A stretch of DNA of 64,000 nt from Hallella seregens ATCC 51272. GTDB taxonomy: Bacteria; Bacteroidota; Bacteroidia; Bacteroidales; Bacteroidaceae. Under the pieces are notes generated by a model. The model saw only the letters and a list, made by a program, of their open reading frames with translations. It did not search any database and was not told the DNA's origin. The position numbers and the translations under genes were made by a program. The stretch's first letter is position 1; each line of letters starts with the position of its first letter. Of the stretch, positions 1 to 64,000 are shown in pieces. The stretch lies in the NCBI RefSeq assembly GCF_000518545.1, contig NZ_JADU01000019.1:1-64000 (forward strand). The letters are read 5' to 3'.

Positions 1-151
1 GCTGATCGATGCTTTTCCCACTTGAAAGGAACAGGCGGACATACTTGCGGACAGTGTTACGGGAAGTATGGAACGTGGATGCCGTTTCCTTGATACCCAT
101 CCCTGCCGCATAACATCTTAAAATGTTCTTGATTCTCTTGTTCATTTGCAT
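1..151 (-). CDS. istA: IS21-family transposase IstA, N-terminal fragment (runs off the window)
   Basis: Reading leftward from the ATG at 151 (a second in-frame ATG is at 145), the protein starts MQMNKRIKNILRCYAAG and continues through a helix-turn-helix of the form KETASTFHTSRNTVRKYVR. This is the typical N-terminus of IS21-type IstA transposases, which bind the terminal repeats of the element and cut and join DNA with the help of the ATPase IstB. Only about 50 residues are inside the window; the DDE catalytic core and istB would lie further left. The repeats at 243-307 behind its start fit the end of the same element. The family call rests on one motif and its context, so a related HTH transposase is possible. 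Confidence 0.72.
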   Translation of the reverse strand, partial: MQMNKRIKNILRCYAAGMGIKETASTFHTSRNTVRKYVRLFLSSGKSIDQ

Positions 152-242
152 AGATTTTATTATTACCCCTTACACCAGGACTCGGGTTCCCAAATCTACA
201 TAAAAAAACTCTAACGACACTTGTACTAAGTGGTTAATATTA

Positions 243-307
243 TTTTGGCCAAAAGGGTCAATCATATTATGGCCAAGGTGAGCAATCCTGTTTGGCCAAA
301 GGGGTCA
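243..307. repeat. Triple TGGCC-type repeats forming the right end of the IS21-like element
   Basis: Three related copies of a motif like TGGCCAAAAGGGTCA occur at about 246-260, 270-284 and 293-307, with a period of about 23 bp. Multiple short terminal repeats behind istA are typical of IS21-family ends. Read leftward, the last copy begins TGACCCC, so the element end is probably at 307, starting 5'-TG as usual. Flanking DNA would begin at 308. No target duplication can be seen without the other end. Confidence 0.6.
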
Positions 308-588
308 AAGTAGAGTGGCTTTTCCAGTAAAGAAACAGTCCGCAATTTATTTGCCTGTTTCCTTTCATCGAAGTACCTCTGCAGGAGGTAATCCCCGAAA
401 TTCAGGTCGGATTTTGCACTGTTCGTTACCGCTTTTCCCAATCCTCACTTGCAAAGGAGGTGGTAATGTTTTGGTAACGCTGCTCTGTCCGAAGTTGGTA
501 TAACCCCGTCTTTTCGAGGTTTTGCGTTGAAAGACTTAAAAATCAGAACTGACTGACTCACAATTCATTCACGCTATTCCACCTTTTC
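308..588. other. Non-coding stretch between the IS end and the truncated VirE-like gene
   Basis: No convincing gene is present. The VirE reading frame opens only at 553, just after a TGA at 550-552. The interval contains short purine-rich patches (GGAGGT near 385 and 460) but no clear promoter or terminator. The upstream half expected for a VirE-type protein is not found in any frame here. Confidence 0.4.
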
Positions 589-1431
589 TTGAACCTTGAG
601 GATAGATTTTCAGTGAAAGCAATTTCCGATTTGGCCAGCTGCGTTGTTGTCCGTAATTCTAACAAATGGTTGCCGTATCTTACCAAATGGCTTGTGGCAG
701 TGGTCGCCAATGCCATGGACGACCGTGAATGCCGTAACCATACCTGCCTCGTGCTGACAGGCGAGCAGGGCAAGTTCAAAACTACATTCTTGAATTTGCT
801 CTGTCCCCCTGCATTGCATGGCTATAGCTACACAGGCAAGATATACCCGCAGGAGAAAGACACACTCACTTATATCGGTCAGAACCTTATCGTAAATATA
901 GATGACCAGCTCAAAGCCCTCAATAAGCGGGACGAGAATGAGCTGAAAAACCTCATCACCTGTCCGATGGTCAAGTACCGTATGCCGTATGACAAGTACG
1001 TGGAGGAGCATCCCCACTTGGCAAGCTTTGTGGCATCAGTGAACGGCAATGACTTTCTTACAGACCCGACAGGCAGCAGAAGGTTTCTGCCCTTTGAAGT
1101 TCTATCCATAGACATAGAGAAAGCCAAGCGTATTTCAATGGACAATGTCTATGCTGAAGCCAAAGCCCTGTTAAAGTCAGGTTTCCGCTATTGGTTTGAT
1201 GATGAAGAGATTGCCGAACTATACAGAGAGAGTGAGGACTTTCAAGTACAGACTGCAGAAATGGAGCTCTTGTTGCGTTGCTTCGAGAAACCAGCGGAAG
1301 ATGAAAACTATTCGTTAATGACCACTACGGAGATACTCACCTATCTGGGTGTTTATACCCACCAGCCACTTGTTGCCAAGCGTATGGGCGAAGCCTTGAA
1401 GAAAGCAGGATACATAAAGGTGAGCAAATGA
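589..1431 (+). pseudogene. VirE/VapE-like P-loop protein, truncated at the N-terminus and interrupted by TGA
   Basis: The product resembles the ATPase half of virulence-associated E (VirE/VapE-like, D5/primase-helicase type) proteins common on Bacteroidales mobile elements. A degenerate Walker A (GEQGKFKTT, about residues 58-66) follows LVLT. Family-typical stretches such as NIDDQLKALNKRDENELKNL and NGNDFLTDPTGSRRFLPFE follow. Two defects are visible. The N-terminal VirE_N domain is missing: the open frame begins at 553 and the only start is a TTG at 589. In addition the TGA at 1429-1431 is followed in the same frame by RNGDSPIYVYKI up to a TAG at 1516-1518, which looks like the normal C-terminal tail. 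The gene is therefore probably a decayed remnant. It lies 266 nt before the primase-like gene. Confidence 0.7.
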
Positions 1432-1500
1432 AGAAACGGTGATAGCCCCATCTATGTCTACAAGATTAGGAAAATCTTGCCCTGCCCGCTCCTTCAAACT

Positions 1501-1593
1501 TGTAGTAGCCAAATGTAGTAGAATGTGTAGTATTGTCCTATACTACAAAGTAATACTGATTATCAATCACTTATCACAAAATAATATGTAGTA
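1501..1593 (+). repeat. Iteron-like TGTAGTA direct repeats with a small hairpin upstream of the primase-like gene
   Basis: TGTAGTA occurs at 1501-1507, 1514-1520, 1526-1532 and 1587-1593. The third copy overlaps a 7-bp perfect hairpin, GTAGTAT (1527-1533) pairing with ATACTAC (1540-1546). The surrounding 1519-1697 is AT-rich and has no gene. Direct repeats next to a primase gene could be replication-initiator sites or an operator; that is inference. Confidence 0.35.
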
Positions 1594-1697
1594 AGAAGAA
1601 AGATGAAAAAGTTTGGAGGGGAAACTTTGGAAAAGATAAACCCATAAAACAGACAAGCATAAATAATTATCATTCAACCCATTAAAGTATCAAAACA

Positions 1698-2654
1698 ATG
1701 AAAGAAGAAGATTTATCACTTATCAAGCGATATTCCATTGTGGAGTATCTCGAAAAGAAGGGTGTCAGGCCTGTCCGTAAAACACCTACCTATGCCATGT
1801 ACCGCTCACCACTCAGGGAGGAAACACATCCGAGTTTCAAGGTGGACACGGAAAAGAACCTTTGGATAGACTATGCCGAAGGCAGGGGCGGAAGCATCAT
1901 CGACCTTTATATGCGCTTGGAGGACTGCACGCTCTCGGAAGCCATCTGCCGTTTGGGGCAGAACGCTTTAGAGCATACAGCGTACAGCTCCAATTCTCCA
2001 AAGAGAGAAATATCCATCAGCCCAAATCAAATAGAGAATGTAACAGCAAGCGGTACAAGGAGACTGATATGCCTATCAGACACCTTGCCGCCGCATTTGC
2101 AGGAGTACCTCAAAAAGGAACGCTGCATTGATTTGGAAAAGGCAAAACCCTTTCTCAAATGTATCAGTTACGAGGTAAGGGGAAGAAGATATGAAGCTAT
2201 CGGCTTTGCTAATTCTTCGGGTGGTTATGAACTACGGGACAATCATTTGTTCAAGGGAACGATTGCCCCGAAGGACATCACTCCGATATTTGAGGACAAG
2301 GCACAGCCCGTCTGTCTGTTCGAGGGATTTATGGACTTTCTCTCTTTTCTTTCAATGAAAGGGGAAGTAACCAACCAATGTCTCGTGATGAATTCCGTGA
2401 GTAATGTAGCAAGAAGTATTCACTACCTGAACGAGAGGAATATAACCTCCGTTCGTACTTTTCTTGACAATGACTATGCAGGGCAGAGAGTAGTACAGGA
2501 ATTTGTAAACGCAGGTTTTAAGGTAGAAGATATGGCAGTGTATTATAGAGACTTCAAAGACCTCAACGATTTTCATATCAGCCGTGTCCGTGAGCATGAG
2601 AAATCTCAAAATACAAGCAACAAAATAAAACAAGTCAAACTTAAAATAAGATAG
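1698..2654 (+). CDS. Primase-like protein with degenerate CHC2 region and TOPRIM domain
   Basis: This 318-residue protein has a DnaG-like N-terminus (RSPLREETHPSFKVD, about residues 37-51, then a GRGGSIIDL segment). It lacks the cysteines of a true CHC2 zinc finger. The TOPRIM part shows the glutamate motif FEGFMDFLSF (E209) and the acidic motif LDNDYAGQ (D257, D259), then KDLND near 287-291. Such proteins are common on Bacteroidales mobilizable and conjugative elements and are thought to support replication of transferred DNA. The gene is followed after 4 nt by the DUF3408 gene, suggesting one transcript. Its own promoter is not obvious. Confidence 0.82.
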   Translation: MKEEDLSLIKRYSIVEYLEKKGVRPVRKTPTYAMYRSPLREETHPSFKVDTEKNLWIDYAEGRGGSIIDLYMRLEDCTLSEAICRLGQNALEHTAYSSNSPKREISISPNQIENVTASGTRRLICLSDTLPPHLQEYLKKERCIDLEKAKPFLKCISYEVRGRRYEAIGFANSSGGYELRDNHLFKGTIAPKDITPIFEDKAQPVCLFEGFMDFLSFLSMKGEVTNQCLVMNSVSNVARSIHYLNERNITSVRTFLDNDYAGQRVVQEFVNAGFKVEDMAVYYRDFKDLNDFHISRVREHEKSQNTSNKIKQVKLKIR

Positions 2655-2658
2655 AGTG

Positions 2659-3120
2659 ATGAAAAAGGAAAGAAGAAACATGGAAGAAATAGATCGTTTC
2701 ATAGGAAAAACTTTTGGTATGAGCCAAGCTGAAAATTCAAGTGAACAATCTGTCTCTGAATTCCGGGAAAAGAGAATGAAAACTATTCAAGAGCAACAAC
2801 AACAAGAAACAGAACATGCCATAGAGCATGCCACGCCATCCGAGCCTGTACTGCATACAGAGCATGCAACTATTCAACGACGCATCAGTGCCAAGATGAG
2901 AAAGGAGACACTCGAAGCATACAAGCAAGCGTTCCTTGTTCCGACAAAGCTAAGTGAGAGAAAAGCGGTCTATCTGAGCAGGGAGACACAGGAACCTGCC
3001 GACTTCATCGTACGCAGGTTGGGTGACAGGGGCAGCAACCTCTCAAGTTTCGTGGAGAATATCGTGCGCATTCATTTGGAAGAATACGGAGAAGATATAG
3101 AAAAATGGAGGAAGCTGTAA
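2659..3120 (+). CDS. DUF3408-family protein of a mobilizable element
   Basis: The 153-residue product has a polar, glutamine-rich N-terminal third. Its C-terminus (SERKAVYLSRET, then LSSFVENIVRIHLEEYGEDI) matches the pattern of DUF3408, a family found almost only on Bacteroidales conjugative and mobilizable elements, where a ribbon-helix-helix-like DNA-binding role has been suggested. The ATG at 2659 is preferred over the GTG at 2656. The gene starts 4 nt after the primase-like gene and ends at the strong hairpin 3128-3190, so the two probably form a unit. No precise function can be given. Confidence 0.75.
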   Translation: MKKERRNMEEIDRFIGKTFGMSQAENSSEQSVSEFREKRMKTIQEQQQQETEHAIEHATPSEPVLHTEHATIQRRISAKMRKETLEAYKQAFLVPTKLSERKAVYLSRETQEPADFIVRRLGDRGSNLSSFVENIVRIHLEEYGEDIEKWRKL

Positions 3121-3127
3121 ACAACAG

Positions 3128-3190
3128 AAAAACGGTCAAGGACTATCGAGTAAAAGGATGTCCCTTTCACTCAAAATCCTCGACCGTTTT
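3128..3190 (+). terminator. Long nested hairpin after the DUF3408 gene
   Basis: The arm at 3128-3142 (AAAAACGGTCAAGGA) pairs with TCCTCGACCGTTTT at 3177-3190 with one mismatch. Inside it, GAGTAAAAGG pairs with CCTTTCACTC, also with one mismatch. It lies just after the stop codon at 3120, so a terminator is the simplest reading, although there is no long T run. Confidence 0.5.
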
Positions 3191-3483
3191 AGGGTAGTAC
3201 CAACAATAGATTTTTACTGAACACATTGAACGGTGGGAATGCCACGAACGCAGTTAATCTTCTGAATGCATAGCATTCATTTTTGGACGACAAAACGCTT
3301 TATGCGTAAACGTTTCGTTAGCTGACATTGTAAGACGTCAGTTTGTACCCACAAACTGCGCCCTGCTCCCCTCGTCAGACTATCGGGGAGATTAGACCGT
3401 AATCACTCCGTTCTCATCGGTCAGTGTTCAGAAATTAAGAAACAACGAATCATCTACAATGATTAACTTTCAAGGAAACTTAT
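3191..3483. other. Hairpin-rich interval upstream of the mobilization genes, candidate oriT
   Basis: This gene-free stretch holds several short perfect hairpins: GAATG/CATTC around 3263-3279, CAGTTTGT (3339-3346) with ACAAACTG (3351-3358), and CTCCCC (3366-3371) with GGGGAG (3385-3390). It lies immediately before the relaxosome accessory gene and the relaxase gene, the usual place for an origin of transfer in mobilizable elements. No nic site can be assigned from sequence alone. Confidence 0.4.
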
Positions 3484-3915
3484 ATGAATGGATACAAAGG
3501 AAAACCTGCCAAATGGCAGCAACGAGGCAAGGAAGAAACGAGGATGAACAAGACAGAGTTCATCAAGGTAAGATGCACATTAGAGGAAAAGCAGCGTATC
3601 AAATCAAAGGCGGAAAACACAGGACGAAAGTTCTCGGATTACTGCCGTGAGATACTCCTTAACGGAGAAGTTACAGCCGTTCCCAAGATGACCGACAATG
3701 AGAGGGAAGCCATTGCCATTCTCCAGCATACAGGAAGGTTCTATGGGCAGGTTTCCAATCTCATCAAGGTCAAGGATGAAAGGTGGGTACTCATCACAAA
3801 GAACCTTTCCTTATGTGCCAAAGAAGCATTTAAGCGGTTTTACGACCCTCATTTTCGTATAGATGATGATATATATAAGGTCTTAAATATGACAAGAGAT
3901 GATAGGAAAATGTAA
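3484..3915 (+). CDS. Plasmid-mobilization accessory protein, BmgB/MobC-like
   Basis: The 143-residue protein has a basic N-terminus, then a ribbon-helix-helix-like segment (FIKVRCTLEEKQRIKSKAE, then KFSDYCREILLNGEV), as in relaxosome accessory proteins that bind oriT and help the relaxase. The start at 3484 is used; an internal ATG at 3544 just before NKTEFIKVRC is an alternative and would leave the conserved part intact. It overlaps the relaxase gene by 17 nt, which suggests translational coupling and a joint role in mobilization. Identification is by motif pattern and neighbourhood. Confidence 0.78.
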   Translation: MNGYKGKPAKWQQRGKEETRMNKTEFIKVRCTLEEKQRIKSKAENTGRKFSDYCREILLNGEVTAVPKMTDNEREAIAILQHTGRFYGQVSNLIKVKDERWVLITKNLSLCAKEAFKRFYDPHFRIDDDIYKVLNMTRDDRKM

Positions 3916-4963
3916 GGCGATAGCCCACGGAAGCACAGCTTTGGATTATATTTTTAGAGAGCGCAAACTCGGTTATAGGCTTGCCTTCCACAATCTTTGC
4001 AGCAGGGAGCCAAAGACTATCCATGAGGAAATGAAAGTGGTCAGCGACTACAACAGCCGTTGCAGGAACAAGTTCCTCCGCATTGAAATCGGAATAGCAC
4101 CACAGGACGAGAAAAAACTGCCTGTGTCCGAACTTATGTGGATAGCCCATCAGTTTGCCAAGCGAATGGGACTTGACGACCACCAATGGGTGGCTGTAAC
4201 GCACAAGGACACCGACAACAGGCATATCCATATCATTGCCAATCGTATCAGCCTTTATGGAGAGGTCTATGATACCACCTTTGTAAGCAACAGAGCAGCG
4301 AGGGTAGCGGAGGAAATCAGCAGGGAGAAAGGCTTGACCATCGCAAAGGAGGTCAAGGCGGAAAGGAAACACCAAAAGGAAAAATCCAATCCGACGAGAG
4401 AGCAAACGAAACAGCAGGTACAGAATATTTGCTATACCCTGCTTGACAAGTATAAAGGCACAGGCATCACAGGGCATTCCATGTCCCTCTACGAGTTAAA
4501 CAAAAACGGGATAGCCATAGAGCGCATGAAAAACAAGCAGGGCAAAGTCTATGGCTTGAAGTTCTCATACGGAGAACATAAATTCAAGGCTTCCGAAATC
4601 GGCAGGGAGTTTGGCTACCATTCCTTGCAGAAGAACTTTGAAGCAACCAACAAGGAAGAAAAGAAGAAACCACACCAAACGATACAAGAGGCAACAGAAA
4701 AGAAAGAGCAACCTGATGCAGGTTATCAACTTGTACCTAAAAGTCGTTCATATATGCCACAAACAACAGAAAAAACTCCGCAGATTGCACAGGCTATCGG
4801 TACAATGGCAGACGCAGCCATTAGCGCAGCCGATGAAGTGGTGGAAGGATTGGGCGATTTGATTACACCAACTGCACAGGGCGATGACTATGCCGAAACT
4901 ACATGGCAGCGCAGACTCAGAAATCAAGCCAACAGAAAGAAGAAAAGAGGAAGAGGTATATAA
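3899..4963 (+). CDS. Relaxase/mobilization nuclease, MOBP-type (BmgA-like)
   Basis: This 354-residue protein carries the relaxase metal-binding motif as H102-x6-H109-x-H111, in HKDTDNRHIHIIANR. The candidate nucleophile is a tyrosine near the N-terminus (Y17 in ALDYIFRE). Relaxases of this type nick one strand at oriT, stay covalently attached, and pilot the strand into a recipient using a helper conjugation apparatus. The C-terminal third (from about residue 240) is charged and low in complexity, as usual. There is no coupling protein or mating-pair gene in view, so the element would be mobilizable and not self-transmissible. The gene overlaps its accessory gene, and its end is close to the right edge of the low-G+C segment. 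Confidence 0.88.
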   Translation: MIGKCKAIAHGSTALDYIFRERKLGYRLAFHNLCSREPKTIHEEMKVVSDYNSRCRNKFLRIEIGIAPQDEKKLPVSELMWIAHQFAKRMGLDDHQWVAVTHKDTDNRHIHIIANRISLYGEVYDTTFVSNRAARVAEEISREKGLTIAKEVKAERKHQKEKSNPTREQTKQQVQNICYTLLDKYKGTGITGHSMSLYELNKNGIAIERMKNKQGKVYGLKFSYGEHKFKASEIGREFGYHSLQKNFEATNKEEKKKPHQTIQEATEKKEQPDAGYQLVPKSRSYMPQTTEKTPQIAQAIGTMADAAISAADEVVEGLGDLITPTAQGDDYAETTWQRRLRNQANRKKKRGRGI

Positions 4964-5287
4964 CCCACAGCCAGCCAAACAATCAACCAAAAGCGCAGAA
5001 AAGAGAATATTTCGTCAAAAACGCTTGTTATTCGCAAGCAAAGTATTATCTTTGCAAACAGAATAACAAGCGTTCTTTCTTTAGCAGAAAACAGCGACAC
5101 AAAGCATTTCGCTCGTTTCCAAATCGTTACCTGTTTAGTTATACCAACAAGGTAACTTCTTTATTTTCAATTAGATACATTTTAATAATTATCTTACGCC
5201 GTGACGTCCGTGCGGTGAAGAGGAAAAAGGAGGACGGGGAGGAAGAGCCCGCAGACTGACGGCGCGGTGGCGGCGGGCGAAAAACGG
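4964..5287. other. Gene-free right border of the mobile segment
   Basis: No real gene is present. The stretch is AT-rich up to about 5,200 and then changes abruptly to G+C-rich host sequence, marking the likely right border of the mobile DNA. Its only clear structure is the nested palindrome at 5020-5074. No direct repeat of the tRNA-Cys 3' end was found near the left side of the window. Confidence 0.45.
5020..5074. repeat. Nested palindrome containing a promoter-like element
   Basis: AACGCTTGTTATTC at 5020-5033 is perfectly inverted at 5061-5074. Inside it, GCAAAG (5038-5043) is inverted as CTTTGC (5050-5055). The centre reads TATCTTTG (5047-5054), a match to the Bacteroidales -7 consensus TAnnTTTG on the + strand, but no gene follows. 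It could be a recombinase core site, an operator or a terminator. Confidence 0.5.
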
Positions 5288-5323
5288 AAATCGGGAAGAC
5301 GCAACGATGCGTCTTCCCGATTT
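5288..5323 (-). terminator. Intrinsic terminator downstream of tRNA-Cys
   Basis: A 16-bp perfect stem (5288-5303 with 5308-5323) with a 4-nt loop stands 6 nt beyond the 3' end of the leftward tRNA gene. It also separates host DNA from the mobile segment. Confidence 0.8.
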
Positions 5324-5329
5324 GAAGAG

Positions 5330-5400
5330 AGGTGCCTGGCGGAGTCGAACCGCCTTGAACGGTTTTGCAGACCGTTACCTGACCGTTCGGACAAGGCACC
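5330..5400 (-). tRNA. tRNA-Cys (GCA)
   Basis: Read leftward, the 71-nt sequence begins GGTGCCT and ends AGGCACCT, forming the acceptor stem with the U73 discriminator typical of tRNA-Cys. The anticodon loop is CTGCAAA with anticodon GCA. The T arm is GGCGG-TTCGACT-CCGCC. No CCA is encoded, as usual in this phylum. A -7 element lies at 5436-5443 and a strong terminator follows at 5288-5323. The 3' end faces the mobile element. Confidence 0.95.
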
Positions 5401-5435
5401 CTTTCCGCACCGAAACGGCTATCGGTTTGCGGTTG

Positions 5436-5443
5436 CAAAAGTA
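5436..5443 (-). promoter_or_regulatory. -7 element for tRNA-Cys
   Basis: Leftward TACTTTTG matches TAnnTTTG and lies 35 nt upstream of the mature 5' end of the tRNA. Confidence 0.5.
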
Positions 5444-5506
5444 CAGATAAAATCCCACACTGCCAAATTTTATCCGATGTTTTCTGCCAATTATTTGTCC
5501 GCCGCC

Positions 5507-6577
5507 TCACAGCGTGCCCTTGGTGGATGGCAGTTCGTAGTGGTAGATGTCGCGTCTGACGGCCATTTTCAGGCTCCGGGCCAGGGCCTTGAAGATGCCC
5601 TCTATCTTGTGATGCTCGTTTTGTCCCTCGGCCTTGACGTTGAGATTCATGCGCGCCGAGTCGCTCAGGCTCTTGAAAAAGTGGAGAAACATCTCCGTGG
5701 GCATCCCGCCAACCATCTCCCGATGGAAGTCGGCGTCCCACACGAGCCACGGCCGTCCGCCGAAGTCGAGGGCCACTTGGCAGAGGCAGTCGTCCATGGG
5801 CAGGCTGTAACCATAGCGTTCGATGCCGCGCTTGTCGCCCAGGGCGCGCAGCAGGCACTCGCCCAGGGCGATGGCTGTGTCCTCGATGGTGTGGTGCTCG
5901 TCCACCCAGAGGTCGCCCCGCGTCTCGATGGTGAGGTCCATCATGCCGTGCTTGCCTATCTGCTCGAGCATGTGGTCGAAGAATCCCAGGCCGGTCTTCA
6001 CCTGCGTATGGCCCGCGCCGTCGAGGTTGATGCGCACGTGGATGTCGGTCTCCTTGGTGGTGCGGCGCACCTCGGCCACGCGCTCCCCGGCAAAGAGCAG
6101 CTCGGCAATCTTGTCCCACGTGAGCCCGTCGCGCCCCAGGATGAGGGCGCGGCAGCCCAGGTTGCGGGCCAGCTCGGCGTCGGTCTCGCGGTCGCCGATG
6201 ACCCAGCTCCCGGCCAGGTCGTAGGCCGGGTTGCCGGTGTAGGCCGTGAGCATGCCCGTTCCGGGCTTGCGCATGGGCGAGTTGTCGGCGGGGAAGTGGC
6301 GGTCGATGAGCACGTCGTCGAACGTGACACCCTCGCCCTGCAGCGTCTGGAGCATGAAGTTGTGCACCGGCCAGAACGTGTCTTCGGGAAACGACGGCGT
6401 GCCCAGTCCGTCCTGGTTGCTCACCATCACCAGCCTGAAGTCGAGGTGCTGGCGGATGAAACCCAGGTTGCGGAACACGCCGGGCATGAACCGCAGCTTG
6501 GCAAAGGAGTCGATCTGCTCGTCTTCGGGCTCCTCGATGAGGGTGCCGTCGCGGTCGATGAATAGGATGCGTTGCAT
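5507..6577 (-). CDS. hisB: Bifunctional histidinol-phosphatase / imidazoleglycerol-phosphate dehydratase
   Basis: HisB of 356 residues catalyses two steps of histidine biosynthesis in the cytoplasm: dehydration of imidazoleglycerol phosphate and dephosphorylation of histidinol phosphate. The HAD phosphatase half starts with FIDRDGT (D8, D10) and includes MVSNQDG and [13 protein letters not shown]. The dehydratase half shows [31 protein letters not shown] and [15 protein letters not shown]. The ATG at 6577 is chosen because it places the HAD motif at the normal distance; the frame is open further upstream. The gene begins 10 nt after a membrane-protein gene, so they may share a transcript. No other his genes are nearby. 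Confidence 0.95.
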
Positions 6578-6587
6578 GGCTGTGGGG

Positions 6588-7463
6588 TCAGAGGGCCGGG
6601 GCGGGACAATGGAGGGTTTCGATGTGGCCATAGGCATAGTGGAACACCATCAGCACCCACACCATGACATAACAGTCTGCAAACTGGCACATGGCCCCGA
6701 CAACGAAGTTCAACGGGCCGAACCAGGCCGGCAGAAGACTCGGGTCGCCGAGGAGCATGCCGCTGGTGTTGACCATGCCGGCAAGGTAGAGAATGGCGAG
6801 GGGCAGCATGAAAATGCAGCTCAGTATCAGCGTGATGATGGCTACAAGCAGGGCTGTGAGGAAGAGGTAGCCCCAGTGGCGGAAGCCCGTGAGCAGCGGG
6901 CGGCCGAAGACGGTGCCGACGCGCTGCTGCGGCTCCATGCAGTATTTCATGCTCGAGTAGGCAAGGGGCAGCAGCACAAGCAGCTCTACGAACATCAGCC
7001 CGTAGGCGATGACGCCGCCCAAGGCCAGCTTGCCCAGCTGGTCGTGGCCGCCCGTGGAGAAGCCGATGCCGAAGCTGATGCCGAGCGTGGCAAGGGTCAG
7101 GGCGATGCCAAGGCCTGTCATAGTGAGGACGAGGCGGGCCATGCGGGGCAGGTTTGTGTCCATGGACTGCCCGTTGAGCAGCCCCATGACGGCGGCCAGG
7201 AACCAAATGTAGGCGACGAGCACCAGCAGCACAGAGCCGAGCATGGCGGCATAAAGCAGCGTGGGATGCTCGGCCATGTGGAGGCCGGTGGCCAAAAGGG
7301 CCTGCGGAGAAGCGAGCACCGTGGTGAGGCTGAGCAGCAACGAGAGCACCAGTGCGGGCTTCCACGTCTTGCGGAGAATGCTCCAAGCGTTGGTGCTGAA
7401 GAGGTCGAACGCGGCCTTGATGCAGCTGCTGACGCTGCGCCGCTTGTACAATTCTGTTTCCAT
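6588..7463 (-). CDS. Multi-pass membrane protein of unknown function
   Basis: The 291-residue product has about six strongly hydrophobic segments (for example [15 protein letters not shown] near residue 40 and [16 protein letters not shown] near residue 200) and short polar loops. I do not recognise a named family. An N-terminal soluble stretch of about 30 residues ([19 protein letters not shown]) precedes the first helix, a layout seen in DUF-type inner membrane proteins. It lies directly upstream of hisB on the same strand with a 10-nt gap, which suggests co-transcription but not necessarily a shared function. Confidence 0.7.
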
Positions 7464-7523
7464 AAGGGTTGTGGGTTGATTTGTTGAGGGGTTATGAGGT
7501 GGGGGTGCTGCGCGGCCGCGGGG

Positions 7524-8297
7524 CTACGGGCACCGTCGTCTGAACTCGCCGCACACCAGTGCCGTGGCGATGGCCACGTTCAGGCTGTCGGCCGTTTCGC
7601 GGGTGGGCGGGTAGTTGGGAATGAGCAGTCGGCGCGTCACCAGCTGGCGCACGGCCGGGGAAATGCCGTTGCCCTCGTTGCCCATCACGATGAGGCCCGT
7701 GGGCGAGAGCGGCTCGCGGTAGATGTCGGCGCCGTCGAGCAGCGTGCCGTAGACGGGGCAGTCGGCCGGCAGCCGGCCGATGAACGCCGGCAGATCGGTG
7801 TAGCAAAGCTCCACGCGGGCTATGCTGCCCATCGTGGCCTGCACCGCCTTGGGGTTGTAAGCGTCGGCCGTTTCTTCCGAGCAATAGATGTGTTCGATGC
7901 CAAACCAGTCGGCCATGCGGATGATGGTGCCCAGGTTTCCGGGGTCCTGCACGCCGTCGAGGGCCAGGCAGAGCTCGTGCGTGGGTGGGCAGTCGGCCGT
8001 TTCGGCAGCGGGCTCGGGCATGGGAAACACGCCGATGACCTGCTGCGGATGTTGCAGGAACGACGCCTTGCGCAGCTCGTCCTCGGTCACGTCGCACAGC
8101 TCGGCCCCCTGCCACGCATGGGCGTCGTGGCGGTGGGCATGGAGCCACTCGGGGGTAGCGATGAGCATGTGCGGGCGGAAACGGGTCAGCAAGTCGCCCA
8201 CCACCTTGGGGCCTTCGGCCACAAAGAGGCCTTCCTGCCGGCGCGCTTTCTTGTGCTCCAGCGCGCGTACAAACTTCATCCTGGCCTTGCTGATCAT
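7524..8297 (-). CDS. SpoU/TrmH-family RNA 2'-O-methyltransferase
   Basis: The 257-residue protein has a SpoU-type substrate-binding N-terminus (FVRALEHKKARRQEGLFVAEGPKVV) and a SPOUT catalytic domain with LDGVQDPGNLGTIIRMADWFG, VMGNEGNGIS and PNYPPTRETADSLNVAIATAL. These are motifs 1 to 3 of the family, which methylates ribose of rRNA or tRNA using SAM in a knotted fold. Whether the target is 23S rRNA or tRNA cannot be told. The start at 8297 (MISKAR) is only 4 nt from a -7 element at 8302-8309, so the ATG at 8279 (MKFVRAL) is a serious alternative. The gene is divergent from tamL. Confidence 0.88.
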   Translation of the reverse strand: MISKARMKFVRALEHKKARRQEGLFVAEGPKVVGDLLTRFRPHMLIATPEWLHAHRHDAHAWQGAELCDVTEDELRKASFLQHPQQVIGVFPMPEPAAETADCPPTHELCLALDGVQDPGNLGTIIRMADWFGIEHIYCSEETADAYNPKAVQATMGSIARVELCYTDLPAFIGRLPADCPVYGTLLDGADIYREPLSPTGLIVMGNEGNGISPAVRQLVTRRLLIPNYPPTRETADSLNVAIATALVCGEFRRRCP

Positions 8298-8301
8298 GCT
8301 G

Positions 8302-8309
8302 CAAAGGTA
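8302..8309 (-). promoter_or_regulatory. -7 element for the RNA methyltransferase gene
   Basis: Leftward TACCTTTG. The transcription start would fall at or inside the annotated start codon, implying a leaderless message or use of the ATG at 8279. Confidence 0.5.
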
Positions 8310-8373
8310 AAGAATAAGTTTGGAAATAGGCGAAAAACCGGTGTTAATCTGTGCCATCTCAGATAAAAAACAC

Positions 8374-8381
8374 TATCTTTG
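8374..8381 (+). promoter_or_regulatory. -7 element for tamL
   Basis: TATCTTTG ends 20 nt before the TTG start of tamL and matches the Bacteroidales consensus TAnnTTTG. Confidence 0.55.
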
Positions 8382-8401
8382 CACGGTAAAATAAGAGATA
8401 A

Positions 8402-10630
8402 TTGAAAACGTCGCATGCTTTCTTCCTCCTGCTCGGGGCGGTTCTGCTGGCCGCGTGCAGCTCCACCAAGTTTGTGCCCGAGCGGAGTTATCTGCTTGAG
8501 AGCGTGGAGCTGAAGAACGACGACCGCCGCATAGACCTCTCGTCGCTGCTGCCCTACGTGCGCCAACAGGGTAACACCAAGTGGTTTTCCATGTTCAAGA
8601 TACCCTTGGGCACCTACGATCTTGCCGGCCGCGACACCACCAAATGGATCAACCGCACGCTGCGGAGGATAGGCGAGGAGCCCATGATCTTCGACAGTGT
8701 GCAGGCCCGCCTCTCCGTGGCCGACCTGCGCACGGCCCTGCAGAACATGGGCTACATGCACGCATCCGTGACCCTCGACACGCGCACGCGCGGCAAAAAG
8801 CTGAAAGCCATCTACCGTCTTCACCCCGGTGAGCCCTATGCCATCCGCCGCGTTGCCTACGACATTCAGGACTCGGCCATCGGCCGCGTGCTGGCCAATG
8901 ACCGTTTGCGGGCCCTCCGGCGCAAGAACTACCGCGACGAACGGCTGCAGCCCGGCGAGAGGTTCACCGCGGCCCGGCTCGACGAGGAGCGCCGACGCCT
9001 CACGGCTCTCCTCATGGATTCGGGCTACTATCGCTTCCACAAGGACTTCATCCAGTACAGCGTCGACTCGGCCGCCCACAGTAATGAGGTGGACGTGACG
9101 CTGCACCTGCTGAAATACCGCGCGTCGGGCGCACAGCCCGACACGCTCCATCCGCGCTACACCATCGGCGACATCCGCTATCTGGCCGACGGGAACAATG
9201 CCGTGCAGCTGCGCCGGCGCGTGCTCGAAAACGGCACCGCCCTGCAGCAGGGCCGGCCTTTCAGCGCGTCGGCCCTGCAAAAAACCTACAACAACTTCGG
9301 CAAGATGCAGGCCGTGAGGTACACCAACATCCGTTTCCGCGAGCGTACCGACACGGCGTTGCTCGACTGCGACATCCAGCTGAGCACCAACAAGCCCCAC
9401 TCGCTCTCGTTCCGTCCCGAGGGCACCAACACCGCGGGCGACCTCGGTGCGGCGGCCTCGCTCACCTATGAGAACCGTAATATCTTCCGCGGTTCGGAGC
9501 TGCTGAGCGTGGAGCTGCGCGGGGCTTTCGAGGCCATCACGGGGCTGGAGGGCTACCGCGACGAGGACTACGAGGAGTATAGCGTGGAAACCAAGCTGTC
9601 GTTTCCGCGCTTCATCGCCCCCTTTCTCTCCAACACCTTCCGCCGGCGAAGCAATGCCACCTCGGAGCTCTCCGTGTCGTGGGACCTGCAGAACCGGCCC
9701 GAGTTCCACCGTCGGGTCTTTTCCACGGCCTGGCGCTACCGTTGGGCCGAGCCCCATCACCACACCACCTACCGGCTCGACGTGCTCGATCTGAACTACG
9801 TCTACATGCCTTGGATCAGCGAAACCTTCAAGCACGACTACCTGGACAGCGTTTCCAACCGCAACGCCATCCTGCGCTACAACTACGAGGACCTGTTCAT
9901 CATGAAGCTGGGTTTCGGCATAACCTACAGCGACGGCACCGATGCCGTGAGGGCAAATGTGGAAACTGCAGGCAACCTGCTCCATGGCGTGGCGGGGGCC
10001 GTAGGGCTGAAACGCAATGCCAACGGACGGTACACCTTATTTAATATAGCCTTTGCGCAGTACGTAAAGTTCGATGCAGACTACACCCATCTCTTCCGCT
10101 TCGACCGCCACAACACGCTGGCCGTGCACGGAGACCTGGGCATTGCGTGGCCCTATGGCAACAGCACCATCCTGCCTTTCGAGAAGCGTTACTTCTCGGG
10201 AGGGGCCAACAGTGTGCGCGGATGGAGCGTGCGTGGGCTGGGGCCGGGCAGCTATCGCGGCACGGGCGGCCGCATCGACTTCATCAATCAGACGGGCGAC
10301 GTCAAACTTGATCTCAATGCCGAGTACCGCACCTACCTGTTCTGGAAGTTCAATGCGGCGGTGTTTGTGGATGCCGGCAACATCTGGACGCTGCGCAACT
10401 ACGCCGATCAGCCGGGCGGACAGTTCCGTTTCGACCGCTTCTACAAGCAGATAGCCGCGGCCTACGGCCTGGGCATTAGGCTTAACTTTGATTATTTTTT
10501 GATTCGTTTCGACATGGGCATGAAGGCCGTGAATCCCGCTTACGACAGCCGGCGCGAGCACTGGCCCCTGCTGCATCCGCGGCTCAGCCGCGACTTTGCC
10601 TTCCATTTTGCCGTCGGCATGCCGTTCTGA
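8402..10630 (+). CDS. tamL: TamL-type outer-membrane lipoprotein of the BamA/TamA (Omp85) family
   Basis: The 742-residue protein starts with a lipoprotein signal (MKTSHAFFLLLGAVLLAACSS; lipobox LAAC), then POTRA-like segments to about residue 360, then a C-terminal Omp85 beta-barrel. The barrel contains RYFSGGANSVRGWSVRGLGP, the conserved RGW/RGxGPG region, and ends in an aromatic residue (VGMPF). TamL is the lipidated Bacteroidetes version of TamA and works with TamB in outer-membrane assembly or lipid transport. The start must be TTG at 8402: a TAA lies immediately before it and no ATG follows before the lipobox. A -7 element sits 20 nt upstream. It is divergent from the RNA methyltransferase gene. 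Confidence 0.87.
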   Translation: MKTSHAFFLLLGAVLLAACSSTKFVPERSYLLESVELKNDDRRIDLSSLLPYVRQQGNTKWFSMFKIPLGTYDLAGRDTTKWINRTLRRIGEEPMIFDSVQARLSVADLRTALQNMGYMHASVTLDTRTRGKKLKAIYRLHPGEPYAIRRVAYDIQDSAIGRVLANDRLRALRRKNYRDERLQPGERFTAARLDEERRRLTALLMDSGYYRFHKDFIQYSVDSAAHSNEVDVTLHLLKYRASGAQPDTLHPRYTIGDIRYLADGNNAVQLRRRVLENGTALQQGRPFSASALQKTYNNFGKMQAVRYTNIRFRERTDTALLDCDIQLSTNKPHSLSFRPEGTNTAGDLGAAASLTYENRNIFRGSELLSVELRGAFEAITGLEGYRDEDYEEYSVETKLSFPRFIAPFLSNTFRRRSNATSELSVSWDLQNRPEFHRRVFSTAWRYRWAEPHHHTTYRLDVLDLNYVYMPWISETFKHDYLDSVSNRNAILRYNYEDLFIMKLGFGITYSDGTDAVRANVETAGNLLHGVAGAVGLKRNANGRYTLFNIAFAQYVKFDADYTHLFRFDRHNTLAVHGDLGIAWPYGNSTILPFEKRYFSGGANSVRGWSVRGLGPGSYRGTGGRIDFINQTGDVKLDLNAEYRTYLFWKFNAAVFVDAGNIWTLRNYADQPGGQFRFDRFYKQIAAAYGLGIRLNFDYFLIRFDMGMKAVNPAYDSRREHWPLLHPRLSRDFAFHFAVGMPF

Positions 10631-10649
10631 CGCGTCGCCACGGCAGTCC

Positions 10650-10677
10650 TTTCTTTTGCCACAAACGGCAAAAGAAA
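10650..10677. terminator. Hairpin between convergent tamL and MBL genes
   Basis: TTTCTTTTGCC (10650-10660) is perfectly inverted at 10667-10677 around a 6-nt loop. The position between two converging genes suggests a bidirectional terminator. Confidence 0.6.
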
Positions 10678-10712
10678 AGCCGCGCCGCGGCAGCAGCGAG
10701 AGGGACCGGCGG

Positions 10713-11528
10713 CTATAACAGGTGGAAAATCTCGGAGGGGGTCTTGCGTTTCAGCACGTCAAGCCGGAAGTCGGCGCCGTTTTCATTACCCGCCACGATG
10801 CCATGGGCGCGCAAAATCTGCTTCACAGTCTTCTCGGCCAGGTCGGGATGGTTGTTCTCATCGCTCAGATGGCAGAGCCAAACATGGCTTAAACCCACCG
10901 TGGCATTCTCGGCAATGGCCATGGCGCAGTCCTCGTTGCTCATGTGGCCGAGGGGGCCGCGGATGCGGTCTTTCAGGCGTTCGGGGTAGGGACCGCGGTC
11001 GAGCATCTCGCGTTCGTAGTCAGCCTCGATGACCAGATAGTTGGCACGGCCGATGAAACTCTTGATTTCGTCGGTGAGATGGCCCACGTCTGTGAGTAGC
11101 ACAAAGGTGGCGCCTTGGTGCTGAATGCAGTAGCCCACATTGTCGGAGCTGTCGTGCGGAATGGCAAAGGGCGTGATTTGGAACTCGCCCAAGTGGAAAG
11201 ACACGCCGTGTTCGATGATTTTTACTCGCTCCACAGGCACCTTGCTGCGCACGCACCAGTTCTTTTCTATGCCCACGTGAACCTTGTGAGTGGCATACAC
11301 CGGCAGCCCAAACTCCTTGCTGAGACTGCCTACTGCCCGCACGTGATCGGCGTGGTCGTGGGTGATAAGAACGTGTTTGACTCTGTCAAATGATATTCCG
11401 TAGTTTTTAAAATACTTCTTCAACGCGCGTACTCCTACGCCGGCATCAATGAGGAGACCGTCTGTCTCCGTGAACAGGAAGCTGCAATTACCACTGCTTC
11501 CACTGCCGAATGATATATATTGCAGCAT
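10713..11528 (-). CDS. MBL-fold metallo-hydrolase, YycJ/WalJ-like
   Basis: The 271-residue protein begins with the subfamily-typical FGSGSSGNCSFL and carries the metal-binding motif H57-x-H59-x-D61-H62 in ITHDHADH. Later metal ligands probably lie in HDSSDN, LTDVGHL and CHLSDENN. YycJ/WalJ-type proteins are cytoplasmic MBL enzymes with proposed exonuclease activity linked to DNA repair and cell-wall control. A substrate cannot be read from the sequence. A -7 element is centred about 20 nt upstream (11547-11554). It is convergent with tamL and divergent from the small lipoprotein gene. Confidence 0.85.
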   Translation of the reverse strand: MLQYISFGSGSSGNCSFLFTETDGLLIDAGVGVRALKKYFKNYGISFDRVKHVLITHDHADHVRAVGSLSKEFGLPVYATHKVHVGIEKNWCVRSKVPVERVKIIEHGVSFHLGEFQITPFAIPHDSSDNVGYCIQHQGATFVLLTDVGHLTDEIKSFIGRANYLVIEADYEREMLDRGPYPERLKDRIRGPLGHMSNEDCAMAIAENATVGLSHVWLCHLSDENNHPDLAEKTVKQILRAHGIVAGNENGADFRLDVLKRKTPSEIFHLL

Positions 11529-11546
11529 TTTACCTCAAATTTTCTA

Positions 11547-11554
11547 CAAAGGTA
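11547..11554 (-). promoter_or_regulatory. -7 element for the MBL gene
   Basis: Leftward TACCTTTG lies 18 nt upstream of the ATG at 11528. Confidence 0.5.
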
Positions 11555-11628
11555 TGGAAAAGCGAGGATATGGTCAAGTTTTTATGTACAAAAAAGTTTA
11601 AGGACATTTCTTCTTGTCAAAATTTGGT

Positions 11629-11636
11629 TAACTTTG
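11629..11636 (+). promoter_or_regulatory. -7 element for the small lipoprotein gene
   Basis: TAACTTTG ends 24 nt before the ATG at 11661. Confidence 0.5.
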
Positions 11637-11660
11637 CAGTGAAAGCAAAAGCGACAAGCC

Positions 11661-12137
11661 ATGAAACAGATGATTTCGACGGGTGCCGGCGCCTGGAGCA
11701 CGGTGTGCACGGTGTGGATTCTGGTGTTGGCGGTACTGCTGGCCGGCGGTTGCCGGGAGAGCAGTGAGAGCCGGCTGCGGACGGAAGTAGACTCTTTCGC
11801 CGTGGCCTATTTCAATTGGAATCTCGAGCGTGCGGCGGCGTTTGCCACCGAAGAGTCGCGTCCATGGCTGGCCTATGCCGCCTCACAGGTGCATCAAGAG
11901 GAGGTGGACCTGCTGCGCGGCATGGACGAAGGGGCCGGTTGCGAGCTGGGTGACATCAGTTATCCGGCCGACAGCATGGCCCTGGTGGAGGTGCGGGTGC
12001 GGCATTTTGTGGGCATCGACACCCTCGGCCGTCCGGGGCGGCTGGTGGAAAAGGCTGTCTACCGGTTGCCGGCGGTCTTTCGCGGGGGCAGGTGGAGGGT
12101 GCATCTTTCGGCCCTGCCTCGTGCCGAAAAAGAATGA
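11661..12137 (+). CDS. Small putative lipoprotein of unknown function
   Basis: The 158-residue product has a hydrophobic signal (VCTVWILVLAVLL) followed by the lipobox LAGGC, with the lipid-bearing cysteine at about residue 31. The mature part (SRLRTEVDSFAVAYFNWNLERAAAFATEESRPWLAYAA) looks like a small alpha+beta domain of the DUF4878/NTF2-like kind, with a beta-rich C-terminus (RWRVHLSALP). I cannot assign a function. Its stop codon directly abuts the stop codon of the converging glycosyltransferase gene, so there is no room for a separate terminator. Confidence 0.7.
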   Translation: MKQMISTGAGAWSTVCTVWILVLAVLLAGGCRESSESRLRTEVDSFAVAYFNWNLERAAAFATEESRPWLAYAASQVHQEEVDLLRGMDEGAGCELGDISYPADSMALVEVRVRHFVGIDTLGRPGRLVEKAVYRLPAVFRGGRWRVHLSALPRAEKE

Positions 12138-13025
12138 TTAGTCTTCGGCGGCAGCCATCAGACGGAGCAAATAGCCCAGTTTGTAGCATTTGAACAGCTG
12201 CAGCGAGGGCGCGTCTGACACCAGATTGCGCCGCCATCGCTGCCCCAACAAACGGTAAACAAACAGAAAAGGCCCGGCCAATCGCATGCGGCGCAGCGTT
12301 TCTGCCATTTGCAGAAGCGGGGAGAAGCCGTCCAGGTCGGCCCGAAACCGGTGCAAAGTCTCGATGCCCTCCTCCGTTTTCCGTACAAACCGGGCATTGT
12401 CTTCGTAGCGCGCGAAGCCGACGGGCGCGTCGATGTGGGCCACGCCGACCCCTGCCGTCTGCAGTTGCTTGCCCAGCAACACATCCTCATACCCATATTT
12501 GCGAAACCGTTCGTCGAGCGGATGGCGCAGCATCACGTCGCGCCGTATCAGGCTGTTGGACACCTTGAAGTCGAGATAGGGCGTGCGCCGGCGGCGTGCG
12601 GCCGTGTGGACGGGTGCCGCCGCGCGTTCGTAGCGGTGGCGCAGGTTGCCCGCAGGGCCGGGCAGCACGCGGTAGCCGCCGTAGCATGCGGCCGCATGCC
12701 GGCCGGCCTCCACCAGCTTGCGCAGATGGTTGTCGTCCACCACCACGAGGTCGGCATCGACATAGAGCAGCCATTTGCCCCGGGCCTCGCGGGCCAGGCG
12801 GTTGCGAATGGCGGCGCGCCCCGCGTTCTGCTCCTGCCGGATGTAGCGGCAGTGGGCGCGGCGACCAATGGATTCGAGGCGCGCCACCACGCCGGCATCG
12901 GTCGAGGCGTCGTCGCCCACGAGGAGTTCCCACTGCAGCCCGCCGATGGCCTCGGCCTGGCGGGCCAGCCCGGTGGCCAGCTCCGTGCAGTCGTCGTTGA
13001 ACGCAGGGATGAGGATGGAAATCAT
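12138..13025 (-). CDS. Family 2 glycosyltransferase
   Basis: The 295-residue protein begins [11 protein letters not shown] and shows the GT-A features LLVGDDASTD (nucleotide binding), QNAGRAAIRNRLA and the DxD-like VDADLVVVDD. The second half has a galactosyltransferase-like segment (SNSLIRRDVMLRHPLDERFRKYGYEDVLLG). It would transfer a sugar from an NDP-sugar on the cytoplasmic side of the membrane; the acceptor is unknown. The ATG at 13025 overlaps the uvrA stop codon in an ATGA arrangement, so translation is probably coupled to uvrA, although no functional link is expected. Confidence 0.87.
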   Translation of the reverse strand: MISILIPAFNDDCTELATGLARQAEAIGGLQWELLVGDDASTDAGVVARLESIGRRAHCRYIRQEQNAGRAAIRNRLAREARGKWLLYVDADLVVVDDNHLRKLVEAGRHAAACYGGYRVLPGPAGNLRHRYERAAAPVHTAARRRRTPYLDFKVSNSLIRRDVMLRHPLDERFRKYGYEDVLLGKQLQTAGVGVAHIDAPVGFARYEDNARFVRKTEEGIETLHRFRADLDGFSPLLQMAETLRRMRLAGPFLFVYRLLGQRWRRNLVSDAPSLQLFKCYKLGYLLRLMAAAED

Positions 13026-15859
13026 TTCAGCTCGCGTTTGAGGTATTGCCCTGTGATGCTCTGCGGGCACCGGGCCACCGTCTCGGGCGTGCCGGTGCAC
13101 ACCACGTTGCCGCCCCGGTTGCCGCCGTCGGGGCCAAGGTCGATCACCCAGTCGGCACACTTGACGACATCCATGTTGTGTTCGATGACGAGCGCCGTGT
13201 GGCCGCGCTCAATCAGGGCCTCGAAGGCCTTGAGCAGCCGGGCGATGTCGTGGAAGTGGAGGCCCGTGGTGGGCTCGTCGAAGATGAATAGGCTCGGCTC
13301 CTGCTTGTCCTGCCCGATGAAGTAGGCCAGTTTCACGCGCTGGTTCTCGCCGCCCGAGAGGGTCGAGGAGTTCTGTCCCAGCTTGATGTAGCCCAGTCCA
13401 ACGTCCTCGAGCGGCTGCAGGCGGGACACGATGGCGCGCTGCTTGTGCTTGCCAAAGAAGGCCAGGGCCTCGGAGACGGTCATGTTGAGCACGTCGCTAA
13501 TGTTCTTGCCCTCGAAGCGAACATCGAGAATATCCTGCTTGAACCGCTGTCCGTGGCAGGCCTCGCACTCCAGCGTGAGGTCGGCCATGAACTGCATTTC
13601 CACCGTGATGAAGCCCGCGCCCTTGCACTCCTCGCAGCGGCCGCCCTCGGCATTGAACGAGAAATACTGCGCCGTGAAGCCCATCTGCCGGGCCAAGGGC
13701 TGGTCGGCATAGAGCTGGCGAATGGCATCATAGGCCTTGAGATAGGTGGCGGGGTTGGAGCGTGTGCTCTTGCCGATGGGATTTTGGTCTACAAATTCCA
13801 CGTGGCGCACGCCGTCGACGTCGCCCTCGAGGGAGAGAAACTCGCCCGGTGCGTCGCACACCTCGTCGAAGCTCCGCTTGAGAGCGGGGTAGAGAATGCC
13901 CTTGACCAGACTCGACTTGCCCGAGCCCGACACGCCCGTGACCACGGTCATCACGTTGAGCGGAAACTCCACACTGATGCCGCGCAGGTTGTTCATGCGA
14001 CAGCCGTTGAGCCTGATCGAGCGGTTCCAGGGCCGTCGCGACGTGGGCACGCCGATGGTCTCGGCCCCCGTGAGATAGCGTATGGTGTAGCTTCGCGGGT
14101 GCGAAGCCAGTATCGTGTCATTGTCCGTCGTGTCGCCGCGGCGCAGGCTTTCGGGCAGGCTGCCCTCGTAGACAATCTCGCCGCCGTGGGTGCCGGCGTC
14201 GGGACCGATGTCGACAAGCCAGTCGGCCTCGCGGATAATCTCCTCGTCGTGCTCCACTACGACCACCGTGTTGCCCAGCTGCTGCAGCTTGCGCAGCACG
14301 CCGATGAGTCGCCGGGTGTCGCGGATGTGGAGGCCGATGCTCGGTTCGTCGAGGATGTAGAGGCTGCCCACGAGCGACGAACCCAGCGAGGTGGCGAGGT
14401 TGATGCGCTGGCTCTCGCCGCCCGAGAGCGTGTTGCTGCGGCGGTTGAGTGTGAGATAGCCCAGCCCCACCTCGCACAGGAATTCGAGGCGCGAGCGTAT
14501 CTCGACGAGCAGCCGCCGGGCCATCTGCCCCTCGTGCTCGGTGAGCTGCAACTGGTCGAACCACTCGCGCAGATTGGCTACGGGCATTTCCACCAGGTCG
14601 GTGATGCTGCGTCCGCCCACCTTCACCCACGTGGCCTCTTTCTTCAGCCGCGTGCCCCGGCAGTCGGGACACACGGTCTTGCCGCGGTACCGGCTCATCA
14701 TCACGCGGTATTGTATCTTGTACTGGTTCTCTTTGACCATTTGGAAGAAGGCGTCGATGCACACGCTGTCGGCCCTCCGCCCGCCATTCTTCTTCATGTC
14801 AGTGGGCAAACCGTGCCACAGCATGTCCTTTTCGCGCTGCGAGAGCTCGTAGTAAGGCTTGAAGATGGGAAAGTCGTTGAGCTGCGCCCTGCGGCAAAAC
14901 TCGTCCTGCCACATCTTCATCTTGTCGCCGTGCCAGCACTGCACGCAGCCGTCGTAGACCGAGAGCGTGGAGTTGGGAATGACGAGTTTCTCGTCAATGC
15001 CTATGACGCTGCCGAAGCCTTCGCACGTGGGACACGCGCCCAGCGGCGAGTTGAAGGAGAACATGTTGTCGTTGGGCTCCTCGAATTGAATGCCGTCGGC
15101 CTCGAACTTGGACGAGAAATCGTAGCCGATGTTCGAGGGCAGGAAGACCAGCCGGCACGCCCCGCGGCCCTCGTAGAGGGCCGTCTCGGACGAGTCGACG
15201 ACGCGGGCGATGGCGTCTTTCTCGTGCGACACGCTCATGCGGTCTATCACCAGGTAGAGCCCTTGGGCCGACAGCGTCTGGCCCATCACGTCCTCGATGC
15301 GCACCACCTCGCCGTCCAGCATGATGCGGCTGAAGCCTTCCTGCAGGTACATCTCCAGTTGCTGTTCCGTCGAGCGGCCGTCGGCCACGACGAGCGGAGC
15401 CAGAATCATGAACCGGGTTCCGTCGGAATACTGGAGCACTTGTTGCAGTATATCCTCCGTGGAGTGCTTCTTCACCTCCTGCCCCGACACGGGCGAGAAC
15501 GTGCGGCCGATGCGTGCATAGAGCAGCCGCAGGTACTCGTAAATCTCGGTCGACGTGCCCACCGTCGATCTTGGGTTGCGTGCTATCACCTTCTGCTCGA
15601 TGGCAATGGCCGGCGGCAGCCCCTTGATGAAGTCGCACTCGGGCTTGCTCATGCGGCCCAGGAACTGCCGGGCATAGCTCGACAGGCTCTCCACGTAGCG
15701 CCGCTGGCCCTCGGCATAGAGCGTGTCGAACGCCAGCGACGACTTGCCCGAGCCTGAAACGCCGGTGATGGTGACAAATCGGTTGCGGGGAATGCGCAGG
15801 CTGATGTTCTTCAGATTGTTCACCCGTGCGCCTTTAATCTCGATATAGTTTTCGTCCAT
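13022..15859 (-). CDS. uvrA: Excinuclease ABC subunit A
   Basis: UvrA of 945 residues is the damage-recognition ATPase of nucleotide excision repair and acts with UvrB and UvrC in the cytoplasm. Both ABC modules are complete: Walker A motifs GVSGSGKSS near residues 33-41 and again in the second half, and signature motifs [12 protein letters not shown] and [12 protein letters not shown]. Zinc-binding cysteine pairs are seen in [26 protein letters not shown] and CEACHGQRF. The length is normal for the family. A -7 element is at 15887-15894. A glycosyltransferase gene is coupled to its 3' end by an ATGA overlap. Confidence 0.97.
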
Positions 15860-15886
15860 AATTGCGAAGCCTGTGGTTTATTCTTG

Positions 15887-15894
15887 CAAAATTA
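15887..15894 (-). promoter_or_regulatory. -7 element for uvrA
   Basis: Leftward TAATTTTG lies 27 nt upstream of the uvrA ATG at 15859. Confidence 0.5.
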
Positions 15895-16012
15895 CGAAGA
15901 ATTCTTGGAAAAACTGTCGCGGCGGGCGGTGAACGTTTGTGCCAAACATGCGTGCCGGCCTCCGTGCCGGCCCCTTACTTCTCACAGATGGCACAGATTT
16001 CACAGATGCTTC

Positions 16013-16107
16013 GCGTAGAATTTTCTCACAGATTCCACAGATTTCACAGATGCTGCGCGGGGATTGGCATCTGTGAAATCTGTGGAATCTGTGAGAAAAT
16101 TCTACGC
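16013..16107. repeat. 41-bp perfect inverted repeat built from CACAGAT units
   Basis: Arm 16013-16053 is the exact reverse complement of 16067-16107, with a 13-nt loop. Each arm runs from GCGTAGAATTTTCTCACAGA through further CACAGAT repeats. More such units flank it on both sides (about 15981-16008 and 16113-16140). It lies in the 600-nt gene-free gap between divergent uvrA and the DPP-IV gene. RNA from either strand would fold into a very strong hairpin. Confidence 0.9.
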
Positions 16108-16190
16108 ACGCCAGCTGTGAAACTTGTGTAATCTGTGAGAAAAGCCTTGCGAAACGTCCGTGAGCACCGTGCGGCCCGTGGCAAATAGCG

Positions 16191-16260
16191 GCGCAACGGC
16201 CGTGCGATTACGCCGTTATCGCGCGGCCAAAACGGTGAAAACGCGATGCGATTGCACCGT
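16191..16260. repeat. Degenerate copies of the GCGATTNCGCCGT repeat family
   Basis: GCGATTACGCCGT at 16204-16216 follows GCGCAACGGCCGT at 16191-16203, and GCGATTGCACCGT lies at 16248-16260. These match the unit of the ordered 22-bp tandem array at 62155-62230. The rest of 16108-16400 holds no gene. Confidence 0.6.
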
Positions 16261-16400
16261 GGACGCAACGCCATTGCGCCGCAGACGCCGGCCGACCCGT
16301 GGGCGACCGCCGACGGAACCACGGTTGCCGCCGCCCCATAAATCTGCCGCCCACGCACCGATTATTCTGCCGAAGCCTTGGCGTGTTAAGCATTTTTGGC

Positions 16401-16408
16401 TAACTTTG
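16401..16408 (+). promoter_or_regulatory. -7 element for the DPP-IV gene
   Basis: TAACTTTG ends 51 nt before the ATG at 16460. Confidence 0.5.
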
Positions 16409-16459
16409 CAGCAGGTGCGGGGCACGACGGCCCCGTGCACAACCGATATACGCTCACCC

Positions 16460-18673
16460 ATGAAGAAGATTATCACCATGTGTACAGCCTTGCTCCTGGC
16501 CGCGTCGGCCACGCTGGCTGCCGACAAGCTCGACCTGAAGTCGATTACCCAGGGCGCCTTTGCCGCCGAAAGTATCAGTGGCATCAGCCCCCTGGACGGC
16601 ACCGACCAGTATGCACGCATCTCGAAAGACGGCACGCAGATTGTGCAATACTCGTTCAAGACGGGTGCCCAGACGGCCGTACTCTTCGACGTGAACCGCA
16701 CGCAGGGCGAGAGAATAGAGGCTTTCGACGGCTATGTGATGTCGCCCGACGGCCGCCGTATGCTCATCCGCACGAAGACGCAACCCGTGTACCGACGTTC
16801 GTACAAGGCCGTGTTCTACATCTATACCATCCAGAGCCGCAAGCTGGAACGCCTGTCCGACGGCGGCCCGCAACAGGCCCCCGTGTGGTCGCCCGACGGC
16901 AATCAGGTGGCTTTCGTGCGCGACAACAACATCTTCCTCGTGAAACTGCTCTACGACAACAGCGAGAGCCAGGTGACCAAGGACGGCCGCACCAACGCCG
17001 TCATCAACGGCATCCCCGACTGGGTGAACGAGGAAGAGTTCTCCTTCAGCCACGCCCTGACGTTCAATGCCGACGGCACCATGCTCTGCTGGCTGCGCTA
17101 CGACGAGACGGACGTCAGGGAATACAGCCTGCAAATCTACCAGGGCATGGACCCCACCCACACGGAGAACGCCGTGTATCCCGGCACCTACAGCTATAAA
17201 TATCCCAAGGCCGGCGAGGCCAACTCGCGCGTTTCGGCCTGGAGCTACGACATCAAGACCCGCCGCGCGCAGCGTCTCGACGTGCCCCTCGACGCCGAGG
17301 GCTACATGCCTCGCATACTGCCCACGGCCAGTGCCGACCGTATTGTGGTCTACACCATGAACCGACACCAGGACGTGCTGAGCCTCTACGGCGTGAATCC
17401 ACGCAGCACCGTGACCCGGTTGCTCGTCAGGGAGAGCGTGCCCCGCTACGTCAAGGAGGAGGCCATGGCGGGCATCCGCATGGGCAAGGACTACATTCTC
17501 ATGCCCTCAGACCGCGACGGCCACATGCGCCTCTACCTGTACAACATGAACGGGCAGCTGCTGCGCAAGATTGGAAACGGCGACTTCGACATCACGGCGG
17601 TCTATGGCTGTGACGAGGCCAACGGCGACGTGTACTATCAGGCAGCGGCTCTCGGGCCGCACGACAGGCAGGTCTACGTGGCCCACAAGAACGGCAAGAC
17701 CGAGCGGCTGACCGACCGGGCCGGATGGAACTCGGCCATTTTCTCGGCCGATCTGAAGTATTTCATCAACACTTGGAGCGACCGCAACACACCTTATATA
17801 TATACTACGCGCAGCCAGAACGGCAAGGTGGTGTCCACACTGGTGGACAATGCCGCGCTCAAGGCCAGGATGCGGCAGTATGGCTGGGGGCAGAAAGAGC
17901 TGTTCAGCTTCACCACTTCGGAGGGCGTGAAGCTGGACGGATGGATGCTCAAACCGGCCGGATTCGACGCCTCGAAGAAGTATCCCGTCATCATGTTCCA
18001 GTACAGCGGGCCGGGCAGCCAGCAGGTGGTCGACTCGTGGAACGTGGGTTCGATGGGTCAGGGCGGCGCCTACGACGAGTATCTGGCCCAGCAAGGCTTC
18101 ATCGTGGTGTGCGTGGACGGCCGCGGAACGGGCGGTCGTGGGGCCGAGTTTGAGAAGTGCACGTATCAGCGTCTCGGCCTGCTCGAGGCCCGCGACCAGG
18201 TGGAGACCGCACTCTATCTGGGCCGGCAGCCCTACGTGGACAAGGACAACATCGGCATCTGGGGCTGGTCCTACGGCGGATTCTGCACGCTGATGAGCAT
18301 GAGCGAGGGCCGGCCGGTGTTCAAGGCCGGCGTGGCCGTGGCGCCGCCCACCAGCTACCGCTTCTACGACACGGTGTACACCGAGCGCTACATGCGCACG
18401 CCCAAGGAGAATCCCGACGGCTATGCCGACAACGCCATCAGCCGCGCCGCACGGCTCAGCGGGGCCCTGCTGCTCTGCCACGGCATGGCCGACGACAACG
18501 TGCACCCGCAGAACACCTTCGAGTATGCCGAGGCGCTGGTGCAAGCCGACAAGGATTTCAAGGAGAACTACTACACCAACCGCAGCCACGGCATCCATGG
18601 CGGCAACACGCGCAACCATCTGTTGCGCCAGATCACTGCGTGGTTCGTGGACCATCTTAAAGCAAACAAATGA
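16460..18673 (+). CDS. Dipeptidyl peptidase IV-like S9 serine peptidase
   Basis: The 737-residue protein has a Sec signal (MKKIITMCTALLLAASATLAA), an eight-bladed-propeller N-domain typical of DPP-IV (VVWSPDGNQVAFVRDNNI-like repeats, then PDWVNEEEF with the two glutamates that hold the substrate amino terminus) and a C-terminal alpha/beta-hydrolase. The catalytic triad is visible: S604 in GWSYGG, D678 in ADDNVHP and H710 in RSHGIHGG. It should cleave dipeptides from the N-terminus of peptides, preferring proline or alanine at position two, in the periplasm. The ATG at 16460 is the start that leads directly into the signal peptide. A 4-nt overlap couples it to the DUF4861 gene. Confidence 0.93.
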   Translation: MKKIITMCTALLLAASATLAADKLDLKSITQGAFAAESISGISPLDGTDQYARISKDGTQIVQYSFKTGAQTAVLFDVNRTQGERIEAFDGYVMSPDGRRMLIRTKTQPVYRRSYKAVFYIYTIQSRKLERLSDGGPQQAPVWSPDGNQVAFVRDNNIFLVKLLYDNSESQVTKDGRTNAVINGIPDWVNEEEFSFSHALTFNADGTMLCWLRYDETDVREYSLQIYQGMDPTHTENAVYPGTYSYKYPKAGEANSRVSAWSYDIKTRRAQRLDVPLDAEGYMPRILPTASADRIVVYTMNRHQDVLSLYGVNPRSTVTRLLVRESVPRYVKEEAMAGIRMGKDYILMPSDRDGHMRLYLYNMNGQLLRKIGNGDFDITAVYGCDEANGDVYYQAAALGPHDRQVYVAHKNGKTERLTDRAGWNSAIFSADLKYFINTWSDRNTPYIYTTRSQNGKVVSTLVDNAALKARMRQYGWGQKELFSFTTSEGVKLDGWMLKPAGFDASKKYPVIMFQYSGPGSQQVVDSWNVGSMGQGGAYDEYLAQQGFIVVCVDGRGTGGRGAEFEKCTYQRLGLLEARDQVETALYLGRQPYVDKDNIGIWGWSYGGFCTLMSMSEGRPVFKAGVAVAPPTSYRFYDTVYTERYMRTPKENPDGYADNAISRAARLSGALLLCHGMADDNVHPQNTFEYAEALVQADKDFKENYYTNRSHGIHGGNTRNHLLRQITAWFVDHLKANK

Positions 18674-19887
18674 TGCGAACCCTGCTTTTTGCCCTGTGGC
18701 TGGCCATGCTGCCGGCCCCGGGCCGTGCCGCCGAGGTGACGGTGACGGCTGTCAATCCGCTGGACTTCCAGCGGCAGGAACTCATAGAGATAGGCCTCGA
18801 CAGTCTGCGCCGGCGGTTGGGACTGGCCGAGGGCGAGCCGTTTGTGGTGCGCAACCCGATGGGGCAGCAGGTGGCCTGGCAGATTACCCACGACGGGCGG
18901 CTGCTCATCGACGCCCCCGTGAAACCTCACGGGCGCACCGTCTACACCGTGGCCCCGGGCACACCGGAGCCTATGCGCAGCTGGGTGAGCGGGCGGATGT
19001 ACCCCCTGCGCAAGGACGACATAGGCTGGGAAAACGACCGCGGGGCCTATCGCGTCTATGGGCCCGCCCTGCAACGAACGGGCGAACGCAGCTTCGGCAT
19101 AGACGTGTGGACCAAGAATTCCAAGGAACTCGACATGGCCCAGCGGTATTACAAGGACTATGAGGGCAACGTGACGGGATGGGCCAACGCCGAGAACGGG
19201 CGCAAAAACAGGGACATCGACCTGCACACCTCGTTCCATCTGGACCATGGCAACGGCATGGACTGCTATGGCGTGGGCCCCACAATGGGCTGCGGCACGC
19301 CGGCGTTGATGCTGGGCGACAGCCTGGTGCTGCCTTATTGTTACCAGCGTTACAAGATATTGGACAACGGGCCGCTGCGCTTCACCGTGGAGCTGACCTA
19401 TGCGCCCACGCGCGTTGGCGGCGATACGCTGGTGACGGAGCATCGCATCATCAGCCTGGACAAAGGGTCAAACTTCAACCGCATGACCGTGTGGTACGAG
19501 GGATTGTCGCGCCCGCGCGACCTGGCTGCCGGTTTTGTCATCCATACAGCGGGGCGCGAGAGCGTGGTGACTGGCCGCGACTACGTGCAGTATGCCGACC
19601 CTACCGACCGTCCCGACCGCTACGGCGGCCAGCTCTACATCGGCGTGCTCTTTCCCGAGGGGGCGCAGACGCACCGGCTGCTCTATGCCCGCGCCTCGGG
19701 CAGCGACGAGGGCCATGCTGTGGGGGTGAAGAAAGGGTTGCGCAACGGCGAACGCTACACCTATTATTTTGGCAGTGCGTGGAGTGAGTACGACGTGCGC
19801 ACACAGGCCGAATGGGACTTGCGCGTGCGCCAGACGCTGCAAATGCTGGCCCGCCCCTTGCAGGTAAGCCTGGGTTCGGCCCGCTGA
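18670..19887 (+). CDS. DUF4861-family secreted protein
   Basis: The 405-residue product has a signal peptide (RTLLFALWLAMLPAPGRAAE) and matches the DUF4861 pattern, with GWENDRGAYRVYGPAL, DLHTSFHLDHGNGMDCYGVG and TVWYEG-like segments. DUF4861 proteins are frequent in polysaccharide loci of Bacteroidetes and have a beta-sandwich fold resembling carbohydrate-active enzymes; no activity is assigned here. The start codon overlaps the DPP-IV stop by 4 nt, so the two are translated together. The pairing of a peptidase with a glycan-type protein is unusual. The gene converges tail to tail with the PqqD-like gene with a 1-nt gap. Confidence 0.8.
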   Translation: MMRTLLFALWLAMLPAPGRAAEVTVTAVNPLDFQRQELIEIGLDSLRRRLGLAEGEPFVVRNPMGQQVAWQITHDGRLLIDAPVKPHGRTVYTVAPGTPEPMRSWVSGRMYPLRKDDIGWENDRGAYRVYGPALQRTGERSFGIDVWTKNSKELDMAQRYYKDYEGNVTGWANAENGRKNRDIDLHTSFHLDHGNGMDCYGVGPTMGCGTPALMLGDSLVLPYCYQRYKILDNGPLRFTVELTYAPTRVGGDTLVTEHRIISLDKGSNFNRMTVWYEGLSRPRDLAAGFVIHTAGRESVVTGRDYVQYADPTDRPDRYGGQLYIGVLFPEGAQTHRLLYARASGSDEGHAVGVKKGLRNGERYTYYFGSAWSEYDVRTQAEWDLRVRQTLQMLARPLQVSLGSAR

Positions 19888-19888
19888 A

Positions 19889-20176
19889 TCAGTCCAGAAG
19901 GATGCCCGCCGTGCGCCACTGGCCCACCACCGTCTCTGCGTCGGCCAGCGCCTGTTCGCGGGGCAGCGGGGTGTCGTCGTCTATCTGGTAGTTGTCCATC
20001 AGCAGCTCTGCCAGGTCGTCTACGGTGAAATCTTTGTCCTGAATGGCGTTCCAGAGCAGGGCCGAGCTCTCGTTCATGCTGATGATATTGCTGAAATCCA
20101 TATTCTCCTTGCCCTCGGCCACGATGATGTTGTGGCCACAGATGTTGCGGATGTTGAATCCTTTTTTTGCTTTCAT
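19889..20176 (-). CDS. PqqD-family protein (RiPP recognition element type)
   Basis: The 95-residue protein shows the PqqD fold pattern: a beta-rich start (KGFNIRNICGHNIIVAEGKENMDFSNIISMNESSALLW), then DFTVDDLAELLMDNYQID and a C-terminal helix (ALADAETVVGQWRTAGILLD). In peptide-modification systems such domains bind the leader of the precursor peptide; many stand-alone copies in Bacteroidales have no known partner. The frame is open upstream, but the ATG at 20176 is the only start matching the family's beginning. It follows the S26-like gene after 107 nt. No precursor peptide or radical SAM enzyme is in reach. Confidence 0.82.
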   Translation of the reverse strand: MKAKKGFNIRNICGHNIIVAEGKENMDFSNIISMNESSALLWNAIQDKDFTVDDLAELLMDNYQIDDDTPLPREQALADAETVVGQWRTAGILLD

Positions 20177-20283
20177 ATCTTGGTCTTTATAGTGGGGTCG
20201 GTCTGTTTTCACGGGGGCCGCCGATGGCCGTCGTGTGTCCGCCCCCAGTGTATTCGTGTTTTTATCCGGGTTTATTCGTGTGT

Positions 20284-20784
20284 TTACATGGGGCCGAAGA
20301 GGGGCAGCCACAGCCGCCGGTAGGCTCCCAGGAGGTAGCGTCGCACGGGCAGCAGGTGCATCCACAGCCAGGAGTAGAGCCTCCACTTGAGGCCGTCGGT
20401 GCGCTCGAGCGTGTCGCGCCCCTTGCGGTAGAACCCGATGGCAGCCCCTTTCACGTTGTGGAGCAGGCATTGCTCGGTGCCGATGTTGCCGTCGCCGCGC
20501 AGCGTGACGAGCTCGCCCTCGATGCGGACAATGCGGTGGAACACGTAGCGTCCCTCGCCAATCTCGGCCAGTACGGGGTCGCCCACGCGCGGATGCACGG
20601 CGAGCGTCAAGAGGGCTTTGTCGCGGTTGTCCTCGAGAAAGGGGCGCATGGAGAAGCCGCGCAGCCGCAGGGTCACGGTGTGTCCCTCTTCCATGAGCCG
20701 CACAATCTCGGGCAGCAGTTGGGCATTGGGGAATTGCAGCTCCCGCCTGGGCAGGGCTACGTTCTTCGGATGGCTTGATTGCAT
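20284..20784 (-). CDS. S24/S26-like peptidase (signal-peptidase fold)
   Basis: The 166-residue product carries LRLRGFSMRPFLEDN with the candidate nucleophile S45, and later GDPVLAEIGEGRYVFHRIVRI with H83. A serine followed by HRIV resembles the SipW/Sec11 type of signal peptidase, which uses histidine in place of lysine. There is no N-terminal membrane anchor, but the C-terminus is rich in Trp, Leu and Arg (KWRLYSWLWMHLLPVRRYLL) and may be membrane-associated. The start at 20784 overlaps the end of the HprK-like gene by 28 nt, suggesting coupled translation. It could process a modified peptide made with the PqqD-like protein; that is inference. Confidence 0.75.
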   Translation of the reverse strand: MQSSHPKNVALPRRELQFPNAQLLPEIVRLMEEGHTVTLRLRGFSMRPFLEDNRDKALLTLAVHPRVGDPVLAEIGEGRYVFHRIVRIEGELVTLRGDGNIGTEQCLLHNVKGAAIGFYRKGRDTLERTDGLKWRLYSWLWMHLLPVRRYLLGAYRRLWLPLFGPM

Positions 20785-21659
20785 AGGATGGCGGCTTCTT
20801 GATTGGGCAGACAGTGCAGGGTGTAGATGCCTGTGGTTTCGACCAGTCGGGTGAGGGTATCGCAGATGCGGTTGTAGATGTCGGGGTCCCACTTCATGGA
20901 CGAACAGGCCGGCAGCACCGAGGCAAAGGCATCCACGGGCGACAGCTTGTCGATGGAGTTGGCCGGGGCACGGTCTATGCGGGTGATGGCGCCGAGCCGG
21001 GCCTTCACGTTGCGGTAGCAGGGCGTCTTGCCGCTCCACGGCCCGCCGTAGATGTAGGGCGTGCCGTCGATGATGCGGATAATGGGATTGTCGTCGTTCA
21101 TGAGGTCGCAACCGGGCAGGTGGCGCAGCCAGAGGCTCACCTGTGTGGACTTGCCCGTGCCGCTTTTGGCAATGAAAGCATAGCCGTAGCCGTTCTGCCG
21201 CACCAGCGAGGCATGGATGAGCACGGCCTGCTCGCGGCTGGCGGCAAAGGCGAAGACGAGCATGAGCGCATTGTTCAGGCCGAAGCAGCGCATATTGTAG
21301 CTGCCGTTCAGGGCACATTGGCAGTCGCTGAAGTCCTTGTTGGTGATGAGCAAGGCACAGTCGGTGCCCGAGATGTCTCTGATGATATACTGGTAGCCGC
21401 CGTTGGACAGACGGTCCACCACGGTGTTGCCGTTGCCTGTGTCGAAGACGCGGATGTGCTCGCGCTCGCGCTTGGGCCGCGGCCGCAGTGTGTCGGCAAT
21501 GGTGAGTTGGAAGAGCAGATCGGTGCTGTCGAACCGCTCTGTACGGAACGGCTCGAACGAGGGAAGCAGGTGCATGCCGTTGCATCCGCCGTCTTTGAAG
21601 ACAAGACGCACGTTGAAATCGGCGATGCGGAAGAGGTGGGCGTGTGGCGTTCCGGTCAT
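20757..21659 (-). CDS. HPr-kinase-like P-loop protein
   Basis: The 300-residue protein has a P-loop, FIAKSGTGKSTQVSLW, followed by CDLMNDDNPIIRI and GGPWSGKTPCYRN. This layout resembles the C-terminal domain of HPr kinase/phosphorylase and the HprK-like proteins found next to PqqD-type genes and in lasso-peptide clusters of other bacteria. The first 130 residues are a separate domain without clear motifs. There is no PTS gene nearby, so classical HPr phosphorylation is unlikely. The gene lies 8 nt downstream of a small secreted protein gene and overlaps the S26-like gene, so the cluster is probably an operon. Confidence 0.75.
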   Translation of the reverse strand: MTGTPHAHLFRIADFNVRLVFKDGGCNGMHLLPSFEPFRTERFDSTDLLFQLTIADTLRPRPKREREHIRVFDTGNGNTVVDRLSNGGYQYIIRDISGTDCALLITNKDFSDCQCALNGSYNMRCFGLNNALMLVFAFAASREQAVLIHASLVRQNGYGYAFIAKSGTGKSTQVSLWLRHLPGCDLMNDDNPIIRIIDGTPYIYGGPWSGKTPCYRNVKARLGAITRIDRAPANSIDKLSPVDAFASVLPACSSMKWDPDIYNRICDTLTRLVETTGIYTLHCLPNQEAAILCNQAIRRT

Positions 21660-21667
21660 GGCAGGGA

Positions 21668-22081
21668 TTACTCGCCCGCCCCGTTGGAAGCCGGGATGGG
21701 CTGGAACCGGAAGTCGGATGCCGGAATATACTTGATGGTGTAGCGGCCGCCGCTGAGGTAACGCTTGCGCAGGGCGAGGTATTTTTTATCGGCTTCCTTG
21801 CGCGTCAAGGCAAAGGCGGTGACGCAGGTGGCGTTCTTGAAGCCGTTGGCGGCCAGATAGTCGCGCAGCTGATAGGAGTAGTCGTTGCGGCTGTAAAGGA
21901 AATGAGTGCGGCTCTCCACGCTGGCGGAGTCTATCTGCTGAATGTCGGTGAAGTAGACTGTGGAGTCGTTGAACGAGGCGGCAAAGCCGTACATGTAGAC
22001 CGTTTGGGTCTTTTCGGCTGCCGATGCGTCCAGAGCAAGCAGGGCGACAACCATGGTGAGCAAATATTTCTTCCAATTCAT
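21668..22081 (-). CDS. Small secreted protein of unknown function
   Basis: The 137-residue product has a clear signal peptide (MNWKKYLLTMVVALLALDAS, cleaved near ASAA-E) and a soluble part including SRTHFLYSRNDYSYQLRDYL and TRKEADKKYLALRKRYLSGG. I do not recognise the family. It heads the leftward cluster that continues with the HprK-like, S26-like and PqqD-like genes, and has its own -7 element at 22124-22131. The ATG at 22081 is chosen because it gives the signal peptide directly. Confidence 0.65.
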   Translation of the reverse strand: MNWKKYLLTMVVALLALDASAAEKTQTVYMYGFAASFNDSTVYFTDIQQIDSASVESRTHFLYSRNDYSYQLRDYLAANGFKNATCVTAFALTRKEADKKYLALRKRYLSGGRYTIKYIPASDFRFQPIPASNGAGE

Positions 22082-22123
22082 TTTGCTGGGATTGAGTGCA
22101 TGATGGATGGGGCTTTCAAGGTG

Positions 22124-22131
22124 CAAAGGTA
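22124..22131 (-). promoter_or_regulatory. -7 element for the small secreted protein / HprK-S26-PqqD cluster
   Basis: Leftward TACCTTTG lies 42 nt upstream of the ATG at 22081 and probably drives the four-gene cluster. Confidence 0.5.
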
Positions 22132-22173
22132 CGAAAAACTTGTGACGATACCCGGTTTTTGGCCGAAAAAAGA

Positions 22174-22210
22174 AGAAAAAAGGCGGAACACTCGTTGTGA
22201 ATGTCCCGCC
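22174..22210 (-). terminator. Intrinsic terminator of htrA
   Basis: Read leftward, GGCGGGAC pairs with GTTCCGCC with one mismatch, followed by a run of T residues (the A run at 22174-22181 on the + strand). It lies 28 nt beyond the htrA stop codon. Confidence 0.65.
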
Positions 22211-22237
22211 TCCATGATGAGTTTGTCGGCAGAGGGC

Positions 22238-23719
<1,482 letters not shown>

Positions 23720-23762
23720 GTTATGATTTTATTGTTTGTCCGCTTTTGGTTTAATTCGCTTG

Positions 23763-23770
23763 CAAATATA
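23763..23770 (-). promoter_or_regulatory. -7 element for htrA
   Basis: Leftward TATATTTG lies 43 nt upstream of the htrA start. Confidence 0.5.
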
Positions 23771-23934
23771 GGCGCAAAAATCGTCAATATGCCATTCTGT
23801 CCTATACCTTTATCCGATTTTAACACTTTGATTTTAACACTTAACGGCTATTAAGCCGTGCCGACCAGCTTTTTACATTCGTTTAAAAACTTGCAAAACT
23901 TGGGGAAGAATGGCCCGTTCTCAGAATTATTTGC

Positions 23935-23942
23935 TACTTTTG
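23935..23942 (+). promoter_or_regulatory. -7 element for the RNase P RNA gene
   Basis: TACTTTTG ends 8 nt before the predicted 5' end of rnpB, exactly where a start site would place the RNA. Confidence 0.6.
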
Positions 23943-23950
23943 CAATCGGT

Positions 23951-24334
23951 AAGGCAGTGCCCCGGCTCTGTCGCCGGCATCCCTCGGGATGCGGGAGGAA
24001 AGTCCGGGCAGCACAAGGCGCTCCACTTCCGAAAATAGAAGCTATTGGTGACAGTAGGCGTAGGCAGAAGAGAATGACCGCCATCCCCCGCGGATGGCAA
24101 GGGTGAGAAGGTGGTGTAAGAGACCACCGGGCGGCGGGCGACCGTCGTGCCGTGCCGGCTGGAGGCTGCAAGTTCATGTAAACCATCGTCATGTCAGGGT
24201 TGCCTGCCCGAGCCACTTCGAGTGGAACGATGGAGGGTAGAACGCTTGAGGTGCAGGGCGACCTGCATCGTAGATAAATGATAGAGCTCCTTCTCAAGGA
24301 GGATACAGAACCCGGCTTATCAGGGCGCTGCCTT
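23951..24334 (+). ncRNA. rnpB: RNase P RNA
   Basis: The conserved core block GAGGAAAGTCCGGG lies at 23995-24008 and its partner ACAGAACCCGGCTTA at 24305-24319. The ends pair (AAGGCAGTGCC at 23951 with GGCGCTGCCTT ending at 24334), forming helix P1. Length of about 384 nt fits bacterial type A RNA. It processes tRNA 5' ends with the RnpA protein. A -7 element precedes it and a T-rich run (TTTTTTATCTTTTT) follows. Exact ends are estimated from P1. Confidence 0.93.
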
Positions 24335-24389
24335 GCTTTTTTATCTTTTTCGTCATATAATAAAAGCCCTCGGCGGGAGTTTATAGGAT

Positions 24390-24815
24390 ATGAAAGATTT
24401 GCAACCCAACATTCTGGACGACTTCGAGCACCGCATTATCCGCACGATGGAGCGTCACGGCAACGAGCCCGACTTTCCCACGCTGGAGGCCAGCCACGTC
24501 ACACGTGAGCAACTGGACAGCTACCTCTTCGATTATCAGTCCATTCTCGACAGCGAAGGGACGCAGCGCGCACAGCAGACTTTCTATGGCATCGTGGCTC
24601 TGGTACCGGTCATCGTAATCAGTGCTTTCCCGCTGGACAGCCTGCCTTGGCGCTCAGAGACCACGTCGCTGCTGGTGGGCATTGTCGTCGGCGTGGCCGT
24701 GGCCCTGTTGCTGAAAGGCGTGCGCGTGCTGCTGAAACGCCGCCGGCTGGGCCGGCTCAAGGCCGACAATCCCGAGGCGGCCGCCCTGACCGAGGCTATA
24801 GAACGGTGGGCATGA
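24390..24815 (+). CDS. Small membrane protein of unknown function
   Basis: The 141-residue product has a soluble N-terminal half (about 65 residues) and two adjacent transmembrane helices (TFYGIVALVPVIVISAF and SLLVGIVVGVAVALLLKGV), ending in a basic, charged tail. I do not recognise the family. The ATG at 24390 follows rnpB after 55 nt, and the YkvA-type gene follows 45 nt later, so the two membrane genes may be co-transcribed. Confidence 0.65.
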   Translation: MKDLQPNILDDFEHRIIRTMERHGNEPDFPTLEASHVTREQLDSYLFDYQSILDSEGTQRAQQTFYGIVALVPVIVISAFPLDSLPWRSETTSLLVGIVVGVAVALLLKGVRVLLKRRRLGRLKADNPEAAALTEAIERWA

Positions 24816-24860
24816 GCGGCGGTGCGGCCCGTCACCCGGAGACATCATGAACCCCTCATC

Positions 24861-25277
24861 ATGAGACTACGTATGAATAAGATTGAATTACCCGACTTCA
24901 TGGCCTACAAAAACAAGTTCACGGCCAATGGATTTGTAGAGAAAATATCGCGCGTGGCCAAGCGTGCCGGCGCCAAGTTTGTGTATGCGGCCCTGATACT
25001 CTTCTATACACTGGAGAGCGACAAGGTGTCGCTGAAAGAGAAAGCCATCATCATCGGTGCCTTGGGCTATCTCATCAGTCCGCTCGACGTGATGCCCGAT
25101 GCCATCCCCATTGCGGGACTGAGCGATGATTTGGCCGTGCTCGTCTACGTGCTCCACAAGGTTTGGGGCGAGGTGTCGGAGGACGTGAAAGCCAAGGCGC
25201 GGGCCAAGCTCGCCCAATGGTTCGACGACGACGAGATCGAGGAAGCCGACCATCTCTTCGATCCAAATGCGGAATAA
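24861..25277 (+). CDS. YkvA-family (DUF1232) membrane protein
   Basis: The 138-residue protein carries the DUF1232 signature KEKAIIIGALGYLISPLDVMPDAIPIAGLSDDLAVL, in which the ISPxDxxPD...GLxDD pattern is diagnostic. It has one or two hydrophobic stretches and an acidic C-terminus. YkvA-type proteins are small, widespread and of unknown role. The ATG at 24861 is used; the one at 24873 (MNKIELPD) is equally possible, and both leave the domain intact. Confidence 0.85.
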   Translation: MRLRMNKIELPDFMAYKNKFTANGFVEKISRVAKRAGAKFVYAALILFYTLESDKVSLKEKAIIIGALGYLISPLDVMPDAIPIAGLSDDLAVLVYVLHKVWGEVSEDVKAKARAKLAQWFDDDEIEEADHLFDPNAE

Positions 25278-25322
25278 CTTGAAGCTGCCTTTTGCGGCTT
25301 TATCTTCAATCATACTTATCCA

Positions 25323-25973
25323 ATGAAAACACTTGTTGTACCGGCTCTTGCGACCGGACTGCCCGAGGTGGCCGGACTGCCGGAGCTCATGGACGGTGCC
25401 CGGCTGGCGTGGCAAACGATAGGCTGCGTCAACTGGCCGGAGTTCTCCTATTGTCCTGCGGTGAGGTTCCGTGTGGCCCGCACCGACCGTGCTATTCTGC
25501 TGCATTACCACATTGTCGAAGACAGCGTGAGGGCTGTTGCCCGGCATGATGACGAGCGTATCTGGGAGGATTCGTGCTGCGAGTTCTTCTGCCAGTCTGC
25601 AGAGGGTGGCATCTACTATAATATAGAGGTGAACTGTGCGGGCCGCATGCTCATCGGTGCCGGTGCAAGCCGCGAGGGGCGTACCCATGCCCCGCAGCAC
25701 GTGCTCGACACCGTGGGCCGCTGGTCTTCGCTGGGCATGGAGCCGTTCGACGCGCGGCTGGCCCACACCGAGTGGGAGCTGGCCCTTGTCGTTCCCGCCT
25801 CTGCCTTTTTCTTGGGCGGGGTGTCGTTCGACGGCGGCACTCGTCTGAGGGCCAATTTCTACAAGTGTGGTGACCTGCTGCCCACGCCCCATTTTCTCTC
25901 TTGGAACCCCATTGCGGCCCCGGCCCCCGATTTCCACCGCCCCGACTGCTTCGGCGAGCTGATGCTCGAGTAG
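25323..25973 (+). CDS. Carbohydrate-binding family 9-like protein
   Basis: The 216-residue protein resembles CBM9-like domains: VNWPEFSYCPAVRFRVARTD, then IWEDSCCEFFCQSAEGGIYYNIEVN, and near the end RANFYKCGDLLPTPHFLSWNPI. These modules bind sugar ends in xylanases, but here the domain stands alone and no signal peptide is visible (it begins MKTLVVPALATG), so it may be cytoplasmic. It lies 59 nt before the APH-type kinase gene on the same strand. A role in handling host or dietary sugars is inference. Confidence 0.78.
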   Translation: MKTLVVPALATGLPEVAGLPELMDGARLAWQTIGCVNWPEFSYCPAVRFRVARTDRAILLHYHIVEDSVRAVARHDDERIWEDSCCEFFCQSAEGGIYYNIEVNCAGRMLIGAGASREGRTHAPQHVLDTVGRWSSLGMEPFDARLAHTEWELALVVPASAFFLGGVSFDGGTRLRANFYKCGDLLPTPHFLSWNPIAAPAPDFHRPDCFGELMLE

Positions 25974-26032
25974 GCGCTTCGGAGCATCGTGCGGGGGCCT
26001 GCCAGAATGTGTCCAACTAAAAAACAGCAACA

Positions 26033-27121
26033 ATGAATACAGACCGAACAAACGAAATCCTTTCACACTTCATCCTGAATGGCACACCCATTGCCGTGAC
26101 AACCCTCGGCAGTGGACTCATCAACGACACTTTTAAGGTATCTACGGTCGAGAAAGACTGCCCCGACTACGTGCTCCAGCGCATCAATCATGCGGTCTTT
26201 ACAGACGTAGCCCTGCTGCAGCACAACATCGAGGCCGTCACGGCCCATATCCGTGCCCGGTTGGAGGCGCGTGGGGAGAAAGACATTGACCGCAAGGTGC
26301 TGCACTTTGTCAGCACACGTGAGGGTGCCACCTGGCACCGTACCCCAGAGGGTGACTACTGGCGCGTGTCCGTTTTCATTCCCCGCACGCAGAGCTTCGA
26401 TGCCGTCACGCCGCCCAATGCCTACGATGCGGGTAGCGCTTTCGGTGGGTTCGAGAGCATGCTGGCCGACTTGGACGAGCCGCTTGGCGAGACCATTCCC
26501 GACTTTCACAACATGAGGCTTCGCCTCGACCAGTTGCGCGATGCCGTGGCACGCGATGCCCATGGTCGGCTTGCCGGTGTGCGCACGCTCGTGGACAGTC
26601 TGTTGGCCCACGCCGAAGACATGTGTCTGGCCGAGCGGCTGCATGCCGCCGGACTCCTGCCCAAGCGTATTTGTCACTGCGACTCCAAGGTGGGCAACGT
26701 GCTCTTTGACGAGGGCGGCGGCGTGCTCTGCGTCATAGATCTTGATACCGTCATGCCGAGTTTCGTGTTCTCTGACTATGGAGACTTCCTGCGGACGGCT
26801 GCCAATGCCACCGTCGAGGACGACCCCGACGAGTCGCACGTGGCCCTGCGCTGGGATGTCATTGAGAGTTTCACCCGTGGCTACATTGAGTCCACGCGCT
26901 CTTTCCTGACGGCCACCGAGCGTACCCACCTGCCCTTTGCCATGGCCCTCTTCCCCTATATGCAGTGCGTGCGCTTCCTTGCCGACTATCTCAACGGCGA
27001 TACCTACTACAAGACCACGCATCCCGGCCACAATCTTGAGCGTGCCCACAACCAGTTCCGTCTCTATCAGCTGGCCGAGGCGGGCATGCCACGCCTTTCA
27101 GCATTCATCAGCTCACTTTGA
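26033..27121 (+). CDS. APH-family sugar kinase, N-acetylhexosamine 1-kinase-like
   Basis: The 362-residue protein has the APH/choline-kinase fold: a nucleotide-binding start (VTTLGSGLINDTFKVS), the catalytic loop ICHCDSKVGNVLFD (HxDxxxxN) and the metal-binding VIDLDTVMPSFVFSDYGD. Its general layout matches NahK-type enzymes, which phosphorylate GlcNAc or GalNAc at C1, but a different small-molecule substrate cannot be excluded. It is cytoplasmic. The gene ends 35 nt before a strong terminator and converges with rpoD. Confidence 0.83.
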   Translation: MNTDRTNEILSHFILNGTPIAVTTLGSGLINDTFKVSTVEKDCPDYVLQRINHAVFTDVALLQHNIEAVTAHIRARLEARGEKDIDRKVLHFVSTREGATWHRTPEGDYWRVSVFIPRTQSFDAVTPPNAYDAGSAFGGFESMLADLDEPLGETIPDFHNMRLRLDQLRDAVARDAHGRLAGVRTLVDSLLAHAEDMCLAERLHAAGLLPKRICHCDSKVGNVLFDEGGGVLCVIDLDTVMPSFVFSDYGDFLRTAANATVEDDPDESHVALRWDVIESFTRGYIESTRSFLTATERTHLPFAMALFPYMQCVRFLADYLNGDTYYKTTHPGHNLERAHNQFRLYQLAEAGMPRLSAFISSL

Positions 27122-27155
27122 GCGAAGCCAGAGCATGCAGCTCATAACAAGACGC

Positions 27156-27186
27156 CCCCTGAAAGTCTAAGGAAGACTTTCAGGGG
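27156..27186 (+). terminator. Intrinsic terminator after the APH-type gene
   Basis: CCCCTGAAAGTCT is perfectly inverted after a 5-nt loop, and TTCTTTTTG follows. The 230-nt gap 27122-27351 holds nothing else that I can see. Confidence 0.8.
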
Positions 27187-27351
27187 AGGCTTCTTTTTGT
27201 GTACAGTCCTGCGGCTGCATGCCAACCTAAAATTACTTGAAAAAGATCACCCCGTAGTCGTTGAACTGGTCGTCCAATACTCACAACTTGCCCATATCAG
27301 AGAAGTTGAAGCAGCACAACAAATGGGTCTTAGCTTCTATTGATGCTGTGT

Positions 27352-28224
27352 TCAGCCCAGATATTTCATCAGAATCTTCACGTGGCCGCTTTCGCGCAGC
27401 TTGGCAATGCTCTTCTCACGAATCTGTCGCACGCGTTCGCGCGTGAGTCCAAGCTGGTCGCCAATCTCCTCCAGTCCTAATTCGTTGCAGCCTATGCCGA
27501 AGCACTCGCGCAGGATAATCACCTCGCGCTCCTTGAGCACGCTCTCCAGTACCGTGTTCAATTCCTGGGCCATGCTCTCGTGATCTACGCTCTTGTCCGT
27601 GCGACTGTCGTCGCCGCTGGCCATCACGTCGACCATCGAATTGTCTTCACCTTCCTGAAACGGCGCGTCTATGCTCACATGGTGACCGTCGGCCATCATG
27701 CTCTGCCCAATCTTTTCCACCTCTATATTAGTGGCATCCGATATTTCCTGCATGCTTGGGTGCCTCTCGTGTACCTGCTCGAAGCGGTTGATTTCATGGT
27801 TGATTTTGCTCAGTGAACCCACTTGGTTGAGTGGTAGTCGCACGATGCGGCTCTGCTCGGCAATGGCCTGCAGGATGCTCTGCCGAATCCACCACACGGC
27901 GTAGGAGATAAATTTGAAGCCACGGGTCTCGTCAAACTTCTGTGCAGCTTTGATAAGCCCGATGTTGCCCTCGTCGATAAGGTCGGTGAGTGACAGCCCT
28001 TGATGTTGGTATTGTTTGGCTACAGACACTACGAAGCGCAAGTTAGCTGTGACAAGTTTTTCTTTGGCTTTTTCACCCTCGCGGCCGCCTTTCTTGATTT
28101 TCTGTGCCAAGTCTATCTCCTCATCAATTGTGATAAGAGGAGCCCGACCAATCTCTACCAGGTACTTGTCCAAAGCCTCGCTGGAGCGATTGGTGATGCT
28201 TTTCTGAATCTTTAATTGTCTCAT
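27352..28224 (-). CDS. rpoD: Primary RNA polymerase sigma factor (Bacteroidetes type)
   Basis: The 290-residue sigma-70 factor lacks region 1.1, as is normal for the main sigma factor in this phylum. Region 1.2 (DKYLVEIGRAPLITIDEEIDLA), region 2 (LRFVVSVAKQYQHQGLSLTD, KFISYAVWWIRQSI), region 3 and region 4 (LGLEEIGDQLGLTRERVRQI) are all visible. It directs RNA polymerase to promoters with a TAnnTTTG -7 element, which many genes in this window show. The ATG at 28224 (MRQLKIQKS) is the family's usual start. No clear promoter of its own was found in the 196-nt gap upstream. Confidence 0.95.
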   Translation of the reverse strand: MRQLKIQKSITNRSSEALDKYLVEIGRAPLITIDEEIDLAQKIKKGGREGEKAKEKLVTANLRFVVSVAKQYQHQGLSLTDLIDEGNIGLIKAAQKFDETRGFKFISYAVWWIRQSILQAIAEQSRIVRLPLNQVGSLSKINHEINRFEQVHERHPSMQEISDATNIEVEKIGQSMMADGHHVSIDAPFQEGEDNSMVDVMASGDDSRTDKSVDHESMAQELNTVLESVLKEREVIILRECFGIGCNELGLEEIGDQLGLTRERVRQIREKSIAKLRESGHVKILMKYLG

Positions 28225-28405
28225 TCTTACACACAAACATTTTAAACGCCCTGAGAGAAGCGTTTCTTATTATTCCTCCAAAATCGAAATAAAAATAAGT
28301 AAAATATCAATAGGTTGTTATTTCTCTATCTGTTATTTATGGATTAATAACGTTTATTGAATATTTTTCCAAACCCTTTGGCTGAGATAACTGGCTTATT
28401 CTTCG

Positions 28406-28413
28406 TAATTTTG
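28406..28413 (+). promoter_or_regulatory. -7 element directly in front of the antiporter start
   Basis: TAATTTTG ends only 7 nt before the ATG at 28421, so a transcript from it would have almost no leader. Confidence 0.45.
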
Positions 28414-28420
28414 CACTAAT

Positions 28421-29860
28421 ATGGCATTTACGGTTGAAAACATTATCTTTCTGGGTTCCGTCCTTATTTTTGTGAGTATCCTCATCAGCAAGACCGGTTA
28501 CCGCTTTGGGGTTCCTACGCTGTTGCTCTTTCTATTCACGGGCATGGCCTTTGGCAGCGAGGGGCTGGGCATTGCATTCAATCAGGTGGCGGATGCTCAG
28601 TTCATCGGCATGCTTTCGCTCAGTGTGATTCTTTTCACTGGGGGTATGGATACCAAGATGCACGACGTGCACCCTATCTTGGCTCCCGGCGTATTGCTGG
28701 CCTCGCTTGGCGTGGTGCTTACGACGGCGCTGACTGGACTTTTTGTCTTTTTCCTCTCCCGGGCCACAGGTCTCGACATTCATTTGTCGCTGGTGCTTTC
28801 CATGCTTCTTGCCGCCACGATGTCGTCCACAGACTCGGCTTCGGTTTTCAACCTGCTGCGCACACAAGGCATCGGACTGAAGCATCGGCTTCGTCCCATC
28901 CTCGAACTGGAGAGTGGCAGCAATGATCCCATGGCCTATATGCTCACGCTGGCACTGGTTGAAGTAGCGGCTACAGGTGCCGAGTTTTCAACACTTCATC
29001 TGCTGGGCAACCTCCTGGTGCAGTTTTTCCTGGGCGGACTGCTGGGTTGGGGGCTCGGACGTGTCTGTTCGTGGGTGGTCAACCGCATCAACCTGCCTAA
29101 TCCATCGCTCTATCCTGTGCTGTTGCTGAGCTTCATTCTCATCATCTACACATTCACAGACATGCTCCACGGCAACGGGTATCTGGCTGTCTACGTGGCT
29201 GGACTTGTGGTGGGAAACCGCCGTTTGTCATATCGTCGGGAGATGACCACTTTCATGGACGGGCTCACATGGTTGCTTCAAATCGTGATGTTTCTCACGC
29301 TGGGACTGCTTGTCAATCCCTCAGAGGTGTGGCAGATAGCCTATATCGGGCTGGCCATCGGACTGTTTATGATGCTGGTATCTCGCCCGCTGTCGGTCTT
29401 TATTTGCCTGCTTCCTTTCCGTCGGCTGCCCGTGCGGGCCAAGCTATTCCTTTCGTGGGTGGGCCTGCGTGGCGCGGTGCCTATCATCTTTGCTACCTAT
29501 CCGATGATGGCTGGCCTTGAAGACGGCAATCTGCTGTTCAACATTGTATTCTTCATCACCCTGCTGTCGCTGTCGTTGCAGGGTACCACTATTTCGTGGG
29601 CGGCGCGGCGGCTGGGACTGGACTGCGAGCAGGAGAAGCCTGCAAGCGAATTTGGCATTGAGATTCCGGAGGAGTTGGGGCCGCAACTTAATGAGCAGGC
29701 CGTCACGCCCGAACTGTTGGTCCGTGGCGAACATCTGGCCGACGTAGGATTTCCCGAGGGGCATCTGGTGATGCTTGTCAAGCGTGGTGACAGCTTCATT
29801 GTTCCCAACGGACAACTTAAGCTCCATGTAGGCGACGTGCTGCTCACCATTTCCAAGTAG
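28421..29860 (+). CDS. Potassium/proton antiporter, NhaP2/CPA1 type
   Basis: The 479-residue protein has about 12 transmembrane segments with CPA1-type motifs: GTGMAFGSEG-like region near residue 40, STDSASVFNLL near 135 and ESGSNDPMAYMLTLAL near 165, where the ND pair is the ion-binding site. A cytoplasmic TrkA-C (RCK_C)-like domain follows from about residue 410 (VTPELLVRGEHLADVG ... LKLHVGDVLLTISK), which suits K+/H+ exchange controlled by a ligand. It sits in the inner membrane. The gene is divergent from rpoD and converges with xylA over the terminator 29898-29945. Confidence 0.88.
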   Translation: MAFTVENIIFLGSVLIFVSILISKTGYRFGVPTLLLFLFTGMAFGSEGLGIAFNQVADAQFIGMLSLSVILFTGGMDTKMHDVHPILAPGVLLASLGVVLTTALTGLFVFFLSRATGLDIHLSLVLSMLLAATMSSTDSASVFNLLRTQGIGLKHRLRPILELESGSNDPMAYMLTLALVEVAATGAEFSTLHLLGNLLVQFFLGGLLGWGLGRVCSWVVNRINLPNPSLYPVLLLSFILIIYTFTDMLHGNGYLAVYVAGLVVGNRRLSYRREMTTFMDGLTWLLQIVMFLTLGLLVNPSEVWQIAYIGLAIGLFMMLVSRPLSVFICLLPFRRLPVRAKLFLSWVGLRGAVPIIFATYPMMAGLEDGNLLFNIVFFITLLSLSLQGTTISWAARRLGLDCEQEKPASEFGIEIPEELGPQLNEQAVTPELLVRGEHLADVGFPEGHLVMLVKRGDSFIVPNGQLKLHVGDVLLTISK

Positions 29861-29897
29861 CTGCGGACAGGAAAACCATCTGCACGATAAAGCAAAG

Positions 29898-29945
29898 TGG
29901 GGAATGCACCTGCCCGCTTTGTTGGCGGTGCGGGCACATTCCCCA
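29898..29945. terminator. Hairpin between the converging antiporter and xylA genes
   Basis: TGGGGAATG pairs with CATTCCCCA, and an inner TGCCCGC pairs with GCGGGCA. Position fits a bidirectional terminator. Confidence 0.6.
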
Positions 29946-29988
29946 TAAGTACATCCTTTTCTCCCTGTACGCAGGGCTATGACGAGAC

Positions 29989-31308
29989 CTACTTACTATA
30001 CAGGGCGACGATGGTCTCGTAGAGTTCTTGTTTGCCACTGATTTGACGGGGCTCACCGTTCTGCTTGGCATAATCTACAAGGTCTTCGAGACTCAACCGG
30101 CCCTCTTCAAAGGCCTTGCCCTGTCCCTCGTCAAAACTGGCATAGCGGTCGCGCAGCATCTGGGGCAGCTCGCTCTCGTCAAGGATGGCTGCTGCATTGA
30201 GCAGAGCACGGGCCATGGCATCCATGCCACTGATGTGGGCCAGGAAGATGTCTTCTGGATCGGTGGAGTTGCGGCGAATCTTGGCATCGAAGTTACTGCC
30301 GCCGTTGCCCAGTCCGCCGTTGCGGATAATCTGCATCATGGCTTGTGTGAGCTCGAAGTTGTCGATGGGGAACTGGTCGGTATCCCAGCCATTCTGCGCA
30401 TCACCGCGGTTGGCATCAATGCTGCCCAGCATGCCGTTGTCCACAGCCACAGCCAGTTCGTGCTCGAAAGTGTGACCCGCCAATGTGGCATGATTCACCT
30501 CGATGTTTACTTTGAAGTCTTTGTCGAGGCCGTTGGCGCGCAGGAATCCGATGACGGTCTCCGTGTCCACGTCGTATTGGTGCTTGGTGGGCTCGCATGG
30601 CTTAGGCTCGATGAGGAACGTGCCCTTGAAGCCCTGGGCGCGTGCATAGTCGCGAGCAGCGGTGAGCATGCGGGCCAGATGATTCTTCTCACGCTGCATC
30701 TGGGTGTTGAGCAGACTCATGTATCCTTCGCGGCCACCCCAGAACACATAGTTCTGACCGCCGAGTTTGATGGTAGCATCAATTGCATTCTTGATTTGTA
30801 CGGCGGCGCGGGCCACGACATCAAAGTTGGGATTGGTGGCTGCCCCATTCATATAACGCTTGTCACTGAAGACGTTGGCCGTGCCCCAAAGCAGTTTTTT
30901 TGTGGGGTCGGCAGCCATCTTTTCTTTCAGATAGTCGGTGACGGCAGCCATGTTGGCTTCATAGCGGTCGATGTCGTCGTCGGGGTCTACGAGGTCGACG
31001 TCATGGAAACAGAAATATTCGATGCCCAGTTTGGTCATGATTTCAAAGCCGGCATCCACCTTATCCTTGGCACGCTGCACAGGGTTAGCATCGGCATCCC
31101 AGGCATAGTTGCGGGTCTGCCCGCCAAACTGATCGCCACTGGCCTGTCCCAGCGTATGCCACCAAGCCATGGCAAACTTGAGCCAGTCTTTCATTTTTTT
31201 GCCTTTGACTACGCGTTCGGGCTCGTAGTAGTGGAAAGCCATGGGGGTCTTGCTCTCGGTACCCTCAAATGGAATCTTGCCAATTTCGGGGAAATACTCT
31301 TTTGTCAT
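29989..31308 (-). CDS. xylA: Xylose isomerase
   Basis: XylA of 439 residues converts D-xylose to D-xylulose in the cytoplasm. The sequence shows the class II start (EYFPEIGKIPFEGTESKTPMAFHYY), FCFHDVDLVDPDDD with the catalytic histidine, the metal-ligand stretches FLIEPKPCEPTKHQYD and NIEVNHATLAGHTFEHELA, and GSIDANRGDAQNGWDTDQFP. Length is normal. It is the second gene of a leftward xylB-xylA operon with an 18-nt gap, and lies next to the xylan locus whose product it consumes. Confidence 0.97.
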   Translation of the reverse strand: MTKEYFPEIGKIPFEGTESKTPMAFHYYEPERVVKGKKMKDWLKFAMAWWHTLGQASGDQFGGQTRNYAWDADANPVQRAKDKVDAGFEIMTKLGIEYFCFHDVDLVDPDDDIDRYEANMAAVTDYLKEKMAADPTKKLLWGTANVFSDKRYMNGAATNPNFDVVARAAVQIKNAIDATIKLGGQNYVFWGGREGYMSLLNTQMQREKNHLARMLTAARDYARAQGFKGTFLIEPKPCEPTKHQYDVDTETVIGFLRANGLDKDFKVNIEVNHATLAGHTFEHELAVAVDNGMLGSIDANRGDAQNGWDTDQFPIDNFELTQAMMQIIRNGGLGNGGSNFDAKIRRNSTDPEDIFLAHISGMDAMARALLNAAAILDESELPQMLRDRYASFDEGQGKAFEEGRLSLEDLVDYAKQNGEPRQISGKQELYETIVALYSK

Positions 31309-31326
31309 AGTTGTTTTTATTTTTAG

Positions 31327-32826
31327 TTAAAAGAAAGATTCGTTGGCCAATACAGCTTTCCAACGCTCGTAAGCCTCATGATATTGTGCGGCTTTATGGC
31401 TGTCGGGCTCGATGACGGCCATTCGTTGTAGGGTAGAGAAAGCCTCGTTGTGGTCTCTGTAGATGCCACAGCCCATGCCTGCACCCCGGGCTGCACCAGC
31501 TGATCCATCGGTCTCGTAGAGCTCGATGGCAGCCCCGCTGGTGGCAGCCAGCGCATCGCGAAAGATAGGACTTAAGAACATGTTGGCCCGCCCGGCGTGG
31601 ATTTTGCGGATGTCCATGCCCATCTGGCGCATCACTTCCATGCCGTAGCAGAACGAGAAGACGATGCCCTCCTGGGCGGCACGCACTACATGAGCCCTCG
31701 TGTGGCGGTTGAAATCGAGGCCGTGGATGGAGCAATCTGTTTTGCGGTTCTCAAGCACACGCTCGGTGCCGTTACCAAAAGGTATGATACTCACACCCTC
31801 GCTGCCCACCGGCACGGTGGCGGCCAAGGCATTCATATCGGTATAGTCCAGATCGGGGGTCACATTACGGTGGGTCCAGGCGTTGAGGATACCTGTACCA
31901 TTGATGCAGAGCAGCACGCCTAGACGCGTTACATCTGGGCTATAGTTGACATGGGCAAAGGTGTTGACGCGGCTTTTGGAATCGTAACCCGTTTCGCCCA
32001 GCACGCCATAGACTACACCGGAGGTGCCGGCCGTGGATGCTATCTCGCCGGGATTGAACACGTTGAGCGAAAGCGCATTGTTGGGTTGGTCTCCGGCACG
32101 GTAAGATACGGGGGTGCCCTCGCAGAGCCCCAGTTCGTCGGCAACCTCGCGGCTTACGCTGCACTGCACGGCAAAAGTCGGAACCACAGTGGGCAGCAGT
32201 GAGGAAGATATACCATAATAGTCGAGTAGGAACTGGGCGGGTCTCCGATCGGCAAAGTCCCAAAACATGCCTTCGCTGAGGCCGCTGATGGTAGTGTTGA
32301 CCTCGCCGGTGAGCCTCATGGCCATGTAGTCACCGGGCAGCATCACTTTGTCGATACGGGCATAGATGTCGGGTTCGTTCTCCTTGACCCATGCCAGTTT
32401 GGCGGCAGTGAAGTTGCCTGGCGAGTTGAGCAAGTGTCCCAGACAGCGGTCGCTGCCCAAATCACGGAATGCACGCTCGCCATAGGGCACGGCACGTGAG
32501 TCGCACCAGATGATGGCATCGCGCAGCACGCGTTGGTTCCGGTCTACGCATACCAACCCGTGCATTTGATAAGAGATGCCGATGGCTTTCACGTCTTTGC
32601 CACGGGCTCCGGTCTGTGCCATAACTTTCTTGAGAGCCAGACAAGCATTAGTCCACCACATGTGTGGGTCTTGTTCTGCCCATCCGGCTTTGACGGCCTT
32701 GATGGGAGCCTCATGCTCGGGAAAGAAAGCCGTGGCGGCCGTGGCACCCGTCTCTGTATCGACGAGGGAAGCTTTGACACTGCTCGACCCGATGTCGAAG
32801 CCCAGAAGATATTGCCGGTTGTTCAT
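31327..32826 (-). CDS. xylB: Xylulokinase
   Basis: The 499-residue FGGY kinase phosphorylates D-xylulose to xylulose 5-phosphate. Visible features are the N-terminal phosphate-binding motif (YLLGFDIGSSSVKASLVDTETG), AIGISYQMHGLVCVDRNQ and the FGGY-type nucleotide site IHAGRANMFLSPIFRDAL. The ATG at 32826 (MNNRQYLLGFD) is chosen because everything upstream lacks family similarity and contains the promoter. It is the first gene of the xylBA operon, with a -7 element at 32863-32870, divergent from the GH43 gene. Confidence 0.95.
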   Translation of the reverse strand: MNNRQYLLGFDIGSSSVKASLVDTETGATAATAFFPEHEAPIKAVKAGWAEQDPHMWWTNACLALKKVMAQTGARGKDVKAIGISYQMHGLVCVDRNQRVLRDAIIWCDSRAVPYGERAFRDLGSDRCLGHLLNSPGNFTAAKLAWVKENEPDIYARIDKVMLPGDYMAMRLTGEVNTTISGLSEGMFWDFADRRPAQFLLDYYGISSSLLPTVVPTFAVQCSVSREVADELGLCEGTPVSYRAGDQPNNALSLNVFNPGEIASTAGTSGVVYGVLGETGYDSKSRVNTFAHVNYSPDVTRLGVLLCINGTGILNAWTHRNVTPDLDYTDMNALAATVPVGSEGVSIIPFGNGTERVLENRKTDCSIHGLDFNRHTRAHVVRAAQEGIVFSFCYGMEVMRQMGMDIRKIHAGRANMFLSPIFRDALAATSGAAIELYETDGSAGAARGAGMGCGIYRDHNEAFSTLQRMAVIEPDSHKAAQYHEAYERWKAVLANESFF

Positions 32827-32862
32827 GGTTGTGGTTTTTAAATGGAGATTGGTTTCTGGGGG

Positions 32863-32870
32863 CAAAGATA
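32863..32870 (-). promoter_or_regulatory. -7 element for xylBA
   Basis: Leftward TATCTTTG lies 36 nt upstream of the xylB ATG. It is 150 nt from the divergent element at 33021, so a regulator bound between them could act on both. Confidence 0.55.
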
Positions 32871-33020
32871 AGCAAAATATCCTAATAGTATTGTTTTGTA
32901 GCTTTTCTTTTTGTGGCTGTCTTTTTTCCAAATGTCTCAAAAGACTACTGATGTTCAATGGCGGTTGCGTATCTATAACATAAGGAGACGTTAAGGAAAA
33001 AGGCTCTGTGAGGAATCGGC

Positions 33021-33028
33021 TACCTTTG
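33021..33028 (+). promoter_or_regulatory. -7 element for the GH43 gene
   Basis: TACCTTTG ends 54 nt before the ATG at 33083. Confidence 0.55.
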
Positions 33029-33082
33029 TTGTCGCTAAAACCAAGGCAGTACAACCAAGGCTGCTCATACGAATATACCGAC

Positions 33083-34669
33083 ATGAAGAAAACTATCGCG
33101 CTACTTCTTGCCTTGCTGGCCTGCACCTTGGCCATGGGACAGCAGCAGTTCTCCAATCCTGTGTTGTGGGCGGACGTGCCTGATCCGGATGTCATTCGGG
33201 TAGACAGTGACTTCTATATGGTCACCACTACGATGCATCTCATGCCAGGGGGCCCCATCATGAAATCGCGTGATTTGGTGAACTGGACTACTGTGGGCTA
33301 TCTCTTCGACAGGTTGACGGACTCGCCTAAATATAATATGGTGGGCGGAACGGTGTATGGACGGGGACAGTGGGCCACGTCGCTGAAGTATTACAATGGG
33401 CGGTTCTATGCCTTATTCTCGCCCAATGACCAGCCAGGTGGAGAGACCTATATCTTGACGGCCGAGCGTGCCGAGGGGCCTTGGCATCAGGTGAGCCGGT
33501 TGCCCCACTTTCATGATGCTACGCTCTTTTTCGATGACGACGGCCGTGCATATGTGTTCTATGCCACGGGAGACATGGTGGAGCTGACGACCGATCTGCG
33601 GTCAGTGAAGCCCAATTCACACGTGCGTCTATTCGAGCGTGACGGAGAGGAGGACAACCTGCTTGAGGGTTCGCGTGTGGTGAAGCACGAGGGACGTTAC
33701 TATCTGTTGATGATTTCCTGGCCCAAGGGCCGGGTTCGCCGCGAGGTGTGCTATCGGGCTGACTATATCCGAGGCCCTTATGAAAAGCGCACGGTACTTG
33801 ACACCTCGTTTGGCGGATTCGGAGGCGTGGGACAGGGCACCATTGTCGATACGCCCGATGGGCGATGGTATGGCATGATATTTCAGGATCGCGGCGGAGT
33901 GGGACGCGTGATGACACTCGTGCCCTGCCGTTGGGAACAGGGTTGGCCGCTGTTGGGAGACAGTCTTGGACGGGTGCCCGAGGTGATGGATAAACCCGTA
34001 CAGGGCTATACCGACGGACGGATTGCCGGCAGCGATACTTTCGACGGCCCGACGCTGGGGCTTGACTGGCAGTGGAACCATAATCCAGTGGACACGGCCT
34101 GGTCGCTCTCCGAGCGGCCGGGGTGGTTGCGGTTAAAGACTTCGCGCTTGTCCGAAAATCTCTTTGTGGCACCCAACACCATCAGCCAACGGCTGGAGGG
34201 GCCGGGTTGTGAGGCTGCGGTAAGGATGGATGTGTCTCAGATGTGTGAAGGTGACGTGGCTGGTCTCTCCGTGTTTCAGAGTGATGCCGCCCTGTTGGCC
34301 ATAGAGAAGACAGCGACAGGTTGGGAACTGGTGGGCAGTAGGCAGTCGGTGAAGATGGAAGCCAAAGACCATCGGGTGACCGGCGTGCAGCGTGAAGACG
34401 ATATGCGGGTGCCTTTGGACAGCCCCCTTGTATGGCTCAGACTTCAGGCAGATTTTACCTTGGGACAGGATTTGGCCCGATTGCAATACAGTACCGACGG
34501 GCAGACATGGCACACGGCCATAGACCGTTTCAAGATGCAGTTTGATTATCGTCGGTTCTTCATGGGAACACGCGCAGCCATCTTTAATTTCGCCACTCGG
34601 CAAGTAGGTGGGTTTGTAGACGTGGATACCTTTGAATACAGTCGGAACAATGGTTTTGAGACAAAATGA
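33083..34669 (+). CDS. GH43 glycosidase with C-terminal concanavalin-like domain (beta-xylosidase / arabinofuranosidase)
   Basis: The 528-residue protein begins with an export signal; LLAC at residues 11-14 could be a lipobox, otherwise cleavage near AMG-QQ is expected. The five-bladed propeller has candidate catalytic residues D34 (DVPDPDVIRV), D145 (FHDATLFFDDDG) and E195 (LLEGSRVV). From about residue 335 a beta-sandwich follows (DTFDGPTLGLDWQWNHNPVDTAW), as in GH43 enzymes acting on xylan-derived oligomers. It should remove xylose or arabinose from oligosaccharides; which one is not clear. It diverges from xylBA and precedes the FAS1/SusCD block. Confidence 0.87.
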   Translation: MKKTIALLLALLACTLAMGQQQFSNPVLWADVPDPDVIRVDSDFYMVTTTMHLMPGGPIMKSRDLVNWTTVGYLFDRLTDSPKYNMVGGTVYGRGQWATSLKYYNGRFYALFSPNDQPGGETYILTAERAEGPWHQVSRLPHFHDATLFFDDDGRAYVFYATGDMVELTTDLRSVKPNSHVRLFERDGEEDNLLEGSRVVKHEGRYYLLMISWPKGRVRREVCYRADYIRGPYEKRTVLDTSFGGFGGVGQGTIVDTPDGRWYGMIFQDRGGVGRVMTLVPCRWEQGWPLLGDSLGRVPEVMDKPVQGYTDGRIAGSDTFDGPTLGLDWQWNHNPVDTAWSLSERPGWLRLKTSRLSENLFVAPNTISQRLEGPGCEAAVRMDVSQMCEGDVAGLSVFQSDAALLAIEKTATGWELVGSRQSVKMEAKDHRVTGVQREDDMRVPLDSPLVWLRLQADFTLGQDLARLQYSTDGQTWHTAIDRFKMQFDYRRFFMGTRAAIFNFATRQVGGFVDVDTFEYSRNNGFETK

Positions 34670-34755
34670 AAAAGATATGAAACACTGGGAGAAACGATGA
34701 GACATGTACGAAAGGGATGTGAACCCAACGGATAGGGCTTTGAACGAAATCTCCA

Positions 34756-34763
34756 TACCTTTG
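34756..34763 (+). promoter_or_regulatory. -7 element for the FAS1/SusCD operon
   Basis: TACCTTTG ends 57 nt before the ATG at 34821 and probably drives the long block that follows. The remaining gap 34670-34755 shows no gene. Confidence 0.55.
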
Positions 34764-34820
34764 CACTGCCTCTAAACCAAAATATCACCCATAAACGAAT
34801 CATCAAATCACAAGTATATC

Positions 34821-37349
34821 ATGACAACTAAACAATCTTTGAAGCGGAAGCTGAGGAGAGTCTTGGCCAGGGTCTCTAGAATGAGTCTGCTACTGGCAAC
34901 ATGTAGCCTGGGCGGGGTGTCGTGTTCGCAGTACGACCTTGACACAAGGATGCCCTCCTGGCTGGGGCAGTCTATCTATGATTATCTGAAGGATGCCGGC
35001 AATTATACCTATACGGTACGGATGATCGACGATTTGGGCTATGCCGAGGTTTTGGCCCGCACGGGGTCGAAAACTCTCTTTGTGGCCGACGATGCCGCCT
35101 TCGATCGCTTTTTTCAGAACAACAGTTTTGGAGTGAAGAGTTATGACGCACTCACTGTCTCGCAGAAGAAGATGTTACTCTACGGTGCGATGATTAACAA
35201 CAGCTTCCAGATCAATAACCTCTCCAGTACCGAGGGGCCTGTAGAGGGCGACTGCATGCGGCGGCTGTCATCAGGGACGGTGTACGACAGCGTCCCCGTG
35301 CTAAAGACAGCTGACATGCCCAACAATCCTTATTGGTCTCGTTATCGTGAATTGGGGCAGGTGGTGTGTCTGGAAGACATGTCGGCAGTGCCAATGATTC
35401 ACTTCATTGAGCGGCATTTGGTGAACAACAATATTACCAACGAAGACTATAATTTCATCTACAACAACACGACCCGTCGGCAAAGTGGCGATGCGAGTGT
35501 GAACGGTGTACAGATCGCAGAGCAGAACATCAAGTGCTCCAACGGATTCGTTCACAAGGTGCAGGATGTGATGACACCATTGAAGAATATGGCCGAACTT
35601 ATTCGAAGCAAGAGCCAAGTGTCGGAATTCAATGCGTTGCTGGAGCGGTTTTGTGCACCTTATTATAGTCAGGCGGCCACGGAAAACTACAATCGCCTCT
35701 ATAATCAGAGTGTGGATTCCGTATTCCAAAAGCGCTTCTTCTCGGTGAAGAGCCAGCAGGGGCAGCCCGTCAATGTCTCGCCCGACAATGGTCCGGTGGA
35801 GCAGTTGAAGTTCGACCCCGAGTGGAATACCTACTATTCCGGTGAAGCCACCAGCTCGTCGCAGAGCGTGGCTCTGGAGCAGGACATGGGGCTGATGATG
35901 GTGCCCAGCAATGCGGCCATGACCGACTACTGGAACCATGGAGCCGGCCGTGTGCTGAAAGACTACTATGGATCGTGGGAACGCGTGCCCGATTATGTGG
36001 TGGCCGAACTCATCAACAACAATATGATTTCATCATTCGTGTCGAGCGTGCCGAGCAAGTTTGGTAGCATTATGAACGATGCCAACGACCCTATGGGCGT
36101 GAAACGGAGTGATGTGGACAGCGTGTGGCTGGGCTGCAATGGTGCCGTTTATCTTACTAATAAGGTGTTTTCGCCGACCACCTACGTAAGCGTACTGTTC
36201 CCGGCTTTCATCAATCAGACCATGAACATCATGCGTTGGGGTGTGTACAAGTGCCAGTACAATGTCTATCTGAACTCGCTGAACTCCACCTATAGCTTCT
36301 TCATCCCCAACAACAAGTCACTGTTGGAGTATGTAGACCCTTGTTCCTATGGCAAGAGTTCGACGCAACTCTTCAGATTCCACTACGACGGGTCGAAGCC
36401 GGACGACAACGACCGCGTGTGGGCCAGCATCTGGAACTATGACACACTGACCGGCGAGGTGGGCGACTCCATCGGGCGCGCTTCCTACGAGCAGGTGGTG
36501 GATCGGTTGCAGGATATTCTTGAAAACCACATTGTGGTGGGCGACGTGACCGACGGCCACACTTACTACCGCACGATGGGAGGCTCTGAAATCAGGGTGG
36601 ACCATGTTGCGGCCGGAAAAAACGGTATGACCGTATCGGGCAGCTGGCAAGTGAATGAAGGCGAGGGTACGGCCGTGAACGACATCTATGACCAACAAAA
36701 CGGCCGTAGTTATGTGCTCAACAATCAGCCCATCATGTGTACCCGCATGACGGTGCGCGACATTCTGTCCCAGCATGACGAGTACAGCAAGTTTCTGGAG
36801 CTGATGGATGGCAGCGGACTTTTCGAGACTATTCACAATGGGCGCAATGCCTGCGGAGGCACGAACATCAGTGTGTTCAACACCTATCACTATACGGTGT
36901 ATGTGCCAACCAACAAATCCCTCGAGGAGCTCATCGCCAGTGGCAAGCTGCCCACATGGCAGGACGTGGAAGCCGATGAGGCTGCGGGCAACATGGGCAA
37001 GAAGACTGCCGACTCGACAGCTATCGTAAACTTCCTGCGCTATCATATTCAGGACAATGCCATCTTTATCGGAGCACAGGCCATGAGTGGCGATTACGAA
37101 ACGGCCTCTTTCGACCCCACAAACGACAGTTTCTACAAGCTGCACGTCAATTCCGATGCCAACGGCATCACGGTGACCGATGCCCGGGGCAACAAGCGCC
37201 ACGTGCTCACCTCCAACGGCAAGCTCTACAACCGTATGGCCAAGGAGTATCAGTATAACAGCAGCGATGCCGCACGTGCCACACAGATAGAGACCAGCTC
37301 TTCGGCCGTGGTGCATCTCATCGACGGCCCGCTATTCTATGCAAAATAA
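34821..37349 (+). CDS. Large fasciclin (FAS1)-repeat lipoprotein
   Basis: The 842-residue protein has a lipoprotein signal ending in GGVSC (cysteine near residue 35). It shows four FAS1-like core motifs: KTLFVADDAAFDRFF (about 85), GLMMVPSNAAMTDYW (about 360), YSFFIPNNKSLLEYV (about 495) and YTVYVPTNKSLEELI (about 695). FAS1 domains are adhesive beta-rich modules of about 140 residues; their use in glycan uptake is not well defined. The protein is likely anchored at the outer membrane, facing out, in the position where PULs usually encode surface glycan-binding proteins. It opens the block, 13 nt before the first SusC gene. Confidence 0.82.
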   Translation: MTTKQSLKRKLRRVLARVSRMSLLLATCSLGGVSCSQYDLDTRMPSWLGQSIYDYLKDAGNYTYTVRMIDDLGYAEVLARTGSKTLFVADDAAFDRFFQNNSFGVKSYDALTVSQKKMLLYGAMINNSFQINNLSSTEGPVEGDCMRRLSSGTVYDSVPVLKTADMPNNPYWSRYRELGQVVCLEDMSAVPMIHFIERHLVNNNITNEDYNFIYNNTTRRQSGDASVNGVQIAEQNIKCSNGFVHKVQDVMTPLKNMAELIRSKSQVSEFNALLERFCAPYYSQAATENYNRLYNQSVDSVFQKRFFSVKSQQGQPVNVSPDNGPVEQLKFDPEWNTYYSGEATSSSQSVALEQDMGLMMVPSNAAMTDYWNHGAGRVLKDYYGSWERVPDYVVAELINNNMISSFVSSVPSKFGSIMNDANDPMGVKRSDVDSVWLGCNGAVYLTNKVFSPTTYVSVLFPAFINQTMNIMRWGVYKCQYNVYLNSLNSTYSFFIPNNKSLLEYVDPCSYGKSSTQLFRFHYDGSKPDDNDRVWASIWNYDTLTGEVGDSIGRASYEQVVDRLQDILENHIVVGDVTDGHTYYRTMGGSEIRVDHVAAGKNGMTVSGSWQVNEGEGTAVNDIYDQQNGRSYVLNNQPIMCTRMTVRDILSQHDEYSKFLELMDGSGLFETIHNGRNACGGTNISVFNTYHYTVYVPTNKSLEELIASGKLPTWQDVEADEAAGNMGKKTADSTAIVNFLRYHIQDNAIFIGAQAMSGDYETASFDPTNDSFYKLHVNSDANGITVTDARGNKRHVLTSNGKLYNRMAKEYQYNSSDAARATQIETSSSAVVHLIDGPLFYAK

Positions 37350-37362
37350 ATATAATCGAGAT

Positions 37363-40300
37363 ATGAAAAGGACAAGCATTCAACGAATATCCGCACTTGC
37401 CATGGCAGGCCTGCTGTCATTGGGACAAATGAATGCTCAGGAGGCGGGCCAGATTGTCACCGGTACAGTGAATGACAGTTTCGGCCCGGTGATGCTGGCC
37501 AATGTGGTAGAGATAGATGCTTCGAAGCGTATCGTATCGTCTACGCAAACCGACATCAACGGTAACTTCTCGCTGAAAATTCAGAATCCCAAAAACAGGC
37601 TGCGCATCTCTTTTGTCGGAACCAAGACACAGACGCTGGAACTGAACAAGACCGAATACATTGTGGTGCTGGAAGACGAGAAGACCATTCCCGAGGTGGT
37701 GGTGAGTGCCCGTCGGCGTTCCGGCGGCTCTGGGTTGAACATCCCTGTGGACGAAATTTCTACAGCCCAGCAGTCTATTAGTGCCAAGGAATTTGAGGGA
37801 CTGGGCGTGAGCACCATCGACGAGGCTCTGCAAGGACGTATTGCCGGCCTTGACATTGTGGCCAATTCGGGCAATTTGGGAGCGGGCACGTCCATGCGTC
37901 TGCGTGGTGTGAGTTCGGTCAACATGAGCGGCGAACCCCTGATAGTGGTCGACGGCAACGTGTGGGAGACCGACAGCAAGTTTGATGTGAACGGAGCCAA
38001 TGATGAGAAATTTGCCGAGCTGCTCAACGTGAATCCCGAGGACATCGAGAACATCTCTGTGCTCAAGGATGCCGCAGCTACGGCCATCTGGGGCTCGCAG
38101 GGGGCCAATGGTGTGATTGAAATCAAGACCAAACGGGGTGCACGTGGCCGTACCCAAGTGACCTATAGCTATCGGCTGACAGGAACCTACCAGCCCGAAG
38201 GCTATAAAATGCTTACCGGCGACCAGTACACCATGCTGATGAAAGAGGCCTACTTCAATCCCAAACTGAGCGATGCTGCCAGCAATATCGTGGAGTTCAA
38301 CTATGATCCCAGCTATTCGGAGTACGAGATGTATAACAACAATACCGACTGGGTGAAAGCCGTGAAGCAGACAGGCTGGCAACAGCAACACTATGTGTCG
38401 CTGGCCGGTGGCGGCGAGAAGGCCAACTTCCGCGTGACGGCCGGTTACGATCACCAGTCGGGCAGTATCATCAAGCAGTTGCTCAATCGTTTCACGTCGC
38501 GTGTGGCACTGGACTATTTTGTGAGCGACCGCATCAAAATTCAGACCAACATCGCCTTTACCTATACGAGCAATGACCGTAATTATACCGACCTGCTGGC
38601 CATTTCGTACAAGCGCATGCCCAATCTTTCCATCTTCGAGCAAGACAGACAGGGCCGCAACCTCGACACCTATTATCATATATTGCCGACGGTGAGCTCA
38701 GAACTGAACAATCTGGTGGGCCAGTTCAATCCGGTAGCCATTGCCAATCTGGCCACCAACCGCGAATCAAGCTACAACATCGAGCCGGAGTTCAAGATCA
38801 ACTATGAGTTGCTCGGCACCAATGAGAACAAGAGCCGGCTCACCTACGAGGGCAAAGTCGTTTTCAATATCTTCAACAAATACAACGATACTTTCCTGCC
38901 GGCAGCCATGAATACGCGTGGATGGAGCAACAAAAACCAGAATCTCTCGACTGCCGTTTCCAATAAGAGTCTGGGTATTACCACGACGCACACAATGACC
39001 TACACGCCGCATTTCAGCAATCGGGACCACTCGCTGATGGTGATGCTTCGCGGTCAGATGACCGACGGCAACAGCAATGCCCAGACTACAGGCGAGTATG
39101 GACTGCCCACAGGAACCATCACCGACACCGGGGCGGCCGGCATCATCAGTCAGTTCAACACCTCGGCCGGTCGTTGGCGCAGTGTCTACTTCACGTTCTC
39201 GGCCCACTATGCTTACAAGGGCCGCTACATGGCCGATCTCTCCGTGCGTCGTGACGGTTCCACGAAATTTGGCCCGTCGCAGCGATGGGGCAACTTTCCG
39301 GCACTGTCCATCAGATGGAACATCAGCAAGGAGCCATGGTTCAAGAAGTCGATGCCTTGGTTCAGCATGCTGTCGCTTCGTCCTGGATGGGGCATTGTGG
39401 GCAACCAGCCCAATGGCGAATACCTTTATCTAAGCAAGTACACCAACGGCCAAGGCTATCTAGGCGAAGGCTCCGTCTACCCCAGCAATATTCAGCTGAA
39501 GAACTTGAAGTGGGAGCAGAAGGAGACCTACAACCTCGGTCTGGACTTCGGTTTCTTCAACGACAAGATTAGTGGCAACGTGGAGTTCTATGTACAGAAC
39601 ACCAGTGATCTACTGATGGTCAACCGCGGCATTCCGCACTCTTCGGGTTTCACGGCCCTGTCTTATCAGAATGTGGGCAACATGAAGAATGTGGGTTGGG
39701 AGTTCAATGTCAATGGCAACAAGATTGTAAAAGCCGGTCCTTTCTCTCTGGACTTCAACATTACGTTTGCCAACAACAGGAACAAGATTACGAAGATGGA
39801 CGAGACGGTGCTCAACAATATGAACAAGGAGTTCAACTATCGCAACGGTTCTTATCTCACACACGTGGAGTTGAACCGGGCCTTCGGCTCCATCTACGGA
39901 TTCCGTTACAAAGGTGTTTACCAGTACACCGACTATACTCGGGACGAAGTGAGTGGCGTAAGTGGCCCCAATGCACCTGTGGTACGCGATGTCTACGGCA
40001 ATGTGGTGCTCGACGAGAAAGGACAGACCAAGCCCATGACTTTCGGCTACGGCACCAACTCGCAGTATGAGTTCAGGGGTGGTGACGCTATGTATGAAGA
40101 CATCAACCACGACGGTACCATCAATGAACTGGACATTATCTACTTGGGTTCGTCGCTGCCGAAGATTACAGGTGGCTTTGGATTTAAGATCAATGTCGGC
40201 CGTTTCACTTGGAACAACCAATTCAATTTCCGTTGGGGCAACAAGATCATCAACATGGCCCGCATGAATGCCGAGAACATGTACAGCAACGACAACCAGA

Positions 40301-40647
40301 GCCGGGCCGTGGACTGGCGTTGGCGTGTGGAGGGCGACATGACCGATGTACCGCGTGCCCTGTATCAGAGCGGTTACAACTGGCTGGGCAGCGACAGGTT
40401 CGTCGAGGATGGATCGTTTCTCCGACTGAACTACAGCCAAGTGTCCTACAGTTTCTCGTCCAAGACCTTGAGACGTATCGGACTCTCCCGTCTGAGTTTC
40501 TATGTCTCGGCCAACAACCTGTTTTGCCTGACCAGGTACAGCGGTGCCGACCCAGAAGTGAACTATGGCAGCTACGGCATCGTCTACGACAATGCGCAGA
40601 CCCCCCGGGCACGTTCGTTCACCGGTGGCATCACCATTGGACTCTAA
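37363..40647 (+). CDS. SusC/RagA-family TonB-dependent outer-membrane transporter (first)
   Basis: The 1094-residue protein has a signal peptide (ending near QMNAQ), an N-terminal carboxypeptidase-regulatory-like domain (VTGTVNDSFGPVMLANVVE, about residues 33-110), a plug domain (STIDEALQGRIAGLDIVANSG, then SVLKDAAATAIWGSQGANGVIEIKTK) and a 22-strand barrel. It imports oligosaccharides using TonB energy together with its SusD lid. The ATG at 37363 gives the signal peptide directly, although the frame opens upstream. The SusD gene follows after 33 nt. The cargo is inferred to be a xylan oligomer from the surrounding enzymes. Confidence 0.93.
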   Translation: MKRTSIQRISALAMAGLLSLGQMNAQEAGQIVTGTVNDSFGPVMLANVVEIDASKRIVSSTQTDINGNFSLKIQNPKNRLRISFVGTKTQTLELNKTEYIVVLEDEKTIPEVVVSARRRSGGSGLNIPVDEISTAQQSISAKEFEGLGVSTIDEALQGRIAGLDIVANSGNLGAGTSMRLRGVSSVNMSGEPLIVVDGNVWETDSKFDVNGANDEKFAELLNVNPEDIENISVLKDAAATAIWGSQGANGVIEIKTKRGARGRTQVTYSYRLTGTYQPEGYKMLTGDQYTMLMKEAYFNPKLSDAASNIVEFNYDPSYSEYEMYNNNTDWVKAVKQTGWQQQHYVSLAGGGEKANFRVTAGYDHQSGSIIKQLLNRFTSRVALDYFVSDRIKIQTNIAFTYTSNDRNYTDLLAISYKRMPNLSIFEQDRQGRNLDTYYHILPTVSSELNNLVGQFNPVAIANLATNRESSYNIEPEFKINYELLGTNENKSRLTYEGKVVFNIFNKYNDTFLPAAMNTRGWSNKNQNLSTAVSNKSLGITTTHTMTYTPHFSNRDHSLMVMLRGQMTDGNSNAQTTGEYGLPTGTITDTGAAGIISQFNTSAGRWRSVYFTFSAHYAYKGRYMADLSVRRDGSTKFGPSQRWGNFPALSIRWNISKEPWFKKSMPWFSMLSLRPGWGIVGNQPNGEYLYLSKYTNGQGYLGEGSVYPSNIQLKNLKWEQKETYNLGLDFGFFNDKISGNVEFYVQNTSDLLMVNRGIPHSSGFTALSYQNVGNMKNVGWEFNVNGNKIVKAGPFSLDFNITFANNRNKITKMDETVLNNMNKEFNYRNGSYLTHVELNRAFGSIYGFRYKGVYQYTDYTRDEVSGVSGPNAPVVRDVYGNVVLDEKGQTKPMTFGYGTNSQYEFRGGDAMYEDINHDGTINELDIIYLGSSLPKITGGFGFKINVGRFTWNNQFNFRWGNKIINMARMNAENMYSNDNQSRAVDWRWRVEGDMTDVPRALYQSGYNWLGSDRFVEDGSFLRLNYSQVSYSFSSKTLRRIGLSRLSFYVSANNLFCLTRYSGADPEVNYGSYGIVYDNAQTPRARSFTGGITIGL

Positions 40648-40680
40648 ACCTTACAAATGCAATAAGACAATCTATAAGAT

Positions 40681-42411
40681 ATGAAAGCATTATCGATAGT
40701 TCAATCCATCAACAAGCGTCTTGGCGGCCTGCGGACCATGCCGGCAAGGGTGCTGGTGGCTGGCTTGTCGGCACTGGGGCTGACCTCGTGCAACTCTTTC
40801 CTCGACACATTGCCGCTCAATGATGTTGTGCTGGAAAACTTCTGGACGCAGAAGTCAGACGTGACCAGTGTGCTCAACAGTTGCTATGAGTCGTTGGAGA
40901 GCAACGACTGCTTGACGCGCATGGGCTTATGGGGCGAGGTGCGTTCCGATAACATGACGGCCGGCTCGGCGCCGAACGCCCAACTGACCGACCTGCTGAA
41001 GGAGAATCTTCTGCCTACCAACAGCTACACCGACTGGCTCTCTTTCTATCAGACCATCAACCGCTGCAACACCGTGTGCTACTATGCCCCCTTGGTACAG
41101 GCCAAGGACCCCAACTATACGCTGGCCGAGATGCGTGCCAACATTGCCGAGGCAAGTGCCATCCGCGCCTTGTGCTATTTCTATCTCATCCGTACTTTCC
41201 GCGATGTGCCCTATAGCACACGGCCGAGCATTGACGACACGGGCGTGTATCAGCTTCCTGCATCCAAGTTCGGTGTGGTGCTCGACTCCCTGATAGCCGA
41301 TCTGGAGAGTGTCAAGGACTACGCCGTGCGCCGGTACTACACCGACGACAATGTCAAGGCCTACTACAACTCGTCCAGGATTACGCGCTGGGCCGTCTAT
41401 GCGCTGCTCGCCGACATGTATCTGTGGAGGGGCGATTGGGACAAGTGCATAGACTGTTGCGACCAGATACTGGCCTACAAGCGCCGGCAGTATGACGACA
41501 TGCGCAGTGAGGATGCCGGCAAGGTGTCTGACCTTTATCTCTTCAACGGCTATCCTTTACTAATGGAAAGGCCTACGGGAAGCGTGCTTTCGGGCAGCGC
41601 TTACGGTGCAATCTTCGGGCGAGGAAGCTGTTTTGAGAGCGTGTTTGAGCTGTATTTCAACGAGAATCAGGCCGTAAACAACAACTGGATACGGAACTTT
41701 TATGGCAGCAGCTCCACGATGATCGGCCAGCTGAGTGCCCCCGACTTCCTCTATAAGGATGCGGCCATCGGCAACAACAAGCTCTTCACCCACAACGATT
41801 GCCGGGTGTATGAGAACATGCAGCATGTGTCGTCGCGCTATGCCATTACCAAATACGTGCGTCAGTCAGTGTCGATGAATACCAATAATGTCACCGGCGA
41901 GGCCGACCTGCGCCTGAGTTTCTCGCGCCGCAGCAACGCTTACAGCAACTGGATCGTTTATCGCATGACCGACATCATGCTGATGAAAGCCGAGGCTGAG
42001 GTACAGAAAGGCGAGGCCCATTTTGCCAAGGCCTTCTCGTTGGTCAATGCCGTGAACAAGCGTGCCAAGAATGCTTATACCTCCAGTGTGACGGATACGC
42101 TTGTGGCCGGCAACTACCAGAGTCGGCAGCAGATGGAAGAACTGGTGCTCGACGAGCGTCAGCGCGAACTGATGTTCGAGGGCAAGCGCTGGTTCGACTT
42201 GGTGCGCATGGCACGTCGCGACGGCGACACGCGTCGGCTGGTGAGCTATGTTGTCAATAAGTATGTGGACAACGTGAATGCCATCCGCATCAAGCTCGCC
42301 GACCCGAACATTATTTATTGGCCTTACTATGAGGATGAAATCAAGATGAATCCGCGCCTCGTCCAGAATTCGGCCTACAATACGGGCGACAATTCCCAGT
42401 TGTCTCACTAA
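40681..42411 (+). CDS. SusD/RagB-family nutrient-binding lipoprotein (first)
   Basis: The 576-residue protein has a lipobox (LTSC, about residue 37, then NSFLDTLPLNDV) and the SusD pattern: FWTQKSDVTSVLNSCYESLE, the TPR-like AEASAIRALCYFYLIRTF and the C-terminal LVLDERQRELMFEGKRWFDLVRM. It forms a hinged lid over the preceding SusC and binds the oligosaccharide at the cell surface. Its C-terminus (FARRSN-type ends) is of normal length. It belongs to the first SusCD pair in the operon. Confidence 0.93.
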   Translation: MKALSIVQSINKRLGGLRTMPARVLVAGLSALGLTSCNSFLDTLPLNDVVLENFWTQKSDVTSVLNSCYESLESNDCLTRMGLWGEVRSDNMTAGSAPNAQLTDLLKENLLPTNSYTDWLSFYQTINRCNTVCYYAPLVQAKDPNYTLAEMRANIAEASAIRALCYFYLIRTFRDVPYSTRPSIDDTGVYQLPASKFGVVLDSLIADLESVKDYAVRRYYTDDNVKAYYNSSRITRWAVYALLADMYLWRGDWDKCIDCCDQILAYKRRQYDDMRSEDAGKVSDLYLFNGYPLLMERPTGSVLSGSAYGAIFGRGSCFESVFELYFNENQAVNNNWIRNFYGSSSTMIGQLSAPDFLYKDAAIGNNKLFTHNDCRVYENMQHVSSRYAITKYVRQSVSMNTNNVTGEADLRLSFSRRSNAYSNWIVYRMTDIMLMKAEAEVQKGEAHFAKAFSLVNAVNKRAKNAYTSSVTDTLVAGNYQSRQQMEELVLDERQRELMFEGKRWFDLVRMARRDGDTRRLVSYVVNKYVDNVNAIRIKLADPNIIYWPYYEDEIKMNPRLVQNSAYNTGDNSQLSH

Positions 42412-42428
42412 TAGAAGTTTTGTGTGAT

Positions 42429-44357
42429 ATGAAAACGACCAAGCAAATCGCATTCTCCCTGTTGGCCGTCGTCCTGACGCTGACGCCGGGCTTCCTTTTC
42501 CAGAGCTGCTCTGATGAGGAGATGCCTACCACTTATTATACATCGGTGAAACTGACGGCTGCGGGATTTATCTCCTCGCGCCAGGACACCTACAGCCAGT
42601 TTGAGGCCATCCTCAACCGTGCCAACTACTATACGTTGCTCTCCACCTATGGCAAGTTCACGCTCTTTGCACCTACCAATGCAGCCGTGGACCAGTTTCT
42701 GAAACAGAACGGATGGACCAGTGTGGACCAGATTCCCCAAGCCCAGTGCGATACCATTGCCCGCACGCACATCGTGAAGCGGGGAGCCTATTTCACGACC
42801 GACGTGAGCGATGCAGCCCTGCCAGAGATGAACATGAACGACCGTTACATCACCATTTCTTCAGACTCCGATGTCGCGCATGGCAATGCTTTGGTATTCT
42901 TCGTTAACAAGACGGCCAAGATAACCGAGCGTGACGACTCTGTGACCAACGGCGTGGTGCACACCATCGACCATGTGCTGGGTGCCAGCAACCTGTTTCT
43001 GCCCGACCTCATCGACGAGAACCCGGAACTTCGCCTCTTCAGCGAGGCTCTGCATCTCACGGGCATGAAAGACTCCATCTCCAAGTATCTTGACGAGAGT
43101 TATACGATCAGTCTCGACTCGGTAGTCGATGGTGTGCCCACCATGTACGGTGGCCGCCCCACCCAGGCCTACTGGCCCGAGAAGCGTTATTTCAAGTTCT
43201 CGGCCTTTGTCGAGACCGACTCCATCTTTGCCCTGCACAACATCCACAGTCTGGACGACCTCAAGGCTTATGCCAAGAGGGTGTACGACCAGACCTATCC
43301 TGCGGATGCCGGCCGGTACGATGATGACTGGACCAACCGTCGGAATCCGCTCAACCGATTCATTTCCTACCATCTGATCAATCGCCTGGGCAACTATAGC
43401 GACTGGGTGAGCTCCGGCGAGATTCGTGAGCAGTGCTGTGTCACTTCAGTGCTCGACCCTGAAGATTATTATGAGACCATGTGTCCCGGCACCATCATGC
43501 GCTTTAGCGGTCCGTCGGCTGGATTGTTCATCAATCGCAAAGGGCTGCAAAACAATTTCTCCATCCGTGGTGTCAAGGTGCTGTCTCCGTCAGAGTCGGG
43601 CCATGCCGACCAGAACGCCCTGAATGGCATTTACCATTTCATCGATGACATTTTAGTCTATTCTCCCGACGTTCGCGACAAAGTGCTCAACACACGCATC
43701 CGTGTGGACGGCACCACCATGAGCCCCGACTTTATGAATGCCGGTGCCCGCGGCCACTTTGGCGAGAACTATCTCACGGCCTTCAAGCATGCCTACATTC
43801 AAGACTGGAAGGTGAGCGACGAGACTTTTATCGGCGTACACAGCAATGAATTGGGCTGGCACTCCTACGAGGGCAATGCCATTTGCCTCATGGGCATCTA
43901 TGACGTGACGATGAAGCTGCCGCCCGTGCCGAGCGGCACCTATGAAATCCGCATGGGCTATACCGTGGGCACGGAGCGCGGTGTGGTGCAGGTCTATCTG
44001 AACAATGAGCCTTGCGGCATTCCCATCGACCTGCGTATCTACGGTGTGGCTCCCAACATTGGTTGGGTGTCGGATGGCGAGGACAACGACGAGAACACCG
44101 CCAACGACAAAGCCATGCACAACCGTGGCTATATGAAGGGCATGGACAGCTATCGCTCCAGTGGTGGCAATGTGTTCCGTGAGAATGTGGAGAACCTGCG
44201 CCGCGTCCTGACAACCACCTATCTGGATTCGGAGAAGACCTACTGGCTGCGCTTCCGCCAAGTGCTCGACGACCCGAAGTGCTACCTCTCTTTCGACTAT
44301 ATCGAGCTTTGTCCGTCCAGCATCTACAACAGTCCCAGGGGCGAAGACCGGCATTAG
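42429..44357 (+). CDS. Fasciclin-domain lipoprotein (second)
   Basis: The 642-residue protein has a lipoprotein signal (FLFQSC, about residue 27) and a first FAS1 domain with the family motif GKFTLFAPTNAAVDQFL (about 70-86) ending in NGVVHTIDHVLG. A second FAS1-like domain ends in GIYHFIDDILVYS (about 405). The C-terminal 200 residues form a beta-sandwich-like region (YDVTMKLPPVPSGTYEIRMG, then KTYWLRFRQVLDDPKCYLSFD) that could be the binding part. It starts 17 nt after the SusD gene and is followed by another FAS1 gene, so three FAS1 lipoproteins belong to the same operon. Ligand unknown. Confidence 0.82.
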   Translation: MKTTKQIAFSLLAVVLTLTPGFLFQSCSDEEMPTTYYTSVKLTAAGFISSRQDTYSQFEAILNRANYYTLLSTYGKFTLFAPTNAAVDQFLKQNGWTSVDQIPQAQCDTIARTHIVKRGAYFTTDVSDAALPEMNMNDRYITISSDSDVAHGNALVFFVNKTAKITERDDSVTNGVVHTIDHVLGASNLFLPDLIDENPELRLFSEALHLTGMKDSISKYLDESYTISLDSVVDGVPTMYGGRPTQAYWPEKRYFKFSAFVETDSIFALHNIHSLDDLKAYAKRVYDQTYPADAGRYDDDWTNRRNPLNRFISYHLINRLGNYSDWVSSGEIREQCCVTSVLDPEDYYETMCPGTIMRFSGPSAGLFINRKGLQNNFSIRGVKVLSPSESGHADQNALNGIYHFIDDILVYSPDVRDKVLNTRIRVDGTTMSPDFMNAGARGHFGENYLTAFKHAYIQDWKVSDETFIGVHSNELGWHSYEGNAICLMGIYDVTMKLPPVPSGTYEIRMGYTVGTERGVVQVYLNNEPCGIPIDLRIYGVAPNIGWVSDGEDNDENTANDKAMHNRGYMKGMDSYRSSGGNVFRENVENLRRVLTTTYLDSEKTYWLRFRQVLDDPKCYLSFDYIELCPSSIYNSPRGEDRH

Positions 44358-44405
44358 TCAAGGTTGATTGGTATTTTGAATTGAAATAATGAATTATGAA
44401 TTGTG

Positions 44406-46007
44406 ATGATGACATTCTCATTTAGACATATAGCCCTCATGGCTGCAGCCGGCGCCCTGCTGACGGCGTGCAGCGACTGGGCCGACCATTACGACGGCAA
44501 GGCAGACACCACCAGCAGCGAGTCGCTGTGGGCCAGCCTGCAGGCCAACCCCCAGCTCAGCGATTTCTGCGAAGTGCTGCAGCAGTCCCGCATCTTCCGT
44601 CACCATCGCCGCACGTCGGTGAGCTATGCCCAGTTGCTCGATGGCGGACAGTCGTTCACGGTTTTTGCGCCGGTCAACGGCACGTTCAACAAGGATTCGC
44701 TGCTCAGCCTTGTGCAGACCGATCGTGGTGACTCCACGGTAGAGAAGTTCTTCATCCGCAACCACATCGCCGCTTCTCCCAATTCGGCCGTTGGTACCGG
44801 CAGTGAGGTGCGGCTGCTCAATGGCAAGCACGTCAGTCTGTCGGCCGGCGACGTAGAGGGCACCCCCATCGCTACGGGCAACGTCCATGCCAAAAACGGC
44901 ACGCTGCATGTGCTCGGAGCCCGGATGCCTTACCAGTACAACCTCTATGAGGCTATGACTGATCGGCCTGACTATCAGCCAGTAGGCGATTTCCTGCGCG
45001 TCTACAACGAAGACTATTTCGACGAGGATGCCTCTATCTCAAGCGGTCTTGTCGATGGGGTGCCCGTTTATGTGGATTCCGTTATCCATGAGCGCAATAC
45101 CATGCTGCAGCAGATAGGGCTCCTTGCTGCCGAAGACTCCAGTTATTGGATGGTTGCTCCCGCACAGACAGGTTGGAACAAGGCCTATGCCATGGCCCGC
45201 CAGTACTTTGTATACGACAAGACAGTGGACAAGCGCGATTCCGTGCAGCATTATTGGACCAATCGTTCATTGCTCGAAGACGCCATCTTCAACATGAACA
45301 TCCAGCCCTCTTGGCGCGACTCGTTGAAGTCGGTGCAGTACAATGCGCTCACCCCGGAGTACCATGTCTTCTACAGGCCGATGGACGGCGGCATCCTGTC
45401 AGGGGCCACGCCGGTAGCCTGCAGCAACGGTACGTTGTATCAGACCTCCGACTGGCCTTTTACACCCGAGCAGACTTTCTTCAAGGTGCTACGCACAGAG
45501 GGTGAGCGCACAGGCTACATCACGTCTTATACCAGTTGCACCTACAACACCCGTTCCGTGTCGGCCGACTCCGTGTCGAAGAATGCCTATCTCGACATTC
45601 TGCCCCAGACGGCCACTTCCAACTGGACGGTTACTTTCCGTGTCGACAACACGCTGTCGGGGACTTATGACATCTGCGCCATCATCCTGCCGCAGACAGT
45701 CTACAACCCCAACCAGACCAATCTGCGTCCCTGCAAGTTCCGGGCCAACATCAACTATGTCGACACGGCTGGTGTGTCCCAAACCTATAATTGCGGCAAC
45801 GTGCAGTTCACCACCGACCCGGCGCGGGTCGACACCGTGGTTCTGACCAAGGGTTTCACGTTCCCCGCCTGCAACTTCGACCAGGACAACCTCAAGGTAA
45901 GCGTACAGCTCCGCTGTTCCATCCTGGCCCGTGAGACCTCCAGATACTCTCGCGAGATGTATCTGGACTGCATCTACTTATGTCCTTCAACCTCAAAAGA
46001 AGATTAA
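44406..46007 (+). CDS. Fasciclin-domain lipoprotein (third)
   Basis: The 533-residue protein has a lipobox (LLTAC, about residue 20) and one clear FAS1 domain with GQSFTVFAPVNGTFN (about 80-95) closing at NGTLHVLGARMPYQYN. A second, weaker FAS1-like stretch contains SSYWMVAPAQTGWN (about 240). The C-terminal 170 residues look like a beta-sandwich (NWTVTFRVDNTLSGTYDICAI). It ends 3 nt before the second SusC gene, an arrangement that strongly suggests joint use with that transporter. GTG at 44403 and ATG at 44409 are alternative starts. Confidence 0.8.
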   Translation: MMTFSFRHIALMAAAGALLTACSDWADHYDGKADTTSSESLWASLQANPQLSDFCEVLQQSRIFRHHRRTSVSYAQLLDGGQSFTVFAPVNGTFNKDSLLSLVQTDRGDSTVEKFFIRNHIAASPNSAVGTGSEVRLLNGKHVSLSAGDVEGTPIATGNVHAKNGTLHVLGARMPYQYNLYEAMTDRPDYQPVGDFLRVYNEDYFDEDASISSGLVDGVPVYVDSVIHERNTMLQQIGLLAAEDSSYWMVAPAQTGWNKAYAMARQYFVYDKTVDKRDSVQHYWTNRSLLEDAIFNMNIQPSWRDSLKSVQYNALTPEYHVFYRPMDGGILSGATPVACSNGTLYQTSDWPFTPEQTFFKVLRTEGERTGYITSYTSCTYNTRSVSADSVSKNAYLDILPQTATSNWTVTFRVDNTLSGTYDICAIILPQTVYNPNQTNLRPCKFRANINYVDTAGVSQTYNCGNVQFTTDPARVDTVVLTKGFTFPACNFDQDNLKVSVQLRCSILARETSRYSREMYLDCIYLCPSTSKED

Positions 46008-46010
46008 ACG

Positions 46011-49000
46011 ATGAAAAAACAAATACTGACAGGAGCCCTGCTGTTTGCAGTTGCGTCTGCAATGGCCCAGAGAGACAGCATCACCATCAGCGGCGTTGTG
46101 ACCGATGCCGCCAGCGGTACGCCCGTCCCCGGTGTGCGCATAGAGGCTTATGGCAACAACCGGCTCACGGCCATGACCAACGGAAAGGGTGAGTACAGCT
46201 TGCAGCTCCCGACTTATGTCTCCTCGGTAACGATGATGGGTGTGGGCTATCAGGTGCAGCAGGTGCCCATTGGCCGCCATTTCAATCAAGTGAACGGGCT
46301 TCTTTATAGCGACAGCTTCAGCGGCAACTACAGTCGTCGCACCGTGGCCACCGTTGATAAGACAGTGACAGGATTTGAAAACAATGCCGAAGAGAGCATC
46401 GATCCACTCATTCATCAGCGGCTGGGTGCCGACGTGCGAACCATGTCGCGGGGCGGCAACGAGGGCGTGGGCTATGTGATGTTTATCGGAGGTCTCAATT
46501 CTTTCCAGAGCAACGCCCAGCCGCTGGTTGTGGTCGACGGCGTCATCACTGACCTGCAATACGGCAGCGGCATGCTTCACGACGGCTATTTCAACAATAT
46601 CCTCTCCAATTTCAATGTGAACGATATTGAGAAAGTGACGGTACTGAAGAATGGAACAGCCATCTATGGAGCCAAAGGAGCCAATGGTGTTATCCTCATC
46701 AATACCAAGCGCAACAATAGTATGGCTACCAAGATAGACGTAATCGTCAACGGACGTTACGAGCTCACGCCACGCCTTCCCGAGATGCTGGGAGCTGAGG
46801 ACTACCGCATTTACGCCACTGAATTGCTGGGCAACCAGACCGATGACGTGTCGGCGTTGCGTTTTGTCAATACAGATCCCACCTATTATTATTACAAGCC
46901 CTATCACAACCAGACCAACTGGAAGAACGAGGTCTATCGCAACAGCTTCTCCAGCAACTATGGCATCAATGTACAGGGCGGCGACGAGGTGGCCAGCTAT
47001 AACCTGTCCGTAGGTTATAGCATGGCCAACAGCACACTGAAAAACAACGACTTCTCGCGGTTCAACATGCGTCTCAACACCGACATCTCTGTGCTTAAGG
47101 ATCTTGACCTCAAGTTCGATGCCAGCTACAGTGACGTCAACCGCAACCTGCGCGACGACGGCATCCCCAGCGATGTCACGGGTTCCACCATCACTTCGCC
47201 GGGTTTCCTGGGGCTCATCAAGGCTCCGTTCCTCTCGCCCTACGCCTATGATGTCAGTGGTCACCGGAGCAATTATCTCTCCGCTGCCGACGACTATCTC
47301 TCCGAAGTGTACGGTTCAGATGTTTCTCTGGCCAATCCCAACAGCATTTTGGAATTTGGCGAGGGCAAGAACCGCAATACTTTCGGCAATCGTCTCATCA
47401 CCCTGAGTGCCACGCCGCGCTATCAGTTCAATCGCCATCTCTCCCTGAGCGAGCACTTTTGCTTCACCTTGCTCAATACCAACGAGAACTATTACCTGCC
47501 GCTCACCGGCGTTCCGGCGTTCAGAGTGAAGAACATGTCCAACAGCTATGTCAACAACATGGCAGAGAGTCTGGCTGGTCGCCAGAACAGTATTCAGAGC
47601 GACACGCGCCTGGCGTGGGACAATCGCTTCGGGGCCCACAGTCTGAACGTCTTCGGTGGTGTGCGCTATCTCTCCAGCAACTACAAGCTCAATGTACAAC
47701 GTGGCTATAATACAGGCAACGACAAAACACCCAACATGAGTACTTCCCTGCAGTACAAGTCGACCGAAGGGGCCGACAACAAGATTCGTGATATCACTTG
47801 GTATGCCAATGCCGACTACAACTTTGCTGAGCGCTACTATCTCGCGGCCACGCTGTCGGCCGAGGCTTCCAGCCGTTTTGGCAGTGCAGCAGCAGGGCTG
47901 AATCTTTTTGGCACCGTGTGGGGCCTCTTTCCCAGTGTCGAGGTAGCCTGGGTGCTTAGCAATGAAAGGTGGTTTGACGCCCGTGGTGCTGTCAATTACC
48001 TGAAACTCAATGTGGGCTTCGATGTGACAGGAAACGACGACATCGACTACACGGCTTCTCGTACTTACTTCGTGGCCAACAACATGTTGGGCAGAAGTGT
48101 CGATGGCAAGTCCATTGGCAACATCGGCAACGATGAGCTGAAGTGGGAGACTACCCGTCGGTTTACCGCCGGTCTCACGGGCAACTTCTTCAACAATCGT
48201 CTCTCTCTGGGCATCCATGCCTACAAGAGCTGGACAAGTGACCTGCTCACGCTGGGCCGTCTGGCTTGGACCAGTGGTATCAAGCAGAACTGGACCAACG
48301 GTGGCAAGCTCGAAAATGTGGGCTTCGATGTCAGTGCCTCCTGGCGTGTGCTCAACGAGAAAAACGTGAAGTGGGAACTGTCTGCCAGTGTGGGCCATTA
48401 CAAGAACAAGCTCACCGCCCTCTCCAATGACAATGTCCCCGTGGAGACTTCACTCTATGGAGCCACGGTGCTGTCGCAGGTAGGGATGCCCGTGGGTGTG
48501 TTCTACGGTTACAAGACAGCCGGTGTCTTCTCTACCCAGGCCGAAGCCGATGCAGCCGGTCTCTATCTCCTTGACGAGAGTGGCAACAGGCAGGCTTTTC
48601 GGGCGGGCGACATGCACTTTGTCGATGTAGACGGCAATCATGAAATCAATGCCAAGGATCGGCAAGTCATTGGCGACCCCAACCCCGACTTCTATGGCAA
48701 TCTCACCACATCAATTAGCTGGAAGCATTGGAATCTTACAGCCATAGCCAACTATTCTTTGGGAAACGACATCTACAACTATCAGCGTTCCGTCATCGAG
48801 GGAGGCAGCTATTTCTACAATCAGACCACGGCCATGAACCAACGTTGGACCACCGAAGGGCAGCACACGTCCATTCCTCGTGTGAACTATTCTGACCCGA
48901 TGGGCAACAGTCGCTTCAGCGATCGCTGGATCGAGGATGGTTCCTACCTGCGTCTGCGCACCGTGACGCTCAGCTACACATGGCCCATGGACTACCAGTA

Positions 49001-49172
49001 TCTCAAGGGACTCACGCTCTGGGCCAGTGTTGGCAACCTCTTCACGCTGACCCATTATCTGGGTTCAGACTCCGACAACATTCTCTCGGGTAGCGTGCTC
49101 AGTCAGGGCATCGACCGTGGGCTCTTAGGTCATGGGCGTAGTTTCTCGATGGGTGTCAAGATCAATTTGTAA
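46011..49172 (+). CDS. SusC/RagA-family TonB-dependent outer-membrane transporter (second)
   Basis: The 1053-residue protein has a signal peptide (MKKQILTGALLFAVASAMAQ), a short N-terminal regulatory-like domain (ITISGVVTDAASGTPVPGVRIEA), a plug (PLVVVDGVITDLQYGSG, KVTVLKNGTAIYGAKGANGV) and a barrel ending GRSFSMGVKINL. It differs clearly from the first SusC, so it is not a simple recent duplication, and may take different oligomers from the same glycan. A stretch of about 60 residues between the regulatory domain and the plug (FNQVNGLLYSDSFSG...) is unusual compared with classic SusC. The SusD partner follows after 34 nt. Confidence 0.92.
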   Translation: MKKQILTGALLFAVASAMAQRDSITISGVVTDAASGTPVPGVRIEAYGNNRLTAMTNGKGEYSLQLPTYVSSVTMMGVGYQVQQVPIGRHFNQVNGLLYSDSFSGNYSRRTVATVDKTVTGFENNAEESIDPLIHQRLGADVRTMSRGGNEGVGYVMFIGGLNSFQSNAQPLVVVDGVITDLQYGSGMLHDGYFNNILSNFNVNDIEKVTVLKNGTAIYGAKGANGVILINTKRNNSMATKIDVIVNGRYELTPRLPEMLGAEDYRIYATELLGNQTDDVSALRFVNTDPTYYYYKPYHNQTNWKNEVYRNSFSSNYGINVQGGDEVASYNLSVGYSMANSTLKNNDFSRFNMRLNTDISVLKDLDLKFDASYSDVNRNLRDDGIPSDVTGSTITSPGFLGLIKAPFLSPYAYDVSGHRSNYLSAADDYLSEVYGSDVSLANPNSILEFGEGKNRNTFGNRLITLSATPRYQFNRHLSLSEHFCFTLLNTNENYYLPLTGVPAFRVKNMSNSYVNNMAESLAGRQNSIQSDTRLAWDNRFGAHSLNVFGGVRYLSSNYKLNVQRGYNTGNDKTPNMSTSLQYKSTEGADNKIRDITWYANADYNFAERYYLAATLSAEASSRFGSAAAGLNLFGTVWGLFPSVEVAWVLSNERWFDARGAVNYLKLNVGFDVTGNDDIDYTASRTYFVANNMLGRSVDGKSIGNIGNDELKWETTRRFTAGLTGNFFNNRLSLGIHAYKSWTSDLLTLGRLAWTSGIKQNWTNGGKLENVGFDVSASWRVLNEKNVKWELSASVGHYKNKLTALSNDNVPVETSLYGATVLSQVGMPVGVFYGYKTAGVFSTQAEADAAGLYLLDESGNRQAFRAGDMHFVDVDGNHEINAKDRQVIGDPNPDFYGNLTTSISWKHWNLTAIANYSLGNDIYNYQRSVIEGGSYFYNQTTAMNQRWTTEGQHTSIPRVNYSDPMGNSRFSDRWIEDGSYLRLRTVTLSYTWPMDYQYLKGLTLWASVGNLFTLTHYLGSDSDNILSGSVLSQGIDRGLLGHGRSFSMGVKINL

Positions 49173-49206
49173 GGCGACAGTGCCATAACTTTCAACCAAA
49201 CATATC

Positions 49207-50904
49207 ATGATGAAACGTCATATCTCTTTCCTGGCCCTCTTGCTTCTGCTGGGTTTGTCCTCGTGCTCCGACATGCTCAACATCCATTCAGACCTTGTGG
49301 AGTTTGCCGAAGACAACAAACTCGATACCCCCGAGGACTCCGTCTACAGCGTCATGGGCATCCTGCACCAGATGCAGAAGATTGCAGACCGCACTGTGTT
49401 GCTGGGCGAGCTGCGTGCCGACCTCATGGAACCCACGGCCAAGGCCTCTGCCGATCTCAAGGCCATTGCTTCCTGCATCGTTCCGGCCACCAATCCCTAC
49501 AACAGTATCAGCGATTACTATGCAGTCATCAACAACTGCAACTATTTCCTGCACCATGTCGATACCACGCTGCGCAAGCGCAATCGCAGTGTCTTTGCCC
49601 GTGAGTATGCCGCAGTAAAGGCTTTCCGTGCTTGGACTTATCTGCAGGCGGCCCAGGTCTATGGTGCCATTCCTTTGCTCACCGACCCCGTCCTTACGGA
49701 GTCTGAGGCCCGTGAGGCCATGGCCAAGTCACCGTCCGACATCCCGGCTATTTGCAACTACTTCATCTCCGACCTTGCGCCAGAAGTCGATACTGAGCTG
49801 CCGGCCTATGGCAGTATCTCTGCGCAGGAGTCGTCCAGGTTCTTCATTCCTGTGCGTGCTTTGCTCGGCGACCTCTGTCTTTGGGTCGGTCGCTATCAGG
49901 AGGCAGCACAGTATTACCACGACTATCTTACCAGACAGGGTCAAGAGATTGTCACCGGAACCAGTGGGGCAAGATGGGGAGATACATCGTACAAGGGTGT
50001 TGTAAATGGCTATACCACAGACATACAGTCTTCAAGCGGCGGCGAGGTGCTGTCGTATATCCCCATGGAGTCTTCGGTCTTCAATGGGGTCAAGAGCGGG
50101 CTGGCCACTATCTACAACTCCATTTCGGAAAACTATTCCTACTTCCAGGCCAGGCCATCTGCCCGTCTGCGCGAGCTGAGTGCTGCCGAAGACTATTGCA
50201 TGGTGTATGAGGGTATGGACTCCCACCGTGACACCATTTATGTACCCAAGGTCAATCTGCTTAGTTCCGATGCTGTCGGCGACCTCCGTTTCTTTGCAAG
50301 CTATATCCATCGGGTTGAGCTTCAGGGAGCCCATTCACGTTACTCCTCCGACATTCAGATACTGCGCAAGCTCAACAACAATGGTATTACCACCTATCGT
50401 CGCACGGTAGTTTACCTTCATTTTGCCGAGGCACTCAACCGTGCGGGCTATCCGCAGTCGGCCATGGCCGTACTGAAGTATGGGCTGTACCCCGAGGCCA
50501 TCGACAATTATGTAGACTCTGTGGAGCGTAAGGCTGCCGGTACGTTGCTTAGCTTTTCCCAGACCGTGTTCACTCGGAACAACACCCAAGGCATTCACAG
50601 TCGTGGTTGTGGTGACAGCGACGCCAATGCCCACTATGTGTTGCCTCAGCCCGAGACTACGCTGGCCAGCCGGGCCGACACAGTAAACTGGCAGGTTCCT
50701 CTTGTCGAGGATATGATTATGCGTGAGCTGGCCCTTGAAACAGCTTTCGAGGGCTGCCGCTTCTACGACCTCATGCGGGTGGCCCTGCGCCGTGGTGAAC
50801 CGGCCTATCTGGCCACACCCGTGAGTCTGCGTGCCGGACAACGCGACGAGTCGCTCTTTCAACTGCTCATGACCCCTTCCAACTGGTATCTGCCCAAGAA
50901 CTAA
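49207..50904 (+). CDS. SusD/RagB-family nutrient-binding lipoprotein (second)
   Basis: The 565-residue protein has a short lipoprotein signal (FLALLLLLGLSSC) and SusD features: SDYYAVINNCNYFLHHVDTTL, the helix AAVKAFRAWTYLQAAQVYGAIPL and the C-terminal MIMRELALETAFEGCRFYDLMR. It pairs with the second SusC. The end (NWYLPKN) is typical for the family. A second ATG one codon later (49210) is equally possible. GH30 follows after 33 nt. Confidence 0.92.
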   Translation: MMKRHISFLALLLLLGLSSCSDMLNIHSDLVEFAEDNKLDTPEDSVYSVMGILHQMQKIADRTVLLGELRADLMEPTAKASADLKAIASCIVPATNPYNSISDYYAVINNCNYFLHHVDTTLRKRNRSVFAREYAAVKAFRAWTYLQAAQVYGAIPLLTDPVLTESEAREAMAKSPSDIPAICNYFISDLAPEVDTELPAYGSISAQESSRFFIPVRALLGDLCLWVGRYQEAAQYYHDYLTRQGQEIVTGTSGARWGDTSYKGVVNGYTTDIQSSSGGEVLSYIPMESSVFNGVKSGLATIYNSISENYSYFQARPSARLRELSAAEDYCMVYEGMDSHRDTIYVPKVNLLSSDAVGDLRFFASYIHRVELQGAHSRYSSDIQILRKLNNNGITTYRRTVVYLHFAEALNRAGYPQSAMAVLKYGLYPEAIDNYVDSVERKAAGTLLSFSQTVFTRNNTQGIHSRGCGDSDANAHYVLPQPETTLASRADTVNWQVPLVEDMIMRELALETAFEGCRFYDLMRVALRRGEPAYLATPVSLRAGQRDESLFQLLMTPSNWYLPKN

Positions 50905-50937
50905 TCCCATCCTAAGATCGAACAACAAGAACGAATC

Positions 50938-52443
50938 ATGAAACGCATACAAAACCTCCTTGGCCTGTTGATGGGCATGGCCGCTTTGCCAGCTATGGCC
51001 CAGACGGTCAACATTACGGTCAGCTCCGACCGTCTACACACCATCACCGGATTTGGTGCGGCCGCGATGAGCGGCCCTATGGCCCCCATCAATGATGTCA
51101 GTGTCATTGACAAGCTCTACGGTCCCGACTCCGAGGTGGGGCTCAACATCCTTCGCATGGAGGTGTCGCCCAACACCATTGGCGATGTCACCACTCCTTG
51201 GGACACGCCCTACGACTGGCACGGGTTCCTGCCAGCCGTAAAACGTGCCCGACAGTATGGGGCTATCATCTTTGCCGCACCTTGGAGTCCTCCCGCCAGT
51301 TTCAAGACCAATAACAGTGCACGCGGCCAGCTCGCCGACGGTACCATCGGCAAGCTCCGCCGCGACAAGTACAAGGATTTCTTCCCTTGGCTCAACACTT
51401 TCATGCGCTATATGCGCAACAATGGGGCCCCGGTCGACGTAGTGTCTATCCAGAACGAGCCCGACTGGCATCCTGATTACAGCGGTTGCTACTACACTCC
51501 GCAGGAACTTGATACGCTGGTTCGCGAGTATGGTTCCCGTTTCGACAAATCGTCTGGAGTCAAGCTGATGAGTGGTGAGGCCCTGGGCTACACGCCCAAT
51601 TATTATGCGCCCACGCTCAACGATCCCGAAGCTCGACAGTACATTGACCTGCTGGGCGGCCACACTTATGGTCATGCTCCGTTCAAATACATGAAACATG
51701 CGGCTGCCATGGCCGCCCCCTACGGCATCGGCGCATGGATGACAGAGCACATCGTAGATCCGCGGGCCGACACCGACGGCGACAGCCAGTCGGACACCAA
51801 GGTTCGCGACCTTCCCACTTGGCACGAGCAACTGCTTTTTGCCGAGGATGTCAACGAAACGATGCTGGCCGGTGGCTCGGCCTATGTCTACTGGTACATG
51901 GTGTCCCATTACAGTTTCATTGGTAGCGGTGAGACTACCATTCAGCCTGGCAACACCTATGGCAAGGTGCTCGACCGTGGCCGCATCATGGGGCAGTTTG
52001 CCCGGCACCTTGTGGGGGCCACCATGCTCGACCGTAACAGTAGCATCAACAAGGAGGCCCAAACCTTCGAGTCATCGGCTTTCATCAAGGGCGATTCGCT
52101 CATCGTCAATGCCATTGACACGCTGCCACGCCCCCTCACGCTCAATCTCGTATTGCCCTATAAAGCAATCTCCGGCGAGCGCATCACCTCTACCGAGGGC
52201 CATATTGGCATCACCGAGACACTGCTTGTCGAGGCTCCCACCCAGCGGTTCAGTCTTCCTATTCCGGCACGCAGCTTCTCCACGTTCATTTTCCGCATCG
52301 ACCGTTCTGCCACAGGCATCTCGGAGCCAGTCTGTATGCCGCGCATGGTCGACGATGCGTGGTACAATCTGCAGGGCCAGCGTGTGGCCCGCCCACAGCG
52401 CGGCATATACATCCATCAAGGACATCAAGTAGTGGTACGATGA
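50938..52443 (+). CDS. GH30 family glycosidase, probable (glucurono)xylanase
   Basis: The 501-residue protein has a signal peptide cleaved near AMA-QT, then a (beta/alpha)8 barrel with an auxiliary beta domain, as in GH30. The acid/base E174 lies in VSIQNEPDW and the nucleophile E270 in WMTEH. This fits xylan-active GH30 enzymes that cut beside glucuronic acid branches, but other GH30 specificities are possible. The last 35 residues (AWYNLQGQRVARPQRGIYI, then basic VVVR) form a tail seen on many secreted Prevotella proteins. The start codon of the esterase gene overlaps the stop by 4 nt. Confidence 0.88.
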   Translation: MKRIQNLLGLLMGMAALPAMAQTVNITVSSDRLHTITGFGAAAMSGPMAPINDVSVIDKLYGPDSEVGLNILRMEVSPNTIGDVTTPWDTPYDWHGFLPAVKRARQYGAIIFAAPWSPPASFKTNNSARGQLADGTIGKLRRDKYKDFFPWLNTFMRYMRNNGAPVDVVSIQNEPDWHPDYSGCYYTPQELDTLVREYGSRFDKSSGVKLMSGEALGYTPNYYAPTLNDPEARQYIDLLGGHTYGHAPFKYMKHAAAMAAPYGIGAWMTEHIVDPRADTDGDSQSDTKVRDLPTWHEQLLFAEDVNETMLAGGSAYVYWYMVSHYSFIGSGETTIQPGNTYGKVLDRGRIMGQFARHLVGATMLDRNSSINKEAQTFESSAFIKGDSLIVNAIDTLPRPLTLNLVLPYKAISGERITSTEGHIGITETLLVEAPTQRFSLPIPARSFSTFIFRIDRSATGISEPVCMPRMVDDAWYNLQGQRVARPQRGIYIHQGHQVVVR

Positions 52444-54371
52444 AAAAAACGCTCCTTCTTCTCTTCTGCTGTCTCTTGGCCTGTGGGGTACAAGCCGAGG
52501 TCGTTCCGGCCCGCATCTTCCAGAGCGGCATGGTATTGCAGCGTTCCAAGCCTGTTCCGGTGTGGGGCACGGCATCGCCCGGCGAGCAGTTCACCATTGT
52601 GTTCAACAAGAAATCCTATGTCGTTCGGGCCGATGCCAAGGGGCGGTGGCGCGTGGATTTGCCCGCCATGAAGGCCGGTGGCCCTTACACCATGACCTTC
52701 GCGCACTGTCAACTCGACGATATTCTTATCGGCGATGTCTGGCTCTGCACGGGTCAGTCCAACATGGACCTCCCCGTGAGCCGTGTACAGCCCCAGTATC
52801 CTGGGTTCACCGAAGATTATGCCAACGACCGCGTGCGTCTGTTGCGGGTCGATCAGGTTGCCTCCGTCAGTGGGCCGCAAACCGATTTTAAAACCTCGGG
52901 CTGGCAGACGCTCACGCCCGCCAGCTCCCGTGATTTCTCGGCTCTGGGCTATTTCTTGGGTCGTCGACTGCAATCCGAGACAGGCATTCCGCAGGGCATC
53001 ATCTGCAACAGCTGGGGCGGAACACCCATCGAGGCTTGGCTCCCGGCCGACTCGTTACAGCGCGACTTTCCGCAGTACACGGCCCGCACCTCGCTTTACA
53101 CCCCCGACTATGTGGCTTCTCAGACACGTGCCAACCAGTTGATGAACGACCGTTGGCAGCAGTTGCTCGATGAGACCGACCCTGGCATGCACCAAGGCTG
53201 GACGGGACTTGATTTCGACGACGGCACATGGCCCGCCGCCAACCAGTATGCCCGCGACTGGGCCCAGGTGGATGGCCGAGGTGTCGTGGGATCAGTCTGG
53301 ATGCGCCAGCATGTCCATATTGATGCTGCCCACGCCGGCCGGCCGGCCTTGCTTGTGCTGGGCATGCTCTATGATGCCGACCACACCTACGTCAATGGCC
53401 GGCGCGTGGGTGTCACCTATTACCAGTATCCACCGCGTCGCTATGCCGTGCCGGCCGGTTTGCTGCACGAGGGCGACAATGTGATTGCCGTTCGTTTTGT
53501 CAACAAGACGGGCACCCCCGCTTTCACGCGGGGCAAGAAATACCAGCTTGAGTTCACTCCCGACGACGTGCTTCAGCTCTCCGAGCAGTGGCGCAGCCAC
53601 ATCGGAGCCCGCATGCCCGCCTGTCCGCAGCAGGATGTCACCACGCAATACCTGCCCACCGTGATGCACAACAGCATGCTCCATCCGCTCATTCCTTATG
53701 CGCTGGCAGGCGTGGTGTGGTATCAGGGTGAATCCAATACCGACCGTGCCGGCGAATACCGCACGATGCTGCGTAAGCTCAAAGGCGACTGGCGCACTCA
53801 GTTTGCCGACTCCAGTCTGTCTGTAGTCATTGTACAACTGGCCAATTTCATGGCTCCCAGTTCCCAGCCGCAGGAGTCGGGATGGGCCGAGTTGCGCGAG
53901 GCCCAGCGACTCTCTGCCCTCGAAGACCCCCATGCCGCACTGGCCGTGGCCATAGACTTGGGCGAGGCCAACGACATCCACCCCTTGCGCAAGCGAGAGC
54001 TGGCCGACCGCGTGGCTTTGGCCCTTGACCGGCTGCGCGGCAACAGGCACGCAGCCTTGTCGCCCCAGCCAGTGGCGGCTCGGCTGATGAGCCGTGGAGT
54101 AGGGGGGCAGTCCCAACCGTATGTGGTGGTACGTTTCGACCAGAAACTGCGCCCGGCCGACACTTTGAGCGAATTTGAGCTGCGGAGCGAAGACGGGCGG
54201 TTCCACAATGTGGAGGCCCGCGTATCGGGCAATACGGTGGTCATTGCCTTGGGTACCGTGTCCCGGCCCACGGCCGTGCGCTATGCTTGGAAGAACAACC
54301 CCGAACAGGCCAACCTCTACAATCCCGAGGGTCTGCCCGCCTCGCCATTCCAAATTACCGTCGAACCCTAA
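52440..54371 (+). CDS. SGNH-type sialate O-acetylesterase-like / acetyl-xylan esterase
   Basis: The 643-residue protein has a signal peptide (MKKTLLLLFCCLLACGVQA) and the SGNH block GDVWLCTGQSNMDLPV with nucleophile S107, then WYQGESNTDRAGEY and DIHPLRKRELADR with the catalytic D/H pair. A galactose-binding-like insert lies between (about residues 255-385, WMRQHVHIDAAHAGRPALLVL). Annotated as sialate O-acetylesterase by family, it most likely deacetylates xylan here, judging from the GH10, GH30 and GH43 neighbours. The start at 52440 overlaps the GH30 stop in an ATGA arrangement. Confidence 0.88.
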   Translation: MKKTLLLLFCCLLACGVQAEVVPARIFQSGMVLQRSKPVPVWGTASPGEQFTIVFNKKSYVVRADAKGRWRVDLPAMKAGGPYTMTFAHCQLDDILIGDVWLCTGQSNMDLPVSRVQPQYPGFTEDYANDRVRLLRVDQVASVSGPQTDFKTSGWQTLTPASSRDFSALGYFLGRRLQSETGIPQGIICNSWGGTPIEAWLPADSLQRDFPQYTARTSLYTPDYVASQTRANQLMNDRWQQLLDETDPGMHQGWTGLDFDDGTWPAANQYARDWAQVDGRGVVGSVWMRQHVHIDAAHAGRPALLVLGMLYDADHTYVNGRRVGVTYYQYPPRRYAVPAGLLHEGDNVIAVRFVNKTGTPAFTRGKKYQLEFTPDDVLQLSEQWRSHIGARMPACPQQDVTTQYLPTVMHNSMLHPLIPYALAGVVWYQGESNTDRAGEYRTMLRKLKGDWRTQFADSSLSVVIVQLANFMAPSSQPQESGWAELREAQRLSALEDPHAALAVAIDLGEANDIHPLRKRELADRVALALDRLRGNRHAALSPQPVAARLMSRGVGGQSQPYVVVRFDQKLRPADTLSEFELRSEDGRFHNVEARVSGNTVVIALGTVSRPTAVRYAWKNNPEQANLYNPEGLPASPFQITVEP

Positions 54372-54419
54372 GTATTTCTCCCGAACTCCACTGTTTCGTT
54401 TTTGCTTCAATCTCTGCTT

Positions 54420-55955
54420 ATGCCCGTAAACCAACAGAAACTACCGGCCCGCGAGAAGATAGGCTACGCCATGGGCGATGCCGCTGCCAATCTCGTTTTC
54501 CAGATGATGCTGATGTTCCAGCTGATGTTCTATACCGACGTGTTCGGTCTCGAAGGACTTGTAGCTGGCACCGTGCTCCTCATAGCCCGCGTGGCCGATG
54601 CCTTTGTCGATCCGGCCGTGGGCATTCTCTCCGACAAGACCAGCACGCGCTGGGGCAAGTACCGGCCGTGGATACTCTGGACGGCATTGCCGTTCTGCGT
54701 GTTCTACGTGCTGGCTTTCTGGAATCCCGGCATTGCCGACAAGGCCCTTGTAGCCATCTATGCCACGGTGAGCTATGTGCTGCTCATGTCGTGTTACTCG
54801 ATGGTCAATACGCCCTACTGCTCGCTGGGCGGTGTCATGACGAGCGACATCGGCGAGCGCACCTCGCTCAACACCTACCGTTTTGTGGCCGTGACCATCG
54901 GCCAGATTGTGGTACAGGGGGCCACGCTGCCCCTTGTCGACCATCTGGGTGGTGCCAACCGGCAACAGGGCTGGCTGCTCACGGTGGGGCTCTTTTCCGT
55001 ATTGTCGTTCTGCTGTCTCATGGCCACCTTCCGCATTACGCGCGAGCGTGTCTCGCCGCCGCCCTTGCAGCAGACAAGCCTGCGTGAGGATCTGCGCGAC
55101 ACCATCTCCGATGCTTCGTGGCGTGCCGTGGTGCTGCTCACGTTCTTTCTGTTCATTGCCTTGGCCATGTGGAACTCGGCCATGAGCTTTTATTTCCGTT
55201 ATGCCGTAGACCACAAGTCGCTGGCCGACTTCTTGAATGTGTTGGGCATGCAGGTGGACAGGCATTATGCCTACAGCGTGGGCTTCTCCGTCTTCAACAT
55301 TTCGGCCGCTCTCGTCCAGTTGTTGGGCATCCTCTGCCTGTCGCAATATCTGGCCCGCCGCTATGGCAAGAAAGAGGTGGTCACCGTCTGCCTGTTGCTC
55401 ACGGCCCTGTTTACAGCCCTGTTTTGGATTCCCCAGAAGACCGACGTGCCCCTCATGTTTGTGCTCAACCTGCTGCGCAGTCTGGCCTACGCCCCCACCA
55501 TTCCTTTGCTCTGGGCCATGATGGGCGACGTGGCCGACCATGTGGAGTATCTCTCCAACCGCCGATCCACGGGGCTTTGCTTCTCCGGCATGACGTTCTC
55601 GCTCAAGCTGGGGCTGGGCTTCGGCGGCGTGCTCACGGGGTTCCTGCTCTCTGTTTTCGGCTATGCGTCGGGCGACGGCTCGGGGGCCGTGCTTGTGCAG
55701 AGCGAGATGGCCGAGACGGGCATCCGGCTCACGTCGAGCCTTGTGCCGGCACTCTCGCTGGCCGTGGGCGTGTGGGCGTTGCACCGCAGCCCCATCACCA
55801 AGGTCTACAATGAGCGGATGCAGTCCGAACTCTCCGGCCGCCGCTGGATTCGGCTGCTGGGTGCCGGCCGTTACACATCGGGCGCAGGGGCACCCACACC
55901 CTCTGCCGTCTCAGTTCAATCATCCGTCAAACATTCTGTTTCCAATGAAGAATAA
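54420..55955 (+). CDS. GPH-family sugar:cation symporter
   Basis: The 511-residue inner-membrane protein has about 12 transmembrane segments and GPH (glycoside-pentoside-hexuronide) motifs: GYAMGDAAANLVFQMM at the start, DPAVGILSDKTSTRWGKYRPWIL in the first loop and MMGDVADHVEYLSNRRSTGL late in the protein. It would carry xylo-oligosaccharides from periplasm to cytoplasm with Na+ or H+. The ATG at 54420 is preferred. The C-terminal 40 residues are polar and overlap the start of the GH10 gene by 11 nt, so the two are translationally coupled. Confidence 0.9.
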   Translation: MPVNQQKLPAREKIGYAMGDAAANLVFQMMLMFQLMFYTDVFGLEGLVAGTVLLIARVADAFVDPAVGILSDKTSTRWGKYRPWILWTALPFCVFYVLAFWNPGIADKALVAIYATVSYVLLMSCYSMVNTPYCSLGGVMTSDIGERTSLNTYRFVAVTIGQIVVQGATLPLVDHLGGANRQQGWLLTVGLFSVLSFCCLMATFRITRERVSPPPLQQTSLREDLRDTISDASWRAVVLLTFFLFIALAMWNSAMSFYFRYAVDHKSLADFLNVLGMQVDRHYAYSVGFSVFNISAALVQLLGILCLSQYLARRYGKKEVVTVCLLLTALFTALFWIPQKTDVPLMFVLNLLRSLAYAPTIPLLWAMMGDVADHVEYLSNRRSTGLCFSGMTFSLKLGLGFGGVLTGFLLSVFGYASGDGSGAVLVQSEMAETGIRLTSSLVPALSLAVGVWALHRSPITKVYNERMQSELSGRRWIRLLGAGRYTSGAGAPTPSAVSVQSSVKHSVSNEE

Positions 55956-57048
55956 ACTCATGCTCTTGTCGGCTTTCTGGGCCGGCCTGGCCGCTCAGGC
56001 CCAACAGCCGGGGCTGAAAGACGCCCTCGGCCCTTACTTTCAGGTGGGCGTGGCCCTCAACACCCGCATTACGGCCGGCGGCGACGCGCAGGCCGATGCG
56101 CTGGTCGACCGACATTTCAACACCATTGTGGCCGAGAACTGCTTCAAGGGCGGCGAGGTCACCCCCCGCGAGGGAGTCTACGATTTCACGGATGCCGATG
56201 CCGTGGTGAGCTATGCCGAGAAGCACGGGTTGCGCCTCATCGGCCATTGTCTGGTGTGGCACTCGCAGGCTCCCGACTGGTTTTTCAAGCATGCCGACGG
56301 CACCGTCGTCTCGCGTGACGAACTGATTCGCCGTATGCAGACCCACATCCGCACCATGGTGGGCCGCTACAAAGGCAAGGTCTATGGCTGGGACGTGGTG
56401 AACGAGGCCGTCGAGGACAATGGCGAGTTCCGCCGGTCACCTTATTATAATATCATCGGTCCCGAGTTCATCGACATTGCCTTCCGCACGGCCCATGAGG
56501 CCGACCCCGATGCCGAACTCTACTACAACGACTACTCCATGGCCAAGCCTGGCAAGCGGGCGGCCGTGTGCCGCCTCGTGCGTCACCTCCAGTCCGAGGG
56601 GCTGCGCATCGATGCCGTGGGCATGCAGAGCCACCAGGGACTCGATTATCCCGACCTGGCCGACTATGAGGCCAGCATCGACAGCTTTGCAGCCTGCGGT
56701 GTTAAGGTGAGCTTGAGCGAACTCGACCTCAACGTGCTGCCCTCTCCCCGGAATTTCGGAGGGGCCGGCATAGAGCAGAATTACGCGTTCCAGCAGCCGA
56801 TGAACCCCTATGCCGACGGAGTCCCGGCCGACGTGCAGCGGCAGATCGACGCACGCTGGATGGACTTCTTCCGCATCTACCGCCGCCATGCCAGCCAGAT
56901 AGAGCGCGTCACACTGTGGGGACTCACCGACGGCGACTCCTGGCTCAACGACTGGCCCATCCGTGGACGCACCAATTATGGGCTGCTCTTCGACCGCCAA
57001 GGCAGGGCCAAACCGGTGGTGGATCAGATAGTCAACCTCTTCAAATAA
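55945..57048 (+). CDS. GH10 endo-1,4-beta-xylanase
   Basis: The 367-residue protein has a signal peptide (LMLLSAFWAGLAAQAQQ) and a complete GH10 barrel: GHCLVWHSQAPDWFF (about 100-114), the acid/base E154 in WDVVNEAVEDN, YYNDYSMAKPGKR and the nucleophile E259 in VSLSELDLNV. It cuts internal beta-1,4 bonds of xylan. No binding module is attached. The start at 55945 lies inside the symporter gene, 11 nt before its stop, and is the only one giving a signal peptide. The GH43 gene follows after 18 nt. Confidence 0.95.
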   Translation: MKNKLMLLSAFWAGLAAQAQQPGLKDALGPYFQVGVALNTRITAGGDAQADALVDRHFNTIVAENCFKGGEVTPREGVYDFTDADAVVSYAEKHGLRLIGHCLVWHSQAPDWFFKHADGTVVSRDELIRRMQTHIRTMVGRYKGKVYGWDVVNEAVEDNGEFRRSPYYNIIGPEFIDIAFRTAHEADPDAELYYNDYSMAKPGKRAAVCRLVRHLQSEGLRIDAVGMQSHQGLDYPDLADYEASIDSFAACGVKVSLSELDLNVLPSPRNFGGAGIEQNYAFQQPMNPYADGVPADVQRQIDARWMDFFRIYRRHASQIERVTLWGLTDGDSWLNDWPIRGRTNYGLLFDRQGRAKPVVDQIVNLFK

Positions 57049-57066
57049 CGCCAAACCCTTATTCTT

Positions 57067-58032
57067 ATGAATCATCCCCGTTATCTTTTTCCCGAGGACT
57101 ATATGGCCGATCCCTCGGCCAACGTGTTTAACAACCGCATCTATATCTACCCCTCCCACGACAGGGACAGCGGCTCTGCCGAGGACGACGACGGCGGTCA
57201 CTTCGAGATGCGCGACTACCATGTGCTCTCGCTCGACCAGGTGGAACAGGGTTCCGTGACCGACCATGGCTGTATTCTCTCGCTCGAGCAGGTGCCCTGG
57301 GCCGGCCGTCAGATGTGGGACAACGACGTGGTGGAGAAGAATGGTAGGTACCATCTCGTCTTTTCGTGCAAGGATAAAAACGATGTTTTCCATCTCGGCG
57401 TGGCCGTAGCCGACCGCCCCGAGGGCCCTTTCGTTCCCCAGCCCGACCCCATTCGCGGCTCCTACAGCATTGACCCTTGTGCCTTCAAGGACGACGACGG
57501 GGCCGTTTATGTCTATTTCGGCGGCATCTGGGGCGGCCAGCTCCAGTGGTATCGCGACAACAAGATGCTTAAGGCCGAGCGGTTGCCCGAGGGCGATGAG
57601 CCCGCCCTGCCCGGCCGGGTGGCCCGTCTCACCGACGACTGTCTGCAGTTTGCCGAGGCTCCGCGCCCCGTGCCCGTCGTCGATGCCCAAGGCCGTCCGT
57701 TACGGGCCGACGACCCGCACCGCTTCTTCGAGGCCAGCTGGATGCACAAATATCGGGGTCGCTACTACTACTCCTACTCCACGGGCGACAGCCATCTGCT
57801 TTGCTACGCCACGGGCGACAACCCTTATGGCCCTTTCACCTACCGGGGCGTGATTCTCGATCCCGTGGTGGGCTGGACCACACACCACTCCATAGTCGAG
57901 TTCAGGGGCCGCTGGTACCTGTTCTATCACGACTGCGTGCCCAGCCGTGGTACCACTTGGCTGCGTTCGCTCAAGGTGCAGGAGCTGTACTACGACGAGG
58001 ACGGCGCCATCCAAAAGGTGAGCAATGACTGA
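57067..58032 (+). CDS. GH43 beta-xylosidase-like enzyme, probably intracellular
   Basis: The 321-residue protein lacks a signal peptide and begins directly with the propeller (RYLFPEDYMADPSANVFNN; candidate base D15). Other key residues are in GSYSIDPCAFKDDDG and the acid glutamate in RFFEASWMHK. It resembles GH43 subfamily 1 enzymes that remove xylose from xylo-oligosaccharides in the cytoplasm, which suits its place after the GPH symporter and feeds the XylA/XylB pathway. It is the last gene of the block before the regulator. Confidence 0.88.
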   Translation: MNHPRYLFPEDYMADPSANVFNNRIYIYPSHDRDSGSAEDDDGGHFEMRDYHVLSLDQVEQGSVTDHGCILSLEQVPWAGRQMWDNDVVEKNGRYHLVFSCKDKNDVFHLGVAVADRPEGPFVPQPDPIRGSYSIDPCAFKDDDGAVYVYFGGIWGGQLQWYRDNKMLKAERLPEGDEPALPGRVARLTDDCLQFAEAPRPVPVVDAQGRPLRADDPHRFFEASWMHKYRGRYYYSYSTGDSHLLCYATGDNPYGPFTYRGVILDPVVGWTTHHSIVEFRGRWYLFYHDCVPSRGTTWLRSLKVQELYYDEDGAIQKVSND

Positions 58033-58103
58033 TTTTTGGCAAGGAAAAGCCCTCGTCGGCGTGGAAAAAGGGGCGGACGTGCAGAATGCTGTCATATTTT
58101 GTG

Positions 58104-58111
58104 TAAATTTG
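58104..58111 (+). promoter_or_regulatory. -7 element for the hybrid two-component gene
   Basis: TAAATTTG ends 36 nt before the ATG at 58148, so the regulator can be transcribed separately from the operon it follows. Confidence 0.5.
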
Positions 58112-58147
58112 CATCGGTAAAACCATGCCGCCTAACCTTTTCACCTG

Positions 58148-61100
58148 ATGAGGAGAATCTTTTTATTATGGCTCTTTGTCCTGGCCGTCGTCGGTCAGCG
58201 CTTGCAGGCCCAGTCAGGATATTTCTATGATTCAGACCGGGTCTCCAGTAATCTCATTACCCAAATCATTCAAGACCGTGCCGGCCAGATATGGATTGCG
58301 AGCGACCGCGGACTGAACAAGTTCGACGGCTACCGTTTCACCAGTTACCTGCACAATTCGTCCAATCCGCGCTCGTTGATGAGCAATGCCGTGTCGTGCC
58401 TGTTTGTCGACCGGCAGGGCAACCTGTGGGTGGGAACCGGTGACGGCCTCATGCGCTACGAGCCCCACTCCGACGACTTCCAGCCCTACGCCGAGCCTCA
58501 TCAGCCACGCATCAGCAGCATGGTGCAACTCCCCGATGGCCGGTTGCTGGTGGGCACGGCCGGCTACGGCCTCTTTTCCGTGGACGAGCAGAACCACCGG
58601 CTGACACCTGTCCACGGCTATGCCAGCAAGGCCGAGGACCATTATTACAGCCGCATCTTCATTGACGGGCAGGGTAATTTCTGGCGGGGCGGAGCCAACA
58701 ACGTGTTCACCTGCCGCGATCGCAGCGGCCGCATTGTCGAGCGCAGGCTGGGCCAGGGCAAGGTCGAAGCCTTCATTAGCTATGCCGGGGGCGTGCTCAT
58801 TGCCACTCGCAGCAGTCTGTTCTTCGTTAAGAACGGCCGGCTGGCCGAGTGCCCCATCGACGTGAGCGAGATGCTGGCGGCTCATGCCACCTACAAGTCT
58901 ATGGCGACCGACCATTGGGGCAACCTCTACATCGGCACGCTTGGCTCCGGTCTCTTCATCGTGCCCAAGGGGCAGCGCAAGGCCCAGCGCGTGGCCAATC
59001 CCATTTCATCCTTCAATCTGAACACGGCCAACGTCTATGCCCTCTTTGTCGACCGCACCAACAACCTCTGGGTGGGCTGCCAGAAGAAGGGCGTACTCAT
59101 GATTCCCGACCACAAAGCCATCTTTTCCAACTGGGATTTTGCCGCCCAGGGGCATCCCGTGGGCTCGTCGGTGTCGTCGGTCTGCTTCGGCGACGGGGGC
59201 ACGGTGTGGACGGTGGTGCAGAACAATGGAGTCATTGGTTTCAACCGTGAGGGCCGCATCACGGCCCACCCGGCCTCGCCGGCCAACGCCTATTCCATCT
59301 GCCGCGACCGCAAGGGCCGCTACTGGCTGGGGGCCGGGCGCGGGCTCTACAGCTACAATCCGGCCACCGGCGGCTCGCAGCTCGTGGCACCGTCGGACGG
59401 CGATTTCGTGAACCAGGTGGTCGAAGGCAGCGACGGCAATCTCTATTTTTCCACTTTCGGCAAGGGCTTCGGCGTCTACAACCCCGACACCCGGGCCGTG
59501 CGTCATTACTCCATGTTCCAGAAGAGCAGCCCCGATGGCAGCCTCTGCAACGACTGGATACACTGCATGCTGCCCACCGCCGACGGCATGATATGGCTCG
59601 GCACGTCGTCGGGCCTCTCGGCCTACAACACGCGCACGGGTAGCTTCCGCTTGTTGCCGCCCGACTTCTTCGCGGGTACATCTGTCACCGCGCTGGCCCG
59701 CAACACCGACGGCAACATGGTGGTGGGCACCGGGAAAGGCCTCTACCTGCTCGACGTGCGCCGCCGCCGCATGCTGCCGTTCCCCGGTGCGGAGACCTTG
59801 AGGGACGAGGCCTGGCGCAGCATCGTGGTGGAACCCAACGGCGATTTCTGGTGTGCCACGTCGATGGGCATCTGGCAGTACCAGCGCCGCCGCCGCAAGT
59901 TTGTGGGCTATGTCCACGGCAACGGGCTGTCGTCGCGCGAGTATGTGTCGAACACCGAAGCCAAAGGCCCCGACGGGCGCGTCTATTTTGTCACCGGCTC
60001 GGGCCTCACCGTGTTCCGCCCCGCCGACCTCGACCGGGCCAAATGGACGCTCGGCGAGATTCACCTCACCAACTTCCTCATCAACGGCGAGCCCATCAGC
60101 GGCTCCACCCTGTCGTATGGTTCGCAGATTGCCGACGGCCCGGTCTTCGACAACAACCACTTCACACTGTCCTATCAGGACGACAGTTTCGTCATGGAGT
60201 TCTCGTTGCTCAACTACAACAATGCCGAGAACATCACCTATTACTACCGCATCAACGGTGCCAGCAAGTGGCAGCACACGGGCGAGGGCGTGAACAGCGT
60301 GGCCTTCAACCACATGGAACCGGGCTCCTACAGCATCGAGGTGCGCGCGTCCGACTATGGCATGCTCTCGCCGGTCAAGGTGTTTACGGTGGTCATCCGC
60401 TCGCCGTGGTATAGCTCCACACTGGCCTGGATGGTCTATCTGCTGCTCATCGGCGCCTTCGCCTACCTGGCCCTGTTCTACTACAACCGGCGCAAGACCC
60501 ACCAGTTTGAGGAAGACAAGATGAAGACTCTCATCAATGCCACCCACGACATCCGCTCGCCGCTCACGCTTATCATGGGTCCGCTCCACTCGCTTATGAA
60601 GCGCGAGGGGCTGGATGGCGCGGCCCGCGAGGAGCTGAGCCTCATCGAACGTAACGCCAACCGCATTCTTTCGCTCGTGAACCAGATACTTGACCTGCGC
60701 AAAATGGACAAGAAACAGATGCACCTGCACTGCCAGGAGACCGACCTTGTGGCCTTTGTGGGCGGCGTGTCCAAGATGTTCGAGTTTGCGGCCCGCGAGC
60801 GCAACATGGAGTTCCGCTACGAGCATCCCGAGGGTAGTCTCATGGCTTGGGTGGACCGCCAGCAGTTCGACAAGGTGGCGAGCAACCTGCTTGCCAACGC
60901 CTTCAAGTACACTTATGACGGCGGTATCGTCACCCTGCGCCTCAGCGAGGGCCACGACGGCGAGGCCGGCACGCCGCTGGCCCACTATGCCCGGCTGGAA
61001 GTCGTCGACAGCGGCGTGGGCATCAAGGAGGGCAATATAGACCGCATCTTCGACCGTTTCTTCCAAGGCGTGGGCAAGGGCAGCGCGCATGTCGAGGGAA

Positions 61101-62065
61101 CGGGCATCGGATTGAACCTCTGCAAGATGGTGGTGCAGATGCACCACGGCACCATTCACGCAGCCAACCGCACCGACGCGCCGGGCAGTGTGTTCTGCGT
61201 GCGCATACCGCTGGGCAACAGCCACTTCACGGCCGAGGAGCTCAAGCCCAAGGAGGAGCCCCCTATGCCGGAGAAAAGCGGCAGGAAACGCACGGGAAAC
61301 TACCGGGTGCTCATCGTCGACGACGACCCCGAGATACGCCTCTACGTGGCTCGGGAGCTGGGCGAATACTATAAGTTCGAGACGGCGGCCAACGGCAAGG
61401 AAGCCCTGAAACTGCTGCTCACGGAGCATTTCGACTGCGTGGTCTCCGACGTGATGATGCCCGAAATGGACGGCCTCACCCTGTTGCGCATGATAAAGAC
61501 CAACAGCAACATCAGCGACGTGCCGGTTATCATGCTCACCTCGAAGAGCGACGTGCAGCACCGTCTGGAGGGTCTCAAGAAGGGGGCCGACGCCTACATG
61601 GCCAAGCCCTTCAGCCTCGAAGAGCTGCACGTCACCATCAACAACCTGGTGAACAACGTGCTGCGCCTGCGCGGCAAGTTCTCCGGCGCCCAGCAGCAGA
61701 GGGACAGAGTGGTCGACATCCAGGTCGAGGGCTACGACGAGCAGCTCATGGACCGCATCATGAAGAGCATCAACGAGAACATGGACAATCCCGAATTCAA
61801 CGTCGATATGCTCACCCGCGAGGTGGGGGTGAGCCGCGCCCAGCTGCACCGCAAGCTCAAGGACATGACCGGCATCCCCACGTCGGAGTTCATTCGCAAC
61901 ATCCGTCTCGAGCAGGCGGCCCGTCTGCTGTGCGAGCAGAAGCTCAACATCGCCCAGGTGTCGCTCGAGGTGGGCTTCTCCAACCAGGCCCATTTCTCCA
62001 CCGTCTTCAAGAAACACTTCGGCATGTCGCCCTCGGAATACATCGTCCGGAAAGGCGGCAAGTAG
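58148..62065 (+). CDS. Hybrid two-component system sensor/regulator (HTCS)
   Basis: The 1305-residue protein joins all steps of a two-component system. A signal peptide is followed by a periplasmic two-propeller sensor (Reg_prop repeats such as GQIWIASDRGLNKFDG and GNLWVGTGDGLMRYE, residues 25-660) and a Y_Y_Y domain (to about 755). A transmembrane helix near 765-785 comes next, then a histidine kinase with H800 in NATHDIRSPL and the ATP site NLLANAFKYTYDGG. The receiver has D1101 in CVVSDVMMPEMDG, and a C-terminal AraC-type HTH (SLEVGFSNQAHFSTVFKKHFG) ends the protein. HTCS proteins bind an oligosaccharide in the periplasm and activate their PUL. Here xylan oligomers are the likely signal. 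Confidence 0.95.
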   Translation: MRRIFLLWLFVLAVVGQRLQAQSGYFYDSDRVSSNLITQIIQDRAGQIWIASDRGLNKFDGYRFTSYLHNSSNPRSLMSNAVSCLFVDRQGNLWVGTGDGLMRYEPHSDDFQPYAEPHQPRISSMVQLPDGRLLVGTAGYGLFSVDEQNHRLTPVHGYASKAEDHYYSRIFIDGQGNFWRGGANNVFTCRDRSGRIVERRLGQGKVEAFISYAGGVLIATRSSLFFVKNGRLAECPIDVSEMLAAHATYKSMATDHWGNLYIGTLGSGLFIVPKGQRKAQRVANPISSFNLNTANVYALFVDRTNNLWVGCQKKGVLMIPDHKAIFSNWDFAAQGHPVGSSVSSVCFGDGGTVWTVVQNNGVIGFNREGRITAHPASPANAYSICRDRKGRYWLGAGRGLYSYNPATGGSQLVAPSDGDFVNQVVEGSDGNLYFSTFGKGFGVYNPDTRAVRHYSMFQKSSPDGSLCNDWIHCMLPTADGMIWLGTSSGLSAYNTRTGSFRLLPPDFFAGTSVTALARNTDGNMVVGTGKGLYLLDVRRRRMLPFPGAETLRDEAWRSIVVEPNGDFWCATSMGIWQYQRRRRKFVGYVHGNGLSSREYVSNTEAKGPDGRVYFVTGSGLTVFRPADLDRAKWTLGEIHLTNFLINGEPISGSTLSYGSQIADGPVFDNNHFTLSYQDDSFVMEFSLLNYNNAENITYYYRINGASKWQHTGEGVNSVAFNHMEPGSYSIEVRASDYGMLSPVKVFTVVIRSPWYSSTLAWMVYLLLIGAFAYLALFYYNRRKTHQFEEDKMKTLINATHDIRSPLTLIMGPLHSLMKREGLDGAAREELSLIERNANRILSLVNQILDLRKMDKKQMHLHCQETDLVAFVGGVSKMFEFAARERNMEFRYEHPEGSLMAWVDRQQFDKVASNLLANAFKYTYDGGIVTLRLSEGHDGEAGTPLAHYARLEVVDSGVGIKEGNIDRIFDRFFQGVGKGSAHVEGTGIGLNLCKMVVQMHHGTIHAANRTDAPGSVFCVRIPLGNSHFTAEELKPKEEPPMPEKSGRKRTGNYRVLIVDDDPEIRLYVARELGEYYKFETAANGKEALKLLLTEHFDCVVSDVMMPEMDGLTLLRMIKTNSNISDVPVIMLTSKSDVQHRLEGLKKGADAYMAKPFSLEELHVTINNLVNNVLRLRGKFSGAQQQRDRVVDIQVEGYDEQLMDRIMKSINENMDNPEFNVDMLTREVGVSRAQLHRKLKDMTGIPTSEFIRNIRLEQAARLLCEQKLNIAQVSLEVGFSNQAHFSTVFKKHFGMSPSEYIVRKGGK

Positions 62066-62073
62066 CCGCCCTG

Positions 62074-62147
62074 GGGCCTCCCGCCCGTTGCAGGAGGCCC
62101 GCGTGCCCGTTCGGCCCCGTCGCGCAACCTCCGCGACGGGGCCTTTT
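62074..62147 (+). terminator. Double hairpin terminator after the HTCS gene
   Basis: GGGCCTCC (62074-62081) pairs with GGAGGCCC (62093-62100). A 12-bp stem follows (62113-62124 with 62132-62143) and ends in TTTT. Confidence 0.75.
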
Positions 62148-62154
62148 CGGTGGT

Positions 62155-62230
62155 ACGATTGCGCCGTAACGGCCGCGCGATTACGCCGTGACGGCTGTGC
62201 GATTGCGCCGTAATGGCCGTGCGAATACGG
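62155..62230. repeat. 22-bp tandem repeat array, 3.5 units
   Basis: Units at 62155-62176, 62177-62198 and 62199-62220 share the core GCGATTNCGCCGT followed by NANGGCNGN, and a partial fourth unit covers 62221-62230. Degenerate copies occur at 16191-16260. The interval 62231-62358 shows nothing else recognisable. Confidence 0.85.
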
Positions 62231-62358
62231 CTTGTTTCTTGTGGCATATCCCCGCTTTGGCGTGCACGTCATGCGGCCGCCACGGCCCCCGCAGGGAGAA
62301 TCTACAAAAACAAAATCATCTGAAACAAATCGAAAAGCCCGTAACACCCTCCGTTCAT

Positions 62359-62366
62359 TACCTTTG
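62359..62366 (+). promoter_or_regulatory. -7 element for the last gene
   Basis: TACCTTTG ends 49 nt before the ATG at 62416. Confidence 0.5.
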
Positions 62367-62415
62367 CAACAGTTTTATAAAGACCTAATCATCAACAACA
62401 AAGACCCAGAGGTTT

Positions 62416-64000
62416 ATGAAGAAAGAACTATTACTCAGTTTGGGCTTGCTGGCCATGATACCCGTCGGACTGCGCGCACAGGCGCTGGTCAGCGAGGGAT
62501 TCAACGCCGAGCAGACCAAGACGGCCACCGACGTGGCCTATTATGAGTTTATCAATCAGCTCGAAGGAGACAAGTGGGACCTAAGCACCGCCGCCAAGAG
62601 CGAGGGCGCCGGCTCGCTGCATTTCTACAACAGCGACGCGGCGGAGGGCACCACGTGGCAGCGCTCGGTGAAATTCCGCAACCTGCCCATCGAAGAAAAC
62701 ACCACGTATCGTGTGACCTATTACGTGCAGGGCTCCAAAACCTACAACCTGGACGGCACAAGCGACAAGGGCACCAAGGTGGACTGCAAACTCATGCAGG
62801 GCGTCGAGGACGACGACCTGCCCTTTATTTCGCCCGGCGGCAAGGAGTTCCGCTACAACGACACGGGCTTCGACGAGAACGGTTTCACGAAGTTCACGCA
62901 CATGTTCTATTACAAGGACGCAGCCACCCAAGCCGCTTATTACAAGGCCAACAGGAACAGGGAGATGGCGGCCGAGGCCAAGGACAAGTTCTTCCTGGCC
63001 CTGAGCGTCTACAATCCCGGCGACTTCTATCTCGACGGCGTGACGGTGGAGAAGGCCGGCGTGAGGGCCGTCACCTTCAACTACGACGTGATACGCGTGG
63101 ACTTTGGCTTTGCTACCAACAACAAAGAACTGCTTGCCGCCGCCGGCGTGGACAAGCTGGTGCTGCCCGAGGGCACCTGTACCGTGAGGATGGACGGCAG
63201 CGAAGTGAAGGTGCTCACCACCGAACTGCATCAAGACGGCTACCTCTACGTGTTCCTCGACGACCGGTATCCGCAGACCGGCAACGAGCGGATCGAGGTG
63301 AGTTTCAGCAATCCCACCGATGCGGCCTACCAGCTGAAGTACAGCGGCGACACGGCCCCCGAGGGCGTGGTGCCCAATTTTGCGGGCGAGACCGGCGCGC
63401 TGGACGCCAACATTACCGACATCAACAGCTCGGCTTACGACCTGCCCGTGATGAAAACCGCCGACCCCGAACAGGGCAGCTTCAACCTGCCGGTGGTCCA
63501 AAAGGAGTTCAAGATGAGCTTCAACAAGAAAGCCGACGCCTCCCGCATCGAGGCCACGCTGGACGGCGAGAGGCTCACCGTGACGCCCAACGAAGGCTTT
63601 GCCACCGACTTTACCTTTGCCCGCACGGGCAGCGGCGACCTCACGGCCGGCCAGCACGACCTGACGGTGACCAGAGTCTACCCCGAGGCCATGCTCGACG
63701 AGGCCGTGTTTGCCAAGGTTGCGCTGGAGCTCAGCTTCGGCCAAGTGAGCGGAGACCCCAACGACACCGCCTACTACGTGATGGCCGACAGCATCACCCA
63801 AGCCATTGCGGCCAAGGGCGAGGGCACCATCCCCATGGGCTGGTCGGTCTATAACGGAGCCACCGCGGTGCCCCAGGGCACCAATCCCGGCAGCGGCCCG
63901 CGCAGCTTCAAGTTTGGCGAGGGCGGCGACTTCGTGGGTGCGCTCTATCTGCGCACGACGGCGGCCGACGACGGCGGCTGCGGCATCTATGGCGAGACCG
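62416..64000 (+). CDS. Large secreted protein, 5' part only (runs off the window)
   Basis: From the ATG at 62416 the frame is open to the last base, giving at least 528 residues. It begins with a signal peptide (MKKELLLSLGLLAMIPVGLR) followed by beta-rich, acidic sequence. Residues about 20-200 look like a carbohydrate-binding-type beta-sandwich (VSEGFNAEQTK, TTWQRSVKFRNLPIEENTTY, FLALSVYNPGDFYLDGVTVE). Later come Ig-like stretches (QTGNERIEVSF and so on). I do not recognise a catalytic domain in the visible part. Given its place after the xylan regulator and its own -7 element, an extracellular glycan-binding protein or enzyme is likely, but this is inference. Confidence 0.7.
   Translation, partial: MKKELLLSLGLLAMIPVGLRAQALVSEGFNAEQTKTATDVAYYEFINQLEGDKWDLSTAAKSEGAGSLHFYNSDAAEGTTWQRSVKFRNLPIEENTTYRVTYYVQGSKTYNLDGTSDKGTKVDCKLMQGVEDDDLPFISPGGKEFRYNDTGFDENGFTKFTHMFYYKDAATQAAYYKANRNREMAAEAKDKFFLALSVYNPGDFYLDGVTVEKAGVRAVTFNYDVIRVDFGFATNNKELLAAAGVDKLVLPEGTCTVRMDGSEVKVLTTELHQDGYLYVFLDDRYPQTGNERIEVSFSNPTDAAYQLKYSGDTAPEGVVPNFAGETGALDANITDINSSAYDLPVMKTADPEQGSFNLPVVQKEFKMSFNKKADASRIEATLDGERLTVTPNEGFATDFTFARTGSGDLTAGQHDLTVTRVYPEAMLDEAVFAKVALELSFGQVSGDPNDTAYYVMADSITQAIAAKGEGTIPMGWSVYNGATAVPQGTNPGSGPRSFKFGEGGDFVGALYLRTTAADDGGCGIYGET

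Follow-up and report, generated by a model that had tools for sequence, protein, structure and literature searches.

The window analysed here, a 64,000-nt stretch of the Prevotella-type bacterium Hallella seregens ATCC 51272 (GCF_000518545.1, contig NZ_JADU01000019.1, positions 1 to 64,000, forward strand), carries a seven-gene cassette in the order FASa-SusC1-SusD1-FASb-FASc-SusC2-SusD2, with genes for glucuronoxylan enzymes and an HTCS downstream. The genes of this region are:

33008..34669, + strand, GH43 with GH43_C2 upstream of the cassette, probable first enzyme of the PUL (Pfam GH43 159.5 bits)
34821..37349, + strand, FASa, 842 aa (Pfam Fasciclin 654-802)
37339..40647, + strand, SusC1 (TIGR04056 683 bits; tree)
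40681..42411, + strand, SusD1 (SusD_RagB 90.7 bits, SusD-like_3 51.5 bits)
42429..44357, + strand, FASb, 642 aa (AF2 model, VIA-align)
44403..46007, + strand, FASc, 534 aa (AF2 model, VIA-align)
46011..49172, + strand, SusC2, a separate SusC lineage (TIGR04056 537 bits; tree)
49207..50904, + strand, SusD2, a divergent SusD (just under Pfam cut-offs; positional counterparts in relatives)
50938..52443, + strand, GH30, XynC-like (Pfam 31.2 bits vs cut-off 23)
52359..54371, + strand, SASA-type carbohydrate esterase (Pfam SASA 61 bits)
54402..55955, + strand, GPH/MFS sugar symporter (MFS_2 303 bits, scanned from 54426)
55951..57048, + strand, GH10 xylanase (Pfam GH10 307 bits)
57067..58032, + strand, GH43 (Pfam 72 bits)
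58148..62065, + strand, HTCS regulator (Reg_prop, HisKA, HATPase_c, Response_reg, HTH_18)
62416..64000, + strand, start of the gene for a 1096-aa secreted protein (no Pfam family)

Profile matches and coordinates agreed with the first-pass annotation, which had described seven genes in one direction in the order FAS1, SusC, SusD, FAS1, FAS1, SusC, SusD with gaps of 3 to 48 nt. These gaps apply when the most likely start codons are used, as the first listed ATG of SusC1 gives an 11-nt overlap with FASa and the true start is probably the Met at 37363. The three FAS proteins each exceeded the 22-bit cut-off of Pfam Fasciclin (PF02469) in one stretch (64.7, 70.1 and 28.8 bits), and both SusCs scored above the TIGR04056 cut-off of 368 bits. 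Adjoining SusC and SusD genes, as in a PUL, are present, with SusD1 over the Pfam cut-offs and SusD2 slightly under them (25.8 vs 27 and 21.9 vs 23.1 bits), and because these scores fall just below the cut-offs we regard SusD2 as a divergent SusD.

Pfam matches likewise recovered the co-directional run of GH30, esterase, GPH, GH10, GH43 and HTCS that had been noted downstream, such that CAZymes and an HTCS-type regulator lie within one cluster with the SusCD pairs. The GH30 reached 148.7 bits against NCBIfam XynC, under the 650 equivalog cut-off, and the listed ORF start of the SASA esterase overlaps the GH30 gene, its true start lying later. Past the window edge, after the 1096-aa protein, follow GH43, GH67 and GH115, which indicate glucuronoxylan, and the backbone and side-chain enzymes of a xylan PUL are represented by GH10, GH30, GH43, GH67, GH115 and SASA. 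The 1096-aa protein has a relative directly 3' of SusD2 in another locus (L028; 44% over 830 residues) and is possibly one more binding protein, so the proposal that FAS1 lipoproteins stand in place of the usual SGBPs can be upheld only in part. A promoter and terminator scan gave counts only modestly above those of shuffles (17 vs 12.2; 20 vs 13.2) and carries no weight in the reading below.

Evaluating the cassette beyond this locus revealed five copies with the same order in the one genome, whose paralogs are 30-55% identical position by position and which account for 10 of the 38 SusC genes over the cut-off. The glycosidase-type neighbours of the other copies are GH36, GH127 or Glyco_hydro_cc genes, and since the five copies adjoin different genes, calling this a xylan-type PUL is right for the local context of glucuronoxylan enzymes but not for the cassette as such. 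Elsewhere, the FAS1-SusCD-FAS1-FAS1-SusCD order that had been anticipated in other genomes was complete in 74 of the 80 closest named loci, the other 6 being cut by contig ends; together with the five occurrences in this genome, this shows that the gene order is not due to chance. The carriers include a cultured one, Xylanibacter muris PMUR, on whose contig the cassette lies (L046). Among stretches from other genomes, 29 of 60 passed the order test, and the cassette also occurs in other Bacteroidales families and, within the class, outside the order. Near these distant copies lie GH95, GH28, GH88, GH115 or GH2 genes, as well as many non-glycan families.

Variants of the order were also seen. 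FASb precedes FASa in a rearranged locus (L132), the place expected for FASa in L127 is taken by an 854-aa gene that matches no Pfam family, and in L182 a single short FAS1 gene comes after a SusC-SusD pair. Six-gene forms include L122 and L123, with one FAS between the pairs, and two more (L200, L201), while lone FAS1 genes appeared in 10 of 20 stretches of the phylum sample. A four-gene form with a single SusCD (FASa-SusC-SusD-FAS), guessed from hit pairs 7 kb apart, was not borne out, as most of the 20 stretches checked for it proved to be a seven-gene run or a part of one cut by the stretch end.

Phylogenetic comparison placed SusC1 and SusC2 in one group each (support 100 and 98), with a largely mirrored branching, and on these sequence grounds the two are separate old lineages. 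We discarded the idea that the two pairs arose by recent tandem duplication of a single SusCD, given the separate tree groups and an identity between SusC1 and SusC2 of 24-28%. Divergence ran in step across all 21 gene pairs in 32 loci (distance correlations r 0.93-0.98), compared with at most 0.43 after label shuffles for the five gene pairs so tested. The mirrored SusC trees and the parallel divergence of all seven genes point to a cassette inherited as a unit; matching distances would also follow from co-inheritance without protein contact.

The N-termini of the FAS proteins agree with their earlier designation as lipoproteins. FASa has a lipoprotein-type N-terminus judged by eye (GVSC-SQYD), FASb a lipoprotein signal with the acidic tail CSDEE, and FASc the lipoprotein signal CSDWADH; among 103 sequences of each, the lipobox pattern occurred in 74 for FASa, 85 for FASb and 83 for FASc, and acid-rich tails in only 33, 60 and 56, respectively. 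Judged by the lipobox pattern only, FASb is a lipoprotein gene directly after SusD1, where an SGBP gene would be expected, with FASc next. Per protein, hhalign and structural alignment found more FAS1-like domains than Pfam reports. FASa probably consists of four such domains, its quarters matching the FASb FAS1 profile in hhalign at 90, 76, 48 and 97% (with just 32 columns aligned for the third), and no further domain was recognised in it. FASb (AF2 model, pLDDT 90.0, pTM 0.86) is predicted to comprise a FAS1 domain (39-188), a second FAS1-like domain (~190-412) and a CBM-type beta-sandwich (421-636), and FASc (pLDDT 87.8, pTM 0.79) a FAS1 domain (37-177), a second FAS1-like domain (to ~356) and a CBM-type beta-sandwich (360-531). 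The FAS1 fold is seen in both models, with TGFBIp and periostin as the closest solved folds; as modelled, FASb and FASc resemble domains of the human periostin type joined to a module of sugar-binding type.

The C-terminal domain of FASc aligned with a Paenibacillus xanthan lyase module (6f2p; Z 15.6, rmsd 2.3, 137 residues) and MiXBM (7ehg; Z 14.2), and that of FASb with the same two modules at Z 12.0 and 11.5; the FASc match list also holds Cry-toxin sandwiches (Z 11-13) and a laminin domain (11.4). Neither sandwich has a Pfam CBM match, the likeness to CBM35, CBM4, CBM6, CBM22 and xanthan-binding modules being by fold only, and a shared fold does not show function. Although both C-termini match the same solved modules, homology between them was not found by sequence (6.6% identity; hhalign weak or mixed, best cross match 85.6%), and whole-protein profiles aligned only in their N-terminal FAS1 parts. 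The first-pass annotation had proposed that the FAS1 proteins serve in glycan binding or cell adhesion, perhaps by binding insoluble xylan fibres; from fold and conservation, the C-terminal sandwich of FASb and FASc is the more likely binding part.

Taken together, we consider it slightly better than an even bet that this co-inherited outer-membrane cassette works as follows to capture a complex glycan and import fragments of it. FASb and FASc would bind glycans as lipoproteins at the cell surface, using their FAS1 pair to dock on the SusCD barrels and their C-terminal sandwich to hold the polysaccharide, FASa would be a scaffold holding the two SusCD pairs together, and the three lipoproteins would work with this paired transporter. 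The enzymes beside each copy would set the substrate, here glucuronoxylan sensed by the HTCS. In broader terms, the cassette probably builds a surface machine that catches and imports plant sugars.

A first alternative, which we judge unlikely, is that the FAS proteins are a structural scaffold only, joining the two SusCD pairs, and that SusD1, SusD2 and the enzymes capture the glycan. No FAS protein of the window has a Pfam CBM, and in distant comparisons hhalign recovered the first FAS1 domain in 8 of 8 cases (probability 99.5-100%), covering all distant groups tested, along with half of the C-termini (4 of 8; FASb 3/4, FASc 1/4). Against this stand the CBM-type sandwiches in the models and the C-termini that were not recovered (FASc 3/4, FASb 1/4), the latter being what one would expect of a part that binds a ligand. 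The difference between a constant FAS1 and a changing C-terminus is uneven, and FASb shows none of it within this genome (36, 31, 32%). Moreover, the available part of PMC9599597 reports a non-binding SusD-like protein in a xylooligosaccharide system, so a SusD need not be the binder. Less probable still is that the FAS1 lipoproteins are cell-adhesion factors for plant fibre surfaces, other bacteria or the host, merely co-transcribed with the transporters. TGFBIp and periostin are their nearest solved folds, and in animals FAS1 domains serve in adhesion and in the matrix, but the review behind the latter statement itself cautions that calling them adhesion domains could be misleading in bacteria (PMC6032426). 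In many families the FAS genes keep set places around two SusCD pairs, and all 16 Fasciclin matches of this genome (E<=0.001) fall inside these cassettes. That a general cassette with varying neighbours imports cargo other than free polysaccharide, such as glycopeptides or lignin-carbohydrate fragments, is very improbable: one copy at a contig end (C11) has no recognised CAZyme in the adjoining stretch examined, a peptidase M28 gene adjoins one distant copy (L197) and non-glycan families abound near others, yet glycosidase genes lie within two genes of SusD2 in 4 of the 5 own copies and GH genes near some distant ones.

Returning to glycan capture, a stricter version that we put forward tentatively is a 'double utilisome', an obligate hetero-complex of two old-lineage SusCD transporters clamped by three FAS1 lipoproteins, in which docking would always fall to FAS1 and CBM-type heads that can be exchanged would determine the glycan. 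If true, a nutrient-uptake machine with one fixed architecture would serve across the class, with changes of heads and enzymes redirecting it to xylan, pectin-type or other plant glycans.

SusCD systems are main glycan importers of Bacteroidota, and we know of no clear explanation for why some PULs carry two SusCD pairs. That two different SusCD lineages are kept with three FAS1 lipoproteins in one unchanging order, across families and also outside Bacteroidales, suggests that the two pairs work together, and the cassette is a direct test object. It also gives a testable function for proteins labelled 'fasciclin domain' in Prevotella relatives from rumen and gut. Tandem SusC-SusD pairs within a xylan PUL are also a feature of the xus-type xylan loci, which carry an unrelated xylan-binding lipoprotein and are not known to have FAS1 genes.

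In the literature searched, outside which lay most subscription papers and all preprints, we found no paper analysing the cassette; the PUL/SusCD kind is already known, and the layout of a FAS1 pair plus a CBM-type head was not found described there. In the parts available, PMC4891872 (Gramella portivictoriae) and PMC10199937 (a mussel symbiont) only label or mention a FAS1/fasciclin gene in or near PULs and describe no cassette, PMC7661554 holds no analysis of it, and PMC8631079 has the xylan PULs of Prevotella copri as its subject. The arabinoxylan EGE PUL of Bacteroides intestinalis similarly brings SusCD, an HTCS and xylan enzymes together in a single locus but has one SusCD pair rather than two, and the available part of its description does not contain 'fasciclin' or 'FAS1' (PMC7815789). 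As described in the accessible portion of PMC7618045, where 'fasciclin' does not occur, the utilisomes of the levan and dextran PULs of B. thetaiotaomicron have four outer-membrane components (SusC, SusD, SGBP and GH), and their SGBP has a mobile C-terminal glycan-binding domain. These PULs, like the cassette, encode a SusC barrel and a SusD lid together with additional surface lipoproteins, whereas the cassette combines SusCD pairs of two lineages with three FAS1 lipoproteins. TGFBIp and periostin share the FAS1 fold and its tandem arrangement but are animal matrix proteins with 14-25% identity in structural alignments that end before the C-terminal sandwich. That sandwich has its fold in common with the xanthan-binding modules (6f2p, MiXBM 7ehg) and CBM35, CBM4, CBM6 and CBM22, at 6-18% identity and without a sequence-family match. 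The cassette offers a predicted SGBP layout of a FAS1 pair joined to a CBM-type head.

Pfam and NCBIfam together confirmed the families of the cassette genes (FASa, FASb and FASc, three fasciclin or FAS1 lipoproteins, and two SusCD pairs), with SusD2 lying just under the Pfam cut-offs. The locus is laid out as follows:

34821-50904, + strand: three FAS1 lipoprotein genes interleaved with two SusC-SusD pairs, FASa-SusC1-SusD1-FASb-FASc-SusC2-SusD2
directly upstream of the cassette, same direction (+): GH43 gene
downstream of the cassette, same direction (+): GH30, SASA esterase, GPH symporter, GH10, GH43 and HTCS
62416-64000, on to position 65706 of contig C16, after the HTCS: 1096-aa secreted protein with no Pfam family
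past the window edge, by family scan: the rest of the 1096-aa protein, then GH43, GH67 and GH115
29989-33195, - strand, divergent from the PUL: xylose-isomerase-like TIM-barrel gene and FGGY kinase gene

Given the xylan-type genes around the cassette and the GH43, GH67 and GH115 past the edge, glucuronoxylan is most likely the local substrate. By eye, the two divergent genes look like xylose isomerase and xylulokinase, so a pathway for released xylose would adjoin the PUL. Relatives of the 1096-aa protein stand directly behind SusD2 in two other loci (L028:18525-21905, 44% over 830 residues; L053:18521-21965, 36% over 825), and this protein may be a further surface binding protein of these loci.

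The first-pass annotation had called the locus a xylan-type PUL, which holds for the window copy with its xylan-type genes and does not extend to the four other copies in the same genome. In that genome (3.27 Mb, 58 contigs) the Fasciclin matches at E≤0.001 number 16, and each falls in one of five cassettes that share the seven-gene order. The other copies, named by contig, have different neighbours:

C15 copy: FG-GAP protein and GH36 on one side, HTCS-like gene on the other
C8 copy: DUF6055 and two GH127
C2 copy: Glyco_hydro_cc
C11 copy (L019/L020), at a contig end: large protein whose MG2 match stays below threshold (26.7 vs 32.8 bits)

The C11 copy was completed by a further stretch (its SusD2 scores 341.9 bits), and no recognised CAZyme lies beside it in the stretch scanned at that contig end. 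Of the 38 SusC genes in this genome that pass the family cut-off, 10 sit in cassettes. The cassette is thus not xylan-specific; with its SusCD pairs it still counts as a PUL.

Near relatives of the window cassette have 76 proteins downstream of SusD2, of which we scanned 53, together with the window GH30. Among these 54 proteins (25 of 27 families listed) were GH30_2 (10), SASA (5), Glyco_hydro_cc (4), the HTCS domain Reg_prop (14) and one each of GH8, GH10, GH43 and GH98, while many had no family match. The flanks of distant cassettes (69 of 70 proteins scanned, 25 of 94 families listed) were mixed, with BNR_3 (4), GH95 (3), GH88 (1) and GH115 (1), GH28 as the first member, and many families unrelated to glycans. 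In two genomes from separate families (L021:9771-11120 and L172:15525-17456) a DUF6055 gene adjoins the cassette, making its product a candidate cassette partner, and a PorZ-type beta-propeller protein stands beside one distant cassette (L176:14528-17101).

The search for FAS1-SusCD-FAS1-FAS1-SusCD in other Prevotellaceae genomes that had been suggested at first pass found this order kept there. A FASb alignment run against genome contigs returned at least 498 relatives. Among the best 80, whose titles nearly all read Prevotella, Prevotellaceae or Bacteroidaceae and in many cases point to ruminants, 74 loci showed the full order on one strand and the remaining six were cut by contig ends. Genomes with a FASb match made up 76/150 in the genus, 138/249 in the family, 68/295 in the order and 156/345 in the phylum sample, with most of the listed matches in the last two samples covering the FAS1 part alone. 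Any Fasciclin match occurred in 33 of 148 genomes sampled order-wide; FAS genes were interleaved with SusC/SusD genes in 17 of these (G502 and G419 partially, at contig ends), and for 15 of the other 16 (G522 left out) only loci of 2.0-3.4 kb were viewed, with no recognised SusC or SusD. We also fetched 60 stretches by FASb or Fasciclin match, and 29 (22 genomes, 13 families) passed an automated check that required FAS-SusC-SusD-FAS-(FAS or unassigned)-SusC-SusD to run along one strand, including L178 with an unassigned gene in the FASc place and ten with a SusD2 frame under 400 aa, often at the stretch end. Failing stretches were cut by stretch or contig ends, were six-gene forms with one FAS between the SusCD pairs (4), were rearranged, or held lone FAS1 genes. 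The 20 phylum-sample stretches comprised eight complete and two six-gene cassettes, all from the same class but outside the order, and ten lone FAS1 genes, drawn both from that class and from elsewhere in the phylum.

One lone gene packs eight similarly scoring FAS1 matches into a single 1224-codon frame (G512:C3:361176-364388; L139, L183), and the 20 kb scanned there showed no recognised SusC or SusD. Adjacent FASb genes are paired within one locus at G224:C25:18426-22462, G235:C39:15155-19192 and G090:C19:21386-25563, perhaps as a duplicated binding protein, and in L182 (G529:C4:2000-21999) a single FAS1 gene of 200 aa comes after a SusC-SusD pair, an arrangement that may be a minimal relative of the cassette.

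An 87-protein SusC tree (built by a quick method, rooted at the midpoint, with SH-aLRT as its only support) separated 38 SusC1 rows and 38 SusC2 rows, each group set off by a single branch (support 100 and 98), with three other SusCs between the halves and the four SusC1s and four SusC2s of six-gene forms joining the corresponding side. Branching within the halves largely matched, single rows such as L126 and L170 differing. Pairwise distances for all seven cassette proteins across 32 loci correlated at 0.93-0.98, and 500 label shuffles for five of the protein pairs gave at most 0.43. This correlation shows co-inheritance, not contact, because plain vertical or block inheritance gives the same signal.

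Structure models predict a FAS1 fold at residues 39-186 of FASb (642 aa, 53 sequences, pLDDT 90.0, pTM 0.86; Z 18.7 to 2ltb), a periostin match spanning 41-412, and at 421-636 a likeness to CBM-type beta-sandwiches (xanthan lyase 6f2p, Z 12.0; MiXBM 7ehg, Z 11.5; Xyn30D CBM35, Z 8.9). The FASc model (534 aa, 62 sequences, pLDDT 87.8, pTM 0.79) has FAS1 at 37-177 (Z 17.2) as the first of a pair that extends to about 356, then at 360-531 a sandwich matching 6f2p (Z 15.6, rmsd 2.3 over 137), 7ehg (Z 14.2), 4qaw (Z 12.9) and CBM4, CBM6 and CBM22 rows (Z 11-11.5); the list also contains Cry-toxin sandwiches at Z 11-13, a warning that the CBM-type match is in part generic fold. The C-terminal domains of FASb and FASc have no Pfam match, and these fold scores come from whole-protein models. 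The four quarters of FASa match the FASb FAS1 profile at 90, 76, 48 and 97%, with just 32 columns behind the third value.

Against four distant cassette groups, hhalign recovered the first FAS1 domain of FASb and FASc in 8/8 comparisons (99.5-100% probability) and the C-termini in 4/8 (FASb 100, 97, 93 and 15%; FASc 99.9, 18, 1.5 and 0.2%). Within the strain's own genome, identity along FASb was 36, 31 and 32%, with no difference between FAS1 and C-terminus, and along FASc 33, 31 and 26%, a small difference. These alignments lean towards a conserved docking module with a faster-changing head, mainly in FASc, the contrast being qualitative.

A lipobox-like pattern, assigned by a regular expression that sometimes picks the wrong cysteine (as in the window FASa), occurred in 74 FASa, 85 FASb and 83 FASc of 103 sequences each, with at least two acidic residues at +2 to +6 in 33, 60 and 56. 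SusD1 and SusD2 gave 87 and 85 (acid-rich, 58 and 51), and SusC controls 20/103 and 8/103 (acid-rich, 0). In its acidity this motif is similar to the SDDDD-type signal that PMC5080379 proposes for export in Bacteroides fragilis.

No paper describing the seven-gene cassette was found in the literature searched, and FAS1 genes in PUL-bearing Bacteroidota are already labelled or mentioned in PMC4891872 (a figure legend) and PMC10199937. The levan system described in PMC7618045 unites in one stable complex a SusCD pair, a surface GH and an SGBP whose C-terminal domain is mobile and binds glycan. On that model, FASb and FASc would act as SGBPs that dock through FAS1 and carry a head at the C-terminus, and FASa would serve as a bridging scaffold. 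Because the two SusCD lineages hold fixed positions, the boldest consistent reading is that where the levan complex has one SusCD pair, a single complex here would hold both.
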